A model generated the notes under the pieces. That model was given only the letters and a program-made list of their open reading frames with translations. It had not been told where the DNA came from and searched no databases. Both the position numbers and the translations under genes were made by a program. Below are positions 1 to 64,000 of a DNA stretch of 64,000 bases, piece after piece. Position 1 is the stretch's first letter. Each line of letters starts with the position of its first letter. The stretch is from Verrucomicrobiota bacterium (GTDB lineage Bacteria; Verrucomicrobiota; Verrucomicrobiia; Opitutales; Opitutaceae). The stretch covers positions 1-64,000 of the forward strand of contig JACRQG010000048.1 in NCBI GenBank assembly GCA_016222805.1, read 5' to 3'.

Positions 1-1301
1 AAATTCCAGTCGCGGATGTACTCCATCTCCCGGATGGGATCGCGATCGAATCCACTCTCCCAATACCAACCGCCCAGCTTGTTGGGATCCGGCGCCGTCC
101 GGCTGCGACCCGGGAAGGGCTTGTCCGAAAGGTCGAGCGCCCAGGGACAGCGCGGAAAGGCCACCGGCCCGGCCGCCGCCACGGTGCCGGTCTCGAGCGC
201 CTTGTCGTCGGGGCACTCGCAGACGTTCCACAGGTTGCAGGGGCCCATGTGGCCCTTGGCCTCGATCTCGAAATCGGCGCCGGCCAGCGCCCCGACGCCC
301 GCATCGCCCGTGCAGTCGGCGAACCACCGGCCGGCCAGCCGCAGTCGCCGGCCGCTCGTGGTCGACTGCGCGATCACCGCGCGCAGCCGGCCCCCGGTCA
401 CCTCCACGGCATTCACCCGGTGCTCCAGGAGCAAGGTGAGGTTCGGCTCCGCCCGGACGATCGCGAGTTTCTTGGCATCCTCGTAGAGGTCCGCGGTGTT
501 GGCCGGGCCATAGTGCGCGCGGCGATCCTGCTCGAGTTCCGCCACCACGTCGCCGACATGCGGCCACGGCTCCTCGTTGCGCGCCCCCTGCAGCCAGACC
601 CGCACCTCGGAACTGTTGTTGCCCCCGAGCACCGGCCGATCCTGCACCAGCGCCACCTTGAGGCCCAGCCGCGCCGCCGCCAGGGCCGCGCAGGTGCCCG
701 CGATGCCCCCACCCGTGACCACAAAATCAAACTCCCCGCCCGGCTCCGGCTGCTCGGCCTGTTTCAGGCAGACCCGCCGCCAGCGGGCCATCGCCGGATC
801 CTCGTTCGGCGGCACGAACCCGGGATCCCGCGCAAACAGGATCGCGTCGCAGCGGCCTTCGAAACCCGTCAGGTCGTGCAGCGCCAGCGCCACACCACCG
901 GCCGGGAGTTCGACCAGGCCTCCGTCCTGCCAGTGCCACTGGGCGCCGACCGTGCCAAAGGTCGTCGCCAGCGCGCGACCGTTGACCAGGATCTGGAACC
1001 GGCCCGGCGCGCCGGGTGCCTGCCACTGCGCAACCCAGTCCTTGGTGCGCACCCACACCCGGTAACGGCCGGCCACGGCAATGTTGACCGTCGTGGTGGC
1101 ATCCGCCACCGGTCGGCCCAGCCCGTGCGCCAGCAGGTAGGGCGACCCCATCAGGTCCATGAACTGCGGGTCCACGACCCAGCCGCCGCGTTGAGCGAAA
1201 CCCTCCGCTTCGACGAGCACCAGGCCGGAAGCTTCGGCGGCACGACCGCCAAATCCACCGAGTACGCCGCAGAGGCCGAGAATCACGAGCAACCTTTTCA
1301 T
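1..1301 (-). CDS. FAD-dependent oxidoreductase, secreted, with N-terminal beta-sandwich-like domain (3' end truncated by window edge)
   Basis: Minus-strand frame open from the ATG at 1301 to the window edge: MKRLLVILGLCGVLGGFGG... signal-like start; Rossmann motif FDFVVTGGGIAGTCAALAAARLGLKVALVQDRPVLGGNNSSEVRVW typical of FAD-dependent oxidoreductases (PF12831-like). Confidence 0.85.
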   Translation of the reverse strand, partial: MKRLLVILGLCGVLGGFGGRAAEASGLVLVEAEGFAQRGGWVVDPQFMDLMGSPYLLAHGLGRPVADATTTVNIAVAGRYRVWVRTKDWVAQWQAPGAPGRFQILVNGRALATTFGTVGAQWHWQDGGLVELPAGGVALALHDLTGFEGRCDAILFARDPGFVPPNEDPAMARWRRVCLKQAEQPEPGGEFDFVVTGGGIAGTCAALAAARLGLKVALVQDRPVLGGNNSSEVRVWLQGARNEEPWPHVGDVVAELEQDRRAHYGPANTADLYEDAKKLAIVRAEPNLTLLLEHRVNAVEVTGGRLRAVIAQSTTSGRRLRLAGRWFADCTGDAGVGALAGADFEIEAKGHMGPCNLWNVCECPDDKALETGTVAAAGPVAFPRCPWALDLSDKPFPGRSRTAPDPNKLGGWYWESGFDRDPIREMEYIRDWN

Positions 1302-1398
1302 GGGAAAACGCGACCGCCGGAACCGACCGGGCCGCCAGCCAACCATCAATCCCGCGCCGCAGGCAAGCGCGGGCTCCGCCTTCGCACGAAGCAACCCC

Positions 1399-2934
1399 CT
1401 ACCCCGGTCCGGCGCGGTGTCGCGCCTGCCGGCCGGTGTTGGGCGCCGGCGCGTCCGACCTCGCGGCCGGTGCGGCCGTGGCCCCGCCAGCCCGCAGGGC
1501 CGAAGGCAACTCACGGCGCCCCGTCCGTCGAACGTCGTCCGCGAGGGCGGCAGCGACCTCCGCTTCCCCCAGACCGCGCTCGCGCACCAGGTATTCGAAA
1601 ACCAACTGCACCAGGCGCGCCAGCGCGATGCCATGCTGCCGGCCCTCCCGCGCGTGCAGCCAGTCGCTGAACCGCAGGAACTCCGCAAACGGCGACGTCG
1701 CCCCCCGCCAGAACAGCGGGAGCGCGGTGGCGAAGTTGCCGCTGTTGCCCACGAGATCCCAATAACGCGCGAACCTTCGCACCCGCTGCATCGTGGCGAA
1801 ATCCAGCCGGCGGTTCTCCAGCAACTCGTAGGGTGGCAGCGGCGAGTAGACCATGCCCCACTCGGAATCGTGTCGCCCGATCGGCGTACCTCGCAGACGC
1901 TTCAGGATGCCGACCTGAATCTCCTGCGGGCGCAGGGCGATCAGCCGATCGAAGCCGGCCCCGAATCCCGTGAGCGACTCCCCGGGCAGCCCGGCGATCA
2001 AATCCGCGTGCACGTGCACCCCGGTCTCTTCGCGCAGGAACCGGAAGTTGTCCTCCAGTCGGGCGTAGTCCTGGCGCCGGCTGATCCGCGCCGCCACCGC
2101 GGGATCAAAGGTCTGGATCCCCACCTCGAACTGCAGCACGCCAGGCGGGAACCGCCGGATGAGATCCCGCAGGGCGGGCGGCAGCCGGTCGGGGATCATC
2201 TCGAAATGGAGGAACAGGCCGGGATCCAGGCGCGCGAGGAAGAACTCCAGGATGCTCCGGCTGACGGCCAGGTTGAGGTTGAAGGTTCGGTCGACGAACT
2301 TGAAGTGCCGCACGCCGCGCGCCCGCAAGCGCTCCAGTGCCGCCAGGAAGGGCTCGAGCGGAAACTGGCGGACGGGCAGGTCGAGCGACGAGAGGCAGAA
2401 CTCGCACTCGAAGGGACAGCCCCGCGACGCCTCCACATAGATCAGGCGGTGGGCGATGTCCGCCTCGGTGTATTCCTCATACGGCAGCACCACTTCAGCC
2501 AGGGGCGGCAACGGCGCGGCGAGGATCCTCTCGGCCGGCGGCCGGCCAGCCAGCAGTCCGCGGCAGAGCCCGGCAAAGGCGAGGTCCCCTTCGCCCGTGA
2601 TCGTGTAGTCGGCCAGTCGCACGATGGCCTGATCGGCGGTCTCGTGGCTCACCTCCGGGCCTCCGAGCACCACGATCAGCTCCGGTCGCAATCGCTTCAA
2701 CACGGCGACCAGTTCGGTCGTCGGCGCCACGTTCCAGATGTAGACACCCAGGCCCACGATTCGCGGCTCCAGCGCGAGCAGGCGCTCCGCGATGTCCACG
2801 GGCCGCTCGTGGATCGTGAATTCCGCGATCACCGACTGGTCCCGCAGTTCACCGAGGTTGGCCCGGAGGCAGCGCAGGCCGAACGACGCGTGGATGAACC
2901 TCGCGTTGAGGGTGGCGAGCACGATGGCGGGCAT
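1399..2934 (-). CDS. B12-binding domain radical SAM protein (DUF4080-like)
   Basis: [29 protein letters not shown]... cobalamin-binding-like N-terminus; radical SAM motif [17 protein letters not shown] (CxxxCxxC). Confidence 0.85.
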
Positions 2935-3041
2935 GGCACCGGCAGTTCAGCCGCAGCGGGGCACCGCCGTCGACTCGCTTTTCAGCCGACGGGAGCCTCG
3001 CCTCCCGGGCGGTCGTCGCTCTTGCTGGCCCTTGCACGCGC

Positions 3042-4595
3042 ATGCCCCGCCCCCGTCCACCCTTGCTCCGTCCGGCGCTCCTGGCCGTGTTGGCCCTCAC
3101 GCCTCTGCCGACCGCTGCCGCGGGTGGGCCCGCCCTCCGGGAGATCTTCGCCCTCAACGAGGACAACAGCCACTTCTTCGGCTCGCGCCCCCCAGAGCAA
3201 ATGACCCTCGTGGGCCTGCACGCCTGGGTCGATCAGTACGCCGGCACCACAGTCACCCACCTGTTTCTCTGTCCGAACGCGATGCGGGCCAGCTTCCGCA
3301 GTCGCACGCGCGACGCCATCTGGGATCCTGTCGACGGACGGGTTCCTGACGGCCTCTGGCCGCAGAACGCCCGGCGCCTGCACCTCGCGGGCCTCGATCC
3401 CTACGCGGTCTGGATCCAACGCGCGCGCGACCGCGGGCTCTCGCCGTGGCTCAGCATGCGGATGAACGACGTGCACTCCGTCGACGATCCCGGCAGTTTC
3501 ATGCACTCCACGTTCTGGCGCACGCACCCGGAACTGCGGCGCGTCCCGGGTGGTCCGGTGCAACCGTGGGTGAACCACGCGCTGAACTTCGCCCACGCCG
3601 CCGTGCGTGCCCACCAGATGGATTTCATCCGCGAACTCCTCGAGCGGTACGACCCGGACGGGCTCGAACTCGACTGGATGCGCTTCGGCCATCATCTCAC
3701 CCCTGGCCGCGAAAAGGCGGAGGGGCCGCTGCTGACGGAATTCGTGCGCGAGGTCCGCGACCTCACCCGGGAATGGGGGCGGCGGCGCGGTCACCCCCTT
3801 CACCTCGGGGTTCGCGTGCCGGCCCATCCCGATGCCGCCACCGGACTCGGCCTGGACGCCGTCACCTGGGCGCGCGAAGGTCTCGTCGATCTCCTTGTGC
3901 CGTGCCCCTTCTGGTCCACCACGGATTTCGACATCCCGGTGGAACTCTGGCGCGAGCGCCTCGGCGCGGCGGCGGCACGGGTGACGCTTGCGCCCGGGAT
4001 CGAGCACAACGCTCGCGCCTGGCCGACCGGCAAGTCGGTCGCGAACGACCTGGGCAGCGCGCGGGGATTCGCGGCCTCCGCCCGGCATCGCGGCGCCGAC
4101 GGGCTCTACCTCTTCAACTGGATGGACAGCCAGACCCGCCCGGTCGGCGCGGACGACTATGCCCGGTTGCTCAAGGAAGGTCTGTCCGAAGCGACCGCGC
4201 GGCACGCCCTGCGGCGGCACCCTGCGACCTACCGCGACACCGTGCCTCCGGGCTTCCCAAATGGCGCCCAGTTGCCATTGGAAGGTTCGGCCGGCGGGTC
4301 CGTCCGCCTGCATCTCGGCCCGGGCGCCACCGGCCCGACCCACCTCGTGGTGGGCCTCGGCGAACGCACGGGGGTGGCCAGCGCGCGCTTCGAGGCACAG
4401 CTCAACGGGCAACCGCTCTCCCTCCCGTCCCCGCTGGAGGACTTGCGCGGGCTGGCCGGCACCGTGCGGGCCCTGATCTTTCCCTGCCCAGCTGCGACCG
4501 TGCGCGCCGGTGTCAACGAAGTGAGGCTCCGCCAGGTGGACGGCGGTCCGTCCCAGCAAATCGTCTGGGTGGAGATCCGCGCCGGCGCACCGTAG
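3042..4595 (+). CDS. Secreted glycosyl-hydrolase-like (TIM-barrel, GHL10-like) protein
   Basis: 517 aa, signal peptide; YDPDGLELDWMRFGHHLTPGRE and GVRVPAHPDAATGLGLDAVTWAREGLVDLLVPC look like a beta/alpha barrel hydrolase. Confidence 0.55.
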   Translation: MPRPRPPLLRPALLAVLALTPLPTAAAGGPALREIFALNEDNSHFFGSRPPEQMTLVGLHAWVDQYAGTTVTHLFLCPNAMRASFRSRTRDAIWDPVDGRVPDGLWPQNARRLHLAGLDPYAVWIQRARDRGLSPWLSMRMNDVHSVDDPGSFMHSTFWRTHPELRRVPGGPVQPWVNHALNFAHAAVRAHQMDFIRELLERYDPDGLELDWMRFGHHLTPGREKAEGPLLTEFVREVRDLTREWGRRRGHPLHLGVRVPAHPDAATGLGLDAVTWAREGLVDLLVPCPFWSTTDFDIPVELWRERLGAAAARVTLAPGIEHNARAWPTGKSVANDLGSARGFAASARHRGADGLYLFNWMDSQTRPVGADDYARLLKEGLSEATARHALRRHPATYRDTVPPGFPNGAQLPLEGSAGGSVRLHLGPGATGPTHLVVGLGERTGVASARFEAQLNGQPLSLPSPLEDLRGLAGTVRALIFPCPAATVRAGVNEVRLRQVDGGPSQQIVWVEIRAGAP

Positions 4596-4737
4596 ACGAA
4601 GGCTCCTCCGCGGAACTTGTGCAAAACCGCTGCTGATCCGTGCGCCTCGGGGCGCTGCGGTTCCGGATGGGCAAAAGGCGAGGATTCCGCCTTGGTAGGT
4701 GGAGCTAATCTCGCACTGTTCCTTTCTCGGCCCTGCC

Positions 4738-5400
4738 ATGCTCGCCACACCTTCCACTCCTCCCGACGTTGCCGCGATGCGCCGGCAGTACAACCTCGGC
4801 GCCCTGCGCGAGGAGGCGATGCTCGCCGATCCGATCGAGCAGTTCACGGCGTGGTTTCGCGACGCCATCGCCGCCGGGGTCCTCGAGGCCAATGCCATGA
4901 GCCTCGCCACTGCCGATGCCCGAGGCCGCCCGCTCGTGCGAACGGTGCTGCTGAAGAATTACGACGCCCGCGGCTTCGTGTTCTACACCAACCTCGAAAG
5001 CCGCAAGGCCCGGCAACTCCGCGACAACCCGCACGCGTCGCTCCTCTTTCCCTGGCTGCTGCTGGAAAGGCAGGTGGTGATTTCCGGGCCGGTCGAGCGC
5101 CTATCGGCCGCCGAGACCCTGAAGTACTTTGTCACCCGCCCGCGCGACAGCCAGATCGCCGCCTGGGCCTCGAAACAGAGTTCGCCGCTGTCCTCCCGCA
5201 AGGTGCTCGAACTCGAGTGGCAGGCGCTGAAGCGCAAGTTCTCCGCTGGCGAGGTCCCGCTGCCCGATTTCTGGGGCGGCTTCCGCGTCGCGCCGGAGGA
5301 AATCGAGTTCTGGCAGGGCGGCCCGAATCGTCTGCACGACCGCATCCTCTACACGCGCGCGGCGTCCGGAGCCTGGAGCATCGGGCGGCTCGCTCCGTAG
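4738..5400 (+). CDS. pdxH: Pyridoxamine 5'-phosphate oxidase
   Basis: MRRQYNLGALREEAMLADPIEQFTAWFRDAI... RGRPLVRTVLLKNYDARGFVFYTNLESRKARQL... WGGFRVAPEEIEFWQGGPNRLHDR: hallmark PdxH motifs through the C-terminus. Confidence 0.96.
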   Translation: MLATPSTPPDVAAMRRQYNLGALREEAMLADPIEQFTAWFRDAIAAGVLEANAMSLATADARGRPLVRTVLLKNYDARGFVFYTNLESRKARQLRDNPHASLLFPWLLLERQVVISGPVERLSAAETLKYFVTRPRDSQIAAWASKQSSPLSSRKVLELEWQALKRKFSAGEVPLPDFWGGFRVAPEEIEFWQGGPNRLHDRILYTRAASGAWSIGRLAP

Positions 5401-5434
5401 GGGAAAAGACGAGGGCAGCGGACACCGGCGTTCC

Positions 5435-6277
5435 ATGAAACACCTCCCCCTCCTCCTGGCGCTGCTGCCGGCCTGGGCCCTCGGCGCCGAACCGGCACCC
5501 CTTCCACCCGTCGGCCAGCTCACGACGCCGGGCTGGCGTTATGAGGAAGTCCGCCGCTACGCCGCCCCGGAAGCGGGACAGGGCGTGGCCGTCGACCGCG
5601 AGTTCTTTTACGCGATCAACAACCATACCATTGCCCGGTACCGGAAGGATTCGGGCGCCCGGGTCGGCCTCTGGGAAGGAGGCGCCCGCGGCGAGATCAT
5701 CCACCTCAACGCGGGCCTCATCGTCGGGGATCGCCTCTATGCGGTGCATTCGAACTACCCGGGGGTGCCGATGCTGAGCTCGTTGGAGATCTTCGATCCC
5801 GCCACGCTTCGCCACCAGGGCTCGCACAGCTTCGGGCGCATGGATGGCTCGTTCACCTGGCTGGATCGGCGCGGGGATCGCTGGATCGCCTGCTTCGTCC
5901 ACTACGACGGCAAGGGCGCGGAACCCGGACGCACCAATCTCTGGACGCAGATCCTGGCCTTCGACGATGCCTGGCGCCGCACCGCGGGGTGGGCGCTGCC
6001 GCCCGCTCTGCTCGCCCGGTTTGGCGCACGCGGTTACAGCGCCTCCGGCGGGGCGTTCGGCCCGGGCGGCCACCTGTATCTGACCGGCCACGACAACCCC
6101 GAGCTGTACGTGCTGGACTTTCCCGCCGCCGGTTCGGTGCTGCGCTGGATCGCGACGATCCCCTTCCCCTCCGAGGGGCAGGCGTTCGCGTGGGATCCCG
6201 CGCAGCCGGATCACCTTTTCTCGATCCTCCGCCGCAGCCGCGAGGTCATCGTGGGCCGCGTGGTGATGCCGCGGTGA
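5435..6277 (+). CDS. Secreted hypothetical protein, possible beta-propeller-like
   Basis: 280 aa, MKHLPLLLALLPAWALGAEPAPL signal peptide; repeats such as FYAINNHTIARYRKDSG, LEIFDPATLRHQGSH, LYVLDFPAAG. Confidence 0.6.
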   Translation: MKHLPLLLALLPAWALGAEPAPLPPVGQLTTPGWRYEEVRRYAAPEAGQGVAVDREFFYAINNHTIARYRKDSGARVGLWEGGARGEIIHLNAGLIVGDRLYAVHSNYPGVPMLSSLEIFDPATLRHQGSHSFGRMDGSFTWLDRRGDRWIACFVHYDGKGAEPGRTNLWTQILAFDDAWRRTAGWALPPALLARFGARGYSASGGAFGPGGHLYLTGHDNPELYVLDFPAAGSVLRWIATIPFPSEGQAFAWDPAQPDHLFSILRRSREVIVGRVVMPR

Positions 6278-6302
6278 CCTCCCTGCCCCGCCCGGGCGGA
6301 CT

Positions 6303-6767
6303 TCACGGGCCGGGCGACGGGAACAGCCGGGCAATCTGTGCCCCGCGAAAATCGAAGATCTCCGCCAGTTTTCGCTCGATCCAGACGGCGTGGGCGCCCG
6401 CTCCGAGCCAGCCCCAGCCGGGATCGTAGGTGACACGGTCGATCATCGTCACCCCGCCCGCCGCCGGCGCGAAGTGATGCTCGTGGTGCCACAGGCGGTA
6501 GGGACCGATCCGCTGCTCGTCGACGAAGTACTCCCCTTCCCGCACGTGGGTGATCTCGGTTACCCAGCGCGCCGTCCAGCCGGGCACGATGCCCACGCGG
6601 TACTCAATCATCTGCCCCGCGTACATCCGTGGCGCGACGTCCCCCACCATCTGGAAGCGGAGGTGTGGTGAAGTCAGGCGGTCGAGGTTCGCGGGCGTGG
6701 CAAAGAAGTCCCAAACCTGTCCCGGGTCGCCCGCCACGAACTGCTGCCGCCGAAGTTGGTAGACCAT
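6303..6767 (-). CDS. SRPBCC family protein
   Basis: MVYQLRRQQFVAGDPGQVWDFFATPANLDRLTSPHLRFQMVGD...: typical SRPBCC (START-like) N-terminus; MVYQ chosen as start within a longer ORF. Confidence 0.8.
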   Translation of the reverse strand: MVYQLRRQQFVAGDPGQVWDFFATPANLDRLTSPHLRFQMVGDVAPRMYAGQMIEYRVGIVPGWTARWVTEITHVREGEYFVDEQRIGPYRLWHHEHHFAPAAGGVTMIDRVTYDPGWGWLGAGAHAVWIERKLAEIFDFRGAQIARLFPSPGP

Positions 6768-6823
6768 CCCCTTCCTTCGTTTGAAGCCGCCCCGCGGATG
6801 CAGCGACCCCGCGACGCCGGTCT

Positions 6824-7246
6824 TCAGCGCCGCAGCGGCAGGACAAAATGGTAGGCGGACACATGCATCCGCTCGCGAAAGTAGAAGCGATGGGCTTCGG
6901 CGCGCTGCACGCCGGAATCCAGTTCCAGTTGATCGCAACCGTGGGTGCGCGCCTGCTCCACCAGCCACCCCAGCAGCGCGCGACCGTGCCCCCGCGAGCG
7001 CGCCGCGCCGTCGGTGACCAGGTCGTCCACATACAGATTCCGGCCCGAAAAGAGTTTCTCGTAGTACCGGTAGCCCGCGACGGCGCGCACGGTTCCCTCG
7101 TCCTCGAGCAGGGCGAGCCGGAAACCCTCCGCCTGCATACGCCGGACCTGGGCGACGAAATCGCCGGCCCGGAGGTGGGGCCGGAGCTGGTGCATGACAC
7201 CAAAACAAAGGGCGATATCCGGATCGGTTTCTGCGAGGCGAATCAT
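6824..7246 (-). CDS. GNAT family N-acetyltransferase
   Basis: MIRLAETDPDIALCFGVMHQLRPHL... LYVDDLVTDGAARSRGHGRALLGWLVEQARTHGCDQLELDSGVQR: GNAT motif A. Confidence 0.88.
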   Translation of the reverse strand: MIRLAETDPDIALCFGVMHQLRPHLRAGDFVAQVRRMQAEGFRLALLEDEGTVRAVAGYRYYEKLFSGRNLYVDDLVTDGAARSRGHGRALLGWLVEQARTHGCDQLELDSGVQRAEAHRFYFRERMHVSAYHFVLPLRR

Positions 7247-7470
7247 GGAAGGAAGGGCGGGGTGGAAACCGGCCGACACTGGCCGGATTGCCGCCGGACG
7301 CACGCCAAACCGCCGGTCGCTTCAGGCACTGCTCTCCCCTCCCCACCCGTACAGTGGCGGAGGACCGCTGGGGAGATGCGCGACCGATTGACCTTTCGCG
7401 CGTTTCCCGGCCACCTTGCGGGGCCGGTCCCCCGCGGTCCCGGCCTTCCTGCCCCGACTGCCCCCCGCTC

Positions 7471-10400
7471 GTGAAGACCATCGCCGCCCGCCCGCCGTTC
7501 TTCCGCCAAACATGGTGCTGGTTCCTGTATGGCGCCGTGGCCGTCGCCGCGTCCATCGCGTCCTGGCGGCTCTTCCCGGTGGCGTTCCCGGTCGCGTCGC
7601 TCGACATCCGGATGGACCGCGCGGCGGCCTTGCGGGAGGCCGCCCGGCTGGCCGGCGCCTTGAGCTGGGGTCCCGCCGGGACCGCGCGCGACGTCGCCTC
7701 GTTCGGGGTCGACGGCGAGGCGCAGGCCTTCCTCGAACTGGAAGGGGGCGGCAAGGCCGTATTCGCATCGCTGATTCACGAGGGCTGGTACTCGCCGTAC
7801 CGCTGGCGGGTGCGGCGCTTTCGGGAGGGGGAGGCGCACCGCACCCTGGTGTTCTTCCTGCCCGACGGCGCGCCCAACGGGTTTGTCGAAACCCTGAAGC
7901 AGGACGCGCCCGGCCCCGCCCTTGCGGCGGACGCCGCGCGGGACATCGCGGAGGCCGCCGCCCGGGCCGAACCCTGGCACCTCGACTTTGGCCCGCTCGT
8001 CCGCCTGGAGACCTCGCAAGTGACCCGGCCGGGCGGGCGCGTGGATCACACGTTTGTCTACGAACAGTCGGAACGCCGGCTCGGCGAAGGGCGGCTGCGC
8101 CTGCGCCTCACCGTCGGTGGCGACCGATTGACCGAGCTGACCCGCTACGTCCATGTCCCGGAGGCCTTCACCCGCCGGTACGCGGAGATGCGCTCGGCCA
8201 ACAACGCCATCGCCTCGGCCGCCTCCGGCGCGATGCTCCTGCTTTACGGCGTGGGAGGATGCGGCTTGGGGATCTTCTTCCTCATCCAGGGGCGTTCCCT
8301 GCTCTGGCGACCGGCGCTCGCCGCCGCGGGGATCCTCGCCGGCCTGCAACTGCTCGGCAGCCTCAACGCCTCGCCGCTCGCCTGGATGGGATACGATACC
8401 GCGCTCAGCGCGGCCGGGTTCATCGCCGAACGCCAGGTCGCCCTCATTGCCGGGGCCCTCGGGATGGGCCTGGTCTTCTTTCTGACCTTCGCGGCCGCCG
8501 AGGGTCTTTCCCGCCGGGCGTTCCCGGCCCAGCCGCAGTTGTGGCGGCTGTGGTCGGCTCCCGCCGCGGCCTCCCCCGGTGCCCTGGGGCGGACCGCCGG
8601 GGGAATCCTGCTGGCGCCCCTGCACCTCCTCTACGTCCTCGCCTTCTACTGGGTGGCGTTGCGCTGGTTCGGATGGTGGACACCCACCGAGGCGCTGGTC
8701 GATCCCGACATGCTGGCGCACGTGCGGCCGTGGGTCACTCCCCTGGTGCGCGCAGCCCAGGCCGGGATCTGGGAAGAGATGCTCTTCCGGGCCGTGCCCC
8801 TCTCCGCCGCCGCGCTGCTGGGCGAGCGCTTTGGGCAGCGTCGCCGGTGGATTGTTGGGGCCCTGTGCCTGCAGGCGCTGGTCTTTGCGGCCGCCCACGC
8901 GAACTACCCCGGACAACCCTCCTACTCCCGGGTGATTGAGCTCATCGTCCCTTCGCTGGTTTTCGGGGCGGTGTTTCTCCGCTTCGGCCTGCTGCCGGCG
9001 ATCCTCTCGCACTTTGTCTACGACGTCATCCTCATGGCGCTGCCGCTCTTCGCCGCCACCGCCCCCGGGATCTGGCTGGATCGCCTGGCGCTCATCGGCG
9101 TCACGCTGCTCCCGCTCTGGATCGTGCTCGGCCGGCGCTGGCGCCACGGGCCCGCCGGGGCGGACGCCCTGCCCCGCAACGGAACCTGGGAGCCGCCGCC
9201 GGCACTTCCCGTGGAATCCTCCCGGCCGCCGTGGGCCGCCAGCCCCGGCCGGATCTCGCGGCGCACGGGATGGACCCTGCTGTTGCTGGCCGCCGCCGGA
9301 CTGGCCTTCTGGCTCCAAAGCACTCCCTGGCGACACCTCGGGCCGCCACTGACAATCGACCGCGCCGCGGCCGAGCGAATCGCGCGGGCCGCGTGGCAGG
9401 AGCGTGGCGTGCAAGTGCCCCCGGCAGCCCGGGCCCTGATTTCGGTGACACCCCGGCCGGGCAGCGTCGATCGCTATGTCTGGCAGAAAGTGGGCTCCTC
9501 CGGATACGAGGCGTTGCTGGGCACTCACGTGCCCGTGGCCCGCTGGCTCGTGAGGTTTGCCCGCTTCGACGGCGATGTCGCGGAGCGGGCGGAGGAGTGG
9601 TGGTGCTTCGTCTCGGGCGACGGCAAGGTCCAGCGGCTCCGCCACACGCTGCCGGAGGCCCGCGCGGGTGCGAACCTGGATGAGAGCGCGGCCCGGGCCA
9701 TCGCGGAGCGGACCTTGCGGGAGAGATTTGGGATCGATCCGACACAATGGGAAAAAGTCTCGGCCACCTCGCGCCAGCGGCCCAAACGCACCGATTGGAC
9801 CTTCCTTTACCGCGATCCCCGGTACCCGCAGCTCAAGCCCGGCGAAGCCCGGGCCACCGTCGAGGTCGCCGGCGAGGAGGCAATCGAAGCCTACCGCAGC
9901 ATCTTCGTGCCGGAGGAATGGGAGCGCGAACAACGCCGGGCCAGCACCGTGTACCGGATCGGTGGCACGATCCGCGCAACCGCGCTGGGTCTGCTGTTGG
10001 TCGCCGGCCTGGTGGTCGCGGTGCTGGCCGTGACGCGACGAAGGATCGCCGTCGATCTGGCCCTCGGGGTTGCCGCGGTGGTGGTCGGCGCCCGCCTGAT
10101 CGGCCTCGTCAACTCCTGGCCTTCCATCGTGGCCGGCTTCAGCACCACCCGGCCCTACGACCTACAACGGCTGATCGGCGCCGCCGGTCCCACCGTCGGA
10201 GCCCTCCTCGCGGCCTCCGCCCTCGCCCTGATTGCGGGCACCGCCGCCCGCTGGCTGAGACCCCCGTTGCCCGACCGGCGCGCCGCCACGGGGCTGGGCC
10301 TTGTCGCCGGCGTGATCGGGGTCGGCCTGCTTGCGCTCGGCGCGGCGCTGGCCGAGGTCCCCGCCCCGGACTGGCCCTCGTTCGCCGGTGCGGAAGCCTG

Positions 10401-10896
10401 GCTTCCGCCATTGGGCGCGGCCCCGTTCATCGTCTCCGGCTACGTCGCCCAGACGGTCGTGGCCGTCCTGGTGTTCGGCGCGGTCGACCGCTGGAGCGCC
10501 GGGTGGTCGTTGCGCCGCGGGGTGGCCGGCGCCGCCCTCGGCGGGGCGGCCGCACTGCTTTTCCTGGGCGGAGAGGCCCCGGGTATCGCAGCCTGGTGCG
10601 GGTCCGCCGCCTTGGTTGGGGCAGGCCTGGTCGCGTTGTACGTGCTGGCCCTGCGCCAGGATCTCACCGTGCTGCCCCTCGCCACCGGCGTGGTCGCCAT
10701 CGCCGGGGCGTTGGCCGGGGCCGCTCCGCGACATCATCCGCACGCTTGGACCTCCGCCCTGCTCGGCTGCGTCGTCGTCTCGCTGCTGGCCTGGACGGGT
10801 TTCACCGCGCTGCGCGCGCTCGCCAGCCGCCCAACGGATCCGCAGGTAACGCCGGCCACCCCACCACCCCCGCCGCCGCTTCCGCCGGGCGCCTGA
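7471..10896 (+). CDS. Large multi-pass membrane protein with CPBP-type (CAAX/Abi) intramembrane protease domain
   Basis: GTG start at 7471 proposed (ORF opens at 7288). EEMLFRAVPLSAAALLGERF...VFAAAHANYPGQPSYSRVIELIVPSLVFGAVFLRFGLLPAILSHFVYD contains the CPBP EExxxR / H / H motifs; many TM segments. Confidence 0.85.
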   Translation: MKTIAARPPFFRQTWCWFLYGAVAVAASIASWRLFPVAFPVASLDIRMDRAAALREAARLAGALSWGPAGTARDVASFGVDGEAQAFLELEGGGKAVFASLIHEGWYSPYRWRVRRFREGEAHRTLVFFLPDGAPNGFVETLKQDAPGPALAADAARDIAEAAARAEPWHLDFGPLVRLETSQVTRPGGRVDHTFVYEQSERRLGEGRLRLRLTVGGDRLTELTRYVHVPEAFTRRYAEMRSANNAIASAASGAMLLLYGVGGCGLGIFFLIQGRSLLWRPALAAAGILAGLQLLGSLNASPLAWMGYDTALSAAGFIAERQVALIAGALGMGLVFFLTFAAAEGLSRRAFPAQPQLWRLWSAPAAASPGALGRTAGGILLAPLHLLYVLAFYWVALRWFGWWTPTEALVDPDMLAHVRPWVTPLVRAAQAGIWEEMLFRAVPLSAAALLGERFGQRRRWIVGALCLQALVFAAAHANYPGQPSYSRVIELIVPSLVFGAVFLRFGLLPAILSHFVYDVILMALPLFAATAPGIWLDRLALIGVTLLPLWIVLGRRWRHGPAGADALPRNGTWEPPPALPVESSRPPWAASPGRISRRTGWTLLLLAAAGLAFWLQSTPWRHLGPPLTIDRAAAERIARAAWQERGVQVPPAARALISVTPRPGSVDRYVWQKVGSSGYEALLGTHVPVARWLVRFARFDGDVAERAEEWWCFVSGDGKVQRLRHTLPEARAGANLDESAARAIAERTLRERFGIDPTQWEKVSATSRQRPKRTDWTFLYRDPRYPQLKPGEARATVEVAGEEAIEAYRSIFVPEEWEREQRRASTVYRIGGTIRATALGLLLVAGLVVAVLAVTRRRIAVDLALGVAAVVVGARLIGLVNSWPSIVAGFSTTRPYDLQRLIGAAGPTVGALLAASALALIAGTAARWLRPPLPDRRAATGLGLVAGVIGVGLLALGAALAEVPAPDWPSFAGAEAWLPPLGAAPFIVSGYVAQTVVAVLVFGAVDRWSAGWSLRRGVAGAALGGAAALLFLGGEAPGIAAWCGSAALVGAGLVALYVLALRQDLTVLPLATGVVAIAGALAGAAPRHHPHAWTSALLGCVVVSLLAWTGFTALRALASRPTDPQVTPATPPPPPPLPPGA

Positions 10897-10929
10897 GCCG
10901 TCCGTCGGCCGGCGCCCGCGGGGAAACGA

Positions 10930-11940
10930 TCACTTCCGCTCCGGCGCCGGTGCGCGGCGCGACTTCTCGGTCGTGATGATGGCTACCGCCGCGACGATGA
11001 TGATGGATCCCACGATCGTCCGCGGCGTGATCGGTTCGGCGAGAATCAGCCAGCCGAGGAAGACCGCGACCACGGGATTGACGTAGGCATAGGTGGCCAC
11101 GCGCGCGGGCGTGCTGTGCTTCATCAACCAGACGAAGGTGGAGAACCCCACCAATGAACCCGCGCCGATGAGATAGGCGAAGGCCCCCCAGGCGCGGGGA
11201 GTGATCGCCTCCAGATCGCAACGGCCAAAGTCGCCATGCGCCAGCGCGGCCACGAGGAGGACTGCGCTACCACCGAGCATCTGCAGGGCCGAAGCCATGA
11301 ACGGATCCGCCCCGTGCTTCGCGTGCCGGGAGTAAATCGCGCCGATGCCCCACGAGGCGCAACCGAGCAGGATCGCGCCAATGCCGCCGAGGTGGAGGCC
11401 GCCCCCGGCCGTCGACGACCACGGCGCCGCGAGCCACGTGACCCCGGCGAAACCGAGCACCAGGGCCGCGAGCGTGACCGCGGTCGGGCGGGTGCCGCCG
11501 GGCCAGGCCCATTCCGTCAGGACGATGAAGAGCGGCCCGATGCCGATCACGAGCGCGGTGATGCCCGACGGCACGAACTGTTCCGCCCAGACGACGGCGC
11601 CGTTCCCGCCGAAAAGCAGGAAGGTTCCGATGATCGCGTTGGCCCTCCATTGGTGTGCCGTCGGCCAGGCGGCGCCGCGCCAGCGCAGGAAGGCGAAGAG
11701 CAGCGAACCGGCGGTGAGGAACCGCGCGCCGGCCATGAGGAACGGCGGCATCGTCTCCACCGCAATGCGGATGCCGAGATAGGTACTTCCCCAGATCAGG
11801 TAGATGGCGGCAAACGCCACCACCAGCGCCGTGCGTGAGGGCGCGGGCGCCTGCACCCCCGAAGTTCCGGCGGCCGCCACCGATGCCTTTCCGGCCGGCA
11901 GCCCGCCGCGAGGGACCGTCGTGTCGCGCGCCGGGTTCAT
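10930..11940 (-). CDS. EamA/DMT-family drug-metabolite transporter (YedA-like)
   Basis: AIYLIWGSTYLGIRIAVETMPPFLMAGARFLTAGSLL: EamA signature; about 10 TM; start overlaps the stop of the upstream MocR gene. Confidence 0.9.
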   Translation of the reverse strand: MNPARDTTVPRGGLPAGKASVAAAGTSGVQAPAPSRTALVVAFAAIYLIWGSTYLGIRIAVETMPPFLMAGARFLTAGSLLFAFLRWRGAAWPTAHQWRANAIIGTFLLFGGNGAVVWAEQFVPSGITALVIGIGPLFIVLTEWAWPGGTRPTAVTLAALVLGFAGVTWLAAPWSSTAGGGLHLGGIGAILLGCASWGIGAIYSRHAKHGADPFMASALQMLGGSAVLLVAALAHGDFGRCDLEAITPRAWGAFAYLIGAGSLVGFSTFVWLMKHSTPARVATYAYVNPVVAVFLGWLILAEPITPRTIVGSIIIVAAVAIITTEKSRRAPAPERK

Positions 11941-13382
11941 GGGAGTTGGCGCCCCGCCAGTTCGCCGAGGGTTCGCACCGCGGCTTCGGTCGCCTCGGTC
12001 CACGGCAGGCCGCAGTTCATCCGGAGGCAGTTCCGGTACCGGTCCTTGACGGAAAACAAGGGACCGGGCGCGGTGCTGATCCGGTGCTTCACCGCTTCAC
12101 GGTGCAGCCGCAGGGCATCCACCTTCGGCGGCATCTCCACCCAGAGCACGAAACCGCCTTCGGGCCGGCTGAGCCGGGTTCCGGCCGGAAAATGCCGGAG
12201 AATCGCCTGCGAAAACAGGTGCAGCTGGTGGTGGTAGGCCCGGCGAATGGAGCGCAGGTGGTGATCGTACCCCCCGTTGCGCAGGAAGTCGGACACCGTC
12301 TTCTGGAGGACGACCGGAGTGCCCAGCGTGTTGGTGAACTTGAGACGCCGCACCCGCTCGAGGTAGCGGCCGGGCGCGCACCAGCCGACGCGCAGCGAAG
12401 GCGCCAGGGTCTTGCCGAAGGAACTGCAGAGGATGACGCGGCCGTCCTGATCCCAGGCCTTGAGTGGCTTCGGACGGCGTTCGCCGAAGTGCAGGTCACC
12501 GTAGATGTCATCCTCGATCGCGGCGATGTCGCGCTCCGCGATCAGCTGGTAGAACGCCGCCTTCTTCTCATCCGGCATGCACGACCCGAGCGGATTCGAA
12601 TAGCTGGGCATGACCAGCACGGCCTTGACATCGTTGTGCGCCAGGGCGTCGCGCGTGGCATCGAGGCAGATGCCCTCCCGCGCGCCGGTCGGGATCTCCA
12701 GGGCCTTCAGCCCGAGGCTCTGAATCGTCTCGAGGAAACCGAAGTACGCGGGGGTCTCAACCGCCACGGTGTCGCCCGGGCGCGTGACCGCCCGCAAGGC
12801 GAGGTTGATGGCCTCGGTGCAGCCGACCGTGATCACCAGCTCGTCGTGCCCGAGCGGGCAGCCGGCCTGGAGGTACCGCCGGGCGATTTCGCGCGCCAGC
12901 GGATCGTAGACCCAGTTCATCGCATACCGGCCGAGCAGCGCGGGATCGTTGCGCCCGACCGCCCCGAGGATGCGCGCCAGCTTCCGGGTCGGAAACAGCG
13001 CCGGGTCCGGGCACGCCGCCCCCAGCGGCACGTACGCCGGATCCACCGCCAGCGACAGCACCTCCGCGGTGAGGTCGTTGATGCCGACGTAGCTCGGCCG
13101 GGCCATCGGCCGGGCCATGCGCGGCTCCGGCGCATTCACCGGCAGCCGCGGGCGCACGTAGTATCCGGACTGTGGACGCGCCTCGATCCAGCCGCGGTTC
13201 TCCAGCAGGGTGTAGGCCTGGAGAACGGTCGAGATGCTGACGTCGCGCTGGAGCGCCATGCGCCGGACCGACGGCAGCCGGTGACCCGGCCGCAGGGTTC
13301 CCTGCTCGATCAGATGTTCGAGGGAACGGGCCAGCTCCACATAGAGCGGAGCGGGCGCGGGCGGAGTGAGGGTCTGGATCAT
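11937..13382 (-). CDS. MocR-family regulator: GntR wHTH + class-I aminotransferase fold
   Basis: LYVELARSLEHLIEQGTLRPGHRLPSVRRMALQRDVSISTVLQAYTLLENRGWIEARPQSGYYVRP then PLP aminotransferase-like domain (VIVMPSYSNPLGSCMPDEKK...ILCSSFGKTLAPSLRVGW). Confidence 0.93.
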   Translation of the reverse strand: MIQTLTPPAPAPLYVELARSLEHLIEQGTLRPGHRLPSVRRMALQRDVSISTVLQAYTLLENRGWIEARPQSGYYVRPRLPVNAPEPRMARPMARPSYVGINDLTAEVLSLAVDPAYVPLGAACPDPALFPTRKLARILGAVGRNDPALLGRYAMNWVYDPLAREIARRYLQAGCPLGHDELVITVGCTEAINLALRAVTRPGDTVAVETPAYFGFLETIQSLGLKALEIPTGAREGICLDATRDALAHNDVKAVLVMPSYSNPLGSCMPDEKKAAFYQLIAERDIAAIEDDIYGDLHFGERRPKPLKAWDQDGRVILCSSFGKTLAPSLRVGWCAPGRYLERVRRLKFTNTLGTPVVLQKTVSDFLRNGGYDHHLRSIRRAYHHQLHLFSQAILRHFPAGTRLSRPEGGFVLWVEMPPKVDALRLHREAVKHRISTAPGPLFSVKDRYRNCLRMNCGLPWTEATEAAVRTLGELAGRQLP

Positions 13383-13447
13383 GGTGAAAAACGGGCCGGG
13401 ACGTTAATCGGAAAGGACCGGCGCCGGCAGGAGTAGCACCGGGACTT

Positions 13448-13495
13448 TGTGACCAGTACAGTTGTGGAAAAGGTGAAAGTGTGACCATGACAATT
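13448..13495. promoter_or_regulatory. Direct repeat TGTGACCAnnACAnTT x2, 32 bp apart, upstream of the MocR gene
   Basis: TGTGACCAGTACAGTT at 13448..13463 and TGTGACCATGACAATT at 13480..13495; immediately 5' of the minus-strand MocR start (13382). Confidence 0.5.
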
Positions 13496-13609
13496 TCTCC
13501 AGCCCCTCGCCACCCACCGGTGGCACCGGTGTCCCGCCCCGCCCGGCCCGGCGCGGTCGTCGCGGCCTGGGCGTTGACATCAGGAACGGCCTGGCCCCGG
13601 CTGCGGGGG

Positions 13610-14176
13610 ATGGACTCCCCGGAGCGCGACTTTCCCCTGCTGGTGACCGCGATCGTGCGGCGCTTCCTGGCGCAGAACGACCATCCGGCGCCGGGCGAGG
13701 CGGAACTCCTCGCCCTGGCCGGACGCCTGCGGGACATCGTCACCGAGCGCGGGCTGCCGCGGGCCCTGGGCCCCGAGGAACCGGGAGAGCCCGGCGGCCT
13801 GCCCGAACCGGAGTGCGCCCCGTTGGCCGCGCGTGTCGCCGGTTCCGCGGCGAGCCCCCTCGTGGCCGAAGCCGCGCGCCAGTTGGTGAAGGCTTGTTTC
13901 CAACCGGAGTTCCGGATCTGCCGCGATTCCTACCGGGAGCCGGGACGCGATGGCCTCTGTCGCCGCCAGCAAGTGGAGCGGGTGCGCAGCCGGATCAGCG
14001 GGGCCCATTGCATCGACTGTCCCCACTGGGTGGCGCTCGAGGCCCCGGCCCACGCGGACCTGCTCGGCCAATCCTGGATCGGCGACCGGCGGGACTGGGA
14101 GCAGCACTCCGCCCTGTTTCTGCCGGAGGATTTTCGCGCGCTCCGCCGGTGGCTGCACGCGGCGGCACGGCGCTGA
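13610..14176 (+). CDS. Hypothetical protein with Cys-rich C-terminal half
   Basis: ORF 13481..14176; MDSPERDFPLLVTAIVRRFL start preferred because the upstream portion overlaps a putative operator. CFQPEFRICRD...GLCRRQ...HCIDCPHW. Confidence 0.55.
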   Translation: MDSPERDFPLLVTAIVRRFLAQNDHPAPGEAELLALAGRLRDIVTERGLPRALGPEEPGEPGGLPEPECAPLAARVAGSAASPLVAEAARQLVKACFQPEFRICRDSYREPGRDGLCRRQQVERVRSRISGAHCIDCPHWVALEAPAHADLLGQSWIGDRRDWEQHSALFLPEDFRALRRWLHAAARR

Positions 14177-14190
14177 GGCCCAGCCCCGGC

Positions 14191-14835
14191 TCAGCGCCGG
14201 AGCCGGTTCAGGATCGCGTCGGCGGCCTCGCGGCCGAGGTGCGGCTGGATCACCGTGATCCGATCGGGCGCCGCGATCACGAAGACGCAGTGCGGGGCGC
14301 CGCCGCGCACGCAGGCGATCTCCTCGCAGCCGACGACCTGGCCCGTGATGTGCGTGAAGAACGCCGTGAGGACGCCGGCGATCATGCCATCGACGAAACC
14401 GTCCACCCCCTCCAGCACGGCGGTGGTGAAGCCGTTTTCCAGGCGCGCGACGACGAAACCGTGTTCCGCGGCGTCCTCGAGTTCGAAGCGAATCCGTCCC
14501 CAACCGTACACCGCGAAGCTGTGCGAGAGCAGGGCCAGGCAGGCCTCGAGCGGCAGGGCGGGGAGCGCCGGCTGTCCAAGTTTCGCCAGCGCGGCGTCAA
14601 TCCCCTGGGCCAGGCGCTCACCGCTCCGCTGGCCGCAGTGGCGCATCGCCTCGTTCCAGGCCCCGGCCTGTTCAGCCTCGAGCACCCGGTGGAGGCCCCG
14701 GCTGCTTTCCGCACCCACCAGCACGACCGGATTGCCGGCCGGGTCGCAGAACTGGCCGGTCGCGTCGCGCCGGAACGGCTCTCCGGCCAGCAACGGGTCG
14801 AGGCCGAGAGATTTCAGGAGGTCGTCCGAAGGCAT
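14191..14835 (-). CDS. V4R-domain (4-vinyl reductase-like) protein
   Basis: MPSDDLLKSLGLDPLLAGEPFRR...; C-terminal GCEEIACVRGGAPHCVFVIAAPDR resembles the V4R cysteine motif. Confidence 0.7.
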   Translation of the reverse strand: MPSDDLLKSLGLDPLLAGEPFRRDATGQFCDPAGNPVVLVGAESSRGLHRVLEAEQAGAWNEAMRHCGQRSGERLAQGIDAALAKLGQPALPALPLEACLALLSHSFAVYGWGRIRFELEDAAEHGFVVARLENGFTTAVLEGVDGFVDGMIAGVLTAFFTHITGQVVGCEEIACVRGGAPHCVFVIAAPDRITVIQPHLGREAADAILNRLRR

Positions 14836-14862
14836 GGCAGGCAGTCGTGGTCTCGCTGGGCC

Positions 14863-15483
14863 TCAGCGGAGGCGGCGGAGGATCTCCGCGGCCGGCACGC
14901 CCTGCTGGCGCCAGCCTTCGGCGGCATCGACCTCGCCGCCAGCCGCGATCAGGAAGCGGCAGGCACCGGCCCCGCAGGATCGACACTCAAGCTCGGTCGC
15001 GTGCCGCTCCGCCCGCTCATAGAAACTCATCACTCCGGCGAAAAGCCCGGCAAGGAAGTGGCAGATCGGGTGCTCCGCCCGTCCCAGCGCCGCGGCAATC
15101 GGACTGTTTTCCAACGTGACCAACGTGACGCCCCGGGTGAGCGCCCCGCAATCGAACTCACACCGCCCCCACCCGGCCTGCTGCAATGACTCCCGCCCGG
15201 TGCCGAGGATGAACTTTGCGTCCGCCTGCCATAGGTCAAAGGTACCCCGCCCAAACTTCTCCCCCAGCTCCCCCACGAGGCGCGTCATGTCCTGCAGGCC
15301 CTGGTCGAATCCGGCGCGATAAAGCAGGTCCTGGCTGTTGTCCGCGAACCGCTCGAACAAATGCAGGTGCAACGACAGCAGAAAGTCCGCCGGGACCACG
15401 GCCAGGCGCGCCCCCCCGGCCCGCCGGAGCGAGCCCTCGGCTGGTTCGGGGAGGAGTTGAGCCTGACGCAGGGAAGTGGACAC
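14863..15483 (-). CDS. V4R-domain-like protein (tandem paralogue)
   Basis: In-frame segment VSTSLRQAQLL...LHLHLFERFADNSQDLLYRAGFDQG...GRGTFDLWQADAKFILGTGRESLQQAGWGRCEFDCG...ATELECRSCGAGACRFLIAAGGEVD. Start uncertain (GTG 15483 proposed). Confidence 0.6.
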   Translation of the reverse strand: MSTSLRQAQLLPEPAEGSLRRAGGARLAVVPADFLLSLHLHLFERFADNSQDLLYRAGFDQGLQDMTRLVGELGEKFGRGTFDLWQADAKFILGTGRESLQQAGWGRCEFDCGALTRGVTLVTLENSPIAAALGRAEHPICHFLAGLFAGVMSFYERAERHATELECRSCGAGACRFLIAAGGEVDAAEGWRQQGVPAAEILRRLR

Positions 15484-15599
15484 AAAAAGGAGGAGAAAAG
15501 GCGTCGCGCGCCGCTGTCTGCGATGCCCGGCGACCCGCGTGGGGTCAAGCGCTGCCGTCACCGCCCGGCCCCCGGGGAAATGTCTCCCGGTTGGCAGTG

Positions 15600-15644
15600 G
15601 TAGCCTGCCGCGGTGAGGCCGGCCTCGGCGCTGCGACCGAGGCC
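15600..15644 (+). repeat. GTAG-headed REP-like element
   Basis: GTAGCCTGCCGCGGTGAGGCCGGCCTCGGCGCTGCGACCGAGGCC; perfect 8-bp stem GGCCTCGG/CCGAGGCC. Confidence 0.6.
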
Positions 15645-15659
15645 TTCCGGGAAACCGGT

Positions 15660-17240
15660 TCAGATGCCCGCGCCTTCGTCGGCGGTCGCCAGGCTGGCCT
15701 CCAGGCGCTGGAGGAAATCGTAGGAGGCAGAGGCCGGACGGAAGCGGCTTGGGGCCGCCGCGGGGCGGCTGGCGGCAGGCGCCGCCTTGGCGAACAGGCG
15801 ACTGGCCGGGGCCCGGGCAATCGCCGTGGCTGCGGGAGCACGCTCCGCGCCTGCCGCCGCGGCTACCGGCGCGCGCACCGGAGCCGTCTCCACTGGCGGC
15901 GGCGTCGCGGCGGTCGCGCCGTCCCGGGCCAGGTCGCTCGCCAGCGGGAACGGCGGACGCACCGTCGCCCCAGCATCGCCGGCCTTGGGCGCCACCCGCG
16001 GCACCGTCGCCGGACGGGACTCCGCGGTCGAACCCTGCCGGACGGCGGCGAGTGTGGTCGCGGAAATGGCCCGCCCGCCCGCCAGCCGCGCCGCCCCGAG
16101 AAGGGTGTGGCAAAGCTGGTCGTAGTTGCCCGGCCACTCCTGCTCCTGCAACCACGCGACGGCTTCCGGGGAAAGTTCGGGCACCACCCCGCTTTCCCGA
16201 TCCTGCCCGAGCGCCCCCAGGAGATGGTAGGACAGGGGCGCGATGTCGTCCCGCATTTCCCGGAGGCTCGGCACCGCCAGCGAAAGGGAGCTGATCTTGT
16301 AAAAGAGCGTCTCGTCAAAGTCACCGGCGTCGACCCGCTCGCTCAACCGCGCCGTGGCCGCCAGCACGACACGGAACCGCCGGGCGAACGGCAGGAAGAT
16401 ATCCCGCCCCGAAATCAGGTTGTTCAGGATGACCTGCTGCGGCGCGGTGAAGCCCTCGACTCCAGTGACGATCAGCGTGCCGGCGTCATGGGAGAGCAGC
16501 GACGGGGCCAGGACCTCGATCAACTTCCGCTCCTCGAAAGCCGCCGCGGGACAGACCATCACGGGCCCTTCCCGGAAGATCGAGATTCCCGCCAGGTCGC
16601 GGGCAATCGCCTCGAACGGACTGCCGGGCTCACCTTGGAGCAGGAGCACGGCGCGGAAGTCGCGGACCTTCCACATGCGGTGCGTGAATTCGCGGAAGAC
16701 CTCCGATGCCCCGGGCAGGAACCGCGGGGTGAACGCCAGCTGGTCGTCCGCAGGCTCGGTCGACGAAGCCGTGTACAGGGGCGAATTGGGGCTCGTCCGG
16801 CCGCCGAGCGGGCTGTTGGAACCAACCCGGGCCTCCGTGTCGCGGGCGGCATTCCTGGCCAGCGTCTCGTTGACCTTCTCGAGCAGCGTCTTCGGGTTGG
16901 CGGGCTTGTTGAAAATGCCGGCGACCCCCTGCCCGCTGAGTTGAATGGCCAGTTCCAAGGTCAGGGAACCCGAAACGAAGATGACCGCGATCTCCGGTTG
17001 GATCTTCCTCAGGGCGAACATGAACTCCTGCCCGTTCATCTGGGGCAATTCGTAGTCGATGACGACGAGATCGAAGCGCACCTTGGCCGCCTGTTCCAAC
17101 GCTGACTGGGGTTCGGCGTGCGTGGAGACGACATACCCCGCCTGCCCCAGCAGCAGCCCCTGCATCTCCCGGAACACCGACGAATCCTCGACCACGAGGA
17201 TCCGCGCCGGCCCGCCTTCCATTTGGCCGGAGTTCATCAT
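15660..17240 (-). CDS. Response regulator with REC domain and degenerate NtrC-like AAA domain, Ala/Pro-rich tail
   Basis: REC: ILVVEDSSVFREMQGLLLGQAGY...FDLVVIDYELPQMNGQEF...VSGS...FNKPANP. AAA-like: AVLLLQGEPGSPFEAIARDLAG...RFRVVLAATARLSERVDAGDFDETLFYKISSLSLAVPSLREMRDDIAPLSYHLL. Confidence 0.8.
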   Translation of the reverse strand: MMNSGQMEGGPARILVVEDSSVFREMQGLLLGQAGYVVSTHAEPQSALEQAAKVRFDLVVIDYELPQMNGQEFMFALRKIQPEIAVIFVSGSLTLELAIQLSGQGVAGIFNKPANPKTLLEKVNETLARNAARDTEARVGSNSPLGGRTSPNSPLYTASSTEPADDQLAFTPRFLPGASEVFREFTHRMWKVRDFRAVLLLQGEPGSPFEAIARDLAGISIFREGPVMVCPAAAFEERKLIEVLAPSLLSHDAGTLIVTGVEGFTAPQQVILNNLISGRDIFLPFARRFRVVLAATARLSERVDAGDFDETLFYKISSLSLAVPSLREMRDDIAPLSYHLLGALGQDRESGVVPELSPEAVAWLQEQEWPGNYDQLCHTLLGAARLAGGRAISATTLAAVRQGSTAESRPATVPRVAPKAGDAGATVRPPFPLASDLARDGATAATPPPVETAPVRAPVAAAAGAERAPAATAIARAPASRLFAKAAPAASRPAAAPSRFRPASASYDFLQRLEASLATADEGAGI

Positions 17241-17433
17241 TGGCGAAGCCCGGCCGGGCCGCGACGTCCCGCCACTCCGCGCACCGGGGAGTGAGGCTGC
17301 AATGTGTGCTTGAGTTCCGGCATGGGGATTGGCAGACGATCGATGATAACAATCGTGCTTTGACTATACATCCGTAGTTGTGCGATTGGAGTCCAAGCAA
17401 TAACGCTTACCGTCCGTCGCCTTCCCCACCCGC

Positions 17434-18075
17434 ATGCGAAAACTACGCGCCGTCCTCATCGAAGACGAGACCATGTTTCGGCAGCTAATCCTGCTCACGC
17501 TCGGCAAGGTGAAGGATCTGCAGGTGGTCGGGGAGTTCGGCTTGGGCAAACCGGGGTTGGAATACTGCCTGCGGGAGAAGCCGGACTTGCTGGTCGTGGA
17601 TTTGATGCTGCCCGACATCAACGGGATTGAGATCGCGCGGGAGGTCAGGAAAGCCGTGCCGGAGACGCGGATTCTGGTGATCACGGCCCATCCGAGCGAA
17701 CGGCTGCCGGCCGAATTGATGATGCTCGGCGTCAGCGGGTATGTCGACAAGACCGAGCCGATCGAATACGTCCTGAGCGCGGTCGAGACCGTGCGCGCCG
17801 GCGGGATGTTCTTCGCCAGCCGGGTGCGCGGCAAGGGCGGAGCGGGCGCGTTGCTGCCGAGTCGGCCGCCGCTGGCGGTGCCGCTCACCGAACGCGAGCA
17901 GGAGATCGCGAAACTCGTCGCCGCCGGTCAGATGTCGAAGGAGATCGCGGCCAAGCTCAATCTCAGCGTCCGCACGGTGGAAAAGCACCGTGCCAACATC
18001 ATGGAGAAGGTGGGAGTCCGCGAGGTCGCGAGCCTCACCCGCTGGTGCATCCAGGCGGGCCTGATCGACAGCTGA
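17434..18075 (+). CDS. NarL/FixJ-family response regulator (REC + LuxR HTH)
   Basis: LRAVLIEDETMFRQLIL...DLLVVDLMLPDINGIEIA...; HTH LTEREQEIAKLVAAGQMSKEIAAKLNLSVRTVEKHRANIMEKVGV. Confidence 0.95.
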   Translation: MRKLRAVLIEDETMFRQLILLTLGKVKDLQVVGEFGLGKPGLEYCLREKPDLLVVDLMLPDINGIEIAREVRKAVPETRILVITAHPSERLPAELMMLGVSGYVDKTEPIEYVLSAVETVRAGGMFFASRVRGKGGAGALLPSRPPLAVPLTEREQEIAKLVAAGQMSKEIAAKLNLSVRTVEKHRANIMEKVGVREVASLTRWCIQAGLIDS

Positions 18076-18089
18076 CGCGCGGACGGCGG

Positions 18090-18425
18090 TCAGTCGCCGA
18101 CAAACTTGCGCAGGGGCGCCGCGACGCGCTCGTATTCCTCCGCGATGGCCGCGATTTCCGCCTGGCTGCACGCGGCCCCCTTGTCGTCCATCAGGCGCAG
18201 TTCGATTTCCGCCATCCGCCGCGACAGGTCGTGCGCCCCCATGAGCCGCGCGTTGCTCTTCATGCTGTGGGCGTAGCGGTGCTGGTTCTTGCGGTCGCCC
18301 GCCGCCAAATCCCGAATCGAGATCGGAAAATCCCGCAGGAACGTGCGGGCGAGGGTGCGGACATTGTCCACCCCCAGCACTTCCGCCAGTTCAGCGAGAG
18401 TCTCGTTGGGGGGAGGGGTCGGCAT
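18090..18425 (-). CDS. Hpt (histidine phosphotransfer) domain protein
   Basis: MPTPPPNETLAELAEVLGVDNVRTLARTFLRDFPISIRDLAAG...YAHSMKSNARLMGAHDLSRRMAEIELRLMDD: Hpt H-x-x-K motif (AHSMKSNA). Confidence 0.85.
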   Translation of the reverse strand: MPTPPPNETLAELAEVLGVDNVRTLARTFLRDFPISIRDLAAGDRKNQHRYAHSMKSNARLMGAHDLSRRMAEIELRLMDDKGAACSQAEIAAIAEEYERVAAPLRKFVGD

Positions 18426-18534
18426 GCCACCCCAAAGCGGACCAATCGGGGGCCCGGCGCAAAACAAAAAACGCACGCTTTCCCTGCGGACAACCCTCCC
18501 TGGCCGGGCGAAGAACCCCGCCCTGCCGCGGCGA

Positions 18535-19044
18535 TCAACCCGCTGCCGCCCCGGGAGCGGTCGGCGTGCCGTACCGGGCCAGCGCGGGCCCGGTGAGCCG
18601 GCAGATCTGCCACTCGCGGAGGCGGCGGGCCCCGAGCGATTCATAGAACGCGATCGCCGGGGCGTTCCAGTCGAGGACGGACCACTCCATCCGCCCGCAA
18701 CCCCGGGCGTTGGCAAGCCGGGCCAGGTGGAGCAGCAGGGCCTTGCCCACCCCGCGGCCCCGAACCTCGGGTCGCACAAACAGATCCTCGAGGTACAATC
18801 CGGGCTTCGCGAGGAACGTGGAGTAGTTGGTGAAGAAAAGCGCGAAGCCGGCCGGCTCGTTGCCCAGGAAGGCCAGGAGACACTCTGCCGCGGGACGACC
18901 TTCGCAGGGGAACAGCGTGGCCGCCAGTTTCTCCTCGGTCGCTTCGACCTGGTCCGACAGCCGCTCGTATTCCGCCAGGCCCCGGATGAAATCCAGAATC
19001 AGGGCGACATCGTCTTTCGTGGCGCTGCGCAGCCGGAGGTCCAT
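18535..19044 (-). CDS. GNAT family N-acetyltransferase (SAT-like)
   Basis: MDLRLRSATKDDVALILDFIRGLAEYERLSDQVEATEEKL...LYLEDLFVRPEVRGRGVGKALLLHLARLANARGCGRMEWSVLDWNAPAIAFYESLGA. Confidence 0.92.
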   Translation of the reverse strand: MDLRLRSATKDDVALILDFIRGLAEYERLSDQVEATEEKLAATLFPCEGRPAAECLLAFLGNEPAGFALFFTNYSTFLAKPGLYLEDLFVRPEVRGRGVGKALLLHLARLANARGCGRMEWSVLDWNAPAIAFYESLGARRLREWQICRLTGPALARYGTPTAPGAAAG

Positions 19045-19171
19045 GGCCGGGACCATGGCCGTGCCCCCCGCCGGTGCGATTCCTTTTTGCTCCGCTCTCG
19101 TCTGGCGAGTCGCCCTCGACAAAACGAGCCCGCCGGCTTTCTTCCGCCATCGACCCACCTCGCCCTTCCTC

Positions 19172-21307
19172 GTGCCTTTCCCGTGCCACCCTTCCCTGGC
19201 CGCCACGTTTCCGGGCGGTTTCGTCGGGGCCGCCGTCCTGACGGCGGTGCTGGGCAGCGCCGCGGTCTGGTGGGTCCTGGTCTGCCGGAAACGCACCCGC
19301 GCCCTGCGCGCCAGCGAGCGCCGCTACCGGGAGCTCTTCCTGCACTCGCCGGTGGCCATCCTGGAAATCGACACCCGCGAAACCCTGGCGACCCTCCGCC
19401 ATCTGCGCGCGACCGGGGTCACCGACCTCTCGGCGTGGCTGGCCACGCCGTCACCGGCGGTGACCAGCCTCATCCAGACGGTCCCGATCGTCGAAGCCAA
19501 CACTGCGGCCCTGCAACTGCTCGGGGCAAAGTCCGCTGCCGAGATCCGGGCCAACCTCGCCCGCATCCTCACGCCCGCCGCGGTTGAACTGCGCCGCCGG
19601 GCACTGATCGAGCTCTGGCAGGGCCAGCATGTGATCGAGGGCGAAACTTCGCTGAACTCCCTCGACGGGACCACACGCCACACTTTCCAGCGCTGGTGGG
19701 TTCCGATCGATCGGGGCACTCCCATCTACGAGCGCACCCAGCTGGCCCTGGTCGATCTGACCGACAAGCGCACCGCGGACGCCGCCCTCGCCGCCGAACG
19801 CGAACGGTTGCAGGTCACCCTCCGCGCGATGTCGGAGGCAGTGGTCACGGTCGATGCCGCCGAGACCATCCTGTTTCTGAACGAGGCGGCCGCGACCTTC
19901 ACCGGTTGGTCGGCCGCCGAAGCCATGGGACGGCAGCTCACCGAAGTGTGCGTGCTGAGCTCCGGCGCCAACCCCGTCCCGATACCGACCCCGGTGGCGG
20001 CCGCGATCGCGCGGGACGAACCGGCGGAATTGCCCCCCAACTCGTACCTGCACGCCCGCACGGACGGCGTCCGCCAGGTCGAGGGCAGTATCGCGCCCGT
20101 CCACGGGCCCGACGGCCGCGTCGCCGGCGCCGTCCTGGTGATTCGCGATGTGACGCAGCGGACCCGGCTCGAAGCCGACCTGCTGCGCGCCTCCAAGATG
20201 GAGTCGATCGGCGTCCTCGCGGGCGGCATCGCGCACGACTTCAACAACCTTCTCTCGATCGTGATGGGCAATCTCACCCTCGCGATGCTGGACGAACGCG
20301 TGATGGCCACCGGCGGCCGCTGGCTCCGCGAGGCCGAACGCGGAACCCTCCGGGCAAAGGAGTTGACCCAGCAACTGCTCACGTTCGCCCGCGGGGGCGA
20401 ACCGGTCCGCTCCGCGATTCGCCTGGCCGGAGTCGTCCGGGAAGCGGCGGAATTTGCGCTGCACGGGTCGTCGGTGCGATGCGAGTTCGACCTGGCGGAA
20501 GACCTGCGGCCGGCGGACGCCGACCGGGGCCAGATTGGCCAGGTGGTGCAGAATCTCGTGATCAACGCGGTGCAGGCGATGCCGGGCGGGGGCACGTTGC
20601 GCGTGCGGCTGCACAACGAGGCCGTCGCCGCCGGCGCCGTGGCGCGCCTGGCCCCCGGCGACTACCTCCGCCTGGAGATCGCCGACACCGGCACGGGCAT
20701 CTCTCCGGAACACCTGGCGAGGATCTTCGAGCCTTTCTTCACCACGAAGGAACACGGCACCGGCCTCGGCCTCGCCACGGTCTATTCCGTCATCCAGCGG
20801 CATGGCGGGCACATCACGGTCGAATCCGCTCCGGGCCGGGGTACGACCTTCCGCCTCTGGCTGCCGGCGGCACGCGCCGTTCCGGATGTGGCCCCGGTCG
20901 TGCCCCCGACGGCCCCCGACCAACTCCGGGGACGGGTGTTGTTCATGGACGACGAGGAACCGCTGCGGGTGATGACCCGCGAACTCCTGGAGCGGATCGG
21001 CCTCGAGGTGGTCGTCACGGCGGACGGGGGCGAGGCCGTGCGGGAATATGCCATCGCCCGCCTGTCGGGCCGGCCGTTCGATCTGGTGGTGTTCGACCTG
21101 ACCGTCGCCGGCGGGATGGGAGGAGCGGAGGCCATGCGCGAAATCCTGAAGATCCACCCGGAGGCGAAGGGGATCGTCTCGAGCGGCTACTCCAGCGATC
21201 CGGTGATGGCGAACTTCCGCGCTCATGGATTCCTCGGGAGCATCCCGAAGCCGTACCGCATGGCCGACTTCGCGCGGACGATTCGCGCCGTGCTCGAGAC
21301 CTCGTAG
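19172..21307 (+). CDS. PAS-domain hybrid sensor histidine kinase (PAS-PAS-HisKA-HATPase-REC)
   Basis: N-terminal [47 protein letters not shown] (H box); [41 protein letters not shown]-terminal [28 protein letters not shown] start at 19172 inferred. Confidence 0.93.
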
Positions 21308-21358
21308 CCGCGGCAGCGGGCCGCCGCGACGCGGAGCGGGGGCGGCACCCTTTTCGTT

Positions 21359-22366
21359 TTACCGGTGGAAAAGGTAGTGGCTCACCTGCCACTCCCGGCC
21401 TCCGCGGTAGCCCCACAGCTCGGCACAGGCGAGGTAGAAGATCCGCCAATAGGACCACCACTTCAACTCGTGCCCGGCCCCATAGGTGTCGGCCAGGATC
21501 GGCAGGATCTCCTCGCGATGCGCGTCCATGTTGCGCAACCAGTGCTCGGCCGTCCGCTGGTAGTGCGTGCCGGGGACGATCCAGTCCTCCCCCAGCCGCA
21601 AATCGTCCTGGAAGCCCGCGAGGAGATCATGCGCCGGCATCTGGCCGCCGGTGAAAAAGTACCGGGACATCCAGTCCGTCTCGTCGCGGGCCACGAAGTG
21701 GTAGGACAGCCGCGCATGCGTGAAGATGTGCACGAACAACAGCCCCCCGGGTCGCAGCCACCGGGCGATGTTCGCCAGGAGGCGCCGGTAGTTCTTCATG
21801 TGTTCGAACATCTCGACCGACACGACGCGATCATACCGCGCCGCCTCCGCCTCGAAGGTGTTCATGTCGCAGGTGCGGATCCGGAGGTTGGACAACCCGC
21901 GCCGCGAAGCCTCGGCCTCGATGTACTCCCGCTGCGTGCGGGAATTCGAAACGCCGGTGATGCGGCTGCGGGGAAAACGTTCGGCGAGGTAGAGGGACAG
22001 CGAACCCCAGCCACAACCGAGTTCCAGGATCTCCTGCCCGTCCGCGATCCGGGCGCGCTCGACGTAAAGGGCGAGCATGTGTTCCTCGGCTTCATCGAGG
22101 GTTTCACGGCCGGTGGGGTACAGGCAGCACGAGTACTTCAGCCGCCGGCCCAGGCAGAGCTGGTAGAACTCCGTCGGGACCTCGTAATGTTGATCGTTGG
22201 CGGCCCGCGTCTCCTCCGCGATGGGCCGGGCCTTCAGATCGGCGAGATACGCCGAACGGTCGTAGATCGCCGTTTCGTCGCGGAGGCGCTGGGCGAGCAG
22301 GCGGCGGATGCCGACGCGGAGCAGGGGATCCGGCAACAGGTCCTTTTCAAGCAAGGTATCAATCAT
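21359..22366 (-). CDS. Cfa-like SAM-dependent methyltransferase
   Basis: ANDQHYEVPTEFYQLCLGRRLKYSCCLYP...ILELGCGWGSLSLYLAERFPRSRITGVSNSRTQREYIE...VVSVEMFEHMKNYRRLL. Confidence 0.92.
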   Translation of the reverse strand: MIDTLLEKDLLPDPLLRVGIRRLLAQRLRDETAIYDRSAYLADLKARPIAEETRAANDQHYEVPTEFYQLCLGRRLKYSCCLYPTGRETLDEAEEHMLALYVERARIADGQEILELGCGWGSLSLYLAERFPRSRITGVSNSRTQREYIEAEASRRGLSNLRIRTCDMNTFEAEAARYDRVVSVEMFEHMKNYRRLLANIARWLRPGGLLFVHIFTHARLSYHFVARDETDWMSRYFFTGGQMPAHDLLAGFQDDLRLGEDWIVPGTHYQRTAEHWLRNMDAHREEILPILADTYGAGHELKWWSYWRIFYLACAELWGYRGGREWQVSHYLFHR

Positions 22367-23172
22367 GGGGAAAGGGAGGGGCGCGGCAGCTTCGCGGGTC
22401 GCCACGGGAAGAACGTGCTCGTCGTCTGCTGGTAGCGCCGGTACGCGTCGCCCTTGCTGCGCACCGCCTGTTCCTCCGTCAGGGGAATCCCGGTGACGCG
22501 CAGGAGGAGATACAGCAGGGTCGCGGGGGCCGCGAGGGTCACCCAGCCCCACGGCGAACCGAGGGCCACGAGGCAGAACGCCACCCAGACGAGCCATTCA
22601 AAGAAATAGTTCGGGTGCCGGCTGTACCGCCAGAGTCCGACCGTGCACACCTGCCCGCGGTTGGCGGGATCCCGCTTGAAGGCGGCCAACTGTGCGTCCG
22701 CCACCGCCTCGCCCCCCACCGCGACGAGCCACAGGACCACCCCGGCGATTTCCAGCCCGTGCCAGCCCGGCACCGGGTTCTGCACCGGCACGAGGAACAC
22801 GATCCCGAGGAAAACCACCGACAGCGCCTGCAGTTGGAAGAAGCCCGCCATCTTGGGGGCAAACACCCCCGCCCAGTCGCGGCGCAGCTGAACATAGCGC
22901 CGATCCTCCACGGGGTGATGACTCGCCACGCGGAGCAGCAGGTGCATCCCGAGGCGCAGGCTCCATCCGGCCGCCAGCGCCGCCACCAGCCAGCGTCGCT
23001 CCAACCAGCCCGTCCCACCCATCGCGTAGAAGCCGGCCAAGAGCGAGAAGGCGAGGGCCCAGGCGACGTCCACGATCCCGTAATTGTCGAGGCGCCGCGC
23101 CACCAGGTAGAGCACGCCAAAACCCACGCACAGGGCGGCGGTGGCGAGGATCAACAGGGACAAGGCGGACAT
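22363..23172 (-). CDS. DUF1295 family membrane protein (steroid 5-alpha-reductase-like)
   Basis: RLDNYGIVDVAWALAFSLLA...VCTVGLWRYSRHPNYFFEWLVWVAFCLVALGSPWGW...TGIPLTEEQAVRSKGDAYRRYQQTTSTFFPW. Confidence 0.93.
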   Translation of the reverse strand: MSALSLLILATAALCVGFGVLYLVARRLDNYGIVDVAWALAFSLLAGFYAMGGTGWLERRWLVAALAAGWSLRLGMHLLLRVASHHPVEDRRYVQLRRDWAGVFAPKMAGFFQLQALSVVFLGIVFLVPVQNPVPGWHGLEIAGVVLWLVAVGGEAVADAQLAAFKRDPANRGQVCTVGLWRYSRHPNYFFEWLVWVAFCLVALGSPWGWVTLAAPATLLYLLLRVTGIPLTEEQAVRSKGDAYRRYQQTTSTFFPWRPAKLPRPSLSP

Positions 23173-23185
23173 GGGTGCCCTTGCA

Positions 23186-23701
23186 TTACGTGCGGACGCC
23201 GGCTCCGGATGCCGGAGACAGGCTGGCCGCGAGCCGTCGCAACCCCGGCCGCACCGGCCAGAAGACCACGGCCACCAGGGCCGGAGCGGTCAGCGTCCAG
23301 GCAGTCAGGGCGTGGATTCCGGCCCATCCGAACCGCTCGAGGAAGGCACCCCATGACGCCTCGCGAAAGAACCGCAGCATCTCTTCCACCGCGAACCGCT
23401 CTCCCGAAGCGCCCCACAGCACTTCTCCCAGGCGGACATACGGCAGGATCAGGAGCAGCTGCAGCGGCCCCAGCACCTGGTTGAGGACCTGCAGCACCGG
23501 CTGGTTCAGCCGGAAGACGAATCCGACCGCGAGGTTCAACAGCGTGGTGAAGCCGACGAACGGCAGCAGCGAACAGGCCGTGCCCACGCCCAGCGTGAAC
23601 GCCAGCCGATCCGGCGTGACTCCGAGGGTGAGCTGGCGGCCGATCGGATCGACCACGCGCCGCCACCAGGATCCGGTTGCGGCCGCCCCGGCGGATTTCA
23701 T
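23186..23701 (-). CDS. DUF2062 family membrane protein
   Basis: LTLGVTPDRLAFTLGVGTACSLLPFVGFTTLLNLAVGFVFRLNQPVLQVLNQVLGPLQLLLILPYVRLGE. Confidence 0.85.
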   Translation of the reverse strand: MKSAGAAATGSWWRRVVDPIGRQLTLGVTPDRLAFTLGVGTACSLLPFVGFTTLLNLAVGFVFRLNQPVLQVLNQVLGPLQLLLILPYVRLGEVLWGASGERFAVEEMLRFFREASWGAFLERFGWAGIHALTAWTLTAPALVAVVFWPVRPGLRRLAASLSPASGAGVRT

Positions 23702-24093
23702 GCCAGCAGGTACACGGCGAGCCCGCCCAGCGCGAGCCCGCCCGGCAGAAGCACCGTCCCCGGATTGCGCCGGGTGAAGACCGGATCCAGCGCCCCGTCG
23801 GCCGGCACCCGGAAGAGCTCCCGCAGGAAGTACGACGCCATCGCGATGTTGCCGAGGGCCATCGTGGCAATGAACCACAGCCCCCGCGCCGCCACGGATT
23901 GTTCCTTCCACGCCACCCAGACATAGAAGGCGAGAAAGGCCCAATAGGCGTCGAGCAGGGTGGCGAGGAACCACGGATGCGTGCCGACCGCCCGCGGCAA
24001 CTCGAACAAGGGCGTGTGCAGGCTCGCCCAGGTCGTCACCGCGAGCATCGACACCAGCACGACCACGAACAGGCCGCGGAGAAAGAGGATCAT
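23698..24093 (-). CDS. DUF1475-like small membrane protein
   Basis: MILFLRGLFVVVLVSMLAVTTWASLHTPLFELPRAVGTHPWFLATLLDAYWAFLAFYVWVAWKEQS...; 4-bp overlaps with both neighbours. Confidence 0.75.
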   Translation of the reverse strand: MILFLRGLFVVVLVSMLAVTTWASLHTPLFELPRAVGTHPWFLATLLDAYWAFLAFYVWVAWKEQSVAARGLWFIATMALGNIAMASYFLRELFRVPADGALDPVFTRRNPGTVLLPGGLALGGLAVYLLA

Positions 24094-25373
24094 CCGAGCG
24101 CGGGGTTGTTCGCCCGTGTGTGCAGCGTGTGCACCACCGAGATGTTGCGCAGCGCGAACGCGGCTTCGCAGTAGCACAGGTAGTAATGCCACTTGCGGAG
24201 AAACCGCTCGTCGAAACCCAGCTGACGCACCTCCCCGAGACGGGCGTGGAACTTCTCGCGCCACAGGCGCAGCGTGCGCGCGTAGTCCGGACCGAAATCC
24301 TCCACCGCGTGCACCACGAACCCTCCGGAGCGGCTCAGCAGATCGTTCATCCGGTTGAGCGACAGGAGCAGGGAGCCGGGAAACACGTGCTTCTGGATGA
24401 AATCCACCCCGCGGCGGAACTCGCCGTAACGGGCGTCCGGACACGTGATGAACTGCATCGCCAGCAGGCCGTCCGGCTTCAGCACCCGCGCGACCACTTC
24501 GGCAAACGTCGCCTGATAGCGGTGCCCGAGGGCCTCCAGCATCTCGATCGAGACCACCTTGTCGTACCGGCCGGACAGATCCCGGAAATCGCGCAGTTGC
24601 ACCTCCACCCGCTCCGCCAGGCCCGCCTCGGCCACCCGCCGGCGGGCGAGGTCATGCTGCTCGCGGGAGATCGTGATCGTGGTCACCCGGCAGCCGTAGG
24701 TGCTGGCGGCATGCAGGGCCCAGCCGCCCCACCCGGTGCCGATTTCGAGCACGTGATCGTCCGGCCGGAGCCGGAGGTGGCGGCACAAGGCGTCGTTCTT
24801 CTCCCGCTGCGCCTCCTCCAGGGACCAGTGCTGTCCATGCGCCGGCCAGCGCGCCGACGAGTACATCATCGAGGGGTCGAGCCACAATGCGAAGAACTCG
24901 TTCGAGAGATCATAGTGCTCGCGGATGTTGCGCCGGGCCATCACCCGCGTGTTGGGCCGAAGCAGGTGGCCGATCCGGTTGGCGAAGCGGAGGAGGTTGA
25001 GCGCGGCCGGGGCGGCGCGACGCGACCCCGACAGGGTCGGGGCGGACTCCACGTTGCGCACGAAGAAGGCGATCACCGCGGTCAGGTCGGGCGAATCCCA
25101 TTCTCCGTCCAGGTACGACTCGGCGAAACCGATGTCCCCCGACCAGAAACACCGCGCAAAAAAGGCCTCGCGGTGCACCCGGATCCGGGCGACGGGTTCG
25201 CCGGAAGCCGGGTCGCCGAGGACCTGCGCGGAGCCGTCCGGCAATTCCAGGCGCAACGCCCCGCGGGTCATGCCGGCGAGGGCTCCGAGTACCCACCGAC
25301 GGAAGACGGAGGGGCGGCTTGTGGGAAGGGTCTCGGAAAGAGAGGAGGTTCGGACGCTGGACGGAGCACTCAT
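24090..25373 (-). CDS. Cyclopropane-fatty-acyl-phospholipid synthase-type methyltransferase
   Basis: REHYDLSNEFFALWLDPSMMYSSARW...HVLEIGTGWGGWALHAASTYGCRVTTITISREQHDLARRRV...KVVSIEMLEALGHRYQATFAEVVARVLKPDGLLAMQFITCPDARY. Cfa/SAM methyltransferase motifs. Confidence 0.93.
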   Translation of the reverse strand: MSAPSSVRTSSLSETLPTSRPSVFRRWVLGALAGMTRGALRLELPDGSAQVLGDPASGEPVARIRVHREAFFARCFWSGDIGFAESYLDGEWDSPDLTAVIAFFVRNVESAPTLSGSRRAAPAALNLLRFANRIGHLLRPNTRVMARRNIREHYDLSNEFFALWLDPSMMYSSARWPAHGQHWSLEEAQREKNDALCRHLRLRPDDHVLEIGTGWGGWALHAASTYGCRVTTITISREQHDLARRRVAEAGLAERVEVQLRDFRDLSGRYDKVVSIEMLEALGHRYQATFAEVVARVLKPDGLLAMQFITCPDARYGEFRRGVDFIQKHVFPGSLLLSLNRMNDLLSRSGGFVVHAVEDFGPDYARTLRLWREKFHARLGEVRQLGFDERFLRKWHYYLCYCEAAFALRNISVVHTLHTRANNPALG

Positions 25374-26257
25374 GCGGGAAGCGAAGGTGAAGCCGCGATC
25401 TCCCGGGGAGTCCTCGCAGCAGTAAGGGACGCATGCGGACGGAACAGGCCGCGTTGCTCGGCGGCCCGGGCGGCCTTGGCGTACCAGGGCACGCGCTTCA
25501 GCCACAACCGGAACGCTTGCCAGTGGATCAGGGCCATCACCCGCACTGAGAGCAGGGGGTACTTGACGGTGTACCAAAGCAGGCGTGCGGAGGTCAGCTC
25601 CCGCCGCGCTCCGGTCAGGGAACTCGTCAGGGTGCGGGTCGTGCCGGCGTAGTCGTCGATCTGGATCGCCAGCCGGTCCGCGGGCACCCGCAGGCAAAAA
25701 TCGAAAGCCACCTCCTCGTCGGAAAAGGGCGACACGTAGAAATGCTTCGGCACCCGCAGCCGGAACTCGCCCGGAGGAGAGCCCGGTGCCGCGGGAAGAA
25801 AGTAGGGTTTCACCTCGCGAAAGGTGTTGGTCACCTCCGCGATGGCCGCGGCCGGCCGGCCGGCCGCATCGAAGCAGAAATAGAAGGTGACCGGATTGAA
25901 CTGGTAGCCCAGCACGCGCGGCAGGGCCACCACCACCACCCGACCCCCGGAAAGATCCACGCCATGCCGGGCAGCGAAGGCCGCGACCCGGCCGCGCAGG
26001 GAGGCTGCGGCTGCCGCGCCAGCCGGCCCCATTTCCGCCGATCCCGGGGGATGGGCCGGCTCGTCCACCGGCAGGAAATCCCGCTCCCGAAACGCATAGA
26101 GGTTCGGCCGTTGGTGGGAAAAACCCAGCAGCCGGCGCGAGAGGCGGGGGAGTTCCTCGAGGTCGATGGCAAACAGGAACAGCCTGTAAACGAACCGGTG
26201 CGCGCGCGGGGACAGGCGCGCGTGCATCACCTGGCATTCGTAAAGACAGGAGTTCAT
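25370..26257 (-). CDS. DUF1365 family protein
   Basis: MNSCLYECQVMHARLSPRAHRFVYRLFLFAIDLEELPRLSRRLLGFSHQRPNLYAFRERDF...LPRVLGYQFNPVTFYFCFDAAGRPAAAIAEVTNTFRE...KHFYVSPF. Confidence 0.93.
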   Translation of the reverse strand: MNSCLYECQVMHARLSPRAHRFVYRLFLFAIDLEELPRLSRRLLGFSHQRPNLYAFRERDFLPVDEPAHPPGSAEMGPAGAAAAASLRGRVAAFAARHGVDLSGGRVVVVALPRVLGYQFNPVTFYFCFDAAGRPAAAIAEVTNTFREVKPYFLPAAPGSPPGEFRLRVPKHFYVSPFSDEEVAFDFCLRVPADRLAIQIDDYAGTTRTLTSSLTGARRELTSARLLWYTVKYPLLSVRVMALIHWQAFRLWLKRVPWYAKAARAAEQRGLFRPHASLTAARTPREIAASPSLPA

Positions 26258-26375
26258 CAAGAGGGTGCTTCCGACTCCTACGGGCGAGGCGACCCCGCGG
26301 ATGCCCCCGTTTGCGCCGGCCGGCGCGAACCGTTCTCGACATCCCGCCGCCCAGGCGCAACGAACGCTGGCCGCC

Positions 26376-27464
26376 ATGTCGGGCATTCCGCAACGACTCT
26401 CCCTCGTTTCCCAGACCGTCGCCTACCTGAAGGCGGAAATCGCCCGCGGTCAGTGGACCCGCTGGCTGCCGGGGGAACGGCAGCTGTGCGATCAGCTGCA
26501 GGTCAGCCGCAATACCTTGCGCACCGCCCTGCGTCAGCTGGGCCGGGACGGGGTCATCCGGCCGGAGCACGGGCTCGGGAGCCGGATTGTCCATCCGCCC
26601 GAAGAAGCCTCCGGCTCGCGCCGATCGAGCACGGTCTGCCTGCTCACGCCGGAACCGCTCGAAACCCTGCGCCCAACCCACGTGCTTTGGATCGATGAAC
26701 TGCGCGCGCTCCTGATCGAACACGGCTGCCGGCTGCAGGTGCTCCACGGCCAGCAGTTCTTCCGCGCCCGCCCGGGCGCCGCCCTGCAGCGTCTCGTCCA
26801 GCAGCACCAGCCCGGCTGCTGGATCGTCATCCGTTCCCGGGGGGGCACCCAGGCGTGGTTCGACCGGAGCGGCGTGCCCTGCGTGATTGCCGGTTCGGTG
26901 ATGCCCGGGGTTGACCTGCCCTTCGTTGATCTCGACCACCGCGCGCTCTGCCGGCACGCGGCCGGGGTGCTGCTGGGGCTGGGCCATCGCCGGCTCGCCT
27001 TCCTCCTCGAACACACCCGTCGCCCCGGCGATGTCGCCAGTGAACAGGGCTTCCTCGATGGCGTCCGCACCTCCGGGCACCCTGATGCCCGCGCCCTGGT
27101 CATCGCCCACGATCCCACGGTCGACAGCGTGTGCTCGACCCTCCGCCGGCTCCTCGACAGTCCCCGGCCGCCGACGGCGCTCTTCGTCGCCAATCCCTTC
27201 CACTACCTCACACTCACCAGCCGCCTCGCCCAACTCGGCCGGCCGGTGCCGCGCGGCATGTCCGTCCTTTGCCGCGACGACGATTCGTTCCTTTCCTTCG
27301 TGGTGCCTCCGCCGGCCCGTTACCGGATGGCCCCCCATGCCTTCGCCCGCAAGCTGTTGCGACCCGTGCTCGAGGCGGTCGAAGGCGGCCACGTGATGAC
27401 CCGCGCCACCAGCCTCATGCCGGAATTCGTCCGCGGCGAGTCGATTGGCCCCCCGCCGGCCTGA
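26376..27464 (+). CDS. GntR-type wHTH regulator with LacI-like periplasmic-binding effector domain
   Basis: VAYLKAEIARGQWTRWLPGERQLCDQLQVSRNTLRTALRQLGRDGVI then LVQQHQPGCWIVIRSRGG...VDLDHRALCRHAAGVLLGLGHRRLAFLLEHTRRPGDVASEQGFLDGVRT. Confidence 0.88.
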   Translation: MSGIPQRLSLVSQTVAYLKAEIARGQWTRWLPGERQLCDQLQVSRNTLRTALRQLGRDGVIRPEHGLGSRIVHPPEEASGSRRSSTVCLLTPEPLETLRPTHVLWIDELRALLIEHGCRLQVLHGQQFFRARPGAALQRLVQQHQPGCWIVIRSRGGTQAWFDRSGVPCVIAGSVMPGVDLPFVDLDHRALCRHAAGVLLGLGHRRLAFLLEHTRRPGDVASEQGFLDGVRTSGHPDARALVIAHDPTVDSVCSTLRRLLDSPRPPTALFVANPFHYLTLTSRLAQLGRPVPRGMSVLCRDDDSFLSFVVPPPARYRMAPHAFARKLLRPVLEAVEGGHVMTRATSLMPEFVRGESIGPPPA

Positions 27465-27550
27465 CGCAGCGGCCCGCCCCGGCCTGGTACCGGGAAGGGA
27501 CCGGCCGGCCGCCCTCGACAGCGCCCCGCAGGGAGATCCTCCTTCCTGCC

Positions 27551-28312
27551 ATGAAGTCGCCTGCCCGACCCCTGCCGCACGCCACCCTGCTCGAGCTCAA
27601 GCGCTGGAACACCCCCACGATCTACAACGGCTGGGAGCAGGTCACCCGTCACAACGCCGCCCGCGACGCGTTCAACCTCGAGGAAACGCGCGACTTCATG
27701 CCGCAGATGGGACCGATGGTCGGCTACGCCCTCACCGTGGTCTGCGAACCCGGCAATCCCGCGCACCCGCGGCGCCGCCCCAAGGCGTGGACCGAATACC
27801 GCCGCTACGTCGCGTCCCAGCCGGGCCCGAAGATCGTCGTGGTGCAGGACCTCGACAAACCCGCCACCTTCGGCGCGTTCTGGGGCGAGGTGAACAGCAA
27901 CGTCCACCGCGCGCTCGGCTGCGTCGGGACGATCTGCGACGGCGCCATCCGCGATCTCGACGAGATGACCAACGCCGGCTTCAAGGCCCTCGCGCGGCGA
28001 CTCGTCGTCGGTCACGCCCACTCGTTTCCGGTGCGGTGGGGCGTCGAGGTCGAGGTCTTCGGCCGGAAGATCCAGCCGGGCCAACTGATCCACGCCGACA
28101 AGCACGGGTTCCTGGCAGTGCCCTTCGGCGACGAGCGCCACCTGCTTGAGGCCGCCCGGTTCATGGACAGCAACGAGTGCCGCACCGTGATCCCCGCCGC
28201 CCGGGGCTCCGCCGGACAATCCGCGCGCCAGGTTTGCCGGGACTTCGAAAACGCCGCCGCGGAGTTCCGTCGCAACGTCCAGAAACACTTCCGCAACCGG
28301 GGCGAGTGGTAG
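27551..28312 (+). CDS. RraA family protein (aldolase/decarboxylase-like)
   Basis: MGPMVGYALTVVCEPG...KIVVVQDLDKPATFGAFWGEVNSNVHRALGCVGTICDGAIRDLDEM...FPVRWGVEVEVFGRKIQPGQLIHADKHGFLAVP: RraA/HMG-aldolase signature. Confidence 0.9.
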   Translation: MKSPARPLPHATLLELKRWNTPTIYNGWEQVTRHNAARDAFNLEETRDFMPQMGPMVGYALTVVCEPGNPAHPRRRPKAWTEYRRYVASQPGPKIVVVQDLDKPATFGAFWGEVNSNVHRALGCVGTICDGAIRDLDEMTNAGFKALARRLVVGHAHSFPVRWGVEVEVFGRKIQPGQLIHADKHGFLAVPFGDERHLLEAARFMDSNECRTVIPAARGSAGQSARQVCRDFENAAAEFRRNVQKHFRNRGEW

Positions 28313-28343
28313 CCCCGCAGGAGCGCGATCCGTTGCCGGCCGG

Positions 28344-29744
28344 TTACGGTGCCGCCAACGCGTGTACCCGGAAGTTCCGGTACCGCCCGACCGTCCACTG
28401 CATCTGGCGGAAACCGATCTTGCCGCCCGCCCAGACCGGCCCGGCCCGCTGCCCATCGTCGGTGTGGTCGATGATGGTGCGGCCGTCGACCGCCAGGCGG
28501 AGGCGCGCCCCGTCCTTGACCAGCACCGCACGGTGCACCTCCCCCGGCTTCGCCGCGGCCACGCCCACGGGGCCGTTGGCTACCAGGTAGAACCCGGCGT
28601 TCTTGCGCAGGTTCGCCACGCGCCGCGCCGAGCCGGGCGTGTTGGCGAAGTAGGAGATGTGGTAACAGTCGATGTCGCCGCTGTGGTATTGCTTGAAGAC
28701 GCCGTTCCGCGGCGCGAGCGAGGGATCGAAGACGTCGCGGCCACCCTGTCCCCGGGCCGCAAAGAACACGATGCACAGGCCCTGCTCGCTCAGGAGTTCA
28801 AACTCCCATTCCGCCCAGAACCGCGCCGGGAACTCCTCCGGACACCAGTGGACGATGTGCCCCTCGGGCCCGTCCGGTCGCTGCGATTTCATGCCCATCC
28901 AGCCGTCGCGGTACTCCACCACCCCCGGTCCCTCCAGCCGCCAGCCGCGCGTGTCGGCCGCCGAACCGAGCGGGGCCGCATAGAGCAGGCGGCCGCGCTC
29001 GCGCTCCGCCGGCGCCGGCCCGTAGTCCTTCACGCCGAGCAGCGTGTCGAGCGCGCCCCACGCCTCCTTCCCGACGATTTCGCGCAGGGCCTTGTCGGAC
29101 ACCGGGGCCGCCTCCACGCGCACATCGGCCAGGGCGAAGCGCCCGAGGTGCAGCGTGAGGGCGGTCGCCGTGCCGACCGCGAGCGGGGGTTCCCGCGGCC
29201 CATCGGGCAGGTTGTAGGGCGTGCCATCGAGGAAGGCGTTCAGCCGCCCCGCCGGGCCATCCCAGCTCACCGCCACATGATGCCACGCCGGTCCGGGAAA
29301 CTCGGGAAGAATGACACGGATGTGCCGCTCGAACACGTCCTCCCGCCGGCCTTCCCACTGGGCCAGCAGCGTGAGGGCGTTGCGCTCGGCGACAAACGAG
29401 ACCGTCACGGTGCCGGCCACCTCGACGATCTTCTCCGTGAATTTCTCCGCGCGCGCCTCGCTCCGGTAGGCGCGGTCCGTGCGCAGCCAGAAGAGCAGCG
29501 AGCCCCGGTCGCGCAGCGGCGAGGCCAGCGGAGACGACACCACGAGCGGCGCCCCACCCGCCGGCGCAGCGATCCCCTCGATGCCGGGCCGCGGACCCGG
29601 CACCGCGCGCGTCGCCGCCGCTGCCGCCCCCTCCAGCACCACGCCGGACCTGCCCTCAGCTCCGGGCGCCGCCCCCAGTCCGGCAAACAGGACGGAGGAA
29701 GCCAGAAGCAGCCTGCAAGGGGCGGGGAAGCGGGACAGGTTCAT
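28344..29744 (-). CDS. Secreted LamG-like/DUF1961 family protein
   Basis: Signal peptide MNLSRFPAPCRLLLASSVLFAGLGAAPGA; HHVAVSWDGPAGRLNAFLDGTPYNLPDGP (LamG-like); C-terminal GIVFFAARGQGGRDVFDPSLAPRNGVFKQYHSGDIDCYHISYFAN (DUF1961/YesU-like). Confidence 0.82.
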   Translation of the reverse strand: MNLSRFPAPCRLLLASSVLFAGLGAAPGAEGRSGVVLEGAAAAATRAVPGPRPGIEGIAAPAGGAPLVVSSPLASPLRDRGSLLFWLRTDRAYRSEARAEKFTEKIVEVAGTVTVSFVAERNALTLLAQWEGRREDVFERHIRVILPEFPGPAWHHVAVSWDGPAGRLNAFLDGTPYNLPDGPREPPLAVGTATALTLHLGRFALADVRVEAAPVSDKALREIVGKEAWGALDTLLGVKDYGPAPAERERGRLLYAAPLGSAADTRGWRLEGPGVVEYRDGWMGMKSQRPDGPEGHIVHWCPEEFPARFWAEWEFELLSEQGLCIVFFAARGQGGRDVFDPSLAPRNGVFKQYHSGDIDCYHISYFANTPGSARRVANLRKNAGFYLVANGPVGVAAAKPGEVHRAVLVKDGARLRLAVDGRTIIDHTDDGQRAGPVWAGGKIGFRQMQWTVGRYRNFRVHALAAP

Positions 29745-29915
29745 GGAGCGAAGGGGTTCGAAGCGCAGTCCGATCATTGCCGGGGAAATGGACAGGGCAA
29801 TCTCCGCGAGCGCTGCACGGATCACACCGGCCGGCGCGTCCGTTCGCGGAACCGGGGCAACCGTCGCCCGTTCACGCGGGGGCGGCCGGCCCATGCCGGG
29901 CCGACAGGTCGCTCG

Positions 29916-29941
29916 CTGCCGACGATTCGCGTCGTCGGCAG
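29916..29941. repeat. Perfect inverted repeat, 10-bp arms, 6-nt loop, in a divergent intergenic region
   Basis: CTGCCGACGA-TTCGCG-TCGTCGGCAG read directly from sequence. Confidence 0.8.
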
Positions 29942-30062
29942 GCGCGCCGATGATGGCCCGAACGACGCACGAGAAAACTTCTTCAAAGAGATGCTCGACG
30001 ACGTCAGAGTCCATCGCGACGGCCTGCCGCCGGGCGATGTGCCAGCCGTCCCCTGATCTTCC

Positions 30063-30968
30063 ATGCCAGCTCTCCTCCTCATCTTCCTCTCCCTCGCCAC
30101 CCTCCTGGGGGCGCAGGAACCTCCCCGGGGCGCCGCTCCCAAGCGCAAGGGCGAACGGGTGGCAACGCCCGCCCCTACTCATCCGCCGTTGCGGCCCGTG
30201 GACCTCACGCAACTGCCCACGGGCACCGCGCAGCTCGACCTGTACCTGCTGATGGGACAGTCGAACATGAAGGGCCGGGGCGTCATGCCCGCGGAGCCCA
30301 GGCACGACCCGCGCATCGTGATGATGCATCTGAAAGACGACGCGTGGTATCTGGCGCGTCACCCGTTGCACTTGGTCGGCGACGCGAAGACCTTCGCCGG
30401 ACATGACAACGCCGGCGTCGGCCCCGGTCTCGCATTCGCCGCTGCGCTCGTCGACCAGCGCCCCAATGTCGCCGTGGGACTGATCCCGTGTGCGGTCGGC
30501 GGCTCGCCCATCAACCAGTGGCAAAGAGGCGCCCGGCTGTACGACGAAGCCCTGCGCCGCGCCCGGCTCGCCTTGCAAGCCACCGAGCCGGTGCAAGGCC
30601 GGATCCGGGGTGTGCTCTGGCTGCAGGGCGAGGCGAACGCGAACGCCGCCGGCCTCGCGGTGCACGAAACCAGGCTGCTCCAGCTCGTGGATGACCTTCG
30701 CGCCGATCTTGCCCAACCAGATCTGCCCTTCCTCGCCTGCACCATCGGCGAAATGGGAGACACCGCGAAACTCGCCGACCAGGCCGCCATGAACCGCATC
30801 CTCCTCGCCCTGCCCTCCCGACGCGCCGGCACGGCCTGCGTTGATGCCCGCGACTTGAAGACGCACATCGGCGACAGCGTCCACTTCGACACCGCGGCGC
30901 AGAACGAGATCGGCCGGCGCTTTGCCGCCCAGCTAATCGAGCTGCGCGGGAAGAATGGAACGCCGTGA
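30063..30968 (+). CDS. Secreted sialate O-acetylesterase-like (SGNH/DUF303) protein
   Basis: LYLLMGQSNMKGRGVMPAEPRHDPRIVMMH...VAVGLIPCAVGGSPINQW...GVLWLQGEANA...DSVHFDTAAQNEIGRRFA. Confidence 0.9.
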   Translation: MPALLLIFLSLATLLGAQEPPRGAAPKRKGERVATPAPTHPPLRPVDLTQLPTGTAQLDLYLLMGQSNMKGRGVMPAEPRHDPRIVMMHLKDDAWYLARHPLHLVGDAKTFAGHDNAGVGPGLAFAAALVDQRPNVAVGLIPCAVGGSPINQWQRGARLYDEALRRARLALQATEPVQGRIRGVLWLQGEANANAAGLAVHETRLLQLVDDLRADLAQPDLPFLACTIGEMGDTAKLADQAAMNRILLALPSRRAGTACVDARDLKTHIGDSVHFDTAAQNEIGRRFAAQLIELRGKNGTP

Positions 30969-31024
30969 AGACCGGAGAGACCAGGAACGGAAATGCCGCG
31001 GGAAGCCGGCACGCGGGCGGTTCC

Positions 31025-34000
31025 ATGACGTGGAGCACATGGAGCACGAGATCGGCTGCCTTTGCGCTCGCCGCAGTCTTCGTAGCCGCGGCAACCGCAG
31101 CGTCACCTCCCTCGGAACCGGCGCCCGTCTCTGCCCGCGCGGCCCTCCGGCTCGGCCTGGAATTCGAGCAGTTCCAGTTTCCCGGCGGCTGGACCGTCAC
31201 CACGGGTGAGCCCGGCACTTCCGGCGGCGCGATCCTCGCCGCGCTGCAAGGCGCCGACCTGCCCGCCGCCACCGCGATCACGGTTCCGCGGGCGGGGCGC
31301 TACCGGCTCTGGGTGCGCACCACGGATTTTCCTTCCGATCGCCCGGGCACGCGCCTGTTTCGCGTCGCACTCGGCGGACGCGCCAACACCAGTCCCTTTG
31401 GCCGCACCGGTCGCTCGGGCTGGACCTGGGAAGCGGGCGACGTGTTCGAACTGCCGACGGGTCCGCTGCTGATCACCTTGCACGATCAGGGCGGTTCCCA
31501 TTTCGGGCGGGCCGACGCGCTCATCCTGTCGGACGACCCCGCCTATGTGCCGCGCAGCCGCTTGCCGGAGGAGCGCACCACTGCGCCGGCGCCGGTGGAC
31601 CTTGCGGGCGAGTCAGCCGCGCCTGCCGTGCCGATTTCGCCGGTGGAAATGACACCCGGAGGCGGCGCGATCGCCGCGGCCTCTCTGGCCAACGAACACC
31701 TGCGGGTGCGCTTCCGGGCCACCCTGCGCAACGGTCGGCCGAGTTTCTTCCCGGAGATTGAATATCGCACCCCGACCGGCTGGCTCCGGGCCCCGCTCGA
31801 TCCCTCGGCCGAGTCCTATCAGGTCGTCTCCGCCGAGCCCGGCGTGAAGTTTGAGATGAAGGGATTCCATCCCCAGTGGAACGGTCCGCGCGATCGGGCG
31901 CCGGTCACGATCACGGCGGGCGGCGTGAAGGTGGAGACCCGGGCGCGGGCGTCGGGCCGAAATGTGATCTGGGGAGCGGGCCGCAATCACGAGCACATCG
32001 TGCGCGCCGTCACCCCCGCCGGTCCTGGCGCCGTCGCCCTTGATTTCCATCCCACCGAGGCCGGCACGCTCCGCGCCCGCTGGGAACTGGCCCCCGGAGC
32101 GCGGAGCGTGCGCGTGGTCCTCGTCTTCACCCCGGCGGCCGACGGCCAGTACACCCTCGGCTACCTGTTTCCGCTGCACCGCCGCCTCGCCGACGTGGAG
32201 GAGCTGCTCATGCCCATGCTCGTCCAGCGGAAACGCTTTCCCACCACGGATTACACCCTGCTCCACGCCGCCTGCCCCACGCCGGTATCGCTCGCGCAGG
32301 TGACGGCCGCACCCGGCGCCGCGTTCACCGCCGGCGTCGCCGGAGATCCGGGCGAGATCGCCCACGAGTTTCCCACACCCGCCCGTTCCCGCTTCGGCCT
32401 GCACGTGCGCAGCCCGCGGGGCCTCGTCCAGCCCTCGATCTACGGCCCGCTGATCGGCCAGCCCGGATCCCGCGTCGGCGCGGGGCAGGAGATCCGTTTC
32501 GCCCTCCGCCTGCTGCTGCAGCCGGGGGACTGGTACGCCGCCTACCGCACCGCCGCCGACGAAATCTACGGCTGGCGCGACTACCGGAGAAACGGTTCCG
32601 TCTCGCTCACCGAAGCCGCGCTCCACCAGCTCGACCTGTATATGGATGACGAATACGGCGGCTGGTGGGAGCGTGCCCGGGCGCCCCACCAGATCGAGTC
32701 GAAGAACGGCTCCACCCAGTCGACCCCGCTCACCGCATTGTCCCTCTACCGGCTGACCGGCGATCGCGAACTCTACCGCCGCCGCACCCTGCCCACCCTC
32801 GAGTTTCTCCTCTCGCGCGACGGGCCCCACTTCTCCCCGCTCCCGCACGACACCGGCCGTTACCCCGCGGGCGCGATGCAGGGTCCGATCCGCCAGTACG
32901 GTACCACCGTGCTGGGCGGCGCCTGGGAGCTGATGAACCGCCGCACCCCCGCGCTGCGCCGCCTGGCCCTGCCCGACGAACAGGTGCGCCTCTCGCCCGC
33001 GGCCAGCGGTCCCGACGCCCATCTCCAATCCTTCGACGAATGGCTGGGCCGCCATCTCCTCACCGGCGAACCGGAGGCGCTCGCCCGCGCCATCCGCGAG
33101 GCCGACGCCTACATTGCCCGCGTGCTCACGCCCGCCCCCACGCGCGAGCTGGGCCTGCCGCCCTTCTTCCTCATTTCCTTCACCCCGGCCTGGGAGGGTC
33201 TGCTCCGCCTCTACGAAGTGACGCGCGAGCCGCGCTTCCTCGCCGCCGCCGTGCAGGGCGCCCGGCTGGTCATGACTGGCATGTGGACCCAACCCACGCC
33301 CACCCCGGAGCCGATCACGATTCATCCGGGCGGCGATGTGCACGGCGACCTGATGGACCGCAAGTTTCACAAGGGACCGAGCCCCTTCCGCCTCGGCTGG
33401 CCGCGTCGCCCGGGCGACACGCCCGAGCACACCACGCCCGGTTGGCTGGTCTCGCCGGTGGGCCTGGGCTTTGAGCAGCCCTCGACCTACACGATCCGCG
33501 ACAACGGCGGCCGCATGATCCTGCAGGCGCCCTGGACTCCTGCCTTCCTGCGTCTGGCGCTCTACTCCGGCGACCGCCAGTTCGAAACCTACGCCCGCAA
33601 CGCCGCCCTCGCCCGCGGCGGCAACTACCCGGGCTACTACTACACCACCTTCACTGATCTGATGCAGGATCCGCGCTACCCCTACGTGGGGCCCGATGTC
33701 GGCTTCATCTACTACCACCACATCGCGGTGCATCTGTCCTGGGTGCTCGACTACCTGGTGAGCGAAGCGCTCCTGCGTTCCAACGGCGCCATCACCTTCC
33801 CCTCCCTGCGCCAGTTCGGCTACGCCGACTTCGACTACCTCGTCTATGGCCACGCGCCTGGCACTGTGTGCGGCGTGCCGGAAGCCTGGCTGTGGCTGCG
33901 GCGCGGACTGGTGGATCTCGACAATCCCCAGATCAACTACCTCACCGCCCACACCCGCGACCGCCTGCTGCTCATCCTGATGAACGAGAACGACCGGCCG

Positions 34001-34534
34001 GAAACGGTGAACGTGACCTTCCGCCCGGAGCATCTGCCCACCGCCGACCGCGCGCTACCCTACGGCCCACTCCGCTTCCTTGCCGGCGGGAGCGGAGAAC
34101 GCGCCCTTTCCCCCGCACGCCAGGCACAGGTGACCGTCGCCGCGCGGGGCCTCACGGTGCTGGAACTCGCCGGCCTGGCTCTCGATGTGCCCACGCACCG
34201 CCGCCTCCCGCCGCCGGGCGAATCCGCGCACCCCGATCAGGTGGCGATCCCGATCGACGCCCGCCACACCGTCACCGCCGTGGCCCTGCGCGCCGAGCCC
34301 GGGCCATGGCAGGCCTACGTCTGGTCGAGCGCCGCGGCGGGCGCGCTGCGCGAACTCGTGCTCGAATGGCGGGCCGGCAACCTCTCCGGTGAGGTGCGCA
34401 CCAGCGACTACCCGTATGAATTCTCCGTGCCCGTGCCCGCGGGGCCAACCGCCTTCCATTTTCAGGTGCGCGGCACGCGATCCGACGGCACGACGTTCGC
34501 CCCACCCGCCGGCGCGATCGGCTCGCCGGAGTGA
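31025..34534 (+). CDS. Large secreted protein: N-terminal beta-sandwich-like domain + putative (alpha/alpha) barrel carbohydrate-active region
   Basis: ORF opens at GTG 30965 overlapping the previous stop; signal-like MTWSTWSTRSAAFALAAVFVAAATAA at 31025. LDLYMDDEYGGWWERARAPHQIESKNGSTQSTPLTALSLYRLTGD...; precise family not recognised. Confidence 0.7.
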   Translation: MTWSTWSTRSAAFALAAVFVAAATAASPPSEPAPVSARAALRLGLEFEQFQFPGGWTVTTGEPGTSGGAILAALQGADLPAATAITVPRAGRYRLWVRTTDFPSDRPGTRLFRVALGGRANTSPFGRTGRSGWTWEAGDVFELPTGPLLITLHDQGGSHFGRADALILSDDPAYVPRSRLPEERTTAPAPVDLAGESAAPAVPISPVEMTPGGGAIAAASLANEHLRVRFRATLRNGRPSFFPEIEYRTPTGWLRAPLDPSAESYQVVSAEPGVKFEMKGFHPQWNGPRDRAPVTITAGGVKVETRARASGRNVIWGAGRNHEHIVRAVTPAGPGAVALDFHPTEAGTLRARWELAPGARSVRVVLVFTPAADGQYTLGYLFPLHRRLADVEELLMPMLVQRKRFPTTDYTLLHAACPTPVSLAQVTAAPGAAFTAGVAGDPGEIAHEFPTPARSRFGLHVRSPRGLVQPSIYGPLIGQPGSRVGAGQEIRFALRLLLQPGDWYAAYRTAADEIYGWRDYRRNGSVSLTEAALHQLDLYMDDEYGGWWERARAPHQIESKNGSTQSTPLTALSLYRLTGDRELYRRRTLPTLEFLLSRDGPHFSPLPHDTGRYPAGAMQGPIRQYGTTVLGGAWELMNRRTPALRRLALPDEQVRLSPAASGPDAHLQSFDEWLGRHLLTGEPEALARAIREADAYIARVLTPAPTRELGLPPFFLISFTPAWEGLLRLYEVTREPRFLAAAVQGARLVMTGMWTQPTPTPEPITIHPGGDVHGDLMDRKFHKGPSPFRLGWPRRPGDTPEHTTPGWLVSPVGLGFEQPSTYTIRDNGGRMILQAPWTPAFLRLALYSGDRQFETYARNAALARGGNYPGYYYTTFTDLMQDPRYPYVGPDVGFIYYHHIAVHLSWVLDYLVSEALLRSNGAITFPSLRQFGYADFDYLVYGHAPGTVCGVPEAWLWLRRGLVDLDNPQINYLTAHTRDRLLLILMNENDRPETVNVTFRPEHLPTADRALPYGPLRFLAGGSGERALSPARQAQVTVAARGLTVLELAGLALDVPTHRRLPPPGESAHPDQVAIPIDARHTVTAVALRAEPGPWQAYVWSSAAAGALRELVLEWRAGNLSGEVRTSDYPYEFSVPVPAGPTAFHFQVRGTRSDGTTFAPPAGAIGSPE

Positions 34535-34590
34535 GCCGAGGGCGCGGCCGAAGGATGGCAGGAGAATCCGACCGAGGGGCGCGATCTCCG

Positions 34591-35622
34591 CTACCGCTGG
34601 TACCAGAATGCCACGCTGCTGTAGGTGCTGTCGCGACGGTGGTTGTTGTGGCCGCGCTCGATCGACATGCGGAATGAACGCCGGAAGGGAACGGGGTCCT
34701 TTTCGTGGAAGCGGTACGCCGTGAACCGCCCGGCCTGCCAGTCGGATCGTTCGGGCACCTTTTCCAGGTACGACACGCCGTGGTACGGTGTGTTGTATTC
34801 CTGCCGGAAGCCCCAGGCCCCGCCGAAATAGTCTTCCGTGCCCGTGCCAAGAATCGATGGCGCCTTCTCCCCATCGATCCAGATCATCTCATCACCCTCC
34901 CACCAGCCGCGGCCGGCCGCATCCACCCCGAGCACCACGCCGACAAAGTGCCCCTCGCCCTCGGTTGCGAGAATCAGATGGTTGTCTGCGAGCCGGGTGT
35001 TGCGCGCATCGGCCCGACCCGGGGCATCGCCGGGGTACGGTTCGGGCGCCGTTTCGTGATGGCGGGCATGGAAGCGCAGCGGACTCGGCGCTGCCGACCA
35101 CTGCTGCCAGTCGATCTGGTAGTAGAGCGCCGTGATCGGTGTCGGTGAGCGGTTCTCGATCACGATCTTCGCGCCGCGAGCGAACGGCATCGGGAAGGAG
35201 CAGTTGAAGCCGGCCACGTTTGGGTTCTTGAGGTTGTGGGTCAGCTGCGGGCGGGCCTCGACCGTGATGAAGGCCGAGTTGACCGGCCGCACCGTGCCGT
35301 GGCTCAGGGCGTGGAAATGGCCGATCGGCGCCTCCACCGCCGGCTCGGCGGCGCCGTCCCAGTAGACCTTGAGCCACGTGGTGCGCAGGTAGTTCTCCTC
35401 CGCGGTGGCAAAGGTGAACCACCAGTGCACAATCCGCCCGGCGCCGGAGAGCTCGGCCACCACGTGGTTCGAATGGGGGGCCACCTTCACTGCATCGGCG
35501 TTCGCGAAATCCGTCCGGGCACTCGAAGCGCGCGCTGGCCGATAGGGTTGCGGTTGGTCGATGGGCTGCGCCAGCGCACCGGCGGCGAATGGCAGGAGCC
35601 CGAGCAGGAGCAGTCCTTTCAT
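34591..35622 (-). CDS. DUF2961 family protein (GH172-like)
   Basis: Signal peptide; GRIVHWWFTFA...LKVYWDGAAEPAVEAPIGHFHALSHG...GWWEGDEMIWIDGEKAPSILGTGTEDYFGGAWGFRQEYNTPYHGVSYLE: DUF2961 hallmark. Confidence 0.92.
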   Translation of the reverse strand: MKGLLLLGLLPFAAGALAQPIDQPQPYRPARASSARTDFANADAVKVAPHSNHVVAELSGAGRIVHWWFTFATAEENYLRTTWLKVYWDGAAEPAVEAPIGHFHALSHGTVRPVNSAFITVEARPQLTHNLKNPNVAGFNCSFPMPFARGAKIVIENRSPTPITALYYQIDWQQWSAAPSPLRFHARHHETAPEPYPGDAPGRADARNTRLADNHLILATEGEGHFVGVVLGVDAAGRGWWEGDEMIWIDGEKAPSILGTGTEDYFGGAWGFRQEYNTPYHGVSYLEKVPERSDWQAGRFTAYRFHEKDPVPFRRSFRMSIERGHNNHRRDSTYSSVAFWYQR

Positions 35623-35908
35623 GATCTCGCATCGTGGCGGCGAATACGCCGGCGTCGAGGCGCTTGGCGCGAGCACACCGGAATCTCCGAACCAGACAGG
35701 CCTTGGGCGTCGGAATTCCAGGAAGGGACCGGCGGTCTGGCAGCGATGCCTGCTCCCGCCTGTCCCCATCGACCTTCGGCCACTGCCGCGGTCCCCAGCA
35801 ACCGCGCGACAATTCGTTTCCTGGCTTGAGATTCGGCCGAACCCGCAAGCCCACCGGAGGAAGTGGCAGAAAAACGAGGCCCTTCGGTGATGTCGGCGGG
35901 AAATCCCT

Positions 35909-35942
35909 GTAGCAGGAAGGTGACGGGCGGCTTCCGCCACCT
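35909..35942 (+). repeat. GTAG-headed REP-like hairpin
   Basis: GTAGCAGGAAGGTGACGGGCGGCTTCCGCCACCT; AGGTG..GCGG-CTT-CCGC-CACCT stem. Confidence 0.45.
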
Positions 35943-35976
35943 GTTTACCGCTCAACCCTTCGATTCCTCTCCGAAC

Positions 35977-36366
35977 ATGAAAACCACCATCACCGCCCTT
36001 CTCGCCGTAGGCTGCACGCTTCTCGCCCTGCCCGTTCTGCCAGCCTCCGAACCTCGCGCCCGGGCCTATCGCGTCAACGCCATCGAGACTTTGAACAGCC
36101 CAACCATCGAGCCGGGTGCGTCCGAGTTCACCGTCCGCCACATCCTCGGTGAGCCCGCCCGCAAACTCGATGCGAACACCTGGGTTTATGAGCGTTTCCG
36201 CGCCTGGCCGGAACCGCCGGTGGAAGACGACCGCCGTACTCTGGTCATCCAGTTTCACTCTGGCAGGGTGGCCGACCTCCTGCTCGTCAACTCCCGGGCC
36301 GAGGTGGTGATCGCCGCCCGCCTCCAGACCAAGCCCGGCGCGCGGGAACTCGTGGCGGCGAAGTGA
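35977..36366 (+). CDS. Small secreted hypothetical protein
   Basis: 129 aa, MKTTITALLAVGCTLLALPVLPASEP signal peptide; VRHILGEPARKLDANTWVYERF reminiscent of SmpA/BamE-like folds (weak). Confidence 0.6.
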   Translation: MKTTITALLAVGCTLLALPVLPASEPRARAYRVNAIETLNSPTIEPGASEFTVRHILGEPARKLDANTWVYERFRAWPEPPVEDDRRTLVIQFHSGRVADLLLVNSRAEVVIAARLQTKPGARELVAAK

Positions 36367-36431
36367 AGGAGGCGAGGCGCTCGTTCGACTTGTCGGTTGC
36401 CCTCGATGCGGAGCTCGCACGCCAGAGGTCA

Positions 36432-36458
36432 CGCCCTCGCCGCGCCACCCGAGGCTAC
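36432..36458 (-). repeat. GTAG-headed REP-like element
   Basis: Minus strand GTAGCCTCGGGTGGCGCGGCGAGGGCG; CCTCG/CGAGG stem; intergenic. Confidence 0.4.
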
Positions 36459-36582
36459 CGGCCACACCCCGACCCTCGAGCCGATGGCTCAGAGCCGCGG
36501 CCCGTGTCAGCCGCTCTGCGAGAACCCTCTTGTCGCCTGACTTCGGCCTGGCAAGATCCCCTTTCCTGGTAGCGAGCCTTCC

Positions 36583-39500
36583 GTGAATCGCTCCGACTCA
36601 GATGACGCGCTCGTCGCGCGGTTGTTCGAACTTCCCGCCGCTGAACGGGCCGCCTACTGGCAGCGCCTCTGTACCGATCGGCCAGCCCTTCGCGACGCGT
36701 TCCCCGAAGTCACGCGTCAGCTCGACGCTGGCGCCGCCCCGGCCCGCCCGACCTCACCGTTCCCCCCGCCAGCGGCGGTGCGCGCCTTCGAAGCGGCGCT
36801 CACTCCCGGCGATCGCGAGATGGTCGGCACCCAGATTGGCGCATACAAGTTGATCCAGAAGATCGGCGAAGGCGGCTTCGGCACGGTCTGGATGGCGGAT
36901 CAACACGAACCCCTGCGCCGCCGCGTGGCCCTGAAGGTCATCCGGGCCGGACTCGATACCGATGAAGTCATCGCCCGCTTCGAGGTCGAGCGGCAGGCGC
37001 TGGCGCTGATGGATCATCCGAATATCGCCCGCGTGGTCGACGCCGGCGCCACCGCCAGCGGCCGGCCCTACTTTGTCATGGAGTTGGTGCGCGGCGTGCC
37101 CATCACCCGTTACTGCGATGAAAACCGCCTGACCGCCGGCGCCCGGCTGCAGCTCTTCCTCGCCGTTTGCTCGGCCGTGCAGCATGCCCACCAGAAGGGC
37201 ATCATCCATCGCGACCTCAAGCCGTCGAACATCCTCGTGACCCTGCACGACGGCGCGCCGGTGCCCAAGATCATCGACTTCGGCATCGCCAAGGCCACCG
37301 ACAAGCAGCTCACGGAAAAGACCCTCGTCACGCAGTTCCACGCCTTCGTGGGCACGCCGGTCTACACCAGCCCCGAGCAGATGGAGATGAGCGGACTCGA
37401 CGTCGACACCCGGAGTGACATCTACAGCCTCGGAGTCCTCCTCTACGAACTGCTCGCCGGCCGGCCGCCCTTCGATCCGGAGGCGCTCGTCAAAGCCGGA
37501 CTCGATGCCATGCGGCGCACCATCCGCGAAGTGGATCCGCCCCGGCCCTCGCATCGCCTCGGCACGCTGACCGAGACGGATCGCACCTCCGTCGCCCAGC
37601 AGCGTGGCACGGATGCCGCCAAACTTGCGCTGCTCCTGCGCGGCGACGTCGACTGGATCGTGATGCGCTGCCTGGAGAAGGACCGCACCCGCCGGTACGA
37701 CACCGCGGCCGCGCTGGCTGCCGACATCCAGCATCACCTCCGCCACGAACCAATCCTGGCGCGGCCCCCCAGCGAGATCTACCGGGTCATGAAGTTCGTC
37801 CGCCGGCACCGGTTGGGCGTGGCAACTGCGGCGACGATCATCGTCCTGCTCGTCGCCGGGCTGGTCACCGCCTCGACACTCTGGATGCGCGAGCGGGTCG
37901 CCCACCGGCGGGCCGCGGCGGCAGAGGCGTCCGAAACCAGGTTGCGCCAGCAGACCGAGTCGGCCCGCCAGCTCGAGACGAGGCGCGTCGCCCGGACCGC
38001 CCTGGCGTTGGCCGGGGAGTTGCTCGATCGCGGCGAAACCGCCAGCGGTCTCGCCCAACTCGTTTACGCCGCCCGCAAGGACCCGGCCAATCCCACGATT
38101 GCCCCGCGGCTCGCCTCCCTCCTGACCACTCGCAGCTTTCTCACCCCGCATCGCCTGCCCTTGCACCTGCCGGCGCCGGCGGTTTCCATCGCGCATTTGG
38201 AGCAAGGCCGGAAGATCGGCGTGGTCTGCGCCGACGGAACCCTCGGTCTTCTGGAGGCGGCGACGGGCGAATTCAGCGTCATCAGACTGCCTTCGCCGGT
38301 GGCAAGCGACGGCCGTCTGGGTCAAAGTGGACAACGGTTTGCGGTGCTTTGCCGCGACAACGCCGTCCGGGTCGTTGACACCCAAGTCAGGCAGATTGTG
38401 CACGAATTCCGGTTCGGGCAGAAGGCGATCAGCAAGAGCTTCCTTCGGGCCGAGACTGCGACCTTCGCCGTGCGGCTCGAGAACCAGGAGTTGCACCTCT
38501 GTGATGCCTCCACCGGTTGGTCACGGTCGCTTGCCCTCGACGACCGCACGTGGTGGTTACTCAGTCCCGACGGCCGGAGGTTGATCACCTGTCCGCTCCC
38601 CTGGAGGGAAATCAAGATCTGCGATGCAGGGAGTGGCGAGGCACAGGCGACTCTGGCGGTCTCCGACGGAGCGTTTAAGACCGCGGTGATCAGCGCGGAC
38701 AGCCGGCGGCTCGCGAGCCTGCAGGCGAAGGCCCCGACGGGGGAGCTGCAGCTGCAGATTTGGTCCGTCTCGGACGGACGACCGATCTCTGACCCCTCCA
38801 CCTTGCAGGAGAAAGCCAGTACCGAAGTGCCCAGTGTCTTCTTCTCCCCTGACGGCCGGTTTCTGGTTCTCTGGGGCAGGAGAACGCTCGAGATGCGCGA
38901 TGGGGTCACCGGAAGGCTGTTGGCGCCGCCGGTGCCCCACGTTCCGGCGTCTTTCAGCGACTGGACCTTTACGCCAGACCTTCGCTCCCTGCTCACCTGG
39001 ACGCGCGGCACGATTACGATCTGGGACCTGACCGACTTTCGCCAGAAGAGCCAGCTGCCGACGCAGGAAGGTGGCATCCAATACGTCAGGATCAGCGGCG
39101 ACTCGCGCCTCGCGCTCGTCGCGTCCCGGGACGGCCTGGCTCGCGTTTGGGATTTGGAGAGCACCCGGCTCATCGCCGAACTGCCGTCACTGCAACTGGC
39201 GGCACCAGCGTGCGATCTCTCGCCCGATGGCAGCACCATCGTGGTTGGCACCGAGGCGGGCGAGTTGCTGCAACTCCGGATTGGCCGTGCGATCCAACCG
39301 TTGAGTCTGCCCTGGGCTGGCCAACGGCGGCCCTCTCCGTTTCTGGAGGAGCCGCCGGCACGGGTCCTCTCCTTCCGCCATGATCGCGCCACCGTGTTTG
39401 ATCTCGCGACGGGCCTGCCCTCGGGCGGTGGCTTTGCCTACCCGCAACCGGAGAAGCTGCGGCCCCTGGCAAACAACCCCGATATTTCGCGCCGCCAGCG

Positions 39501-40683
39501 GTGGGCGCTGGGGCAGCGATTTGATGGGGAAACGGAGCTTTGGGAAGTGTGGGAACTCACGCCGACTGGCGTGGCGCGGATCAACCCGCTCCGGGAAGTT
39601 CCCTCGCAGCCGCAACGGTACTTCTTCCGCCCGGATGGCGAGCAGGTCGCCTTCGTGTGGGGTTCGAGCCTCCGCGTGTGGAACACCCACACCGGTCTGC
39701 CGGCGGGACCGACCATCCAGTTCCCTGGGCAGGTCTTTTACGGTGTGGACTACGGGGCAAATGCGTTCAGCCCGGACGGGCGGCGAATTGCCGTGGGCGG
39801 CCAGCGCGGAGAGGCGCGGATCTTCGAAATTGCCAGCGGGAAGGAGACCCTGCGCTTGCCGGTCATGCGCGAGTCCACCGTATCGGTGGTGGCTTTCAAT
39901 CCCGACGGCACGCGGATCCTCGTCGCCAACTGGGCAGGGGATGCACAGCTCTTCGACGCGGTCTCTGGCGAAGCGACGAGTCCGCGCCTGGCCCACTCCG
40001 AACGGCCGAGGGGAGCGTTCTCTCCCGACGGAAAGTGGCTGGCGACCACCTGTGGTCGGACGATCTCTCTCTGGGATGGGCACTCCGGCGTCCTGCACGG
40101 GCAGATCGAGGAAACCGAAGGAGTGCGGGGCATCGACTGGAGCGCTGACAGCACACGGCTGGTGCGGACAAGCCGCAGCGGCCCGATTCGGGTCTGGGAT
40201 ATCGGCACCCTGCTGCCAGTGACGGATCTCATGGTTCACCCTGGTGTTCTCGCGGTCGACGCGAACTTCAGCTCGGATGGGAGGTTTGTCGCCGTGGAGA
40301 CTTTCCGCGATCTGCCGGACGCGCCGGGGCAGGTCGGCTTCTTCGATGTCTGGTCGATCCCGCCACCGCTGCCCGCAGGCAAGAGTACGCCCGAGTGGTT
40401 GCTGGATCTGGCCACGCTGTGTGCCGGCAAGAGGATCGACACCGATGGGAAGGTCAGGCCGGTGCCCCCGTTGCTGGAGGGGATCGAGAAAGTCCGCCGC
40501 TCCGTCGCCGCCCTGCCACCCGGGGAGCCCTACGCCGAATGGGGCCGCTGGTTCCTGGAGGATCCGGCCACCCGCTCCATCGCCCCGGGCTTCACGATCA
40601 CTCCCGCCGAAGCGGACATACTCGCCGCCGAACTTGCGCCGCGGGAAGCACCCGCCGCCGTCACGCGCGACGCGAAGCCATGA
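36583..40683 (+). CDS. Serine/threonine protein kinase with C-terminal WD40/beta-propeller
   Basis: IGEGGFGTVWMADQ, RRVALKVIRAG, IIHRDLKPSNILV, KIIDFGIAKATD, GTPVYTSPEQ; TM IVLLVAGLVTASTLW; repeated WD40-like motifs (FSPDGRFLVLW, FSPDGKWLATTC...ISLWDG). GTG start. Confidence 0.95.
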   Translation: MNRSDSDDALVARLFELPAAERAAYWQRLCTDRPALRDAFPEVTRQLDAGAAPARPTSPFPPPAAVRAFEAALTPGDREMVGTQIGAYKLIQKIGEGGFGTVWMADQHEPLRRRVALKVIRAGLDTDEVIARFEVERQALALMDHPNIARVVDAGATASGRPYFVMELVRGVPITRYCDENRLTAGARLQLFLAVCSAVQHAHQKGIIHRDLKPSNILVTLHDGAPVPKIIDFGIAKATDKQLTEKTLVTQFHAFVGTPVYTSPEQMEMSGLDVDTRSDIYSLGVLLYELLAGRPPFDPEALVKAGLDAMRRTIREVDPPRPSHRLGTLTETDRTSVAQQRGTDAAKLALLLRGDVDWIVMRCLEKDRTRRYDTAAALAADIQHHLRHEPILARPPSEIYRVMKFVRRHRLGVATAATIIVLLVAGLVTASTLWMRERVAHRRAAAAEASETRLRQQTESARQLETRRVARTALALAGELLDRGETASGLAQLVYAARKDPANPTIAPRLASLLTTRSFLTPHRLPLHLPAPAVSIAHLEQGRKIGVVCADGTLGLLEAATGEFSVIRLPSPVASDGRLGQSGQRFAVLCRDNAVRVVDTQVRQIVHEFRFGQKAISKSFLRAETATFAVRLENQELHLCDASTGWSRSLALDDRTWWLLSPDGRRLITCPLPWREIKICDAGSGEAQATLAVSDGAFKTAVISADSRRLASLQAKAPTGELQLQIWSVSDGRPISDPSTLQEKASTEVPSVFFSPDGRFLVLWGRRTLEMRDGVTGRLLAPPVPHVPASFSDWTFTPDLRSLLTWTRGTITIWDLTDFRQKSQLPTQEGGIQYVRISGDSRLALVASRDGLARVWDLESTRLIAELPSLQLAAPACDLSPDGSTIVVGTEAGELLQLRIGRAIQPLSLPWAGQRRPSPFLEEPPARVLSFRHDRATVFDLATGLPSGGGFAYPQPEKLRPLANNPDISRRQRWALGQRFDGETELWEVWELTPTGVARINPLREVPSQPQRYFFRPDGEQVAFVWGSSLRVWNTHTGLPAGPTIQFPGQVFYGVDYGANAFSPDGRRIAVGGQRGEARIFEIASGKETLRLPVMRESTVSVVAFNPDGTRILVANWAGDAQLFDAVSGEATSPRLAHSERPRGAFSPDGKWLATTCGRTISLWDGHSGVLHGQIEETEGVRGIDWSADSTRLVRTSRSGPIRVWDIGTLLPVTDLMVHPGVLAVDANFSSDGRFVAVETFRDLPDAPGQVGFFDVWSIPPPLPAGKSTPEWLLDLATLCAGKRIDTDGKVRPVPPLLEGIEKVRRSVAALPPGEPYAEWGRWFLEDPATRSIAPGFTITPAEADILAAELAPREAPAAVTRDAKP

Positions 40684-41429
40684 ATTCGGGTTTCATGGAT
40701 GACTCTCCCCTGCCCCCGGGGAATTTTCCCAGCACCCGCTGGTCGCTGGTGATCAACGCCGGGGCAGATTCGCCGACCCTGGCCGGCGCCGCGCTCGAAG
40801 CCCTCTGCCGACGCTACTGGTATCCACTATATTCCTATGTGCGGCGGACGGGCCGGTCGCATCACGAGGCGCAGGACTGCACCCAGGAGTTCCTGGCGCG
40901 CCTGCTCGCTTCGGATGGACTGTTGCGGGCGCGGCCCGAGCGCGGCCGGTTTCGCACCTTCCTGCTCACCTCGCTGGGTAACTTCCTTATCAACGAATGG
41001 CACCGTGCCCAGGCGGCGAAACGAGGGGGCGGCGCGCCGCAAGTGTCGCTCGACTTGCCGCCGGATGCCGCGGAGCGCTTCGCCGGCGAACCGGTTGACC
41101 CGGGCCTCACCCCCGAGCAGGCCTTCGACCGCGCGTGGGCTTACAGCGTGCTCGACTCCGTGGTCACTGCCCTCGGCGCCGAGTACGAAAAGAGCGGGCG
41201 CGGGCCGCTGTTCGCGGCGTTGCGTCCGCTCGTCTGGGGCGACGAAGGAGAGGCGACCCACGCGATCTTGGCCATGCGGCTCGGAATGAACACCCATGCG
41301 TTTACCGTCGCGCTGCAACGCCTGCGCCGCCGATTGACCGATCGCCTGCGCGAGGAAGTTGCACAAACCGTGGCGGATCCCGCCGAGACCGACGCCGAAT
41401 TGCGCCATCTGCTCGGAGCGGTCCGCTAG
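40680..41429 (+). CDS. ECF-type RNA polymerase sigma factor
   Basis: ATGA overlap with kinase stop. FPSTRWSLVINAGADSPTLAGAALEALCRRYWYPLYSYVRRTGRSHHEAQDCTQEFLARLL...FRTFLLTSLGNFLINEWHRAQAAKRGGG...LGMNTHAFTVALQRLRRRLTDRLREE. Confidence 0.9.
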   Translation: MNSGFMDDSPLPPGNFPSTRWSLVINAGADSPTLAGAALEALCRRYWYPLYSYVRRTGRSHHEAQDCTQEFLARLLASDGLLRARPERGRFRTFLLTSLGNFLINEWHRAQAAKRGGGAPQVSLDLPPDAAERFAGEPVDPGLTPEQAFDRAWAYSVLDSVVTALGAEYEKSGRGPLFAALRPLVWGDEGEATHAILAMRLGMNTHAFTVALQRLRRRLTDRLREEVAQTVADPAETDAELRHLLGAVR

Positions 41430-41731
41430 CCCGCCGATCTCGACCTGGCCCGCCCCCGCGCCGGGCTGCTATCGATCCCTTTCGCTCCGCCTCGCGACGA
41501 CTTCAGTGATCTCGAATCGGGCCTCGAACATCGGGTATCTCGAAATCGGAGGACCCGTTCCAGTTTCCCGACCCCGGAAAGGTGTCTGGCTTTGGGGCCT
41601 GGGGAGGTGCTTTGCTTCGCCCAAGGTCCGGAGTAAAGGGCGGCTAGCCCCCGCGGTTGGCCTGGGCCGGAGTCACCGCCGGGGACCCCATTCCTGGACG
41701 GGAAGGCGTCGGCGCTTTCTCCCCGGTCCTC

Positions 41732-41900
41732 CGTCGCGGCCATTACCATCAACTCGTCTTCGCAAGCGCCGGGGCGGAGCATGACTTTCTGCGCGGTCTG
41801 CACGAAGCCTGCCCCAACACCGGCTGGGCGATCCACGCGCGGTGCATCCGGGGAAACCACTACCACCTCGCTTTGGAGCCGCCCCGGGCCAACCGTCATG
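41732..41900 (+). pseudogene. Remnant of a Y1-type (HUH) REP-associated tyrosine transposase (RAYT/IS200-like)
   Basis: In-frame RRGHYHQLVFASAGAEHDFLRGLHEACPNTGWAIHARCIRGNHYHLALEPPRAN: matches the RAYT pattern 'F...L.E.....GW..HAYC.M.NH(Y/F)HL..E.P.AN'; N-terminus and catalytic-Tyr region missing. Confidence 0.65.
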
Positions 41901-43817
41901 CCTTCCCTGCCCCGCACCATGGCCCGTTTGCCCCTTCCCGTCCGACGCGCCGCTCTCGCCGCGCTCACCGGCTCCGCCCTCCTGTCTTCCGTCGCCGCTC
42001 CCCTATCCGACGAAGCGATTCGCGATCTGCGCCGTGAAACCGCCACCCGGCGCGAGGCCTTCTTCCGCGCCGAAGCCGGCCAGCCGTTCCGGCCCGCCGC
42101 GATCCAGAAGGACTGGAACAACCGCGGCGACTTCACGCGCCACTACAACCAGTCCGTCGTCCTCTTCGCCGCCCGGGCCTTCCGCCTCGGTGAGCAGTTG
42201 CCCGAAGCCAACCGCGCCCTGCGCGAGATGTGCCAGTATCACCTCGATCGCCCGCAGACGCTGCTGGAGATCCACAGTTTTCCCTGGACCCTCAGCGTGC
42301 TGCCGCAGTTCTGCCGCGACTACGGGCCCGCGGGCCAGCGCACCGCCGGCCGGCTCGAACCGGCCACCCACGACCTGATTCTCCGCACGATGTGGACCTG
42401 GGTCCGCGCGCGCTCCAAGCTGGCCGAAGCGGAACGCGAGCAGTCGCGCACCTGGTGGATCACCGACTCGGAAAACCACCATGCCAACCACTTCACCTCC
42501 TGCTGGGCGATCTCGCTCCTGCTCGCCCAGTTGCCCGAATACCGCTCCCAGCCCTACGAAGACGGCCACACCGCCGTGGAGCATGCCACCGCCTGGACGG
42601 CATATCTGATCGACTACCTCGGCGAGCGCGGCCGCCACGGCATGACGATCGAAATCGACTCCCCCTCCTACGCCATCACCACCCTCAGCGCCGCCTATCG
42701 CATCCACGGGATGACGGAGGATCCCAGACTGCGCCGGCTGGCCGCCGACTATGTCGCGCTCTTCTGGGCCCTTTGGGCCGAACACCAGATCGACGGTGTG
42801 GGCGGCGGGGCCAAGACCCGCTGCTACCCGGACTCCGCCCGGCGCGGCACCGACTTCCTGCGGCGCGCCGCCTGGTACACCCTTGGCCTCGGCGAACCCC
42901 GTTTCGTGCACGCTTCGATGCTGCCACTTCTCGACGCGGAACTTGCCCTGCCCGACCTGCTCTTCGACCTCGCCCACGACCAGGCCGGCCGCGGCTCCTA
43001 CGAAATTCGCCAGCGGCGCGTCGGGCTGGCCGAACCGGGTTTCAGCCAGCCGCACCACTACCGGATGCGGCCCGACGTCCCCGGCCTGCTGCGCTACGGT
43101 TACGTCACCCCCGACTTCATCGTCGGGTCCTTCCTGCATGAGGCGCGCCCGGAAGCAGACTGGGCGGCCATCAGTGGGCAGAACCGCTGGTGCGGTGCGA
43201 TTTTCCGCGGCGACGCCGACGCCCGGGTGTACCCCGCGGCGGTCAATTCCGCGGGTGAATCGGTGTACAACGCATTCTGGTCGGTGCAATCGCGCGGCTC
43301 GCTGATCGCGCAGGCGCTGGCGACGGGCCGACGAGGCGACGAGTGGCGCGTGTACTTCTCGCGCGCCGGCCTCACCGAGCCGCAACGCGAAGGTCGCTGG
43401 GTCTTCACGACCGCACCCGGAGCCTACGTCGCGGTGCACATCGCCCGCGGCGAGTTCGCCTTCGTCACGGAACCGCGCGAGAAGTTCGGCCGCTGGCTGC
43501 GCTGCGCCGACGCCACCACGCCGGTAATCCTCGAGGTCGCCCCGCGCGCGACGTTCCCCGACGAAGCCGCGTTCCGGCGCGCCGTCCAGGCGCTTCCCGT
43601 CGCGTGGGCGGACGCCGCGTTCACCTACCAGGGGCTCGGCGGCGAGAAGCTGACGCTTCTCACCGATGGCAGCCGCCTGCCGCTTATCAACGGGCGCCCC
43701 GTCGATCTGGCCCCGCCCCGCATCTACGACAGCCCCTTCGTGCAGTCCGTCGGCGACGGCGTAAAGGTGCTCCTGCGCAAGGGCGCTCGCGAACACCCGC
43801 TCGACTTCAGCCAGTAG
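41898..43817 (+). CDS. Secreted protein of an uncharacterised, putatively polysaccharide-active family (paralogue of 46208..48805)
   Basis: Alternative start 41919. Signal-like region; WWITDSENHHANH, IEIDSPSYAITTLS, IDGVGGGAKTR, RYGYVTPDFIVGSF motifs shared with 46208..48805. Confidence 0.75.
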   Translation: MPSLPRTMARLPLPVRRAALAALTGSALLSSVAAPLSDEAIRDLRRETATRREAFFRAEAGQPFRPAAIQKDWNNRGDFTRHYNQSVVLFAARAFRLGEQLPEANRALREMCQYHLDRPQTLLEIHSFPWTLSVLPQFCRDYGPAGQRTAGRLEPATHDLILRTMWTWVRARSKLAEAEREQSRTWWITDSENHHANHFTSCWAISLLLAQLPEYRSQPYEDGHTAVEHATAWTAYLIDYLGERGRHGMTIEIDSPSYAITTLSAAYRIHGMTEDPRLRRLAADYVALFWALWAEHQIDGVGGGAKTRCYPDSARRGTDFLRRAAWYTLGLGEPRFVHASMLPLLDAELALPDLLFDLAHDQAGRGSYEIRQRRVGLAEPGFSQPHHYRMRPDVPGLLRYGYVTPDFIVGSFLHEARPEADWAAISGQNRWCGAIFRGDADARVYPAAVNSAGESVYNAFWSVQSRGSLIAQALATGRRGDEWRVYFSRAGLTEPQREGRWVFTTAPGAYVAVHIARGEFAFVTEPREKFGRWLRCADATTPVILEVAPRATFPDEAAFRRAVQALPVAWADAAFTYQGLGGEKLTLLTDGSRLPLINGRPVDLAPPRIYDSPFVQSVGDGVKVLLRKGAREHPLDFSQ

Positions 43818-43847
43818 CGGCGCGGGAAAAGCACCTTCAATCGTTCT

Positions 43848-43899
43848 GTAGCCTCGCCTGAGCCGAAGGCGAAAGCGTGGCCGCTCGCGGACCACGTTG
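43848..43899 (+). repeat. REP-like element, copy A (inverted relative to copy B at 48837..48887)
   Basis: GTAGCCTCGCCTGAGCCGAAGGCGAAAGCGTGGCCGCTCGCGGACCACGTTG; hairpins TCGCCT/AGGCGA and CGTGG/CCACG. Confidence 0.75.
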
Positions 43900-44047
43900 T
43901 TTGCGGTGGGCTTTGAGTCGGTCTTCTCGACCACCTGCCTCCACCGCAGGATTGCCTCGCTCCGTGCGGCCTCGATAATTCCCGCGCTCCCGAATTCGCC
44001 GGGCGCCAGGTCCCGTTCCGGCCCCCGGTGAAGACTCACCCCACCCC

Positions 44048-46204
44048 ATGAAAGCGCTCCCCACCCTCCCTGTCGCGCCCACCGCTGTCCCGCTCCATCG
44101 CAGCCTCGTGCCGTGGCTCGCCTGCGCCTTCGCCGCCCTGCCGGCGCAGGTGTCTCCCCCCGCCCGGCCCGATCCCGAGGACACCATCGTCCGGCTGTCC
44201 GAGTTCGAGGTGTCGACGCAGCGCGACACGACCTACCGGGCCGCCAGCGCCGTGTCGTCCAACCGCGCGAATACTCCCCTCTTCGAGACCCCCCAATCCA
44301 TCACGGTGCTGACCGAGGCGTTCCTGCGCGACATCGAGGCGCTTTCGGTCACGGAGGCGCTGGAGTTCATTCCAGGCGTGACGCCCGGCGATCCGGGCAC
44401 CGGCGGGGCCGACACCATCCAGACCCGCGGGCAGGCGATTCCCGAAACCCTGCTCGACAACATGCCCGACCTGAACACCAACGTGCGCCCCGATCCCGCC
44501 CTGATCGAACGGGTCGAGTTCATCAAGGGTTCGTCGTCGTCGCTCTACGGCAGCTCCTGGCCCGGGGGTGTGGTCAACTCGATCACCAAGCGTCCGAAGG
44601 CGAAGCCCGCCTACGAATTCGCCCTGCAGTTCGGCAGCTACGACCTGCGGCGCGAGACGATCGATCTCACGGGTCCCCTCGCCCAGAACCGATCGCTGCT
44701 GTACCGCCTCGTGCTGGCCTACGAGGAGAGCGGCAGCTACCGCGACCGGGTGAACTCCGACCGGTGGACCGCGTTGCCGGCGCTTTCCTACGCGTTCGCC
44801 TCGGGGGCGAAGATCACGGTCTCCCACGAGTACCTCCATTCGCGCCAGACAGCGGATCCTTTCCTGCCGATCTTCACCGGCGACACCCAGGTGCGTCTGC
44901 CGCGCGAGCGCTTCCTCGGCCTGCCCGACCAGGACTACGACATCATCAAACGCGCCACGCGGGTATTCTTCGATCACCGGCTCAACGCCCACTGGTCCCT
45001 CCGCCTGGGGTACGCCTACTCCACCATCATCGCCGACAAGATGTCGGGCCAGCTCACGGGCCAGGCCAGCGCCACGACGCGGACGCAGCCCCGCCGGATC
45101 AACCGCCAGTACATCACCACCGGCACCCAGGTGCTCCAGGGCGACGTCCTCGGGCGGTTCGTCACCGGTCCCTTCGCCCACCGCACACTGATCGGCTTCG
45201 ACGTGCGCAAACAACAGAATGACCTCGCCACCTACTTCCAGAACATCACCCCCGCGACGGTGAACGTCGACAACCCCAGCTACACCTACGCGCTCAACGG
45301 GGCGGTCATCACCAATATTCACAACGTCGCCTTCTCCGAATCGTACGGGGCCTATGTCCAGAACCAGGCGTCGGTCTGGCAGGAGAAACTTCAATTGGTT
45401 GTCGGGGCGCGCCTGGACGGTTTGTCGCAGGACACCCTCACCCTCACGCAGCCGCGGCGCACGTCCTACACTCCGCCCAACGTGATCACCCCCCGCTATG
45501 CGCTGCTGTTCCACCCCACGAAAGACACCATGCTCTACGCGACGTACGGGGAGTCGTTCCGGCCGGACGTCTCGGGTCGCCCGATCTTCGGCACGACGGC
45601 GAAGCTCGATCCCACCACCGGCGTGCTGCACGAGATCGGCGGCAAGTCGCGGTTCTTCGACGGCCGGCTGGCCTTCGAAGTCGACCTCTTCGAACTCACG
45701 CGGGAAGGCATCGTGGTGGCCGACCCCGATCATACGGGATTCGTGCTGCAATCCGGCAAGGAGCGCTCGCGGGGGTATTCCGCGTCGTTCCACACCGATC
45801 CCCTGCCCGGGCTGACGTTTTTCGGCGGCTACGCCTACACCGACGGAAAGATTGTGAGCGACAGCAACCGGACGCTGATCGGGCGTCGCCTCCAGGGCAC
45901 GCCCAAGCACAGTTTCAACGCCTTCGCCAAATACCGCGTGCGCAGCGGCCCGCTCCAGGGGCTGGGCTGCGGTGCCGGCGTGCGTTGGGTCGATGATCGC
46001 CCGGGCGCCACCAACACGACGCTGACCTTCCCGGGCTACACCGTGGTCAACGCCCAGGTGAACTACGCGTGGCGTCGCTACTCGTTCAACGTCGCCGTGA
46101 ACAACCTCTTCGACGAGTACTATTGGGCGAATGTCGCCGCCCTCAACGGCAACCGCGCCGGCCTCCCGCTCTCCTATCGCGCCTCCGTACGGGCGAAGTT
46201 CTAG
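44048..46204 (+). CDS. TonB-dependent (siderophore-receptor-type) outer membrane receptor
   Basis: LSEFEVSTQRDTTYRAASAVSSNRANTPLFETPQSITVLTEAFLRD...IQTRGQAIPETLLDNMPD...VEFIKGSSSSLYGSSWPGGVVNSITKRP...; C-terminal NNLFDEYYW...RASVRAKF. Confidence 0.95.
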   Translation: MKALPTLPVAPTAVPLHRSLVPWLACAFAALPAQVSPPARPDPEDTIVRLSEFEVSTQRDTTYRAASAVSSNRANTPLFETPQSITVLTEAFLRDIEALSVTEALEFIPGVTPGDPGTGGADTIQTRGQAIPETLLDNMPDLNTNVRPDPALIERVEFIKGSSSSLYGSSWPGGVVNSITKRPKAKPAYEFALQFGSYDLRRETIDLTGPLAQNRSLLYRLVLAYEESGSYRDRVNSDRWTALPALSYAFASGAKITVSHEYLHSRQTADPFLPIFTGDTQVRLPRERFLGLPDQDYDIIKRATRVFFDHRLNAHWSLRLGYAYSTIIADKMSGQLTGQASATTRTQPRRINRQYITTGTQVLQGDVLGRFVTGPFAHRTLIGFDVRKQQNDLATYFQNITPATVNVDNPSYTYALNGAVITNIHNVAFSESYGAYVQNQASVWQEKLQLVVGARLDGLSQDTLTLTQPRRTSYTPPNVITPRYALLFHPTKDTMLYATYGESFRPDVSGRPIFGTTAKLDPTTGVLHEIGGKSRFFDGRLAFEVDLFELTREGIVVADPDHTGFVLQSGKERSRGYSASFHTDPLPGLTFFGGYAYTDGKIVSDSNRTLIGRRLQGTPKHSFNAFAKYRVRSGPLQGLGCGAGVRWVDDRPGATNTTLTFPGYTVVNAQVNYAWRRYSFNVAVNNLFDEYYWANVAALNGNRAGLPLSYRASVRAKF

Positions 46205-46207
46205 GAC

Positions 46208-48805
46208 GTGAAACCGCCTTCTCCTCCCTTCACCCGCACGGTCGCCGCACTCTTCGCTGCTGCCCTCGCCGTCGCGGAGGCACAGCCCGTGGAGACCACC
46301 CGGGGCGATGCCTGGTTCGATGCCGAACTCTCGTTTCGCCTCGAAGGAACGCCCCCACGCCCCGCACGCGGCCGACCCGCCGCCGCGGTGCAGCCCGACT
46401 ACGTCCGGAAGGTGCAGGGAGATTCCAGCGTCCGCTGTCCCCTGGAGGGCCGCCCGGCGGTCGAGCTCGTGCCGGCCTACCGTGAAGCCTGGACCATGGG
46501 TCGCGACTGGCGCCTGCGCTTCGAACTCGCGGCGTCCGATCTCCCGGCCGGCGCCACCTGTGCCCTCGTCCTGATCGACGCGGGCGGGCGCCAGGCGGAA
46601 TCTCGCCCGCTCGGTCTCGCCGCCGCCACCCCGTGGCGGCACGTCGAGTTCGCCCTCGCCGAGCTCTCTGCGCCCGCGGGTTTCGACTTCGCGCGGATCG
46701 TCCGCGCCCGCCTGGTCTTTCGGCCGGCCCCCGCCACGGTGTGGCTCGATGACGTGCGCTTTGTCGCCGCGGCGGGAGACGCCGAGATCGCTCTCACCGA
46801 TCTGCGCACGGCTGATCGCATCGCCCGCGAGGCCGACACACGGATGGCACGGATCCGTGAGTTGTTCACCTCGAAGATCTCCTCCCAGCCGGGGACCAAC
46901 CTGTCGCGGCTCTTCGCCAACCTGTGGCTGGATCGCGACGTGGCGGCGACGAACCGCGAGTTGCTGGCGATCTACACCTCCACCGATCCCAAGGTACGGG
47001 CGGACTACGGGCTCGAATACACTTGGCATCTCGCCGCCACGCCGATGCTCACCCGGTTCTATTTCCACTTTGGCCGGCAGGGCCGGCGGGCGCCCGGACG
47101 CCTCAGTCCGGAGGTCGAGCAGGCCATCCTCCGCCTGCTGTGGGAACGGACCGAACTGAAGAACGATCTGCACGCCGCGCACCAGAGCACCTGGAACCTC
47201 ACCGGCAGCGAGAACCACGATCTCAACGCCAAGGTCGGAAACGTGCTGGTCTCCCAGATCTTTCGCCACGAGCCGGACTACGCCAGCCGCGTGCTGCCCA
47301 ACCGCGGCACCGGGCCGGGCTCCGGTTACTGGTTTCACAAGACCACCGACACGGGCCGCTATCATGGCCCCGAGGGTCGCGCCCAGCCGACGCTCACGGG
47401 CGCCTTGCGCGCGGCGGATCATTACCAGGCCTGGACGGCCTTCATGAAGGAATACCTCCGCGAACGGGCCCGGCGCGGCTTCTTCCTCGAAAAGAGCTCG
47501 CCGGGCTACATGAAGTACACGACCTCGTTCCTTCAGGATCTGTACGACTTCGCCGAGGATTCCGAACTGCGCACGCTGACCGGCATGTTCCTCGACCTCC
47601 TCTGGGCCGAGTGGGCGCAGGATCAGATCCGCGGCATGCGCGGCGGCGCCAAGACCCGCGAGGGCGGCGTGCTCGATTTCCAGCAGGATGCGATGTACGG
47701 GATGGCCACCCTTCTCTTCGGCGGACCGGCGCCCGCCCACCCGTCCCTTACCAGCTACCTGCTTTCCGACTACCGCCCACCGGACATCATCTGGGAACTG
47801 GCGCTGAACCGGACCGCCGCCGGAGCCTACGCCTACATCTCGCACGCCCCGGGCGAGGAGCGTCCCGAACTGCCGCGACCTCCCGGCATGGAACGCACCC
47901 TGCTCTGCAACCCGGACTCCCGCCTCAAGCGCTACAGCTGGGTCACGCCCGAGTTCATCCTCGGCACGCGCATGGACCACCCGCTCGCGGTGCACTCCCA
48001 CCTCAGCTCCGGCAGTTGCTGGGAGGGCATCATTTTCCCGACCTCCACCCGGGCGATGATCTTCCCGCGGGCCATCGAGGTGACCAAGAACGGGACGTGG
48101 CGGATGGAGGCCGAGGGGACCACCCGCAGCTTCCAATCCGGCCCGGTCCTGATCACCCAGCAGAGCCGCGGCGGAGTGACCGTGATCAATCCCGACTGGT
48201 TTCCCCGCGCGGTGCAGGACTCGAAGCCCTTTGGCGTCTACCTCGGCACCGGGCATGATCGCCTCGAGGAGGAGCAGGGCTGGATCTTCGTCGAGGCGGG
48301 CGACGCCTTCCTTGGGGTCCGTCCGGTGAGCGGCCGGTATCAGGTTTCGGTGGACGCCGGGAGCGGCAACAAGGACTGGGTCGACTACGAAGGTGCGGCG
48401 ACCCTCGAAGAGCCGCTCGACCCGATGCCCTATGAGTGGAGTCCCGACCGCACCCTGGTGCGACTCAAGGACCGCCATGCGCCCATCATCTTCGAGGCGG
48501 GCCGCCGGGTGGATGAGGGCACCCTGGCCGCCTTCAAGCAGCGCCTCCTCGGCAATCGGCTCACGCTGACCAAGATCGTCGTGCCCGGCCACTACGTGCT
48601 CACCTACGTGAGCGGAGGGCACACCTATACCTTCAATGCCGCCAACACGGAGATCCCGCGGCTCGACGGCCAGCCCATCGACTACTTCCCCGCCCGGACC
48701 TTCGACAGCCCGCACCTATCCTCCGATTACGGTTCCGGCCTCGTGACGATTTCCGCCGGCCGGCGGCGCCTGATCCTGGACTTCCCGCAGGCAACCCGCC
48801 GGTGA
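46208..48805 (+). CDS. Secreted protein: N-terminal CBM-like domain + uncharacterised putative polysaccharide-active domain
   Basis: GTG start 3 nt after the TonB receptor stop. WNLTGSENHDLN, LEKSSPGYMKYTTS, IRGMRGGAKTREGG, RYSWVTPEFILGTRM; paralogous to 41898..43817. Confidence 0.8.
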   Translation: MKPPSPPFTRTVAALFAAALAVAEAQPVETTRGDAWFDAELSFRLEGTPPRPARGRPAAAVQPDYVRKVQGDSSVRCPLEGRPAVELVPAYREAWTMGRDWRLRFELAASDLPAGATCALVLIDAGGRQAESRPLGLAAATPWRHVEFALAELSAPAGFDFARIVRARLVFRPAPATVWLDDVRFVAAAGDAEIALTDLRTADRIAREADTRMARIRELFTSKISSQPGTNLSRLFANLWLDRDVAATNRELLAIYTSTDPKVRADYGLEYTWHLAATPMLTRFYFHFGRQGRRAPGRLSPEVEQAILRLLWERTELKNDLHAAHQSTWNLTGSENHDLNAKVGNVLVSQIFRHEPDYASRVLPNRGTGPGSGYWFHKTTDTGRYHGPEGRAQPTLTGALRAADHYQAWTAFMKEYLRERARRGFFLEKSSPGYMKYTTSFLQDLYDFAEDSELRTLTGMFLDLLWAEWAQDQIRGMRGGAKTREGGVLDFQQDAMYGMATLLFGGPAPAHPSLTSYLLSDYRPPDIIWELALNRTAAGAYAYISHAPGEERPELPRPPGMERTLLCNPDSRLKRYSWVTPEFILGTRMDHPLAVHSHLSSGSCWEGIIFPTSTRAMIFPRAIEVTKNGTWRMEAEGTTRSFQSGPVLITQQSRGGVTVINPDWFPRAVQDSKPFGVYLGTGHDRLEEEQGWIFVEAGDAFLGVRPVSGRYQVSVDAGSGNKDWVDYEGAATLEEPLDPMPYEWSPDRTLVRLKDRHAPIIFEAGRRVDEGTLAAFKQRLLGNRLTLTKIVVPGHYVLTYVSGGHTYTFNAANTEIPRLDGQPIDYFPARTFDSPHLSSDYGSGLVTISAGRRRLILDFPQATRR

Positions 48806-48836
48806 GCGGAAGGCGCGCCGGAGGCAGACAAGCGAC

Positions 48837-48887
48837 AACGTGGTCCTGCAGCGGCCACGCTTTCCCCTTCGGCTCGGGCGGGGCTAC
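48837..48887 (-). repeat. REP-like element, copy B
   Basis: Minus strand GTAGCCCCGCCCGAGCCGAAGGGGAAAGCGTGGCCGCTGCAGGACCACGTTG; near-identical to copy A, opposite orientation. Confidence 0.75.
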
Positions 48888-49009
48888 TGCAGGACCGAAA
48901 GCACTATCGTTCGGACTGCAAAGACATGCCGGGCGTTGGCGTTCCGTGCGATTTCCAGGCGCGGCGACCTCGCCGTGCGGGACAAGTCGCGGCCATCGCT
49001 TGGTCGCGG

Positions 49010-49029
49010 GGCGGGGTCGCCCCGCCTAC
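49010..49029 (-). repeat. GTAG-headed perfect hairpin, REP-like
   Basis: Minus strand GTAGGCGGGGCGACCCCGCC: 7-bp perfect stem GGCGGGG/CCCCGCC with 3-nt loop. Confidence 0.6.
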
Positions 49030-49111
49030 ACTGCGAGCTGTTTCCCATGAGGACTGGAGGGCGGGCGACACAACCTTGCCCGTTCGTCGCCGACCTGCGT
49101 GGCTTGGCGGG

Positions 49112-50401
49112 ATGGGTTCACCGACTGCCACTCCCGGCTCTCCTGCGCATGACCGCTGGTGGCTGGCTGCCGCCGGGGTGATCACGGTGGGTTGGCTCCT
49201 CGTCTTCAATCCCCTCCGCCCCGACTACCTCGTCGATGAACCCGGGCATCTCGGCAACATTTACCACTTCCTCGAGGGCAAGGCGGGGTGGCCCGAGGCC
49301 ATGCCCATGCTGCCGGGCTACCACTTCCTCGTTGCTGGACTCTGGCAGCTGCACCCTCCCCTCAAGCTGCTCACGCTGGCGCGCCTGGTCTCCACCGTTT
49401 GCGCCCTCCTGGGCCTGGCGTCCTTTGCCCTCGCGTGGCGTCGCTATCACGGCACGCCCGCCGGCCCGCCTACGCTGCTCCTCGCCCTCCTGCCGGTGTT
49501 GCAGCCTTTCACGGGCCTGGCCTACACGGATGCGCCGGCCGTGGCGTTCGTGCTCGCCGCGTGGATGGCGCACCTCGCGGGAAGGTATGCCGTCGCCGCG
49601 GTGATCTTCGCCGCCGCCACCTGCCTTCGGCAAACCAGCCTGATCTGGGCGGGTTTCGTGGTGCTCTGGGACTTGTCCCGCGGGGTTTCCCTTCGCGAGA
49701 TCTTCACGCCGCGACACCTCGCGGCGGCCTGGCCGCGGCTCCGCTGGCTGGCACTGCTTGGCGTGGCGGCGGCGGTCACGGTCCTGACGGCCGGCCGCCT
49801 GACCGTTGGCACGGGCCACGGCAACCCGGCGACGTTCAATCCCGCCCAGATTCACTTCGCCGGCTGGCTTCTCCTGCTACTCGGCCTTCCGCTCTGGCTC
49901 CGCGCCGCCACCAACCTTCCGCGCTGGTATGCCGACCGGCTCCGCACCCGAACCGGTTGGACCGTGGGAGGAACGGCTCTGTTTCTCGGCGCCGCCGTCG
50001 GGCTCGCCACCACCTATGCCAATCCGCATCCGTGGAACCGCGATCTCTTCTGGGAAGGTTGCTCCTTCACGCTCCTGCGCAACTGGCCGCTCGTCTGGGT
50101 CGATCGATTCCCCGTCCTGCGTTGCGGGAGCGGCCTGCTCCTCGCCGCGCTGGCCGCCTGCCTCGTGGCGATCGTGCGTCGGCATCCCCACGGGCGCGCG
50201 CTGGCCCTCACCGGCGCGGCCGGGTTCGTCCCGGCGCTGATCAGCTCGCTCGTGGAGCCGCGCTACTTCATCCCCGGCCTGGTGTTTGGCCTCTTCTTCG
50301 CCCCGCTGCCCCCGGCGGCAACCCGGACGCTGCTGCTCTGGTGGGGCGCGCTTGTCCTCGTGCATGCCCCGTTTGTCGCCCGCGGTCTTTCCCTCTGGTA
50401 G
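49112..50401 (+). CDS. Multi-pass membrane glycosyltransferase resembling ALG10/DIE2 alpha-1,2-glucosyltransferase
   Basis: RPDYLVDEPGHLGNIYHFLEGKAGWPEAMPMLPGYHFLVAG, LARLVSTVCALLGL, TYTDAPAV-like GLAYTDAPAVAFVLAAW, CLRQTSLIWAGFVVLWD, TTYANPHPWNRD, LVEPRYFIPGLVFGL align in order with ALG10 landmarks (YMDEIFHLPQAQ, TTLPGLYLVS, FRQTNIIWAVF, FTYAHKYLLADNRHY, LEFRYFILPYVIYRL). Confidence 0.75.
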   Translation: MGSPTATPGSPAHDRWWLAAAGVITVGWLLVFNPLRPDYLVDEPGHLGNIYHFLEGKAGWPEAMPMLPGYHFLVAGLWQLHPPLKLLTLARLVSTVCALLGLASFALAWRRYHGTPAGPPTLLLALLPVLQPFTGLAYTDAPAVAFVLAAWMAHLAGRYAVAAVIFAAATCLRQTSLIWAGFVVLWDLSRGVSLREIFTPRHLAAAWPRLRWLALLGVAAAVTVLTAGRLTVGTGHGNPATFNPAQIHFAGWLLLLLGLPLWLRAATNLPRWYADRLRTRTGWTVGGTALFLGAAVGLATTYANPHPWNRDLFWEGCSFTLLRNWPLVWVDRFPVLRCGSGLLLAALAACLVAIVRRHPHGRALALTGAAGFVPALISSLVEPRYFIPGLVFGLFFAPLPPAATRTLLLWWGALVLVHAPFVARGLSLW

Positions 50402-50450
50402 CAGCCAAACCAACCTTGCCCGAACCCGCGCGTTCTGAGTCCGTATCCCG

Positions 50451-52049
50451 ATGTCCGTTACCACCCAGCCCTCTCCGCCAGCCGCCCCGCCGCGCTGGGT
50501 GTGGGCGTTGGTGCTGGGGATCGGGGCCGCGGTGTTCCTGCCGGTGCTGCGGGTCGGCTTCCTGGCGGACGACTTCGTGTACATTGCCCGCTTCCGGGAA
50601 TTGCCCTGGGCGGCGTGGCCCCGCTTGTTCTTCCACGACTGGTCCGACGGCGTCTGGGGCTCGACGCTCAAGGAACTCCGTCCGTTCGCCGCCCTGTCGC
50701 TGATGATTGATGGCCGACTCTGGGGCGGGCACGTCATCGGTTACCGGCTGGTCAACCTCACGCTGCATCTGGCCGCCGTGGCGCTGGTCGTCCAGCTCGC
50801 CTGGACCTACGCGGGTCGACGCGCGGCGGCGGCGGTCATCGCCGGACTCGTTTTCGCCCTGCACCCCGCCCACGTCGAGGCGGTGACCTGGATCACCGGC
50901 CGACCGGACCTGCTCGGCAGCATCGCCGCCCTGGCGTTTGTCCTCACCGGCGAGCGGTTCTCTTCCGAAGGCGGCCGTGGGTCCGGCCTGCTCGCACTCG
51001 GCGCGTTCTTCGTCGGCGTGTTCACCAAGGAATTCTGCCTGACGATTCCGCTGCTCCTCGCCTTGCGCTGGATCCTGCTCGATCGGCACGCGGGGGCGGC
51101 GGCCTGGCGGCGGCGCGGCGCCCTCCTGCTCGGAGCCATCGTGGTTGTCGCAATCTACGCCGTCGCCCGGCGCCTGGCGTTTGGGTCGGACCCCACCACC
51201 GGGTTCTTCGGCTGGAACGATGCCCCGGCCTGGCAGCGTCAGGCCGGCTATTGGGGCTGGCTCGCCCCCATTCTGCCCTTCACCACCGGGGCCACCTGGA
51301 CCGCGACACCGCCGATGGGCGTCCTGCGTGGGCTCTGGATCCTCGTGGCCGCGGTGGTCACCGGGGCGCTGGGGTTCGCCGCCGTGCGCCGGGCGGCCTG
51401 GGGCAACGCGATCTTCTTTGGCGGCCTCTGGTGGTTCGCCACCACGCTGGGGCTCTTCGTCGCGGTCTACTTCTCGCCGCGGCACCTCTACCTGCCGACG
51501 GCCGGGATCGCCCTCGGCCTCGGGCTGGCCCTGGCCGGCGGCCGGGTCCGCCACGGCCTCGCCGCGCTCGTGCTGCTCTGGTGCACGGCGGCGCACGTCG
51601 CCGCGCTGCAGCCGTGGCGGACCGCCGGCCGCATCTCCACCGAGGTGCTCGCCGCGCTCGATGCCGATCTTGCGGGCGGCGACCCGACAACCGTCGCGCT
51701 GGTCTCGGTGCCGGAGACCTTCGGGCCGGTGCTGTTGTGGGCGTGGTCGAGCCCGCAGGCCCTCGGGGCGCCGTTCCTGCGCCACCCGGTGCCGACCGAG
51801 CGGATCCTGGAGCGGGTGGTGAACTACGTGCGGTCGGACCGCTGGCTGCCGGATCGCCGCCCCGTCGAGACCGTGCGCGCGGCCAACAGCGCCGCGGCTG
51901 TCTACGTCGATCCCGCGGGGCGGGTCCACCATCGACGGCTCTCGCGGGCCGAGCTGCAGATTTACGGGGACAAGCTCGCCGCACTGGTGGCCCAGGGCCT
52001 CAACCCCGACAATCTCGCCGACTGGCTCAAAGCCTGCGCCCTGCCATGA
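50451..52049 (+). CDS. GT-C-like membrane glycosyltransferase, TMTC/GT39-like, without TPRs
   Basis: FLADDFVYIARF (GT-C acidic loop), LRPFAALSLMIDGRLWGGHVIGYRLVNLTLHL, FALHPAHVEAVTWITGRPDLLGS, FVAVYFSPRHLYLPTAGIALGL. Confidence 0.8.
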   Translation: MSVTTQPSPPAAPPRWVWALVLGIGAAVFLPVLRVGFLADDFVYIARFRELPWAAWPRLFFHDWSDGVWGSTLKELRPFAALSLMIDGRLWGGHVIGYRLVNLTLHLAAVALVVQLAWTYAGRRAAAAVIAGLVFALHPAHVEAVTWITGRPDLLGSIAALAFVLTGERFSSEGGRGSGLLALGAFFVGVFTKEFCLTIPLLLALRWILLDRHAGAAAWRRRGALLLGAIVVVAIYAVARRLAFGSDPTTGFFGWNDAPAWQRQAGYWGWLAPILPFTTGATWTATPPMGVLRGLWILVAAVVTGALGFAAVRRAAWGNAIFFGGLWWFATTLGLFVAVYFSPRHLYLPTAGIALGLGLALAGGRVRHGLAALVLLWCTAAHVAALQPWRTAGRISTEVLAALDADLAGGDPTTVALVSVPETFGPVLLWAWSSPQALGAPFLRHPVPTERILERVVNYVRSDRWLPDRRPVETVRAANSAAAVYVDPAGRVHHRRLSRAELQIYGDKLAALVAQGLNPDNLADWLKACALP

Positions 52050-52777
52050 CCGCCGAGCCCCCGCAACTGACCGTCCTCATCCCCTTCTACAACGAGGCTC
52101 CCAATGTGGCGCCGCTGTTGGAGGAGCTGCGCACGGTGCTGACCACCGCCCCATTTTGCCCGCCCGCGGGACCAGCGTTGGCCGTTGAAGTCCTGCTGGT
52201 TGATGACGGCAGCAGCGACGGCACCGCGGTCGAACTCGACGCCGCGGCGGCCCGCTGGAGCGCGATTCGCGTCGAGCATTTCCCGGTCAACCGCGGGCAG
52301 GCCGCGGCGCTTTGGTGGGGCTTCCGGCACGCGCGCGGCGCGTGGATCGCCACCCTCGATGGCGACGGCCAGAATCCCCCGGCGGAACTCGCCCGCCTCT
52401 GGACCCGCCGCGCCGAAGCCGACCTGATCTGTGGCATCCGGGCGCAGCGGCGGGACTCCCGGCTGCGCCGCGTGATGTCGCGGATCGCCAACGCCACCCG
52501 GCGCGCCCTGCTGCGCGACGGCGTCCGCGACACCGGCTGCTCGCTGAAGCTCTTCCGGCGCGAGGTTGCCGAATCGTTCCTGCCGATCCGCACCCTCTAT
52601 TCCTTCCTGCCGGCCTTCGCCGTGGCCGGCGGATGGAAGGTCATCGAGACACCCGTGGACCATCGCCCGCGGCGCGCCGGCGAATCGAAGTACGGCTTGC
52701 GCGTCATGGCCCTGCACCCGCTGATGGATCTGCTCGCGCTCGCCTGGGTGCTGCGCCGCAGCTTGAGGAGGCGGTAG
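52046..52777 (+). CDS. Family 2 glycosyltransferase, polyprenyl-phosphate sugar synthase-like (DPM1-like)
   Basis: ATGA overlap. LTVLIPFYNEAPNVAPLLEEL, VLLVDDGSSDGTA, RGAWIATLDGDGQNPPAELARL, RDTGCSLKLFRREV, VDHRPRRAGESKYGLRVM. Confidence 0.92.
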   Translation: MTAEPPQLTVLIPFYNEAPNVAPLLEELRTVLTTAPFCPPAGPALAVEVLLVDDGSSDGTAVELDAAAARWSAIRVEHFPVNRGQAAALWWGFRHARGAWIATLDGDGQNPPAELARLWTRRAEADLICGIRAQRRDSRLRRVMSRIANATRRALLRDGVRDTGCSLKLFRREVAESFLPIRTLYSFLPAFAVAGGWKVIETPVDHRPRRAGESKYGLRVMALHPLMDLLALAWVLRRSLRRR

Positions 52778-52924
52778 CCGGCTGGTCACGCGGCCTCCTT
52801 CCCGGTCGCGGCGACGGAATTCGGCACGCTCCTCTTGCACGAACGCCTCTCCGCCCTAATTTCGCCTCCCCTTGCGGCCCAACCCATTCGACCCCCGGGC
52901 CGCAACTCCTCTCCGTCCCCTCTC

Positions 52925-53374
52925 ATGTCCACCCACACCATCCGTCTCCACCGCGTCCTCCGGACCAAACCGGAAAAAGTCTACCGCGCCTTCCTCGAAC
53001 CGGACGCGATGGCGAAATGGCTGCCACCGTACGGCTTCACCGCCAAGGTCCACCATGCCGACGCCCGGGTGGGAGGGACCTTCCGGATGTCGTTCACGAA
53101 TTTCACCACCGGCGCCTCGCACGCCTTCGGCGGTTCCTACGTGGAACTCGTGCCCCACGAGCGCCTTCGCTACACGGACAAGTTCGACGATCCGAACCTC
53201 CCCGGGGAAATGCAGGTGACGGTGACACTGCGGCCGGTCGTCTGCGGCACCGAGGTGAACATCGAGCAGGCCGGGGTGCCCGCGGTGATCCCGGCGGAAA
53301 TGTGTTACCTCGGCTGGCAGGAATCCCTCGAACAGCTCGCCCGCCTCGTCGAGCCCGACATTCCGAACGGCTGA
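52925..53374 (+). CDS. SRPBCC/AHSA1-like protein
   Basis: IRLHRVLRTKPEKVYRAFLEPDAMAKWLPPYGFTAKVHHADARVGGTFRMSFTN...: AHSA1 signature. Confidence 0.92.
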   Translation: MSTHTIRLHRVLRTKPEKVYRAFLEPDAMAKWLPPYGFTAKVHHADARVGGTFRMSFTNFTTGASHAFGGSYVELVPHERLRYTDKFDDPNLPGEMQVTVTLRPVVCGTEVNIEQAGVPAVIPAEMCYLGWQESLEQLARLVEPDIPNG

Positions 53375-53404
53375 GTGGGCTGGCGCCAGGCCACGGGGCT
53401 CGAC

Positions 53405-54343
53405 TCAACGCCCCGAGGCGATCGTCCTTTCCACCCGGTCACGACTTCCGGTCGCAAACACCTCGATCCGGTCGGCGTGCAACCGCACCCGGCGCCAGTG
53501 GTTCACGCCATAGCCAAACGCGTGGGTGCGCACCTGCACCGTGCGCTTCGATTCGCCGAGCGCCAGATCGTCGATGCCATCCTTGTGGACGTGACCGGCC
53601 AGCACCAGGGCCACCTGCGGCGCCCGCGCCAACTCCGCCTTGATCGCCTGGGAGTTCGCATCGGCGCCCAGCGGCACATGGAGCGCTACGATCTTCACCG
53701 CCTTGCCGGAAGTCTCCATTTGACGGCGCAACCAGAACAACTGCTCGTGCGCCATCCGGAAGCCGCCCTTGTCATCGCTGCCCGCCGCCGAGTAGCCGTT
53801 GTCCAGCAGGACGAAGTGGTACTTCGTCTCGCCCGCCTGCTGCGTGAACGCCGTGTACGTGCCCTGCCGCAGACTCGGCACCGCCGCCCCCCACGCGGCT
53901 CGCGCCTCGCCCGCCACCGATTGATCCGCCGCCGGCTTGCCCGCCGCACTCACACCGTAGTGCGAAAGATCATGATTCCCCAGCAGGGCGAAGAGCGGCA
54001 CCGGACAAGGCCGCGTCGCACGCAGAAAGGCGTCGATCTGCCCGTGGACCCGCCGGCCATCGCCCGCCACGAAGCTGAAGCCGTCGATCAAATCCCCGGT
54101 GATCAGCACAAGGTCCACCCCCAGGGCGCGGACCTCTCCGCCCAGGAACTTCTCCAACGCCGGTCCGGTGTCCTTGAAGTGCACCCGTGCCTTCGCAATC
54201 GGCTCGGCCACCTCGCGAAGATCGGTCACGTGCGTGTCGGTGAGGTGGAGGAAATCCACCGTGGGCGCGGCGGGCAGGCTACCCGCGAGGTAGCACAACG
54301 CTGGCAGCAGCAGCCGCCGGAAAGATACGGCGCGAGGAATCAC
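53405..54343 (-). CDS. Secreted metallophosphoesterase
   Basis: VDFLHLTDTHVTDL, LVLITGDLIDG, LFALLGNHDLSHYG, VALVLAGHVHKDG: calcineurin-like phosphoesterase motifs. Confidence 0.92.
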   Translation of the reverse strand: MIPRAVSFRRLLLPALCYLAGSLPAAPTVDFLHLTDTHVTDLREVAEPIAKARVHFKDTGPALEKFLGGEVRALGVDLVLITGDLIDGFSFVAGDGRRVHGQIDAFLRATRPCPVPLFALLGNHDLSHYGVSAAGKPAADQSVAGEARAAWGAAVPSLRQGTYTAFTQQAGETKYHFVLLDNGYSAAGSDDKGGFRMAHEQLFWLRRQMETSGKAVKIVALHVPLGADANSQAIKAELARAPQVALVLAGHVHKDGIDDLALGESKRTVQVRTHAFGYGVNHWRRVRLHADRIEVFATGSRDRVERTIASGR

Positions 54344-54429
54344 GTGCCGTGACCTACTCCCCTGCCCCGCGGAACGTCAAATGTGTTCCCGATCACCCAA
54401 CCGCCGGTAACGCTGCTCCCGGCGGGCTG

Positions 54430-54480
54430 CTGGTGTCCAGGGACGACCGCCCCGGGGCCGGCCTCGCCGCGGCCGGCTAC
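54430..54480 (-). repeat. GTAG-headed REP-like element (related to 15600..15644)
   Basis: Minus strand GTAGCCGGCCGCGGCGAGGCCGGCCCCGG vs plus-strand 15600 GTAGCCTGCCGCGGTGAGGCCGGCCTCGG: 26 of 29 identical by eye. Confidence 0.6.
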
Positions 54481-54514
54481 AACCGCCCATCAGCACAGGC
54501 ACCCGCCGGAACGC

Positions 54515-55912
54515 TCACTTCCGCACCAGCGCATACCGGTGCGGCTGCGGCTGGCAGGCGTCGCGGAGCTTCGCGGCCAGGGCGACGTACTCGCGCTCCA
54601 ATTCACTGCGCCGGGCAAAGGTCTCCAGCGCCGTCTTGATCCGGGCATCGGGCGCCTTGCCGTCCTTGGTCGACGCGGCGAGCCGTGCGGACAGCGCCTT
54701 CTCGACTGCGGCGGCATCGCTCACGTCGATCTTCGCCTTCGACAGCCCGTACAACTGCGACGCGAGGCCGCGCAACTGCTGGCCCACACTGGTCCGCTGG
54801 CCGCTGATGCGCGTGGCCGCCGCCGACTGCCGGTACTGCGGAGTCCGCTCGTTCTCCGCCAGATCCACTCCGGCCGCCAGCGCCGCGGCGGAAAACTCGC
54901 CCACCGGCTCGTCGTCGATGCGCAGCTCGTAATTGCCCGCCGCCAGCCCGGTCACGAGCAGCCGTTCCTGGTTCAGTTCCCGCATGAACGGCACCAGCGC
55001 GAGCGCCGGCTTCGCCTCGGCGGGCACCACCAGGGGCAGCGCCTGCTCCGTGCAGACAAAATTCACCCCGGCCGGCCCGGTCCGGACTTCGCTGATCGCG
55101 CAGTTCGCCGCCCCGCTGGCCTTCCCCGCCCGTGCGTCGACCCCAATTGTCGCCACCACCTTCGGCATTCCCTGCGCCCGCAGGAAGACATAGCCCATCA
55201 CGAAATGTCCGACCGGTCCCGGGTGCACGCGGTCCGGCCCCACGACCGTGAAGGACGAATCCTTCGTCTGCTCCCGCGTGTTGATCGCGTTCATCACACG
55301 ATCGAAGTCCACCAGCCCGGTGCCGTACTCCTTCGCCCAACCGCGGACCTTGTCCGCGAAACGACCAAGGGCCGCGTTGCCGCCGACGCTGACCGTCGTG
55401 CTCGCCGTCGCCAGCTTCGTGGTCTCGTCGTAAATCGACGGGGTGATCAACGTCAGCCGCGCCCCCGCGGCCTGCAGGCGACCGATCAGCTGCCGCATGC
55501 TCTCTTCGTACTTGGTGAGCGAAGCCTGCCGCCGCGCCTCCACCTCCGGGGTGAGGGTCACGCCACGGTAGTCTCCGTGCCCGACATCGTTCATCCCGAG
55601 CATGATGGTCGCCGCCGTCGGCCGGTGGGCGAGAATGTCGACGTTCAGGCGGTACTTCTCGTCGGACATGATGCCGCTCGCGCGATCGCCTCCGATGCCG
55701 CAATTGAACGTTGTCAGCGGGCGATCGGGGAAACGTGTGGCGTAGTACAGCGTGACGATCGCGTGGTACGTGCCCCCGTGGGTGATGCTGTCGCCGACGA
55801 AGCAGACCACGTCACCGGAACGAAACGGCGGCGCGGAACCGAAGTCCTCGGCCGCAACCAGCGGCGCCACGACCGCCATCCACAGGGCAATCACGCAAGC
55901 AGGGGTACGCAT
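54515..55912 (-). CDS. Secreted SGNH/GDSL hydrolase
   Basis: GDVVCFVGDSITHGGTYHAIV, TTFNCGIGGDRASG, TIMLGMNDVGHGDY, VVGPDRVHPGPVGHFVMGYVFLRAQG: blocks I, II, III, V. Confidence 0.92.
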   Translation of the reverse strand: MRTPACVIALWMAVVAPLVAAEDFGSAPPFRSGDVVCFVGDSITHGGTYHAIVTLYYATRFPDRPLTTFNCGIGGDRASGIMSDEKYRLNVDILAHRPTAATIMLGMNDVGHGDYRGVTLTPEVEARRQASLTKYEESMRQLIGRLQAAGARLTLITPSIYDETTKLATASTTVSVGGNAALGRFADKVRGWAKEYGTGLVDFDRVMNAINTREQTKDSSFTVVGPDRVHPGPVGHFVMGYVFLRAQGMPKVVATIGVDARAGKASGAANCAISEVRTGPAGVNFVCTEQALPLVVPAEAKPALALVPFMRELNQERLLVTGLAAGNYELRIDDEPVGEFSAAALAAGVDLAENERTPQYRQSAAATRISGQRTSVGQQLRGLASQLYGLSKAKIDVSDAAAVEKALSARLAASTKDGKAPDARIKTALETFARRSELEREYVALAAKLRDACQPQPHRYALVRK

Positions 55913-55982
55913 CCCCCCAGCCTCACACGGTCCGCCGCCCCCGGGCAAGCCACTCCGCCACCCCGGTTCCCGCCAGGAGAAA

Positions 55983-55999
55983 GCAACCTATTGGGTTAC
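55983..55999. promoter_or_regulatory. Operator-like palindrome, copy 1 (GCAACC-TATTG-GGTTAC)
   Basis: 15-nt AACCTATTGGGTTAC shared exactly with copy 2; lies upstream of the minus-strand SGNH gene. Confidence 0.5.
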
Positions 56000-56093
56000 T
56001 TTGCCCTTTCGCGGCGCCCGCGCGGGAGGAAGGCGGCAGCGACGTGATTTCTGGCCGCACCGTCCGCGACGCCCGCGTCGTGACCTCCAACCC

Positions 56094-56114
56094 GTGTAAC
56101 CTATTGGGTTACAC
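56094..56114. promoter_or_regulatory. Operator-like palindrome, copy 2 (GTGTAACC-TATTG-GGTTACAC, perfect 8-bp arms)
   Basis: Direct reading of sequence; same spacer and core as copy 1. Confidence 0.5.
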
Positions 56115-56161
56115 CTCCGCTTCTGCGTCCCTCGCGACGACGGGCGGCGGGGCGGACCGGG

Positions 56162-59100
56162 TCAGGGAGTGGCCGGGCTCGCGATCATCAGCCGCACCGG
56201 CCCCAGCAGGCCCGAGGGCAGCAGCGGCGTGTCGGCCTTGAAGGGATTGCGGGTCGTCCAGGAGCGGCGCTGCTCCACCGGCAGCGCGACATCGCCGATC
56301 AGGCGATTGGGCCAGAGGTTTGCCACCGTGATCTCGAGCTCGTTGGCGCCTGGTCGCAGCGCCGGGGAAAGATCGACCCGCCAGGGCGCGCACCACCGGA
56401 CCCCGAGATCGCGGCCGTTGAGTTGCACCCGCGCCATCACCTCGACCCGGCCGAGGTCCAGCCAGAGCGCCGCCGCGCCATCCGCGACCTCAAAGCGGGT
56501 GCGGTACGTCGCCAGGCCGGAGTAGTGCCGCACGCGCGGATCCTCGAGGCGACTCCAGTCTTCCAAACGGGTCCACGCCAGGGGCTGATCCGGGCCGCCG
56601 GCCTGCACCTCGAACTGCACCTGCCAGGGTCCGGGCAGCGTCTGCCGCTCCTGAAAAGCAGCGAAGTTGCCTTCCCCAGCGGGGACGGTGCGGCCGGGCT
56701 CCGGCGGGGCGAACACCACGAAGCAGGACTGCTCCGGTTCGAAACGCAGCGGCACCGTCGTGCGCCCGCCCTTCTCGGAAAACACGGGCAGCGGCCGCCG
56801 CGCGCCCGTGTCCGGATCCCACAGTTCCGGCGCCCGCCCGGCGACCCGGAACACCGCGTGGACGTCCACGACCCTCGCTTCGCGATTTGCCACGAAATAG
56901 ACCTCCGTCTCCCCCACCTGCCGATGGGTGTAGCGCAGCGGACCATTGGACTCGAAGTCCGGCACCACGCCCTGGCGTGCCAGCTCCGCGGCCGCGATCG
57001 CGTAGTCGCCGTACTGCACGGGCTCCCGACCCCGCTCCACCGGCACCGTGGCATCCCACACGATCCGCCCGCGGCCGAGTTCGCGCGCCTTCACGTTCCC
57101 CCCATCGCACGGCCCCCAGATCTCCTCGGCCAGGCGCTGCACCTCCGCGTCACACTGCGGGTAACCCTGCAACCCCGGAGACTTGGCCGGCCGCGGCCCA
57201 ATCACCGTCGCGCCTGCGCGCACCAGTTCCCCGACCTTGCGCAACAGGGCCGGGGTCATGGTGTCTCGCTCCGGCAGCACCAACACCCGGTAACTCATGC
57301 CTCCGGCGAGCAGGAGGCGGCCGTCGCGCACCTGGGCCTGCTCGAGCAGGGTTTCCGGGGCACAGCCGTCGAAGTTGTAGCCAAGGCGATCGGGCCACAC
57401 GCCGCGCGTCGCCGACGGGGGTGGTCGGAAGATCAGCGGCGCGCCCTCCGCGGCGAGGTAGAGAATGTCCGCCACCGGCCGCCCCTGCCGCAGGAGCCAC
57501 TGGCAGCGCGCGAGGTAGCGGTGGTACGCCGGCACGAACGGCCACCAGGTTTGCGTGTGCTCCCAATGCACCCCGTACGATCCCATCGTCATGCCGGGAC
57601 GACGTCCGGGCCAGGGCTGGTGTTGGAATCGGTGGAACGCGATGCGGTTCACCCCGGCGGCAAACGCCCAGTCGCCGAGGGTCTTCATGTTGCCGGGGAA
57701 GGCACGCCAGTCCTCTCCCGGGTTGGAGGTGAACGCCTCCGCGGCCACCACCTCGCGTCCGAGGGTGTGCGCGATCGAGGCCGCCTCGATCACGCTGTAA
57801 GCCGTGTCGAATCCCTTCCACCAGAACTCGCACATCGGCACGTCCGCCACCGCCCCCAGGCTCAGATCGGCGCCAGGATTCATGTCGTAGGGTTCGCTCG
57901 AGAACTTGAGCCCGTGCCGATGGGCGAAATCTCGCAGCCGTCCGACGTGGTGCGCCAGCACCAGCTCCTGCGCGGTCTGGCGGAGATCCCAGAGGAACCG
58001 TTCCGACGTCTCGACACCGCCCACGATCCGTCCGGTCATCGCGGGCAACCACGGCAGGGGATCGTACCCACGGCGCCGCTGGAACTCCGATCGAAAGTTC
58101 TCGGACCAGTTTTGCGCGCTCATCTCCCAGCTGTCGAAATGCAGCGTGGTCAGCCCGCGACCGGGCCGGCGGGACGGGCCGATCTCCTGGATCAACTTCC
58201 CCGCGAACTGCTCGAGGTGCGCATCGAGCGCGGCCGGCTCAAACTTGTCGCTCTCGAAGCCGAGGCCGGGGTTCGGCGCGGGCCGTGTGGTCTGCCCCGT
58301 CGCAGTGCGCCCGAACCGCAGGATTGTCCACTCCCCCGCCGGCACCTCCCATTCGAGACGTCCGTCAGCGCTGAGCCGCGCCGTGAGGTCGACGATGCCG
58401 TCGCGGGCAATGACCTCTCCGGACGGAACCTCCTCATGCCGCGCGGGCGCTGGCAGGAAGGGCTTCACCCGCGGCTGCGACGAATACGGCGCGCGCAGAT
58501 ACAGCGCCTTTTCGTCGACGTCGGCGAGGCGGTGGCCGCCCAATGGCTTCCGAAACGCCAGCACGGCGACGTCGCGGTAGTACTCCTTCCAGAGCCGCGC
58601 GAGTTCCGGCGTGAGCGTGCGCTCCCCGAAGAAGGGTGTCCGCGGCGCCGGACGCGGCAATGGACCCGCGAACCGCTGCGGTCCGGTGACTGTCGTCTCG
58701 CTCGCCACCAGGTGCTGCATCGACTGCTCCGGTTTCACCCAGGGACCGCCGGTGCCGCACCAACCCGGCCCGGTGCCGAGGGCGATTTCAATCCCGAGTC
58801 GGTCCGCCTCGCGCACGGCATGCCCGAAGAGTTCACGCCAGGCCGGGCTCATGAACTCCACGGGCCCGCGCGGGATGCCGATGTTCACTTCGAGGAAGAT
58901 CGCCCCGCCGATGCCGGCCGCGCGCATCGCCTCCAGGTCGGCGGTGAGGCCCTCGCGCGTGAGATTGCCGTCCATGAAGTACCAATAGACCCACGGTCGC
59001 GCGGAATCGGGGGGAGTGGCGAAGCCATCGGCCAACTCCGTCGCAGCCGGGGCGGCGACCGCCAGCGAGGCCATCAGCCCGCCCAGGAGCGGGCCGACCA

Positions 59101-59230
59101 GGAACCGCAGGGAGTGCCGACGCAGGCAGCTGCCTCTGCGGCCACCTCCCTCCGTGCTTTTCCGAAGTTCGGGTACAACGGTTGCCGGGGTTTCGTCCCC
59201 GATCTCGAGTCGAGTCGCGCGGGTTTTCAT
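56162..59230 (-). CDS. GH106-like (alpha-L-rhamnosidase-type) glycosyl hydrolase
   Basis: GFATPPDSARPWVYWYFMDGNLTREGLTADLEAMRAAGIGGAIFLEVNIGIPRGPVEFMSPAWRELFGHAVREADRLGIEIALGTGPGWCGTGGPWV; C-terminal GH2-type sugar-binding domain (LDLGRVEVMARVQLNGRDLGVRWCAPWRVDLS). Confidence 0.9.
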   Translation of the reverse strand: MKTRATRLEIGDETPATVVPELRKSTEGGGRRGSCLRRHSLRFLVGPLLGGLMASLAVAAPAATELADGFATPPDSARPWVYWYFMDGNLTREGLTADLEAMRAAGIGGAIFLEVNIGIPRGPVEFMSPAWRELFGHAVREADRLGIEIALGTGPGWCGTGGPWVKPEQSMQHLVASETTVTGPQRFAGPLPRPAPRTPFFGERTLTPELARLWKEYYRDVAVLAFRKPLGGHRLADVDEKALYLRAPYSSQPRVKPFLPAPARHEEVPSGEVIARDGIVDLTARLSADGRLEWEVPAGEWTILRFGRTATGQTTRPAPNPGLGFESDKFEPAALDAHLEQFAGKLIQEIGPSRRPGRGLTTLHFDSWEMSAQNWSENFRSEFQRRRGYDPLPWLPAMTGRIVGGVETSERFLWDLRQTAQELVLAHHVGRLRDFAHRHGLKFSSEPYDMNPGADLSLGAVADVPMCEFWWKGFDTAYSVIEAASIAHTLGREVVAAEAFTSNPGEDWRAFPGNMKTLGDWAFAAGVNRIAFHRFQHQPWPGRRPGMTMGSYGVHWEHTQTWWPFVPAYHRYLARCQWLLRQGRPVADILYLAAEGAPLIFRPPPSATRGVWPDRLGYNFDGCAPETLLEQAQVRDGRLLLAGGMSYRVLVLPERDTMTPALLRKVGELVRAGATVIGPRPAKSPGLQGYPQCDAEVQRLAEEIWGPCDGGNVKARELGRGRIVWDATVPVERGREPVQYGDYAIAAAELARQGVVPDFESNGPLRYTHRQVGETEVYFVANREARVVDVHAVFRVAGRAPELWDPDTGARRPLPVFSEKGGRTTVPLRFEPEQSCFVVFAPPEPGRTVPAGEGNFAAFQERQTLPGPWQVQFEVQAGGPDQPLAWTRLEDWSRLEDPRVRHYSGLATYRTRFEVADGAAALWLDLGRVEVMARVQLNGRDLGVRWCAPWRVDLSPALRPGANELEITVANLWPNRLIGDVALPVEQRRSWTTRNPFKADTPLLPSGLLGPVRLMIASPATP

Positions 59231-59231
59231 G

Positions 59232-62144
59232 TCAAGGAGCGGCCAGTTGGATCGTCACCGGCCCAAGCAAGCCGGAGGAGGCCAGCGGCGAGTCCTTCTG
59301 GTAATGCCGGGCCGTGGTGAAGGTGTAGCGGCCGGAGGGCCGCGGGCCGCCCTGCCGGAACCACTCCGGCCATTCGAGCAGGGTTTCGAAGTCCTTCCAC
59401 TTGCCATCGAGCGGCAGGTGTTCGTCGCCGATCAGGCGGTTGACCCAAAGGTTCACCACGTCGATCTCGAGTTGGTTTCGCCCGCGCCGGGCCGCCGCGG
59501 TGATGTCGACGCGGTACGGCGGTTTCCATGCGACGCCACAGTCCCGCCCATTGACACGCACGCGCGCCATGACCTCGACCGTCCCGAGGTCGAGGAAGGT
59601 CCCCGGCGACAGGTCCGCGAGCTCGAACTCCCGGGAGTACGTCGCCGTGCCGCTGAAGAACCGGATGCCGGGCTCCGCGTGCTGGCTCCAGTCGGCAAGT
59701 CGCGCGAAGGACACCGTCTCCTTCGGCCCGCCCCAGCGCGGATCGAACCTCACGGCCCAGGGTCCTTCCAGCGCCTGCAGCGCCCGATACTCCGGCCAGT
59801 TTCGCCCCGCGGCCACCGCTGCCGGGCCCACGTCCCCCGCGCGAAACACCACGAACCAACTCTGCATGGGCGCAAAACGCAGCGGCACCGCGGTCCGGCC
59901 CGCGCGTACTTCGAACGCCGGGAGCTCGCGCCTCGCCCCCGTTTCCGGATCCCAGAGCTCCGGACGCTTTCCGCTAACCCGAAACGTGCAGACGACGTCG
60001 CGCCCGCGATTCTCCGGGTGGGAAACGAAGTAGACCTCGGTGCCCCCGACGCGGCGGTGCACATAGGAAAGGCCCTCCCCCTCGAAGTCCGGCGCGAGCC
60101 CGTCCTGCGTGAAGACCTCGGCCATGGTCCGCCCGGAGATCACGCGACCGCCATCCCACAGCTCGGCTGCGATCTTCTCCAGCTCGGCGTCGGCGCGCGG
60201 ATGGTCGGTCAGGCCCGGCGTGCCGCGCGGTCGCGGGCCGCCCACGACCCGCGCTCCCGCGGCGACCAGGTCGCGGATCCGGCGGGCCAAGGGCAGCGTC
60301 ATCCGCTCCGCGTCGGGCAGGCGCAGGTAGCGGTAACTCATGCCCGACGGCAGCACCACCCGCCCGTCCTTCACCGTCATCTTCGCCACCAACTCCGCCG
60401 CGCACAGGTCGAAATCGTACCCGGAAGGGAGCGCGAAGGTCATGTCGTTCACATTGAGCGGTGCGCCCTCGCCGAACCACACGCAGACGTCGGCAACCGG
60501 TTCACCCTGCTGCAGCAGGTGCTGGCAGCGCGCGAGGTAGTCCATCCACGGCCCGCTGTAGCTCCACCAGGTATTGTGTCGTTGGAGGTGTTCGCCCCAT
60601 TTGCGGTGCGTGAGACCCGGCACCATCGCGTCGTAGGCCTGGTGCGCCGAGAGGTGGAAGATCACGCGGTTGAGCCCCTCGCAAAACTTCTGATCGCCCA
60701 TTGCCTTCAGGAGGAACGGGTGGTCGCGCCAGCCGCGATCAGACGTGAACGCCTCGGCCCCGATGATTGACCGCCCGTAGGTGTGCGCCGCCGACGCCAT
60801 GACCTTCGTCGAGCGCTCGTATCCGGGTTTCAACCTCGGGAAGCGTTCGTCGCCGGTGGCCCAAAACTCGCTGATCGGGAAGTCGCCGACCCCGGCGTAA
60901 GCGAGGTTGTCGATGCAGAGGTGGCCGTAGGCTTCGGTGGAGAACTTGATCCCAAAGGGCCGCGCCCGGTCGCGCAAGCGTCCGGCATAATGCGCGAGGT
61001 GCAGCTCGCTCACCGTGGCCCGCACGTCCCAGAGAAATCGCTCCGACAACTCCGGGTTGCCCACGACGCGCCCGGCCAACACCGGGAGCCACCGCCGCAG
61101 GTCGTACCCGCGGCGCGCCCGGAATTCCGCCGGAAAGGTGGCGGTCCAGTTCTGTCCTCCCGCCTCCCAACTGTCCACGTGCACGTACTTCAGGGTCCGG
61201 CCCGCCGCCGCGCCGGCGGCGGTGAAGATCGGCTTCAAGAACGCATCGAAGTGCGCGTCGATGCCGGCGGTCGCGAGACGATCACACTCCAGGCCCACCG
61301 CGGCGCCCGGGCTTGGTCGCGTCATCTTGTAGTTGGAGGCGTGCCCGCAGCGCAGGATGAGCCAGCGTCCGGGCGGCGCGTCCCAGGCGAGGCGCCCGTC
61401 CGCGTCCAGCCGGCCGGTCAGATCGATCACCTGCTCGAGCGGCACCACCGCCCCGGCCGGCGGCAGGGTCTTCACCCCGCGCGGCAACCGCCAGTCGGCA
61501 CCGTCCTTGAGATTGAGCTCCGGGAGACGATAGGCCCGGGCCGCGGCGGCCGCCGGAGCGGGAATCGCGAGCACCGCCACGTCGCGGTACGAGTCGATCG
61601 TCTCCACCTGCTGCCGCACCCTTTCCGGCAGGGCCGCCCCCGGCCGCAGCCAGGCCGAGAGGTTCTTCGGTACGACCGGCCGGGGCACGACGAGGCTTAC
61701 CGGGCGCCCGCCGTCGACTTCGGTTTCGCTCCAGTAGAGCTTCTGCATCGAGAGTTCGGGCGTGATGTGGGGCCCGCCGCTCCCGTAGCCGAAGTCCACG
61801 GAGAGATCGAATTCCAGGCCGAGGCGGTCGCACTCGCGAATCGCCCATTGCATGGCGTCGTGCCACTGCGGGCTGAGCGCCACCATCGGACCCTCCGGCG
61901 CCCACCACGGCCCACTCACCTCCATCCAGAGCACACCGCCGATGCCCACCCGCTGCATCGCCTCCAGGTCGGCGGTGATGCCCGCCTTGGTGATGTTGCC
62001 GTTGATCCAGAACCAGAACACCCAGGGCCGGGCCGAGGCGGGAGGGGCCGCGAAACCCCCGGCGAGCGTTGCAGCATCCCCCGCGGAAAGCGGGGCCACC
62101 AGCAGGCTGAACACGAAGGCGACCAAGCGGAGGTGAGGTTTCAT
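59232..62144 (-). CDS. GH106-like glycosyl hydrolase (tandem paralogue)
   Basis: GFAAPPASARPWVFWFWINGNITKAGITADLEAMQRVGIGGVLWMEVSGPWWAPEGPMVALSPQWHDAMQWAIRECDRLGLEFDLSVDFGYGSGGPHITPE; C-terminal FLDLGTVEVMARVRVNGRDCGVAWKPPYRVDIT. Confidence 0.92.
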   Translation of the reverse strand: MKPHLRLVAFVFSLLVAPLSAGDAATLAGGFAAPPASARPWVFWFWINGNITKAGITADLEAMQRVGIGGVLWMEVSGPWWAPEGPMVALSPQWHDAMQWAIRECDRLGLEFDLSVDFGYGSGGPHITPELSMQKLYWSETEVDGGRPVSLVVPRPVVPKNLSAWLRPGAALPERVRQQVETIDSYRDVAVLAIPAPAAAAARAYRLPELNLKDGADWRLPRGVKTLPPAGAVVPLEQVIDLTGRLDADGRLAWDAPPGRWLILRCGHASNYKMTRPSPGAAVGLECDRLATAGIDAHFDAFLKPIFTAAGAAAGRTLKYVHVDSWEAGGQNWTATFPAEFRARRGYDLRRWLPVLAGRVVGNPELSERFLWDVRATVSELHLAHYAGRLRDRARPFGIKFSTEAYGHLCIDNLAYAGVGDFPISEFWATGDERFPRLKPGYERSTKVMASAAHTYGRSIIGAEAFTSDRGWRDHPFLLKAMGDQKFCEGLNRVIFHLSAHQAYDAMVPGLTHRKWGEHLQRHNTWWSYSGPWMDYLARCQHLLQQGEPVADVCVWFGEGAPLNVNDMTFALPSGYDFDLCAAELVAKMTVKDGRVVLPSGMSYRYLRLPDAERMTLPLARRIRDLVAAGARVVGGPRPRGTPGLTDHPRADAELEKIAAELWDGGRVISGRTMAEVFTQDGLAPDFEGEGLSYVHRRVGGTEVYFVSHPENRGRDVVCTFRVSGKRPELWDPETGARRELPAFEVRAGRTAVPLRFAPMQSWFVVFRAGDVGPAAVAAGRNWPEYRALQALEGPWAVRFDPRWGGPKETVSFARLADWSQHAEPGIRFFSGTATYSREFELADLSPGTFLDLGTVEVMARVRVNGRDCGVAWKPPYRVDITAAARRGRNQLEIDVVNLWVNRLIGDEHLPLDGKWKDFETLLEWPEWFRQGGPRPSGRYTFTTARHYQKDSPLASSGLLGPVTIQLAAP

Positions 62145-62400
62145 GACGTCAGTCTGGTTGAAAAGGTGGGCGGGGAGCCCTCGCCCCGCGTCGCTAGGGC
62201 AAGCCGTCAGGGGCGTCCGCGAAACCCGCGCTTCCCGGCGGCCTGCCAAGAGTCCGGCGGCGGTGGATCCCGTGGCCACGGCGTGGAGGCACCCCGTCCA
62301 ACGAAATGTGGGCGAAACCTGGCCGCGGGCCTGACGGTCGGTGCAGATGACAGGGCATGAGGAGATTGGCTGTCTAGCGGCAGCAGGGTGACGTGGACGA

Positions 62401-64000
62401 TCAGAACCTGCCGTTCACCCCAAAGGTGACGGTGGTGCCGATCATGCTGTGGAACTGGAGTTGGTCGGGTACCCCGCGGTAGCGGCGAAGTGGTTCGTTG
62501 AAGACATTGTCGATGTCGCACGTGACCGTGAGCCACGGACGAAGCTGATAGCCGAAGCCGAGCGTCGAGAGGGTGCGTTCGAAGCGGAACAGGTTGCGGG
62601 CCGGACTGGCGGCGGAATACGTCTGCAGGTAGGGCCCGGTGTAATTGACGAGGTAGCGGGCACTCAGGCCGCGGTAGCGCCAGGAAAGGCTGAGATTCGC
62701 CGTGCGAGGAATGAAGCCGGCGACTTGCCCGCTCGTGAGATAGGCTGTCCCGCCAAATCGGCCGTGAGTATCCAGCCAGGTGTAGTTGGCCAGGAGGGAC
62801 AGGCCGCGCAGCAGGCCGGGCAGGAAGGTGAGCTGTTGCTGGTAGCTGAACTCCCAGCCCTGCACAAAGGCCTCGCCGGCGTTGGCCGAGGTAAGCCGGG
62901 TGAAACCGGCGTACTCGCCGTTGAAACCGTTGTCGGGCCCGCCGGGAATCGTGCCGCCGTCAATCCCGTTGACGATGTAGTCCTTGATGGCCTTGTGAAA
63001 CCAGCCGACCGAAAGGCTGCCCACCGGTTCGAAGTAGTATTCGAGCGAAGCATCCCAATTCGTCGAGGTCCGCGGCCGCAAACTCGGGTTGTTGATCGTC
63101 AGCGTGCGGTTGTTTTCATCGATCACCTCATTCGGCAGCAGGTTGGTCAGCGCCGGCCGGCCAAAGCTGGTAGACCAACTCAGGCGGGCCTTCAGGTCAG
63201 GCGTGACGTCGTGGGTGAGGTGGAGGCTGGGAAAGGACTTGGTGTAGCCGCCGGTAAGTTCGCGCCGCGTGCCCGCGTAGTCGCGGCGGGCGGAGCCGAC
63301 GGGATCCGCGGCCTGTTGCGCCGCGGTGCTGCCGATGCGGGCGCGGACCCAGCCCCAACTTTCGGTCTCGGTCTTCTCGGTGCGGACGCCGCCGAGAAAG
63401 CCCGTGCGACCGATGCGGCCCTGGGCCATTACGTAACCGGCGGTCACGAATTCCCCGACGCCCTGGGTGCCGGTATATTGGACTGATTCGCGATAATAGA
63501 GGTCTTCGTTCCACAGCGCGGGCGTAATCGGAGCGCGCTCCCGAAGAAGGGCCGCCGCCTCCCAGCGGGGAACGGCGAGCCCGGTCTTGCGCGCGGCAAA
63601 AGTCTGGATCGATGGGTCCGCGGGCAGGCCCGTGGTGCCGAGGTAGCTCCACCGCCGCGAGGTCGCGGCATCATCGGCGTTCTGGTCCCGCAGTTTGAAG
63701 CCGAGCTTGAGGGAGAGCGGGAAACGGGTGGCGAAGCCGTACCGGGCGTCGCCGTACGCCTCGCCCACGCCGATGTCGTTGCCGACGTTGGTATTGGTCA
63801 GGCCGTTCGCGATGACGCGGTAGCTCGCCGGGTTGGTGAGGTCGGATCCGGCGGTCTGGATCAGGCGCGGATAGAGGTCGGACTCAGTTCGATCCAGCCG
63901 CCAGCCGACGTTGGTGAGGCGATGGGTGAGACTGGCCGACTCACCGCCGTTGCCGGAATTGATATGGGTCGAGTTGTAGCGCGCGCCGTATTCCAGCCGA
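62401..64000 (-). CDS. TonB-dependent receptor (C-terminal part; 5' end beyond window)
   Basis: Open minus-strand frame to the window edge; TNLLPNEVIDENNRTLTINNPSLRPRTSTNWDASLEYYFEPVGSLSVGWFHKAIKDYIVN...NLFRFERTLSTLGFGYQLRPWLTVTCDIDNVFNEPLRRYRGVPDQLQFHSMIGTTVTFGVNGRF. Confidence 0.92.
   Translation of the reverse strand, partial: RLEYGARYNSTHINSGNGGESASLTHRLTNVGWRLDRTESDLYPRLIQTAGSDLTNPASYRVIANGLTNTNVGNDIGVGEAYGDARYGFATRFPLSLKLGFKLRDQNADDAATSRRWSYLGTTGLPADPSIQTFAARKTGLAVPRWEAAALLRERAPITPALWNEDLYYRESVQYTGTQGVGEFVTAGYVMAQGRIGRTGFLGGVRTEKTETESWGWVRARIGSTAAQQAADPVGSARRDYAGTRRELTGGYTKSFPSLHLTHDVTPDLKARLSWSTSFGRPALTNLLPNEVIDENNRTLTINNPSLRPRTSTNWDASLEYYFEPVGSLSVGWFHKAIKDYIVNGIDGGTIPGGPDNGFNGEYAGFTRLTSANAGEAFVQGWEFSYQQQLTFLPGLLRGLSLLANYTWLDTHGRFGGTAYLTSGQVAGFIPRTANLSLSWRYRGLSARYLVNYTGPYLQTYSAASPARNLFRFERTLSTLGFGYQLRPWLTVTCDIDNVFNEPLRRYRGVPDQLQFHSMIGTTVTFGVNGRF

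Follow-up and report, generated by a model that had tools for sequence, protein, structure and literature searches.

Within the window, by which we mean the whole stretch of 64,000 nucleotides that was analysed, two related genes, here called Q1 and Q2, flank a gene for a TonB-dependent outer-membrane receptor, and two alpha-L-rhamnosidase genes lie further downstream. The features on which the analysis rests, with the domain limits of Q1 and Q2, are the following:

41898..43817, + strand: Q1, an open reading frame of 639 aa from the ATG at 41898 and a paralogue of Q2 (helical toroid at residues ~38-360, beta domain at ~398-639)
44048..46204, + strand: TonB-dependent outer-membrane receptor between Q1 and Q2 (Pfam, NCBIfam)
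46208..48805, + strand: Q2, an open reading frame of 865 aa with a GTG start (beta-rich N-terminal domain at residues ~75-195, toroid at ~201-533, beta domain at ~574-858)
56162..62279, - strand: two GH106 alpha-L-rhamnosidases, ~8-13 kb downstream of Q1/Q2 (PF17132, 2.9e-189 and 6e-181)

The receptor matches PF00593 (1.4e-48), the Plug domain PF07715 (6e-19) and TIGR01783 (2.4e-82), and its predicted identity is firm. Q2 starts 3 nt past the receptor stop, and the open reading frames lie where an earlier, sequence-only reading of this DNA had placed them; the Q1 frame has an alternative in-frame ATG upstream at 41781. Both N-termini are signal-peptide-like by inspection, and the two proteins are probably secreted. 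Directly upstream of the pair lie a protein kinase with WD40 propeller repeats (36583-40683, +) and, adjoining it, a sigma-70 region-2 protein (40395-41429, +), together a possible regulator.

Q1 and Q2 had been taken for paralogues of an apparently uncharacterised family, on the strength of motifs shared in the same order. BLASTP finds the two proteins 27% identical across 609 aa (E=6e-46), with those motifs in register, and the common motifs therefore reflect real homology. The lack of an assignable family holds in the libraries that were compared: Q1 and Q2 have no significant match in Pfam, NCBIfam or PDB sequences, and neither do five relatives; a 17-sequence family profile found no PDB sequence at E<=10, and literature searches brought up no title or abstract that describes the family. 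The N-terminal extension of Q2, previously called CBM-like, is indeed beta-rich according to AlphaFold, but Pfam gives no significant match for it, which leaves the label plausible and unproven and any named CBM unconfirmed; a sub-threshold match to CBM30 (E=0.001) appeared only in the Christiangramia relative of Q2.

In whole-genome searches, 49 of 373 genomes from the same order and 51 of 338 from the phylum contained matches; the superfamily is also represented by one member of the Bacteroidota, Christiangramia. Relatives include the protein of Christiangramia crocea (39% in the best segment) and two tandem copies in the verrucomicrobial Pelagicoccus mobilis (46%), and a scan of viral contigs yielded no further ones. 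The source genome holds four family members, two in the window and two on a different contig; one source-genome member (C46:101025-102950) likewise comes immediately after a gene encoding a TonB Plug domain (L039). In a tree of 67 members, Q1 groups with a 55%-identical protein of a congeneric genome (support 100/100), and Q2 falls in a different, strongly supported clade that also contains the proteins from Christiangramia and Pelagicoccus, which means that Q1 and Q2 did not arise by a recent tandem duplication. The signature GDTENHW marks a third large clade, whose proteins (~650 aa; L018, L029, L035 and others) are common in the order and have no Pfam or NCBIfam model. Two unusual architectures were also seen: a distant superfamily match that shares an open frame with an FGE-sulfatase (sulfatase-modifying factor) domain (L080:912-3386, genome G467), and a member to which, by inspection, an SGNH-hydrolase-like N-terminal domain is fused in frame (L015:1244-3898, genome G290).

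Conservation was counted across 67 diverse members at <85% identity and is reported in Q1 numbering. The motif positions that emerged, with their Q2 counterparts, are these:

42471..42479, + strand: Q1 E192-N193-H194 of SENH (conservation; aligned to Hepar_II_III by hhalign)
42651..42671, + strand: Q1 E252..Y258 of E..SP.Y (conservation; aligned with E277/Y282 of the heparinase-like profile)
42819..42821, + strand: Q1 R308 of GGAKTR (67/67 members)
47210..47218, + strand: Q2 E335-N336-H337 of SENH (conservation)
47489..47509, + strand: Q2 E428..Y434 of E..SP.Y (conservation)
47657..47659, + strand: Q2 R484, the invariant Arg of GGAKTR (conservation)

Each of the three motifs first picked out by eye survives in part. 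In SENH the E-N-H core is kept (E192 96%, N193 99%, H194 94%) but the Ser is not; SP(S/G)Y reduces to its Tyr (Y258, 97%), joined by a Glu six residues before it (E252, 100%); and in GGAKTR the final Arg (R308, 100%) is retained with two glycines, but the Lys is not conserved. That Lys had been proposed as a catalytic candidate and gives way to the Arg, whereas the N-H pair, proposed in the same terms, stands and aligns with the N-H of heparinase-like proteins. D275 (90%) and Q464 (93%) are likewise conserved, and apart from H194 no His column of the family alignment is conserved above 35%. The invariant Tyr and Glu of E..SP.Y had been overlooked, as had the absence of an HxH from the beta domain.

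The family profile was compared by hhalign with profiles of Hepar_II_III_C (PF07940) and PL8 reference proteins taken from the same phylum. The match to the Hepar_II_III profile had a probability of 84%, an E-value of 7.5e-6 and a score of 57.6, against null scores of at most 20.4 for full column shuffles (150 runs), at most 30.9 for 15-column block shuffles (150 runs) and 17.7 for the reversed profile; none of 132 unrelated neighbour proteins, each entered as a single sequence, exceeded 26.7. Three subclades each matched the same Hepar_II_III region independently. The alignment pairs the family's E-N-H with the heparinase-like N-H and its E..SP.Y with their E.SP.Y, in which Y282 is conserved at 100% and E277 at 93%. 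The family resembles the Hepar_II_III superfamily (PF07940 plus toroid; PL12, PL15, PL17, PL21, PL35, PL39) in having a helical toroid followed by a beta domain, and an Asn(-His) followed by the Tyr of E..SP.Y in the same order and at a comparable distance, ~54-60 residues being typical of the superfamily. The family's own N-to-Y spacing, mostly 58-66, is slightly longer than the 53-63 computed from the residue numbers of characterised PL8/12/17/23/35/39/40 enzymes (PMC12088678, PMC12915356).

The resemblance does not extend beyond the toroid. Compared with Hepar_II_III_C, the beta domain shows no similarity at profile level (probability 1.5%), neither PF07940 nor a related Pfam model was matched significantly, and the family carries an extra invariant Arg. 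The beta-domain HxH, conserved at 100%/93% in 27 heparinase-like sequences, has no counterpart in the family, whose sole conserved His column is H194. In toroid lyases with the kind of Asn/Tyr site described here (PL12/15/17/21/35/39/40), the beta-domain His serves as base or metal ligand. For PL35 it has been identified as the base (PMC12088678), and in PL40 it acts as base with Mn2+ (PMC12915356). The superfamily must therefore operate in another way, or by a different chemistry. The PL40 ulvan lyase Uly1040 illustrates the difference: it has N245-W246 (the W sometimes H) with Y305 60 residues later, and its beta-domain His485/His487 act with Mn2+, plus Asp358 (PMC12915356). Our family shares the toroid and beta-sheet fold, the N-H and the Y, but lacks a conserved equivalent of H485/H487, as judged from the published PL40 residues, and its profile found no PDB sequence at E<=10. 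Loss of the His/metal site would also fit a non-catalytic or glycan-binding protein that merely retains an ancestral lyase fold; with N, H, E, Y and R retained at 94-100% in very divergent members, we regard this as highly improbable. The Q1/Q2 family lies outside the public libraries compared (Pfam, NCBIfam and PDB sequences) and is best described as a remote, His-less branch of the heparinase-type toroid lyases.

Structure prediction agrees with this placement. AlphaFold models were built from five aligned sequences, and their mean pLDDT stayed at 62-66 (Q1 66, Q2 62) because the alignment held only those five, the viral-contig scan having added none; all three motif loops fell below 50. Both models show helices in the N-terminal half and beta structure in the C-terminal half, with the additional beta-rich N-terminal domain in Q2. 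The helical barrel plus beta domain like that of heparinases, anticipated from the sequence, is thus borne out at moderate model confidence as a helical toroid with an antiparallel beta domain, by AlphaFold with Foldseek and by the profile-profile match of the toroid. In Foldseek searches of the PDB with Q1, the first eight ranks were, in order, DSE1, PL8, PL15, PL12, PL21, PL21, PL21 and PL8 (E 1e-5 to 2e-3), all of them uronate lyases or an epimerase; the TM-scores were low (0.2-0.36), as expected because the model is weak. The best match of Q2 was also dermatan sulfate epimerase 1, with weak matches below it.

That PL8 enzymes took ranks 2 and 8 raises the question of a PL8-type rather than a Hepar_II_III-type lyase, with a tetrad of N/H/Y/R/E in which Tyr is both base and acid. 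As in PL8 (chondroitin AC, hyaluronate and xanthan lyases), a toroid is combined with a beta domain and Asn, Tyr and Arg follow one another in similar order; the invariant Arg lies 50 residues past the Tyr, and such a site has no need of a beta-domain His. Against this, the PL8 profile match is non-significant (probability 1.8%, E 0.03, compared with 84% for Hepar_II_III), on which ground PL8 membership was rejected, and the family has no conserved counterpart of the His that PL8 enzymes carry 8-9 residues before the Tyr. We consider this alternative quite unlikely.

Gene neighbourhoods offer a view of the possible substrate. The tandem GH106 pair (56162-62279, -) is followed by a TonB receptor (62401-63768, -), and two further GH106 genes lie on the same contig just past the window (C40:68087 and C40:78496). 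The window also encodes two carbohydrate-related proteins, a DUF1961 protein (28344-30884, -) and a DUF2961 protein, possibly GH172 (34591-36465, -). Across 26 loci from 18 genomes, a GH106 gene lay within 15 kb of a family member in six (expected 1.03, P=3e-4); since CAZyme genes cluster generally, this association is not specific. The Christiangramia member sits amid GH88/105, GH28 and GH43 genes (Pfam), accompanied by PL22-, GH2- and GH115-like genes recognised by inspection, and the Pelagicoccus pair adjoins a homologue of PcRGLX-type rhamnogalacturonan lyases, with DUF6807 and an SASA esterase also present. One verrucomicrobial member adjoins GH106 and sulfatases. At another locus, five consecutive sulfatase-like genes, one of them Pfam-confirmed, stand between two family members (L137:7969-16201, genome G548). 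These surroundings suggest a rhamnose-uronate glycan as substrate, for example RG-I, ulvan or an arabinogalactan cap. Unsaturated uronyl products are usually handled by GH88/105 (PF07470); it is absent from several genomes that carry family members, and an obligatory partnership was accordingly rejected.

The same neighbourhoods bear on two further explanations. A uronyl C5-epimerase like dermatan sulfate epimerase would abstract the proton in the same way and re-protonate instead of eliminating, and DSE1 (6hzn) is the top Foldseek match of both models (E 1.1e-5 and 1.7e-5). DSE1, however, is an animal enzyme with ~10% identity to the family, whose context is bacterial and degradative, with TonB import, GH106, GH28, GH43 and sulfatases. 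DSE also relies on a beta-domain His, which the family lacks. An epimerase therefore appears very unlikely. A glycoside hydrolase built on a helical toroid would draw its catalytic acid/base from E192, E252 and D275, three highly conserved acids; the absence of GH88/105 from several member genomes is compatible with this, and GH146 beta-L-arabinofuranosidases do appear at Foldseek ranks 11-12. Those matches are weak (E 0.04), whereas the top eight are lyases or an epimerase, and the E/Y spacing and the N-H fit the lyase superfamily, where the equivalent Glu is itself conserved (E277, 93%). We judge a glycoside hydrolase unlikely.

The interpretation that we favour, and hold to be fairly probable from sequence comparison and predicted structure, is that Q1 and Q2 are polysaccharide lyases of an unnamed superfamily that would act by beta-elimination on a glycan containing uronic acid and probably rich in rhamnose. 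In favour of a lyase are the eight best Foldseek matches, the profile match of the toroid to Hepar_II_III, the pairing of N-H and Tyr, their spacing and the degradative neighbourhoods. Counting against it are the missing beta-domain His, the lack of beta-domain similarity and the genomes without GH88/105, together with the weak models (pLDDT 66 and 62), the low TM-scores, motif loops below 50 and the unspecific GH106 association. Under the lyase interpretation, Q1 and Q2 would act outside the cell or in the periplasm, and the receptor at 44048..46204 would import the released oligosaccharides. In the predicted site, N193/H194 (N336/H337 in Q2) may neutralise the uronate carboxylate, Y258 (Y434 in Q2) may shuttle the proton as base and/or acid, and R308 (R484 in Q2) with E252 (E428 in Q2) may position or activate that Tyr.

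We also put forward, more tentatively and with slightly less than even confidence, a wider proposal: that a large, unnamed toroid-lyase superfamily has lost the heparinase-type metal/His site and carries out uronate beta-elimination by N-H/Tyr/Arg alone, and that it comprises one or more new PL families for rhamnose-uronate glycans, widespread in Verrucomicrobiota and present in Bacteroidota. The missing beta-domain His raises the question of whether a heparinase-type toroid lyase can work with Tyr alone. Among the degraders of complex acidic polysaccharides Verrucomicrobiota are prominent, and a large share of their enzymes has yet to be assigned; a family with matches in ~13-15% of the sampled genomes of the order and phylum, and with no Pfam or NCBIfam model, would close a sizeable annotation gap.
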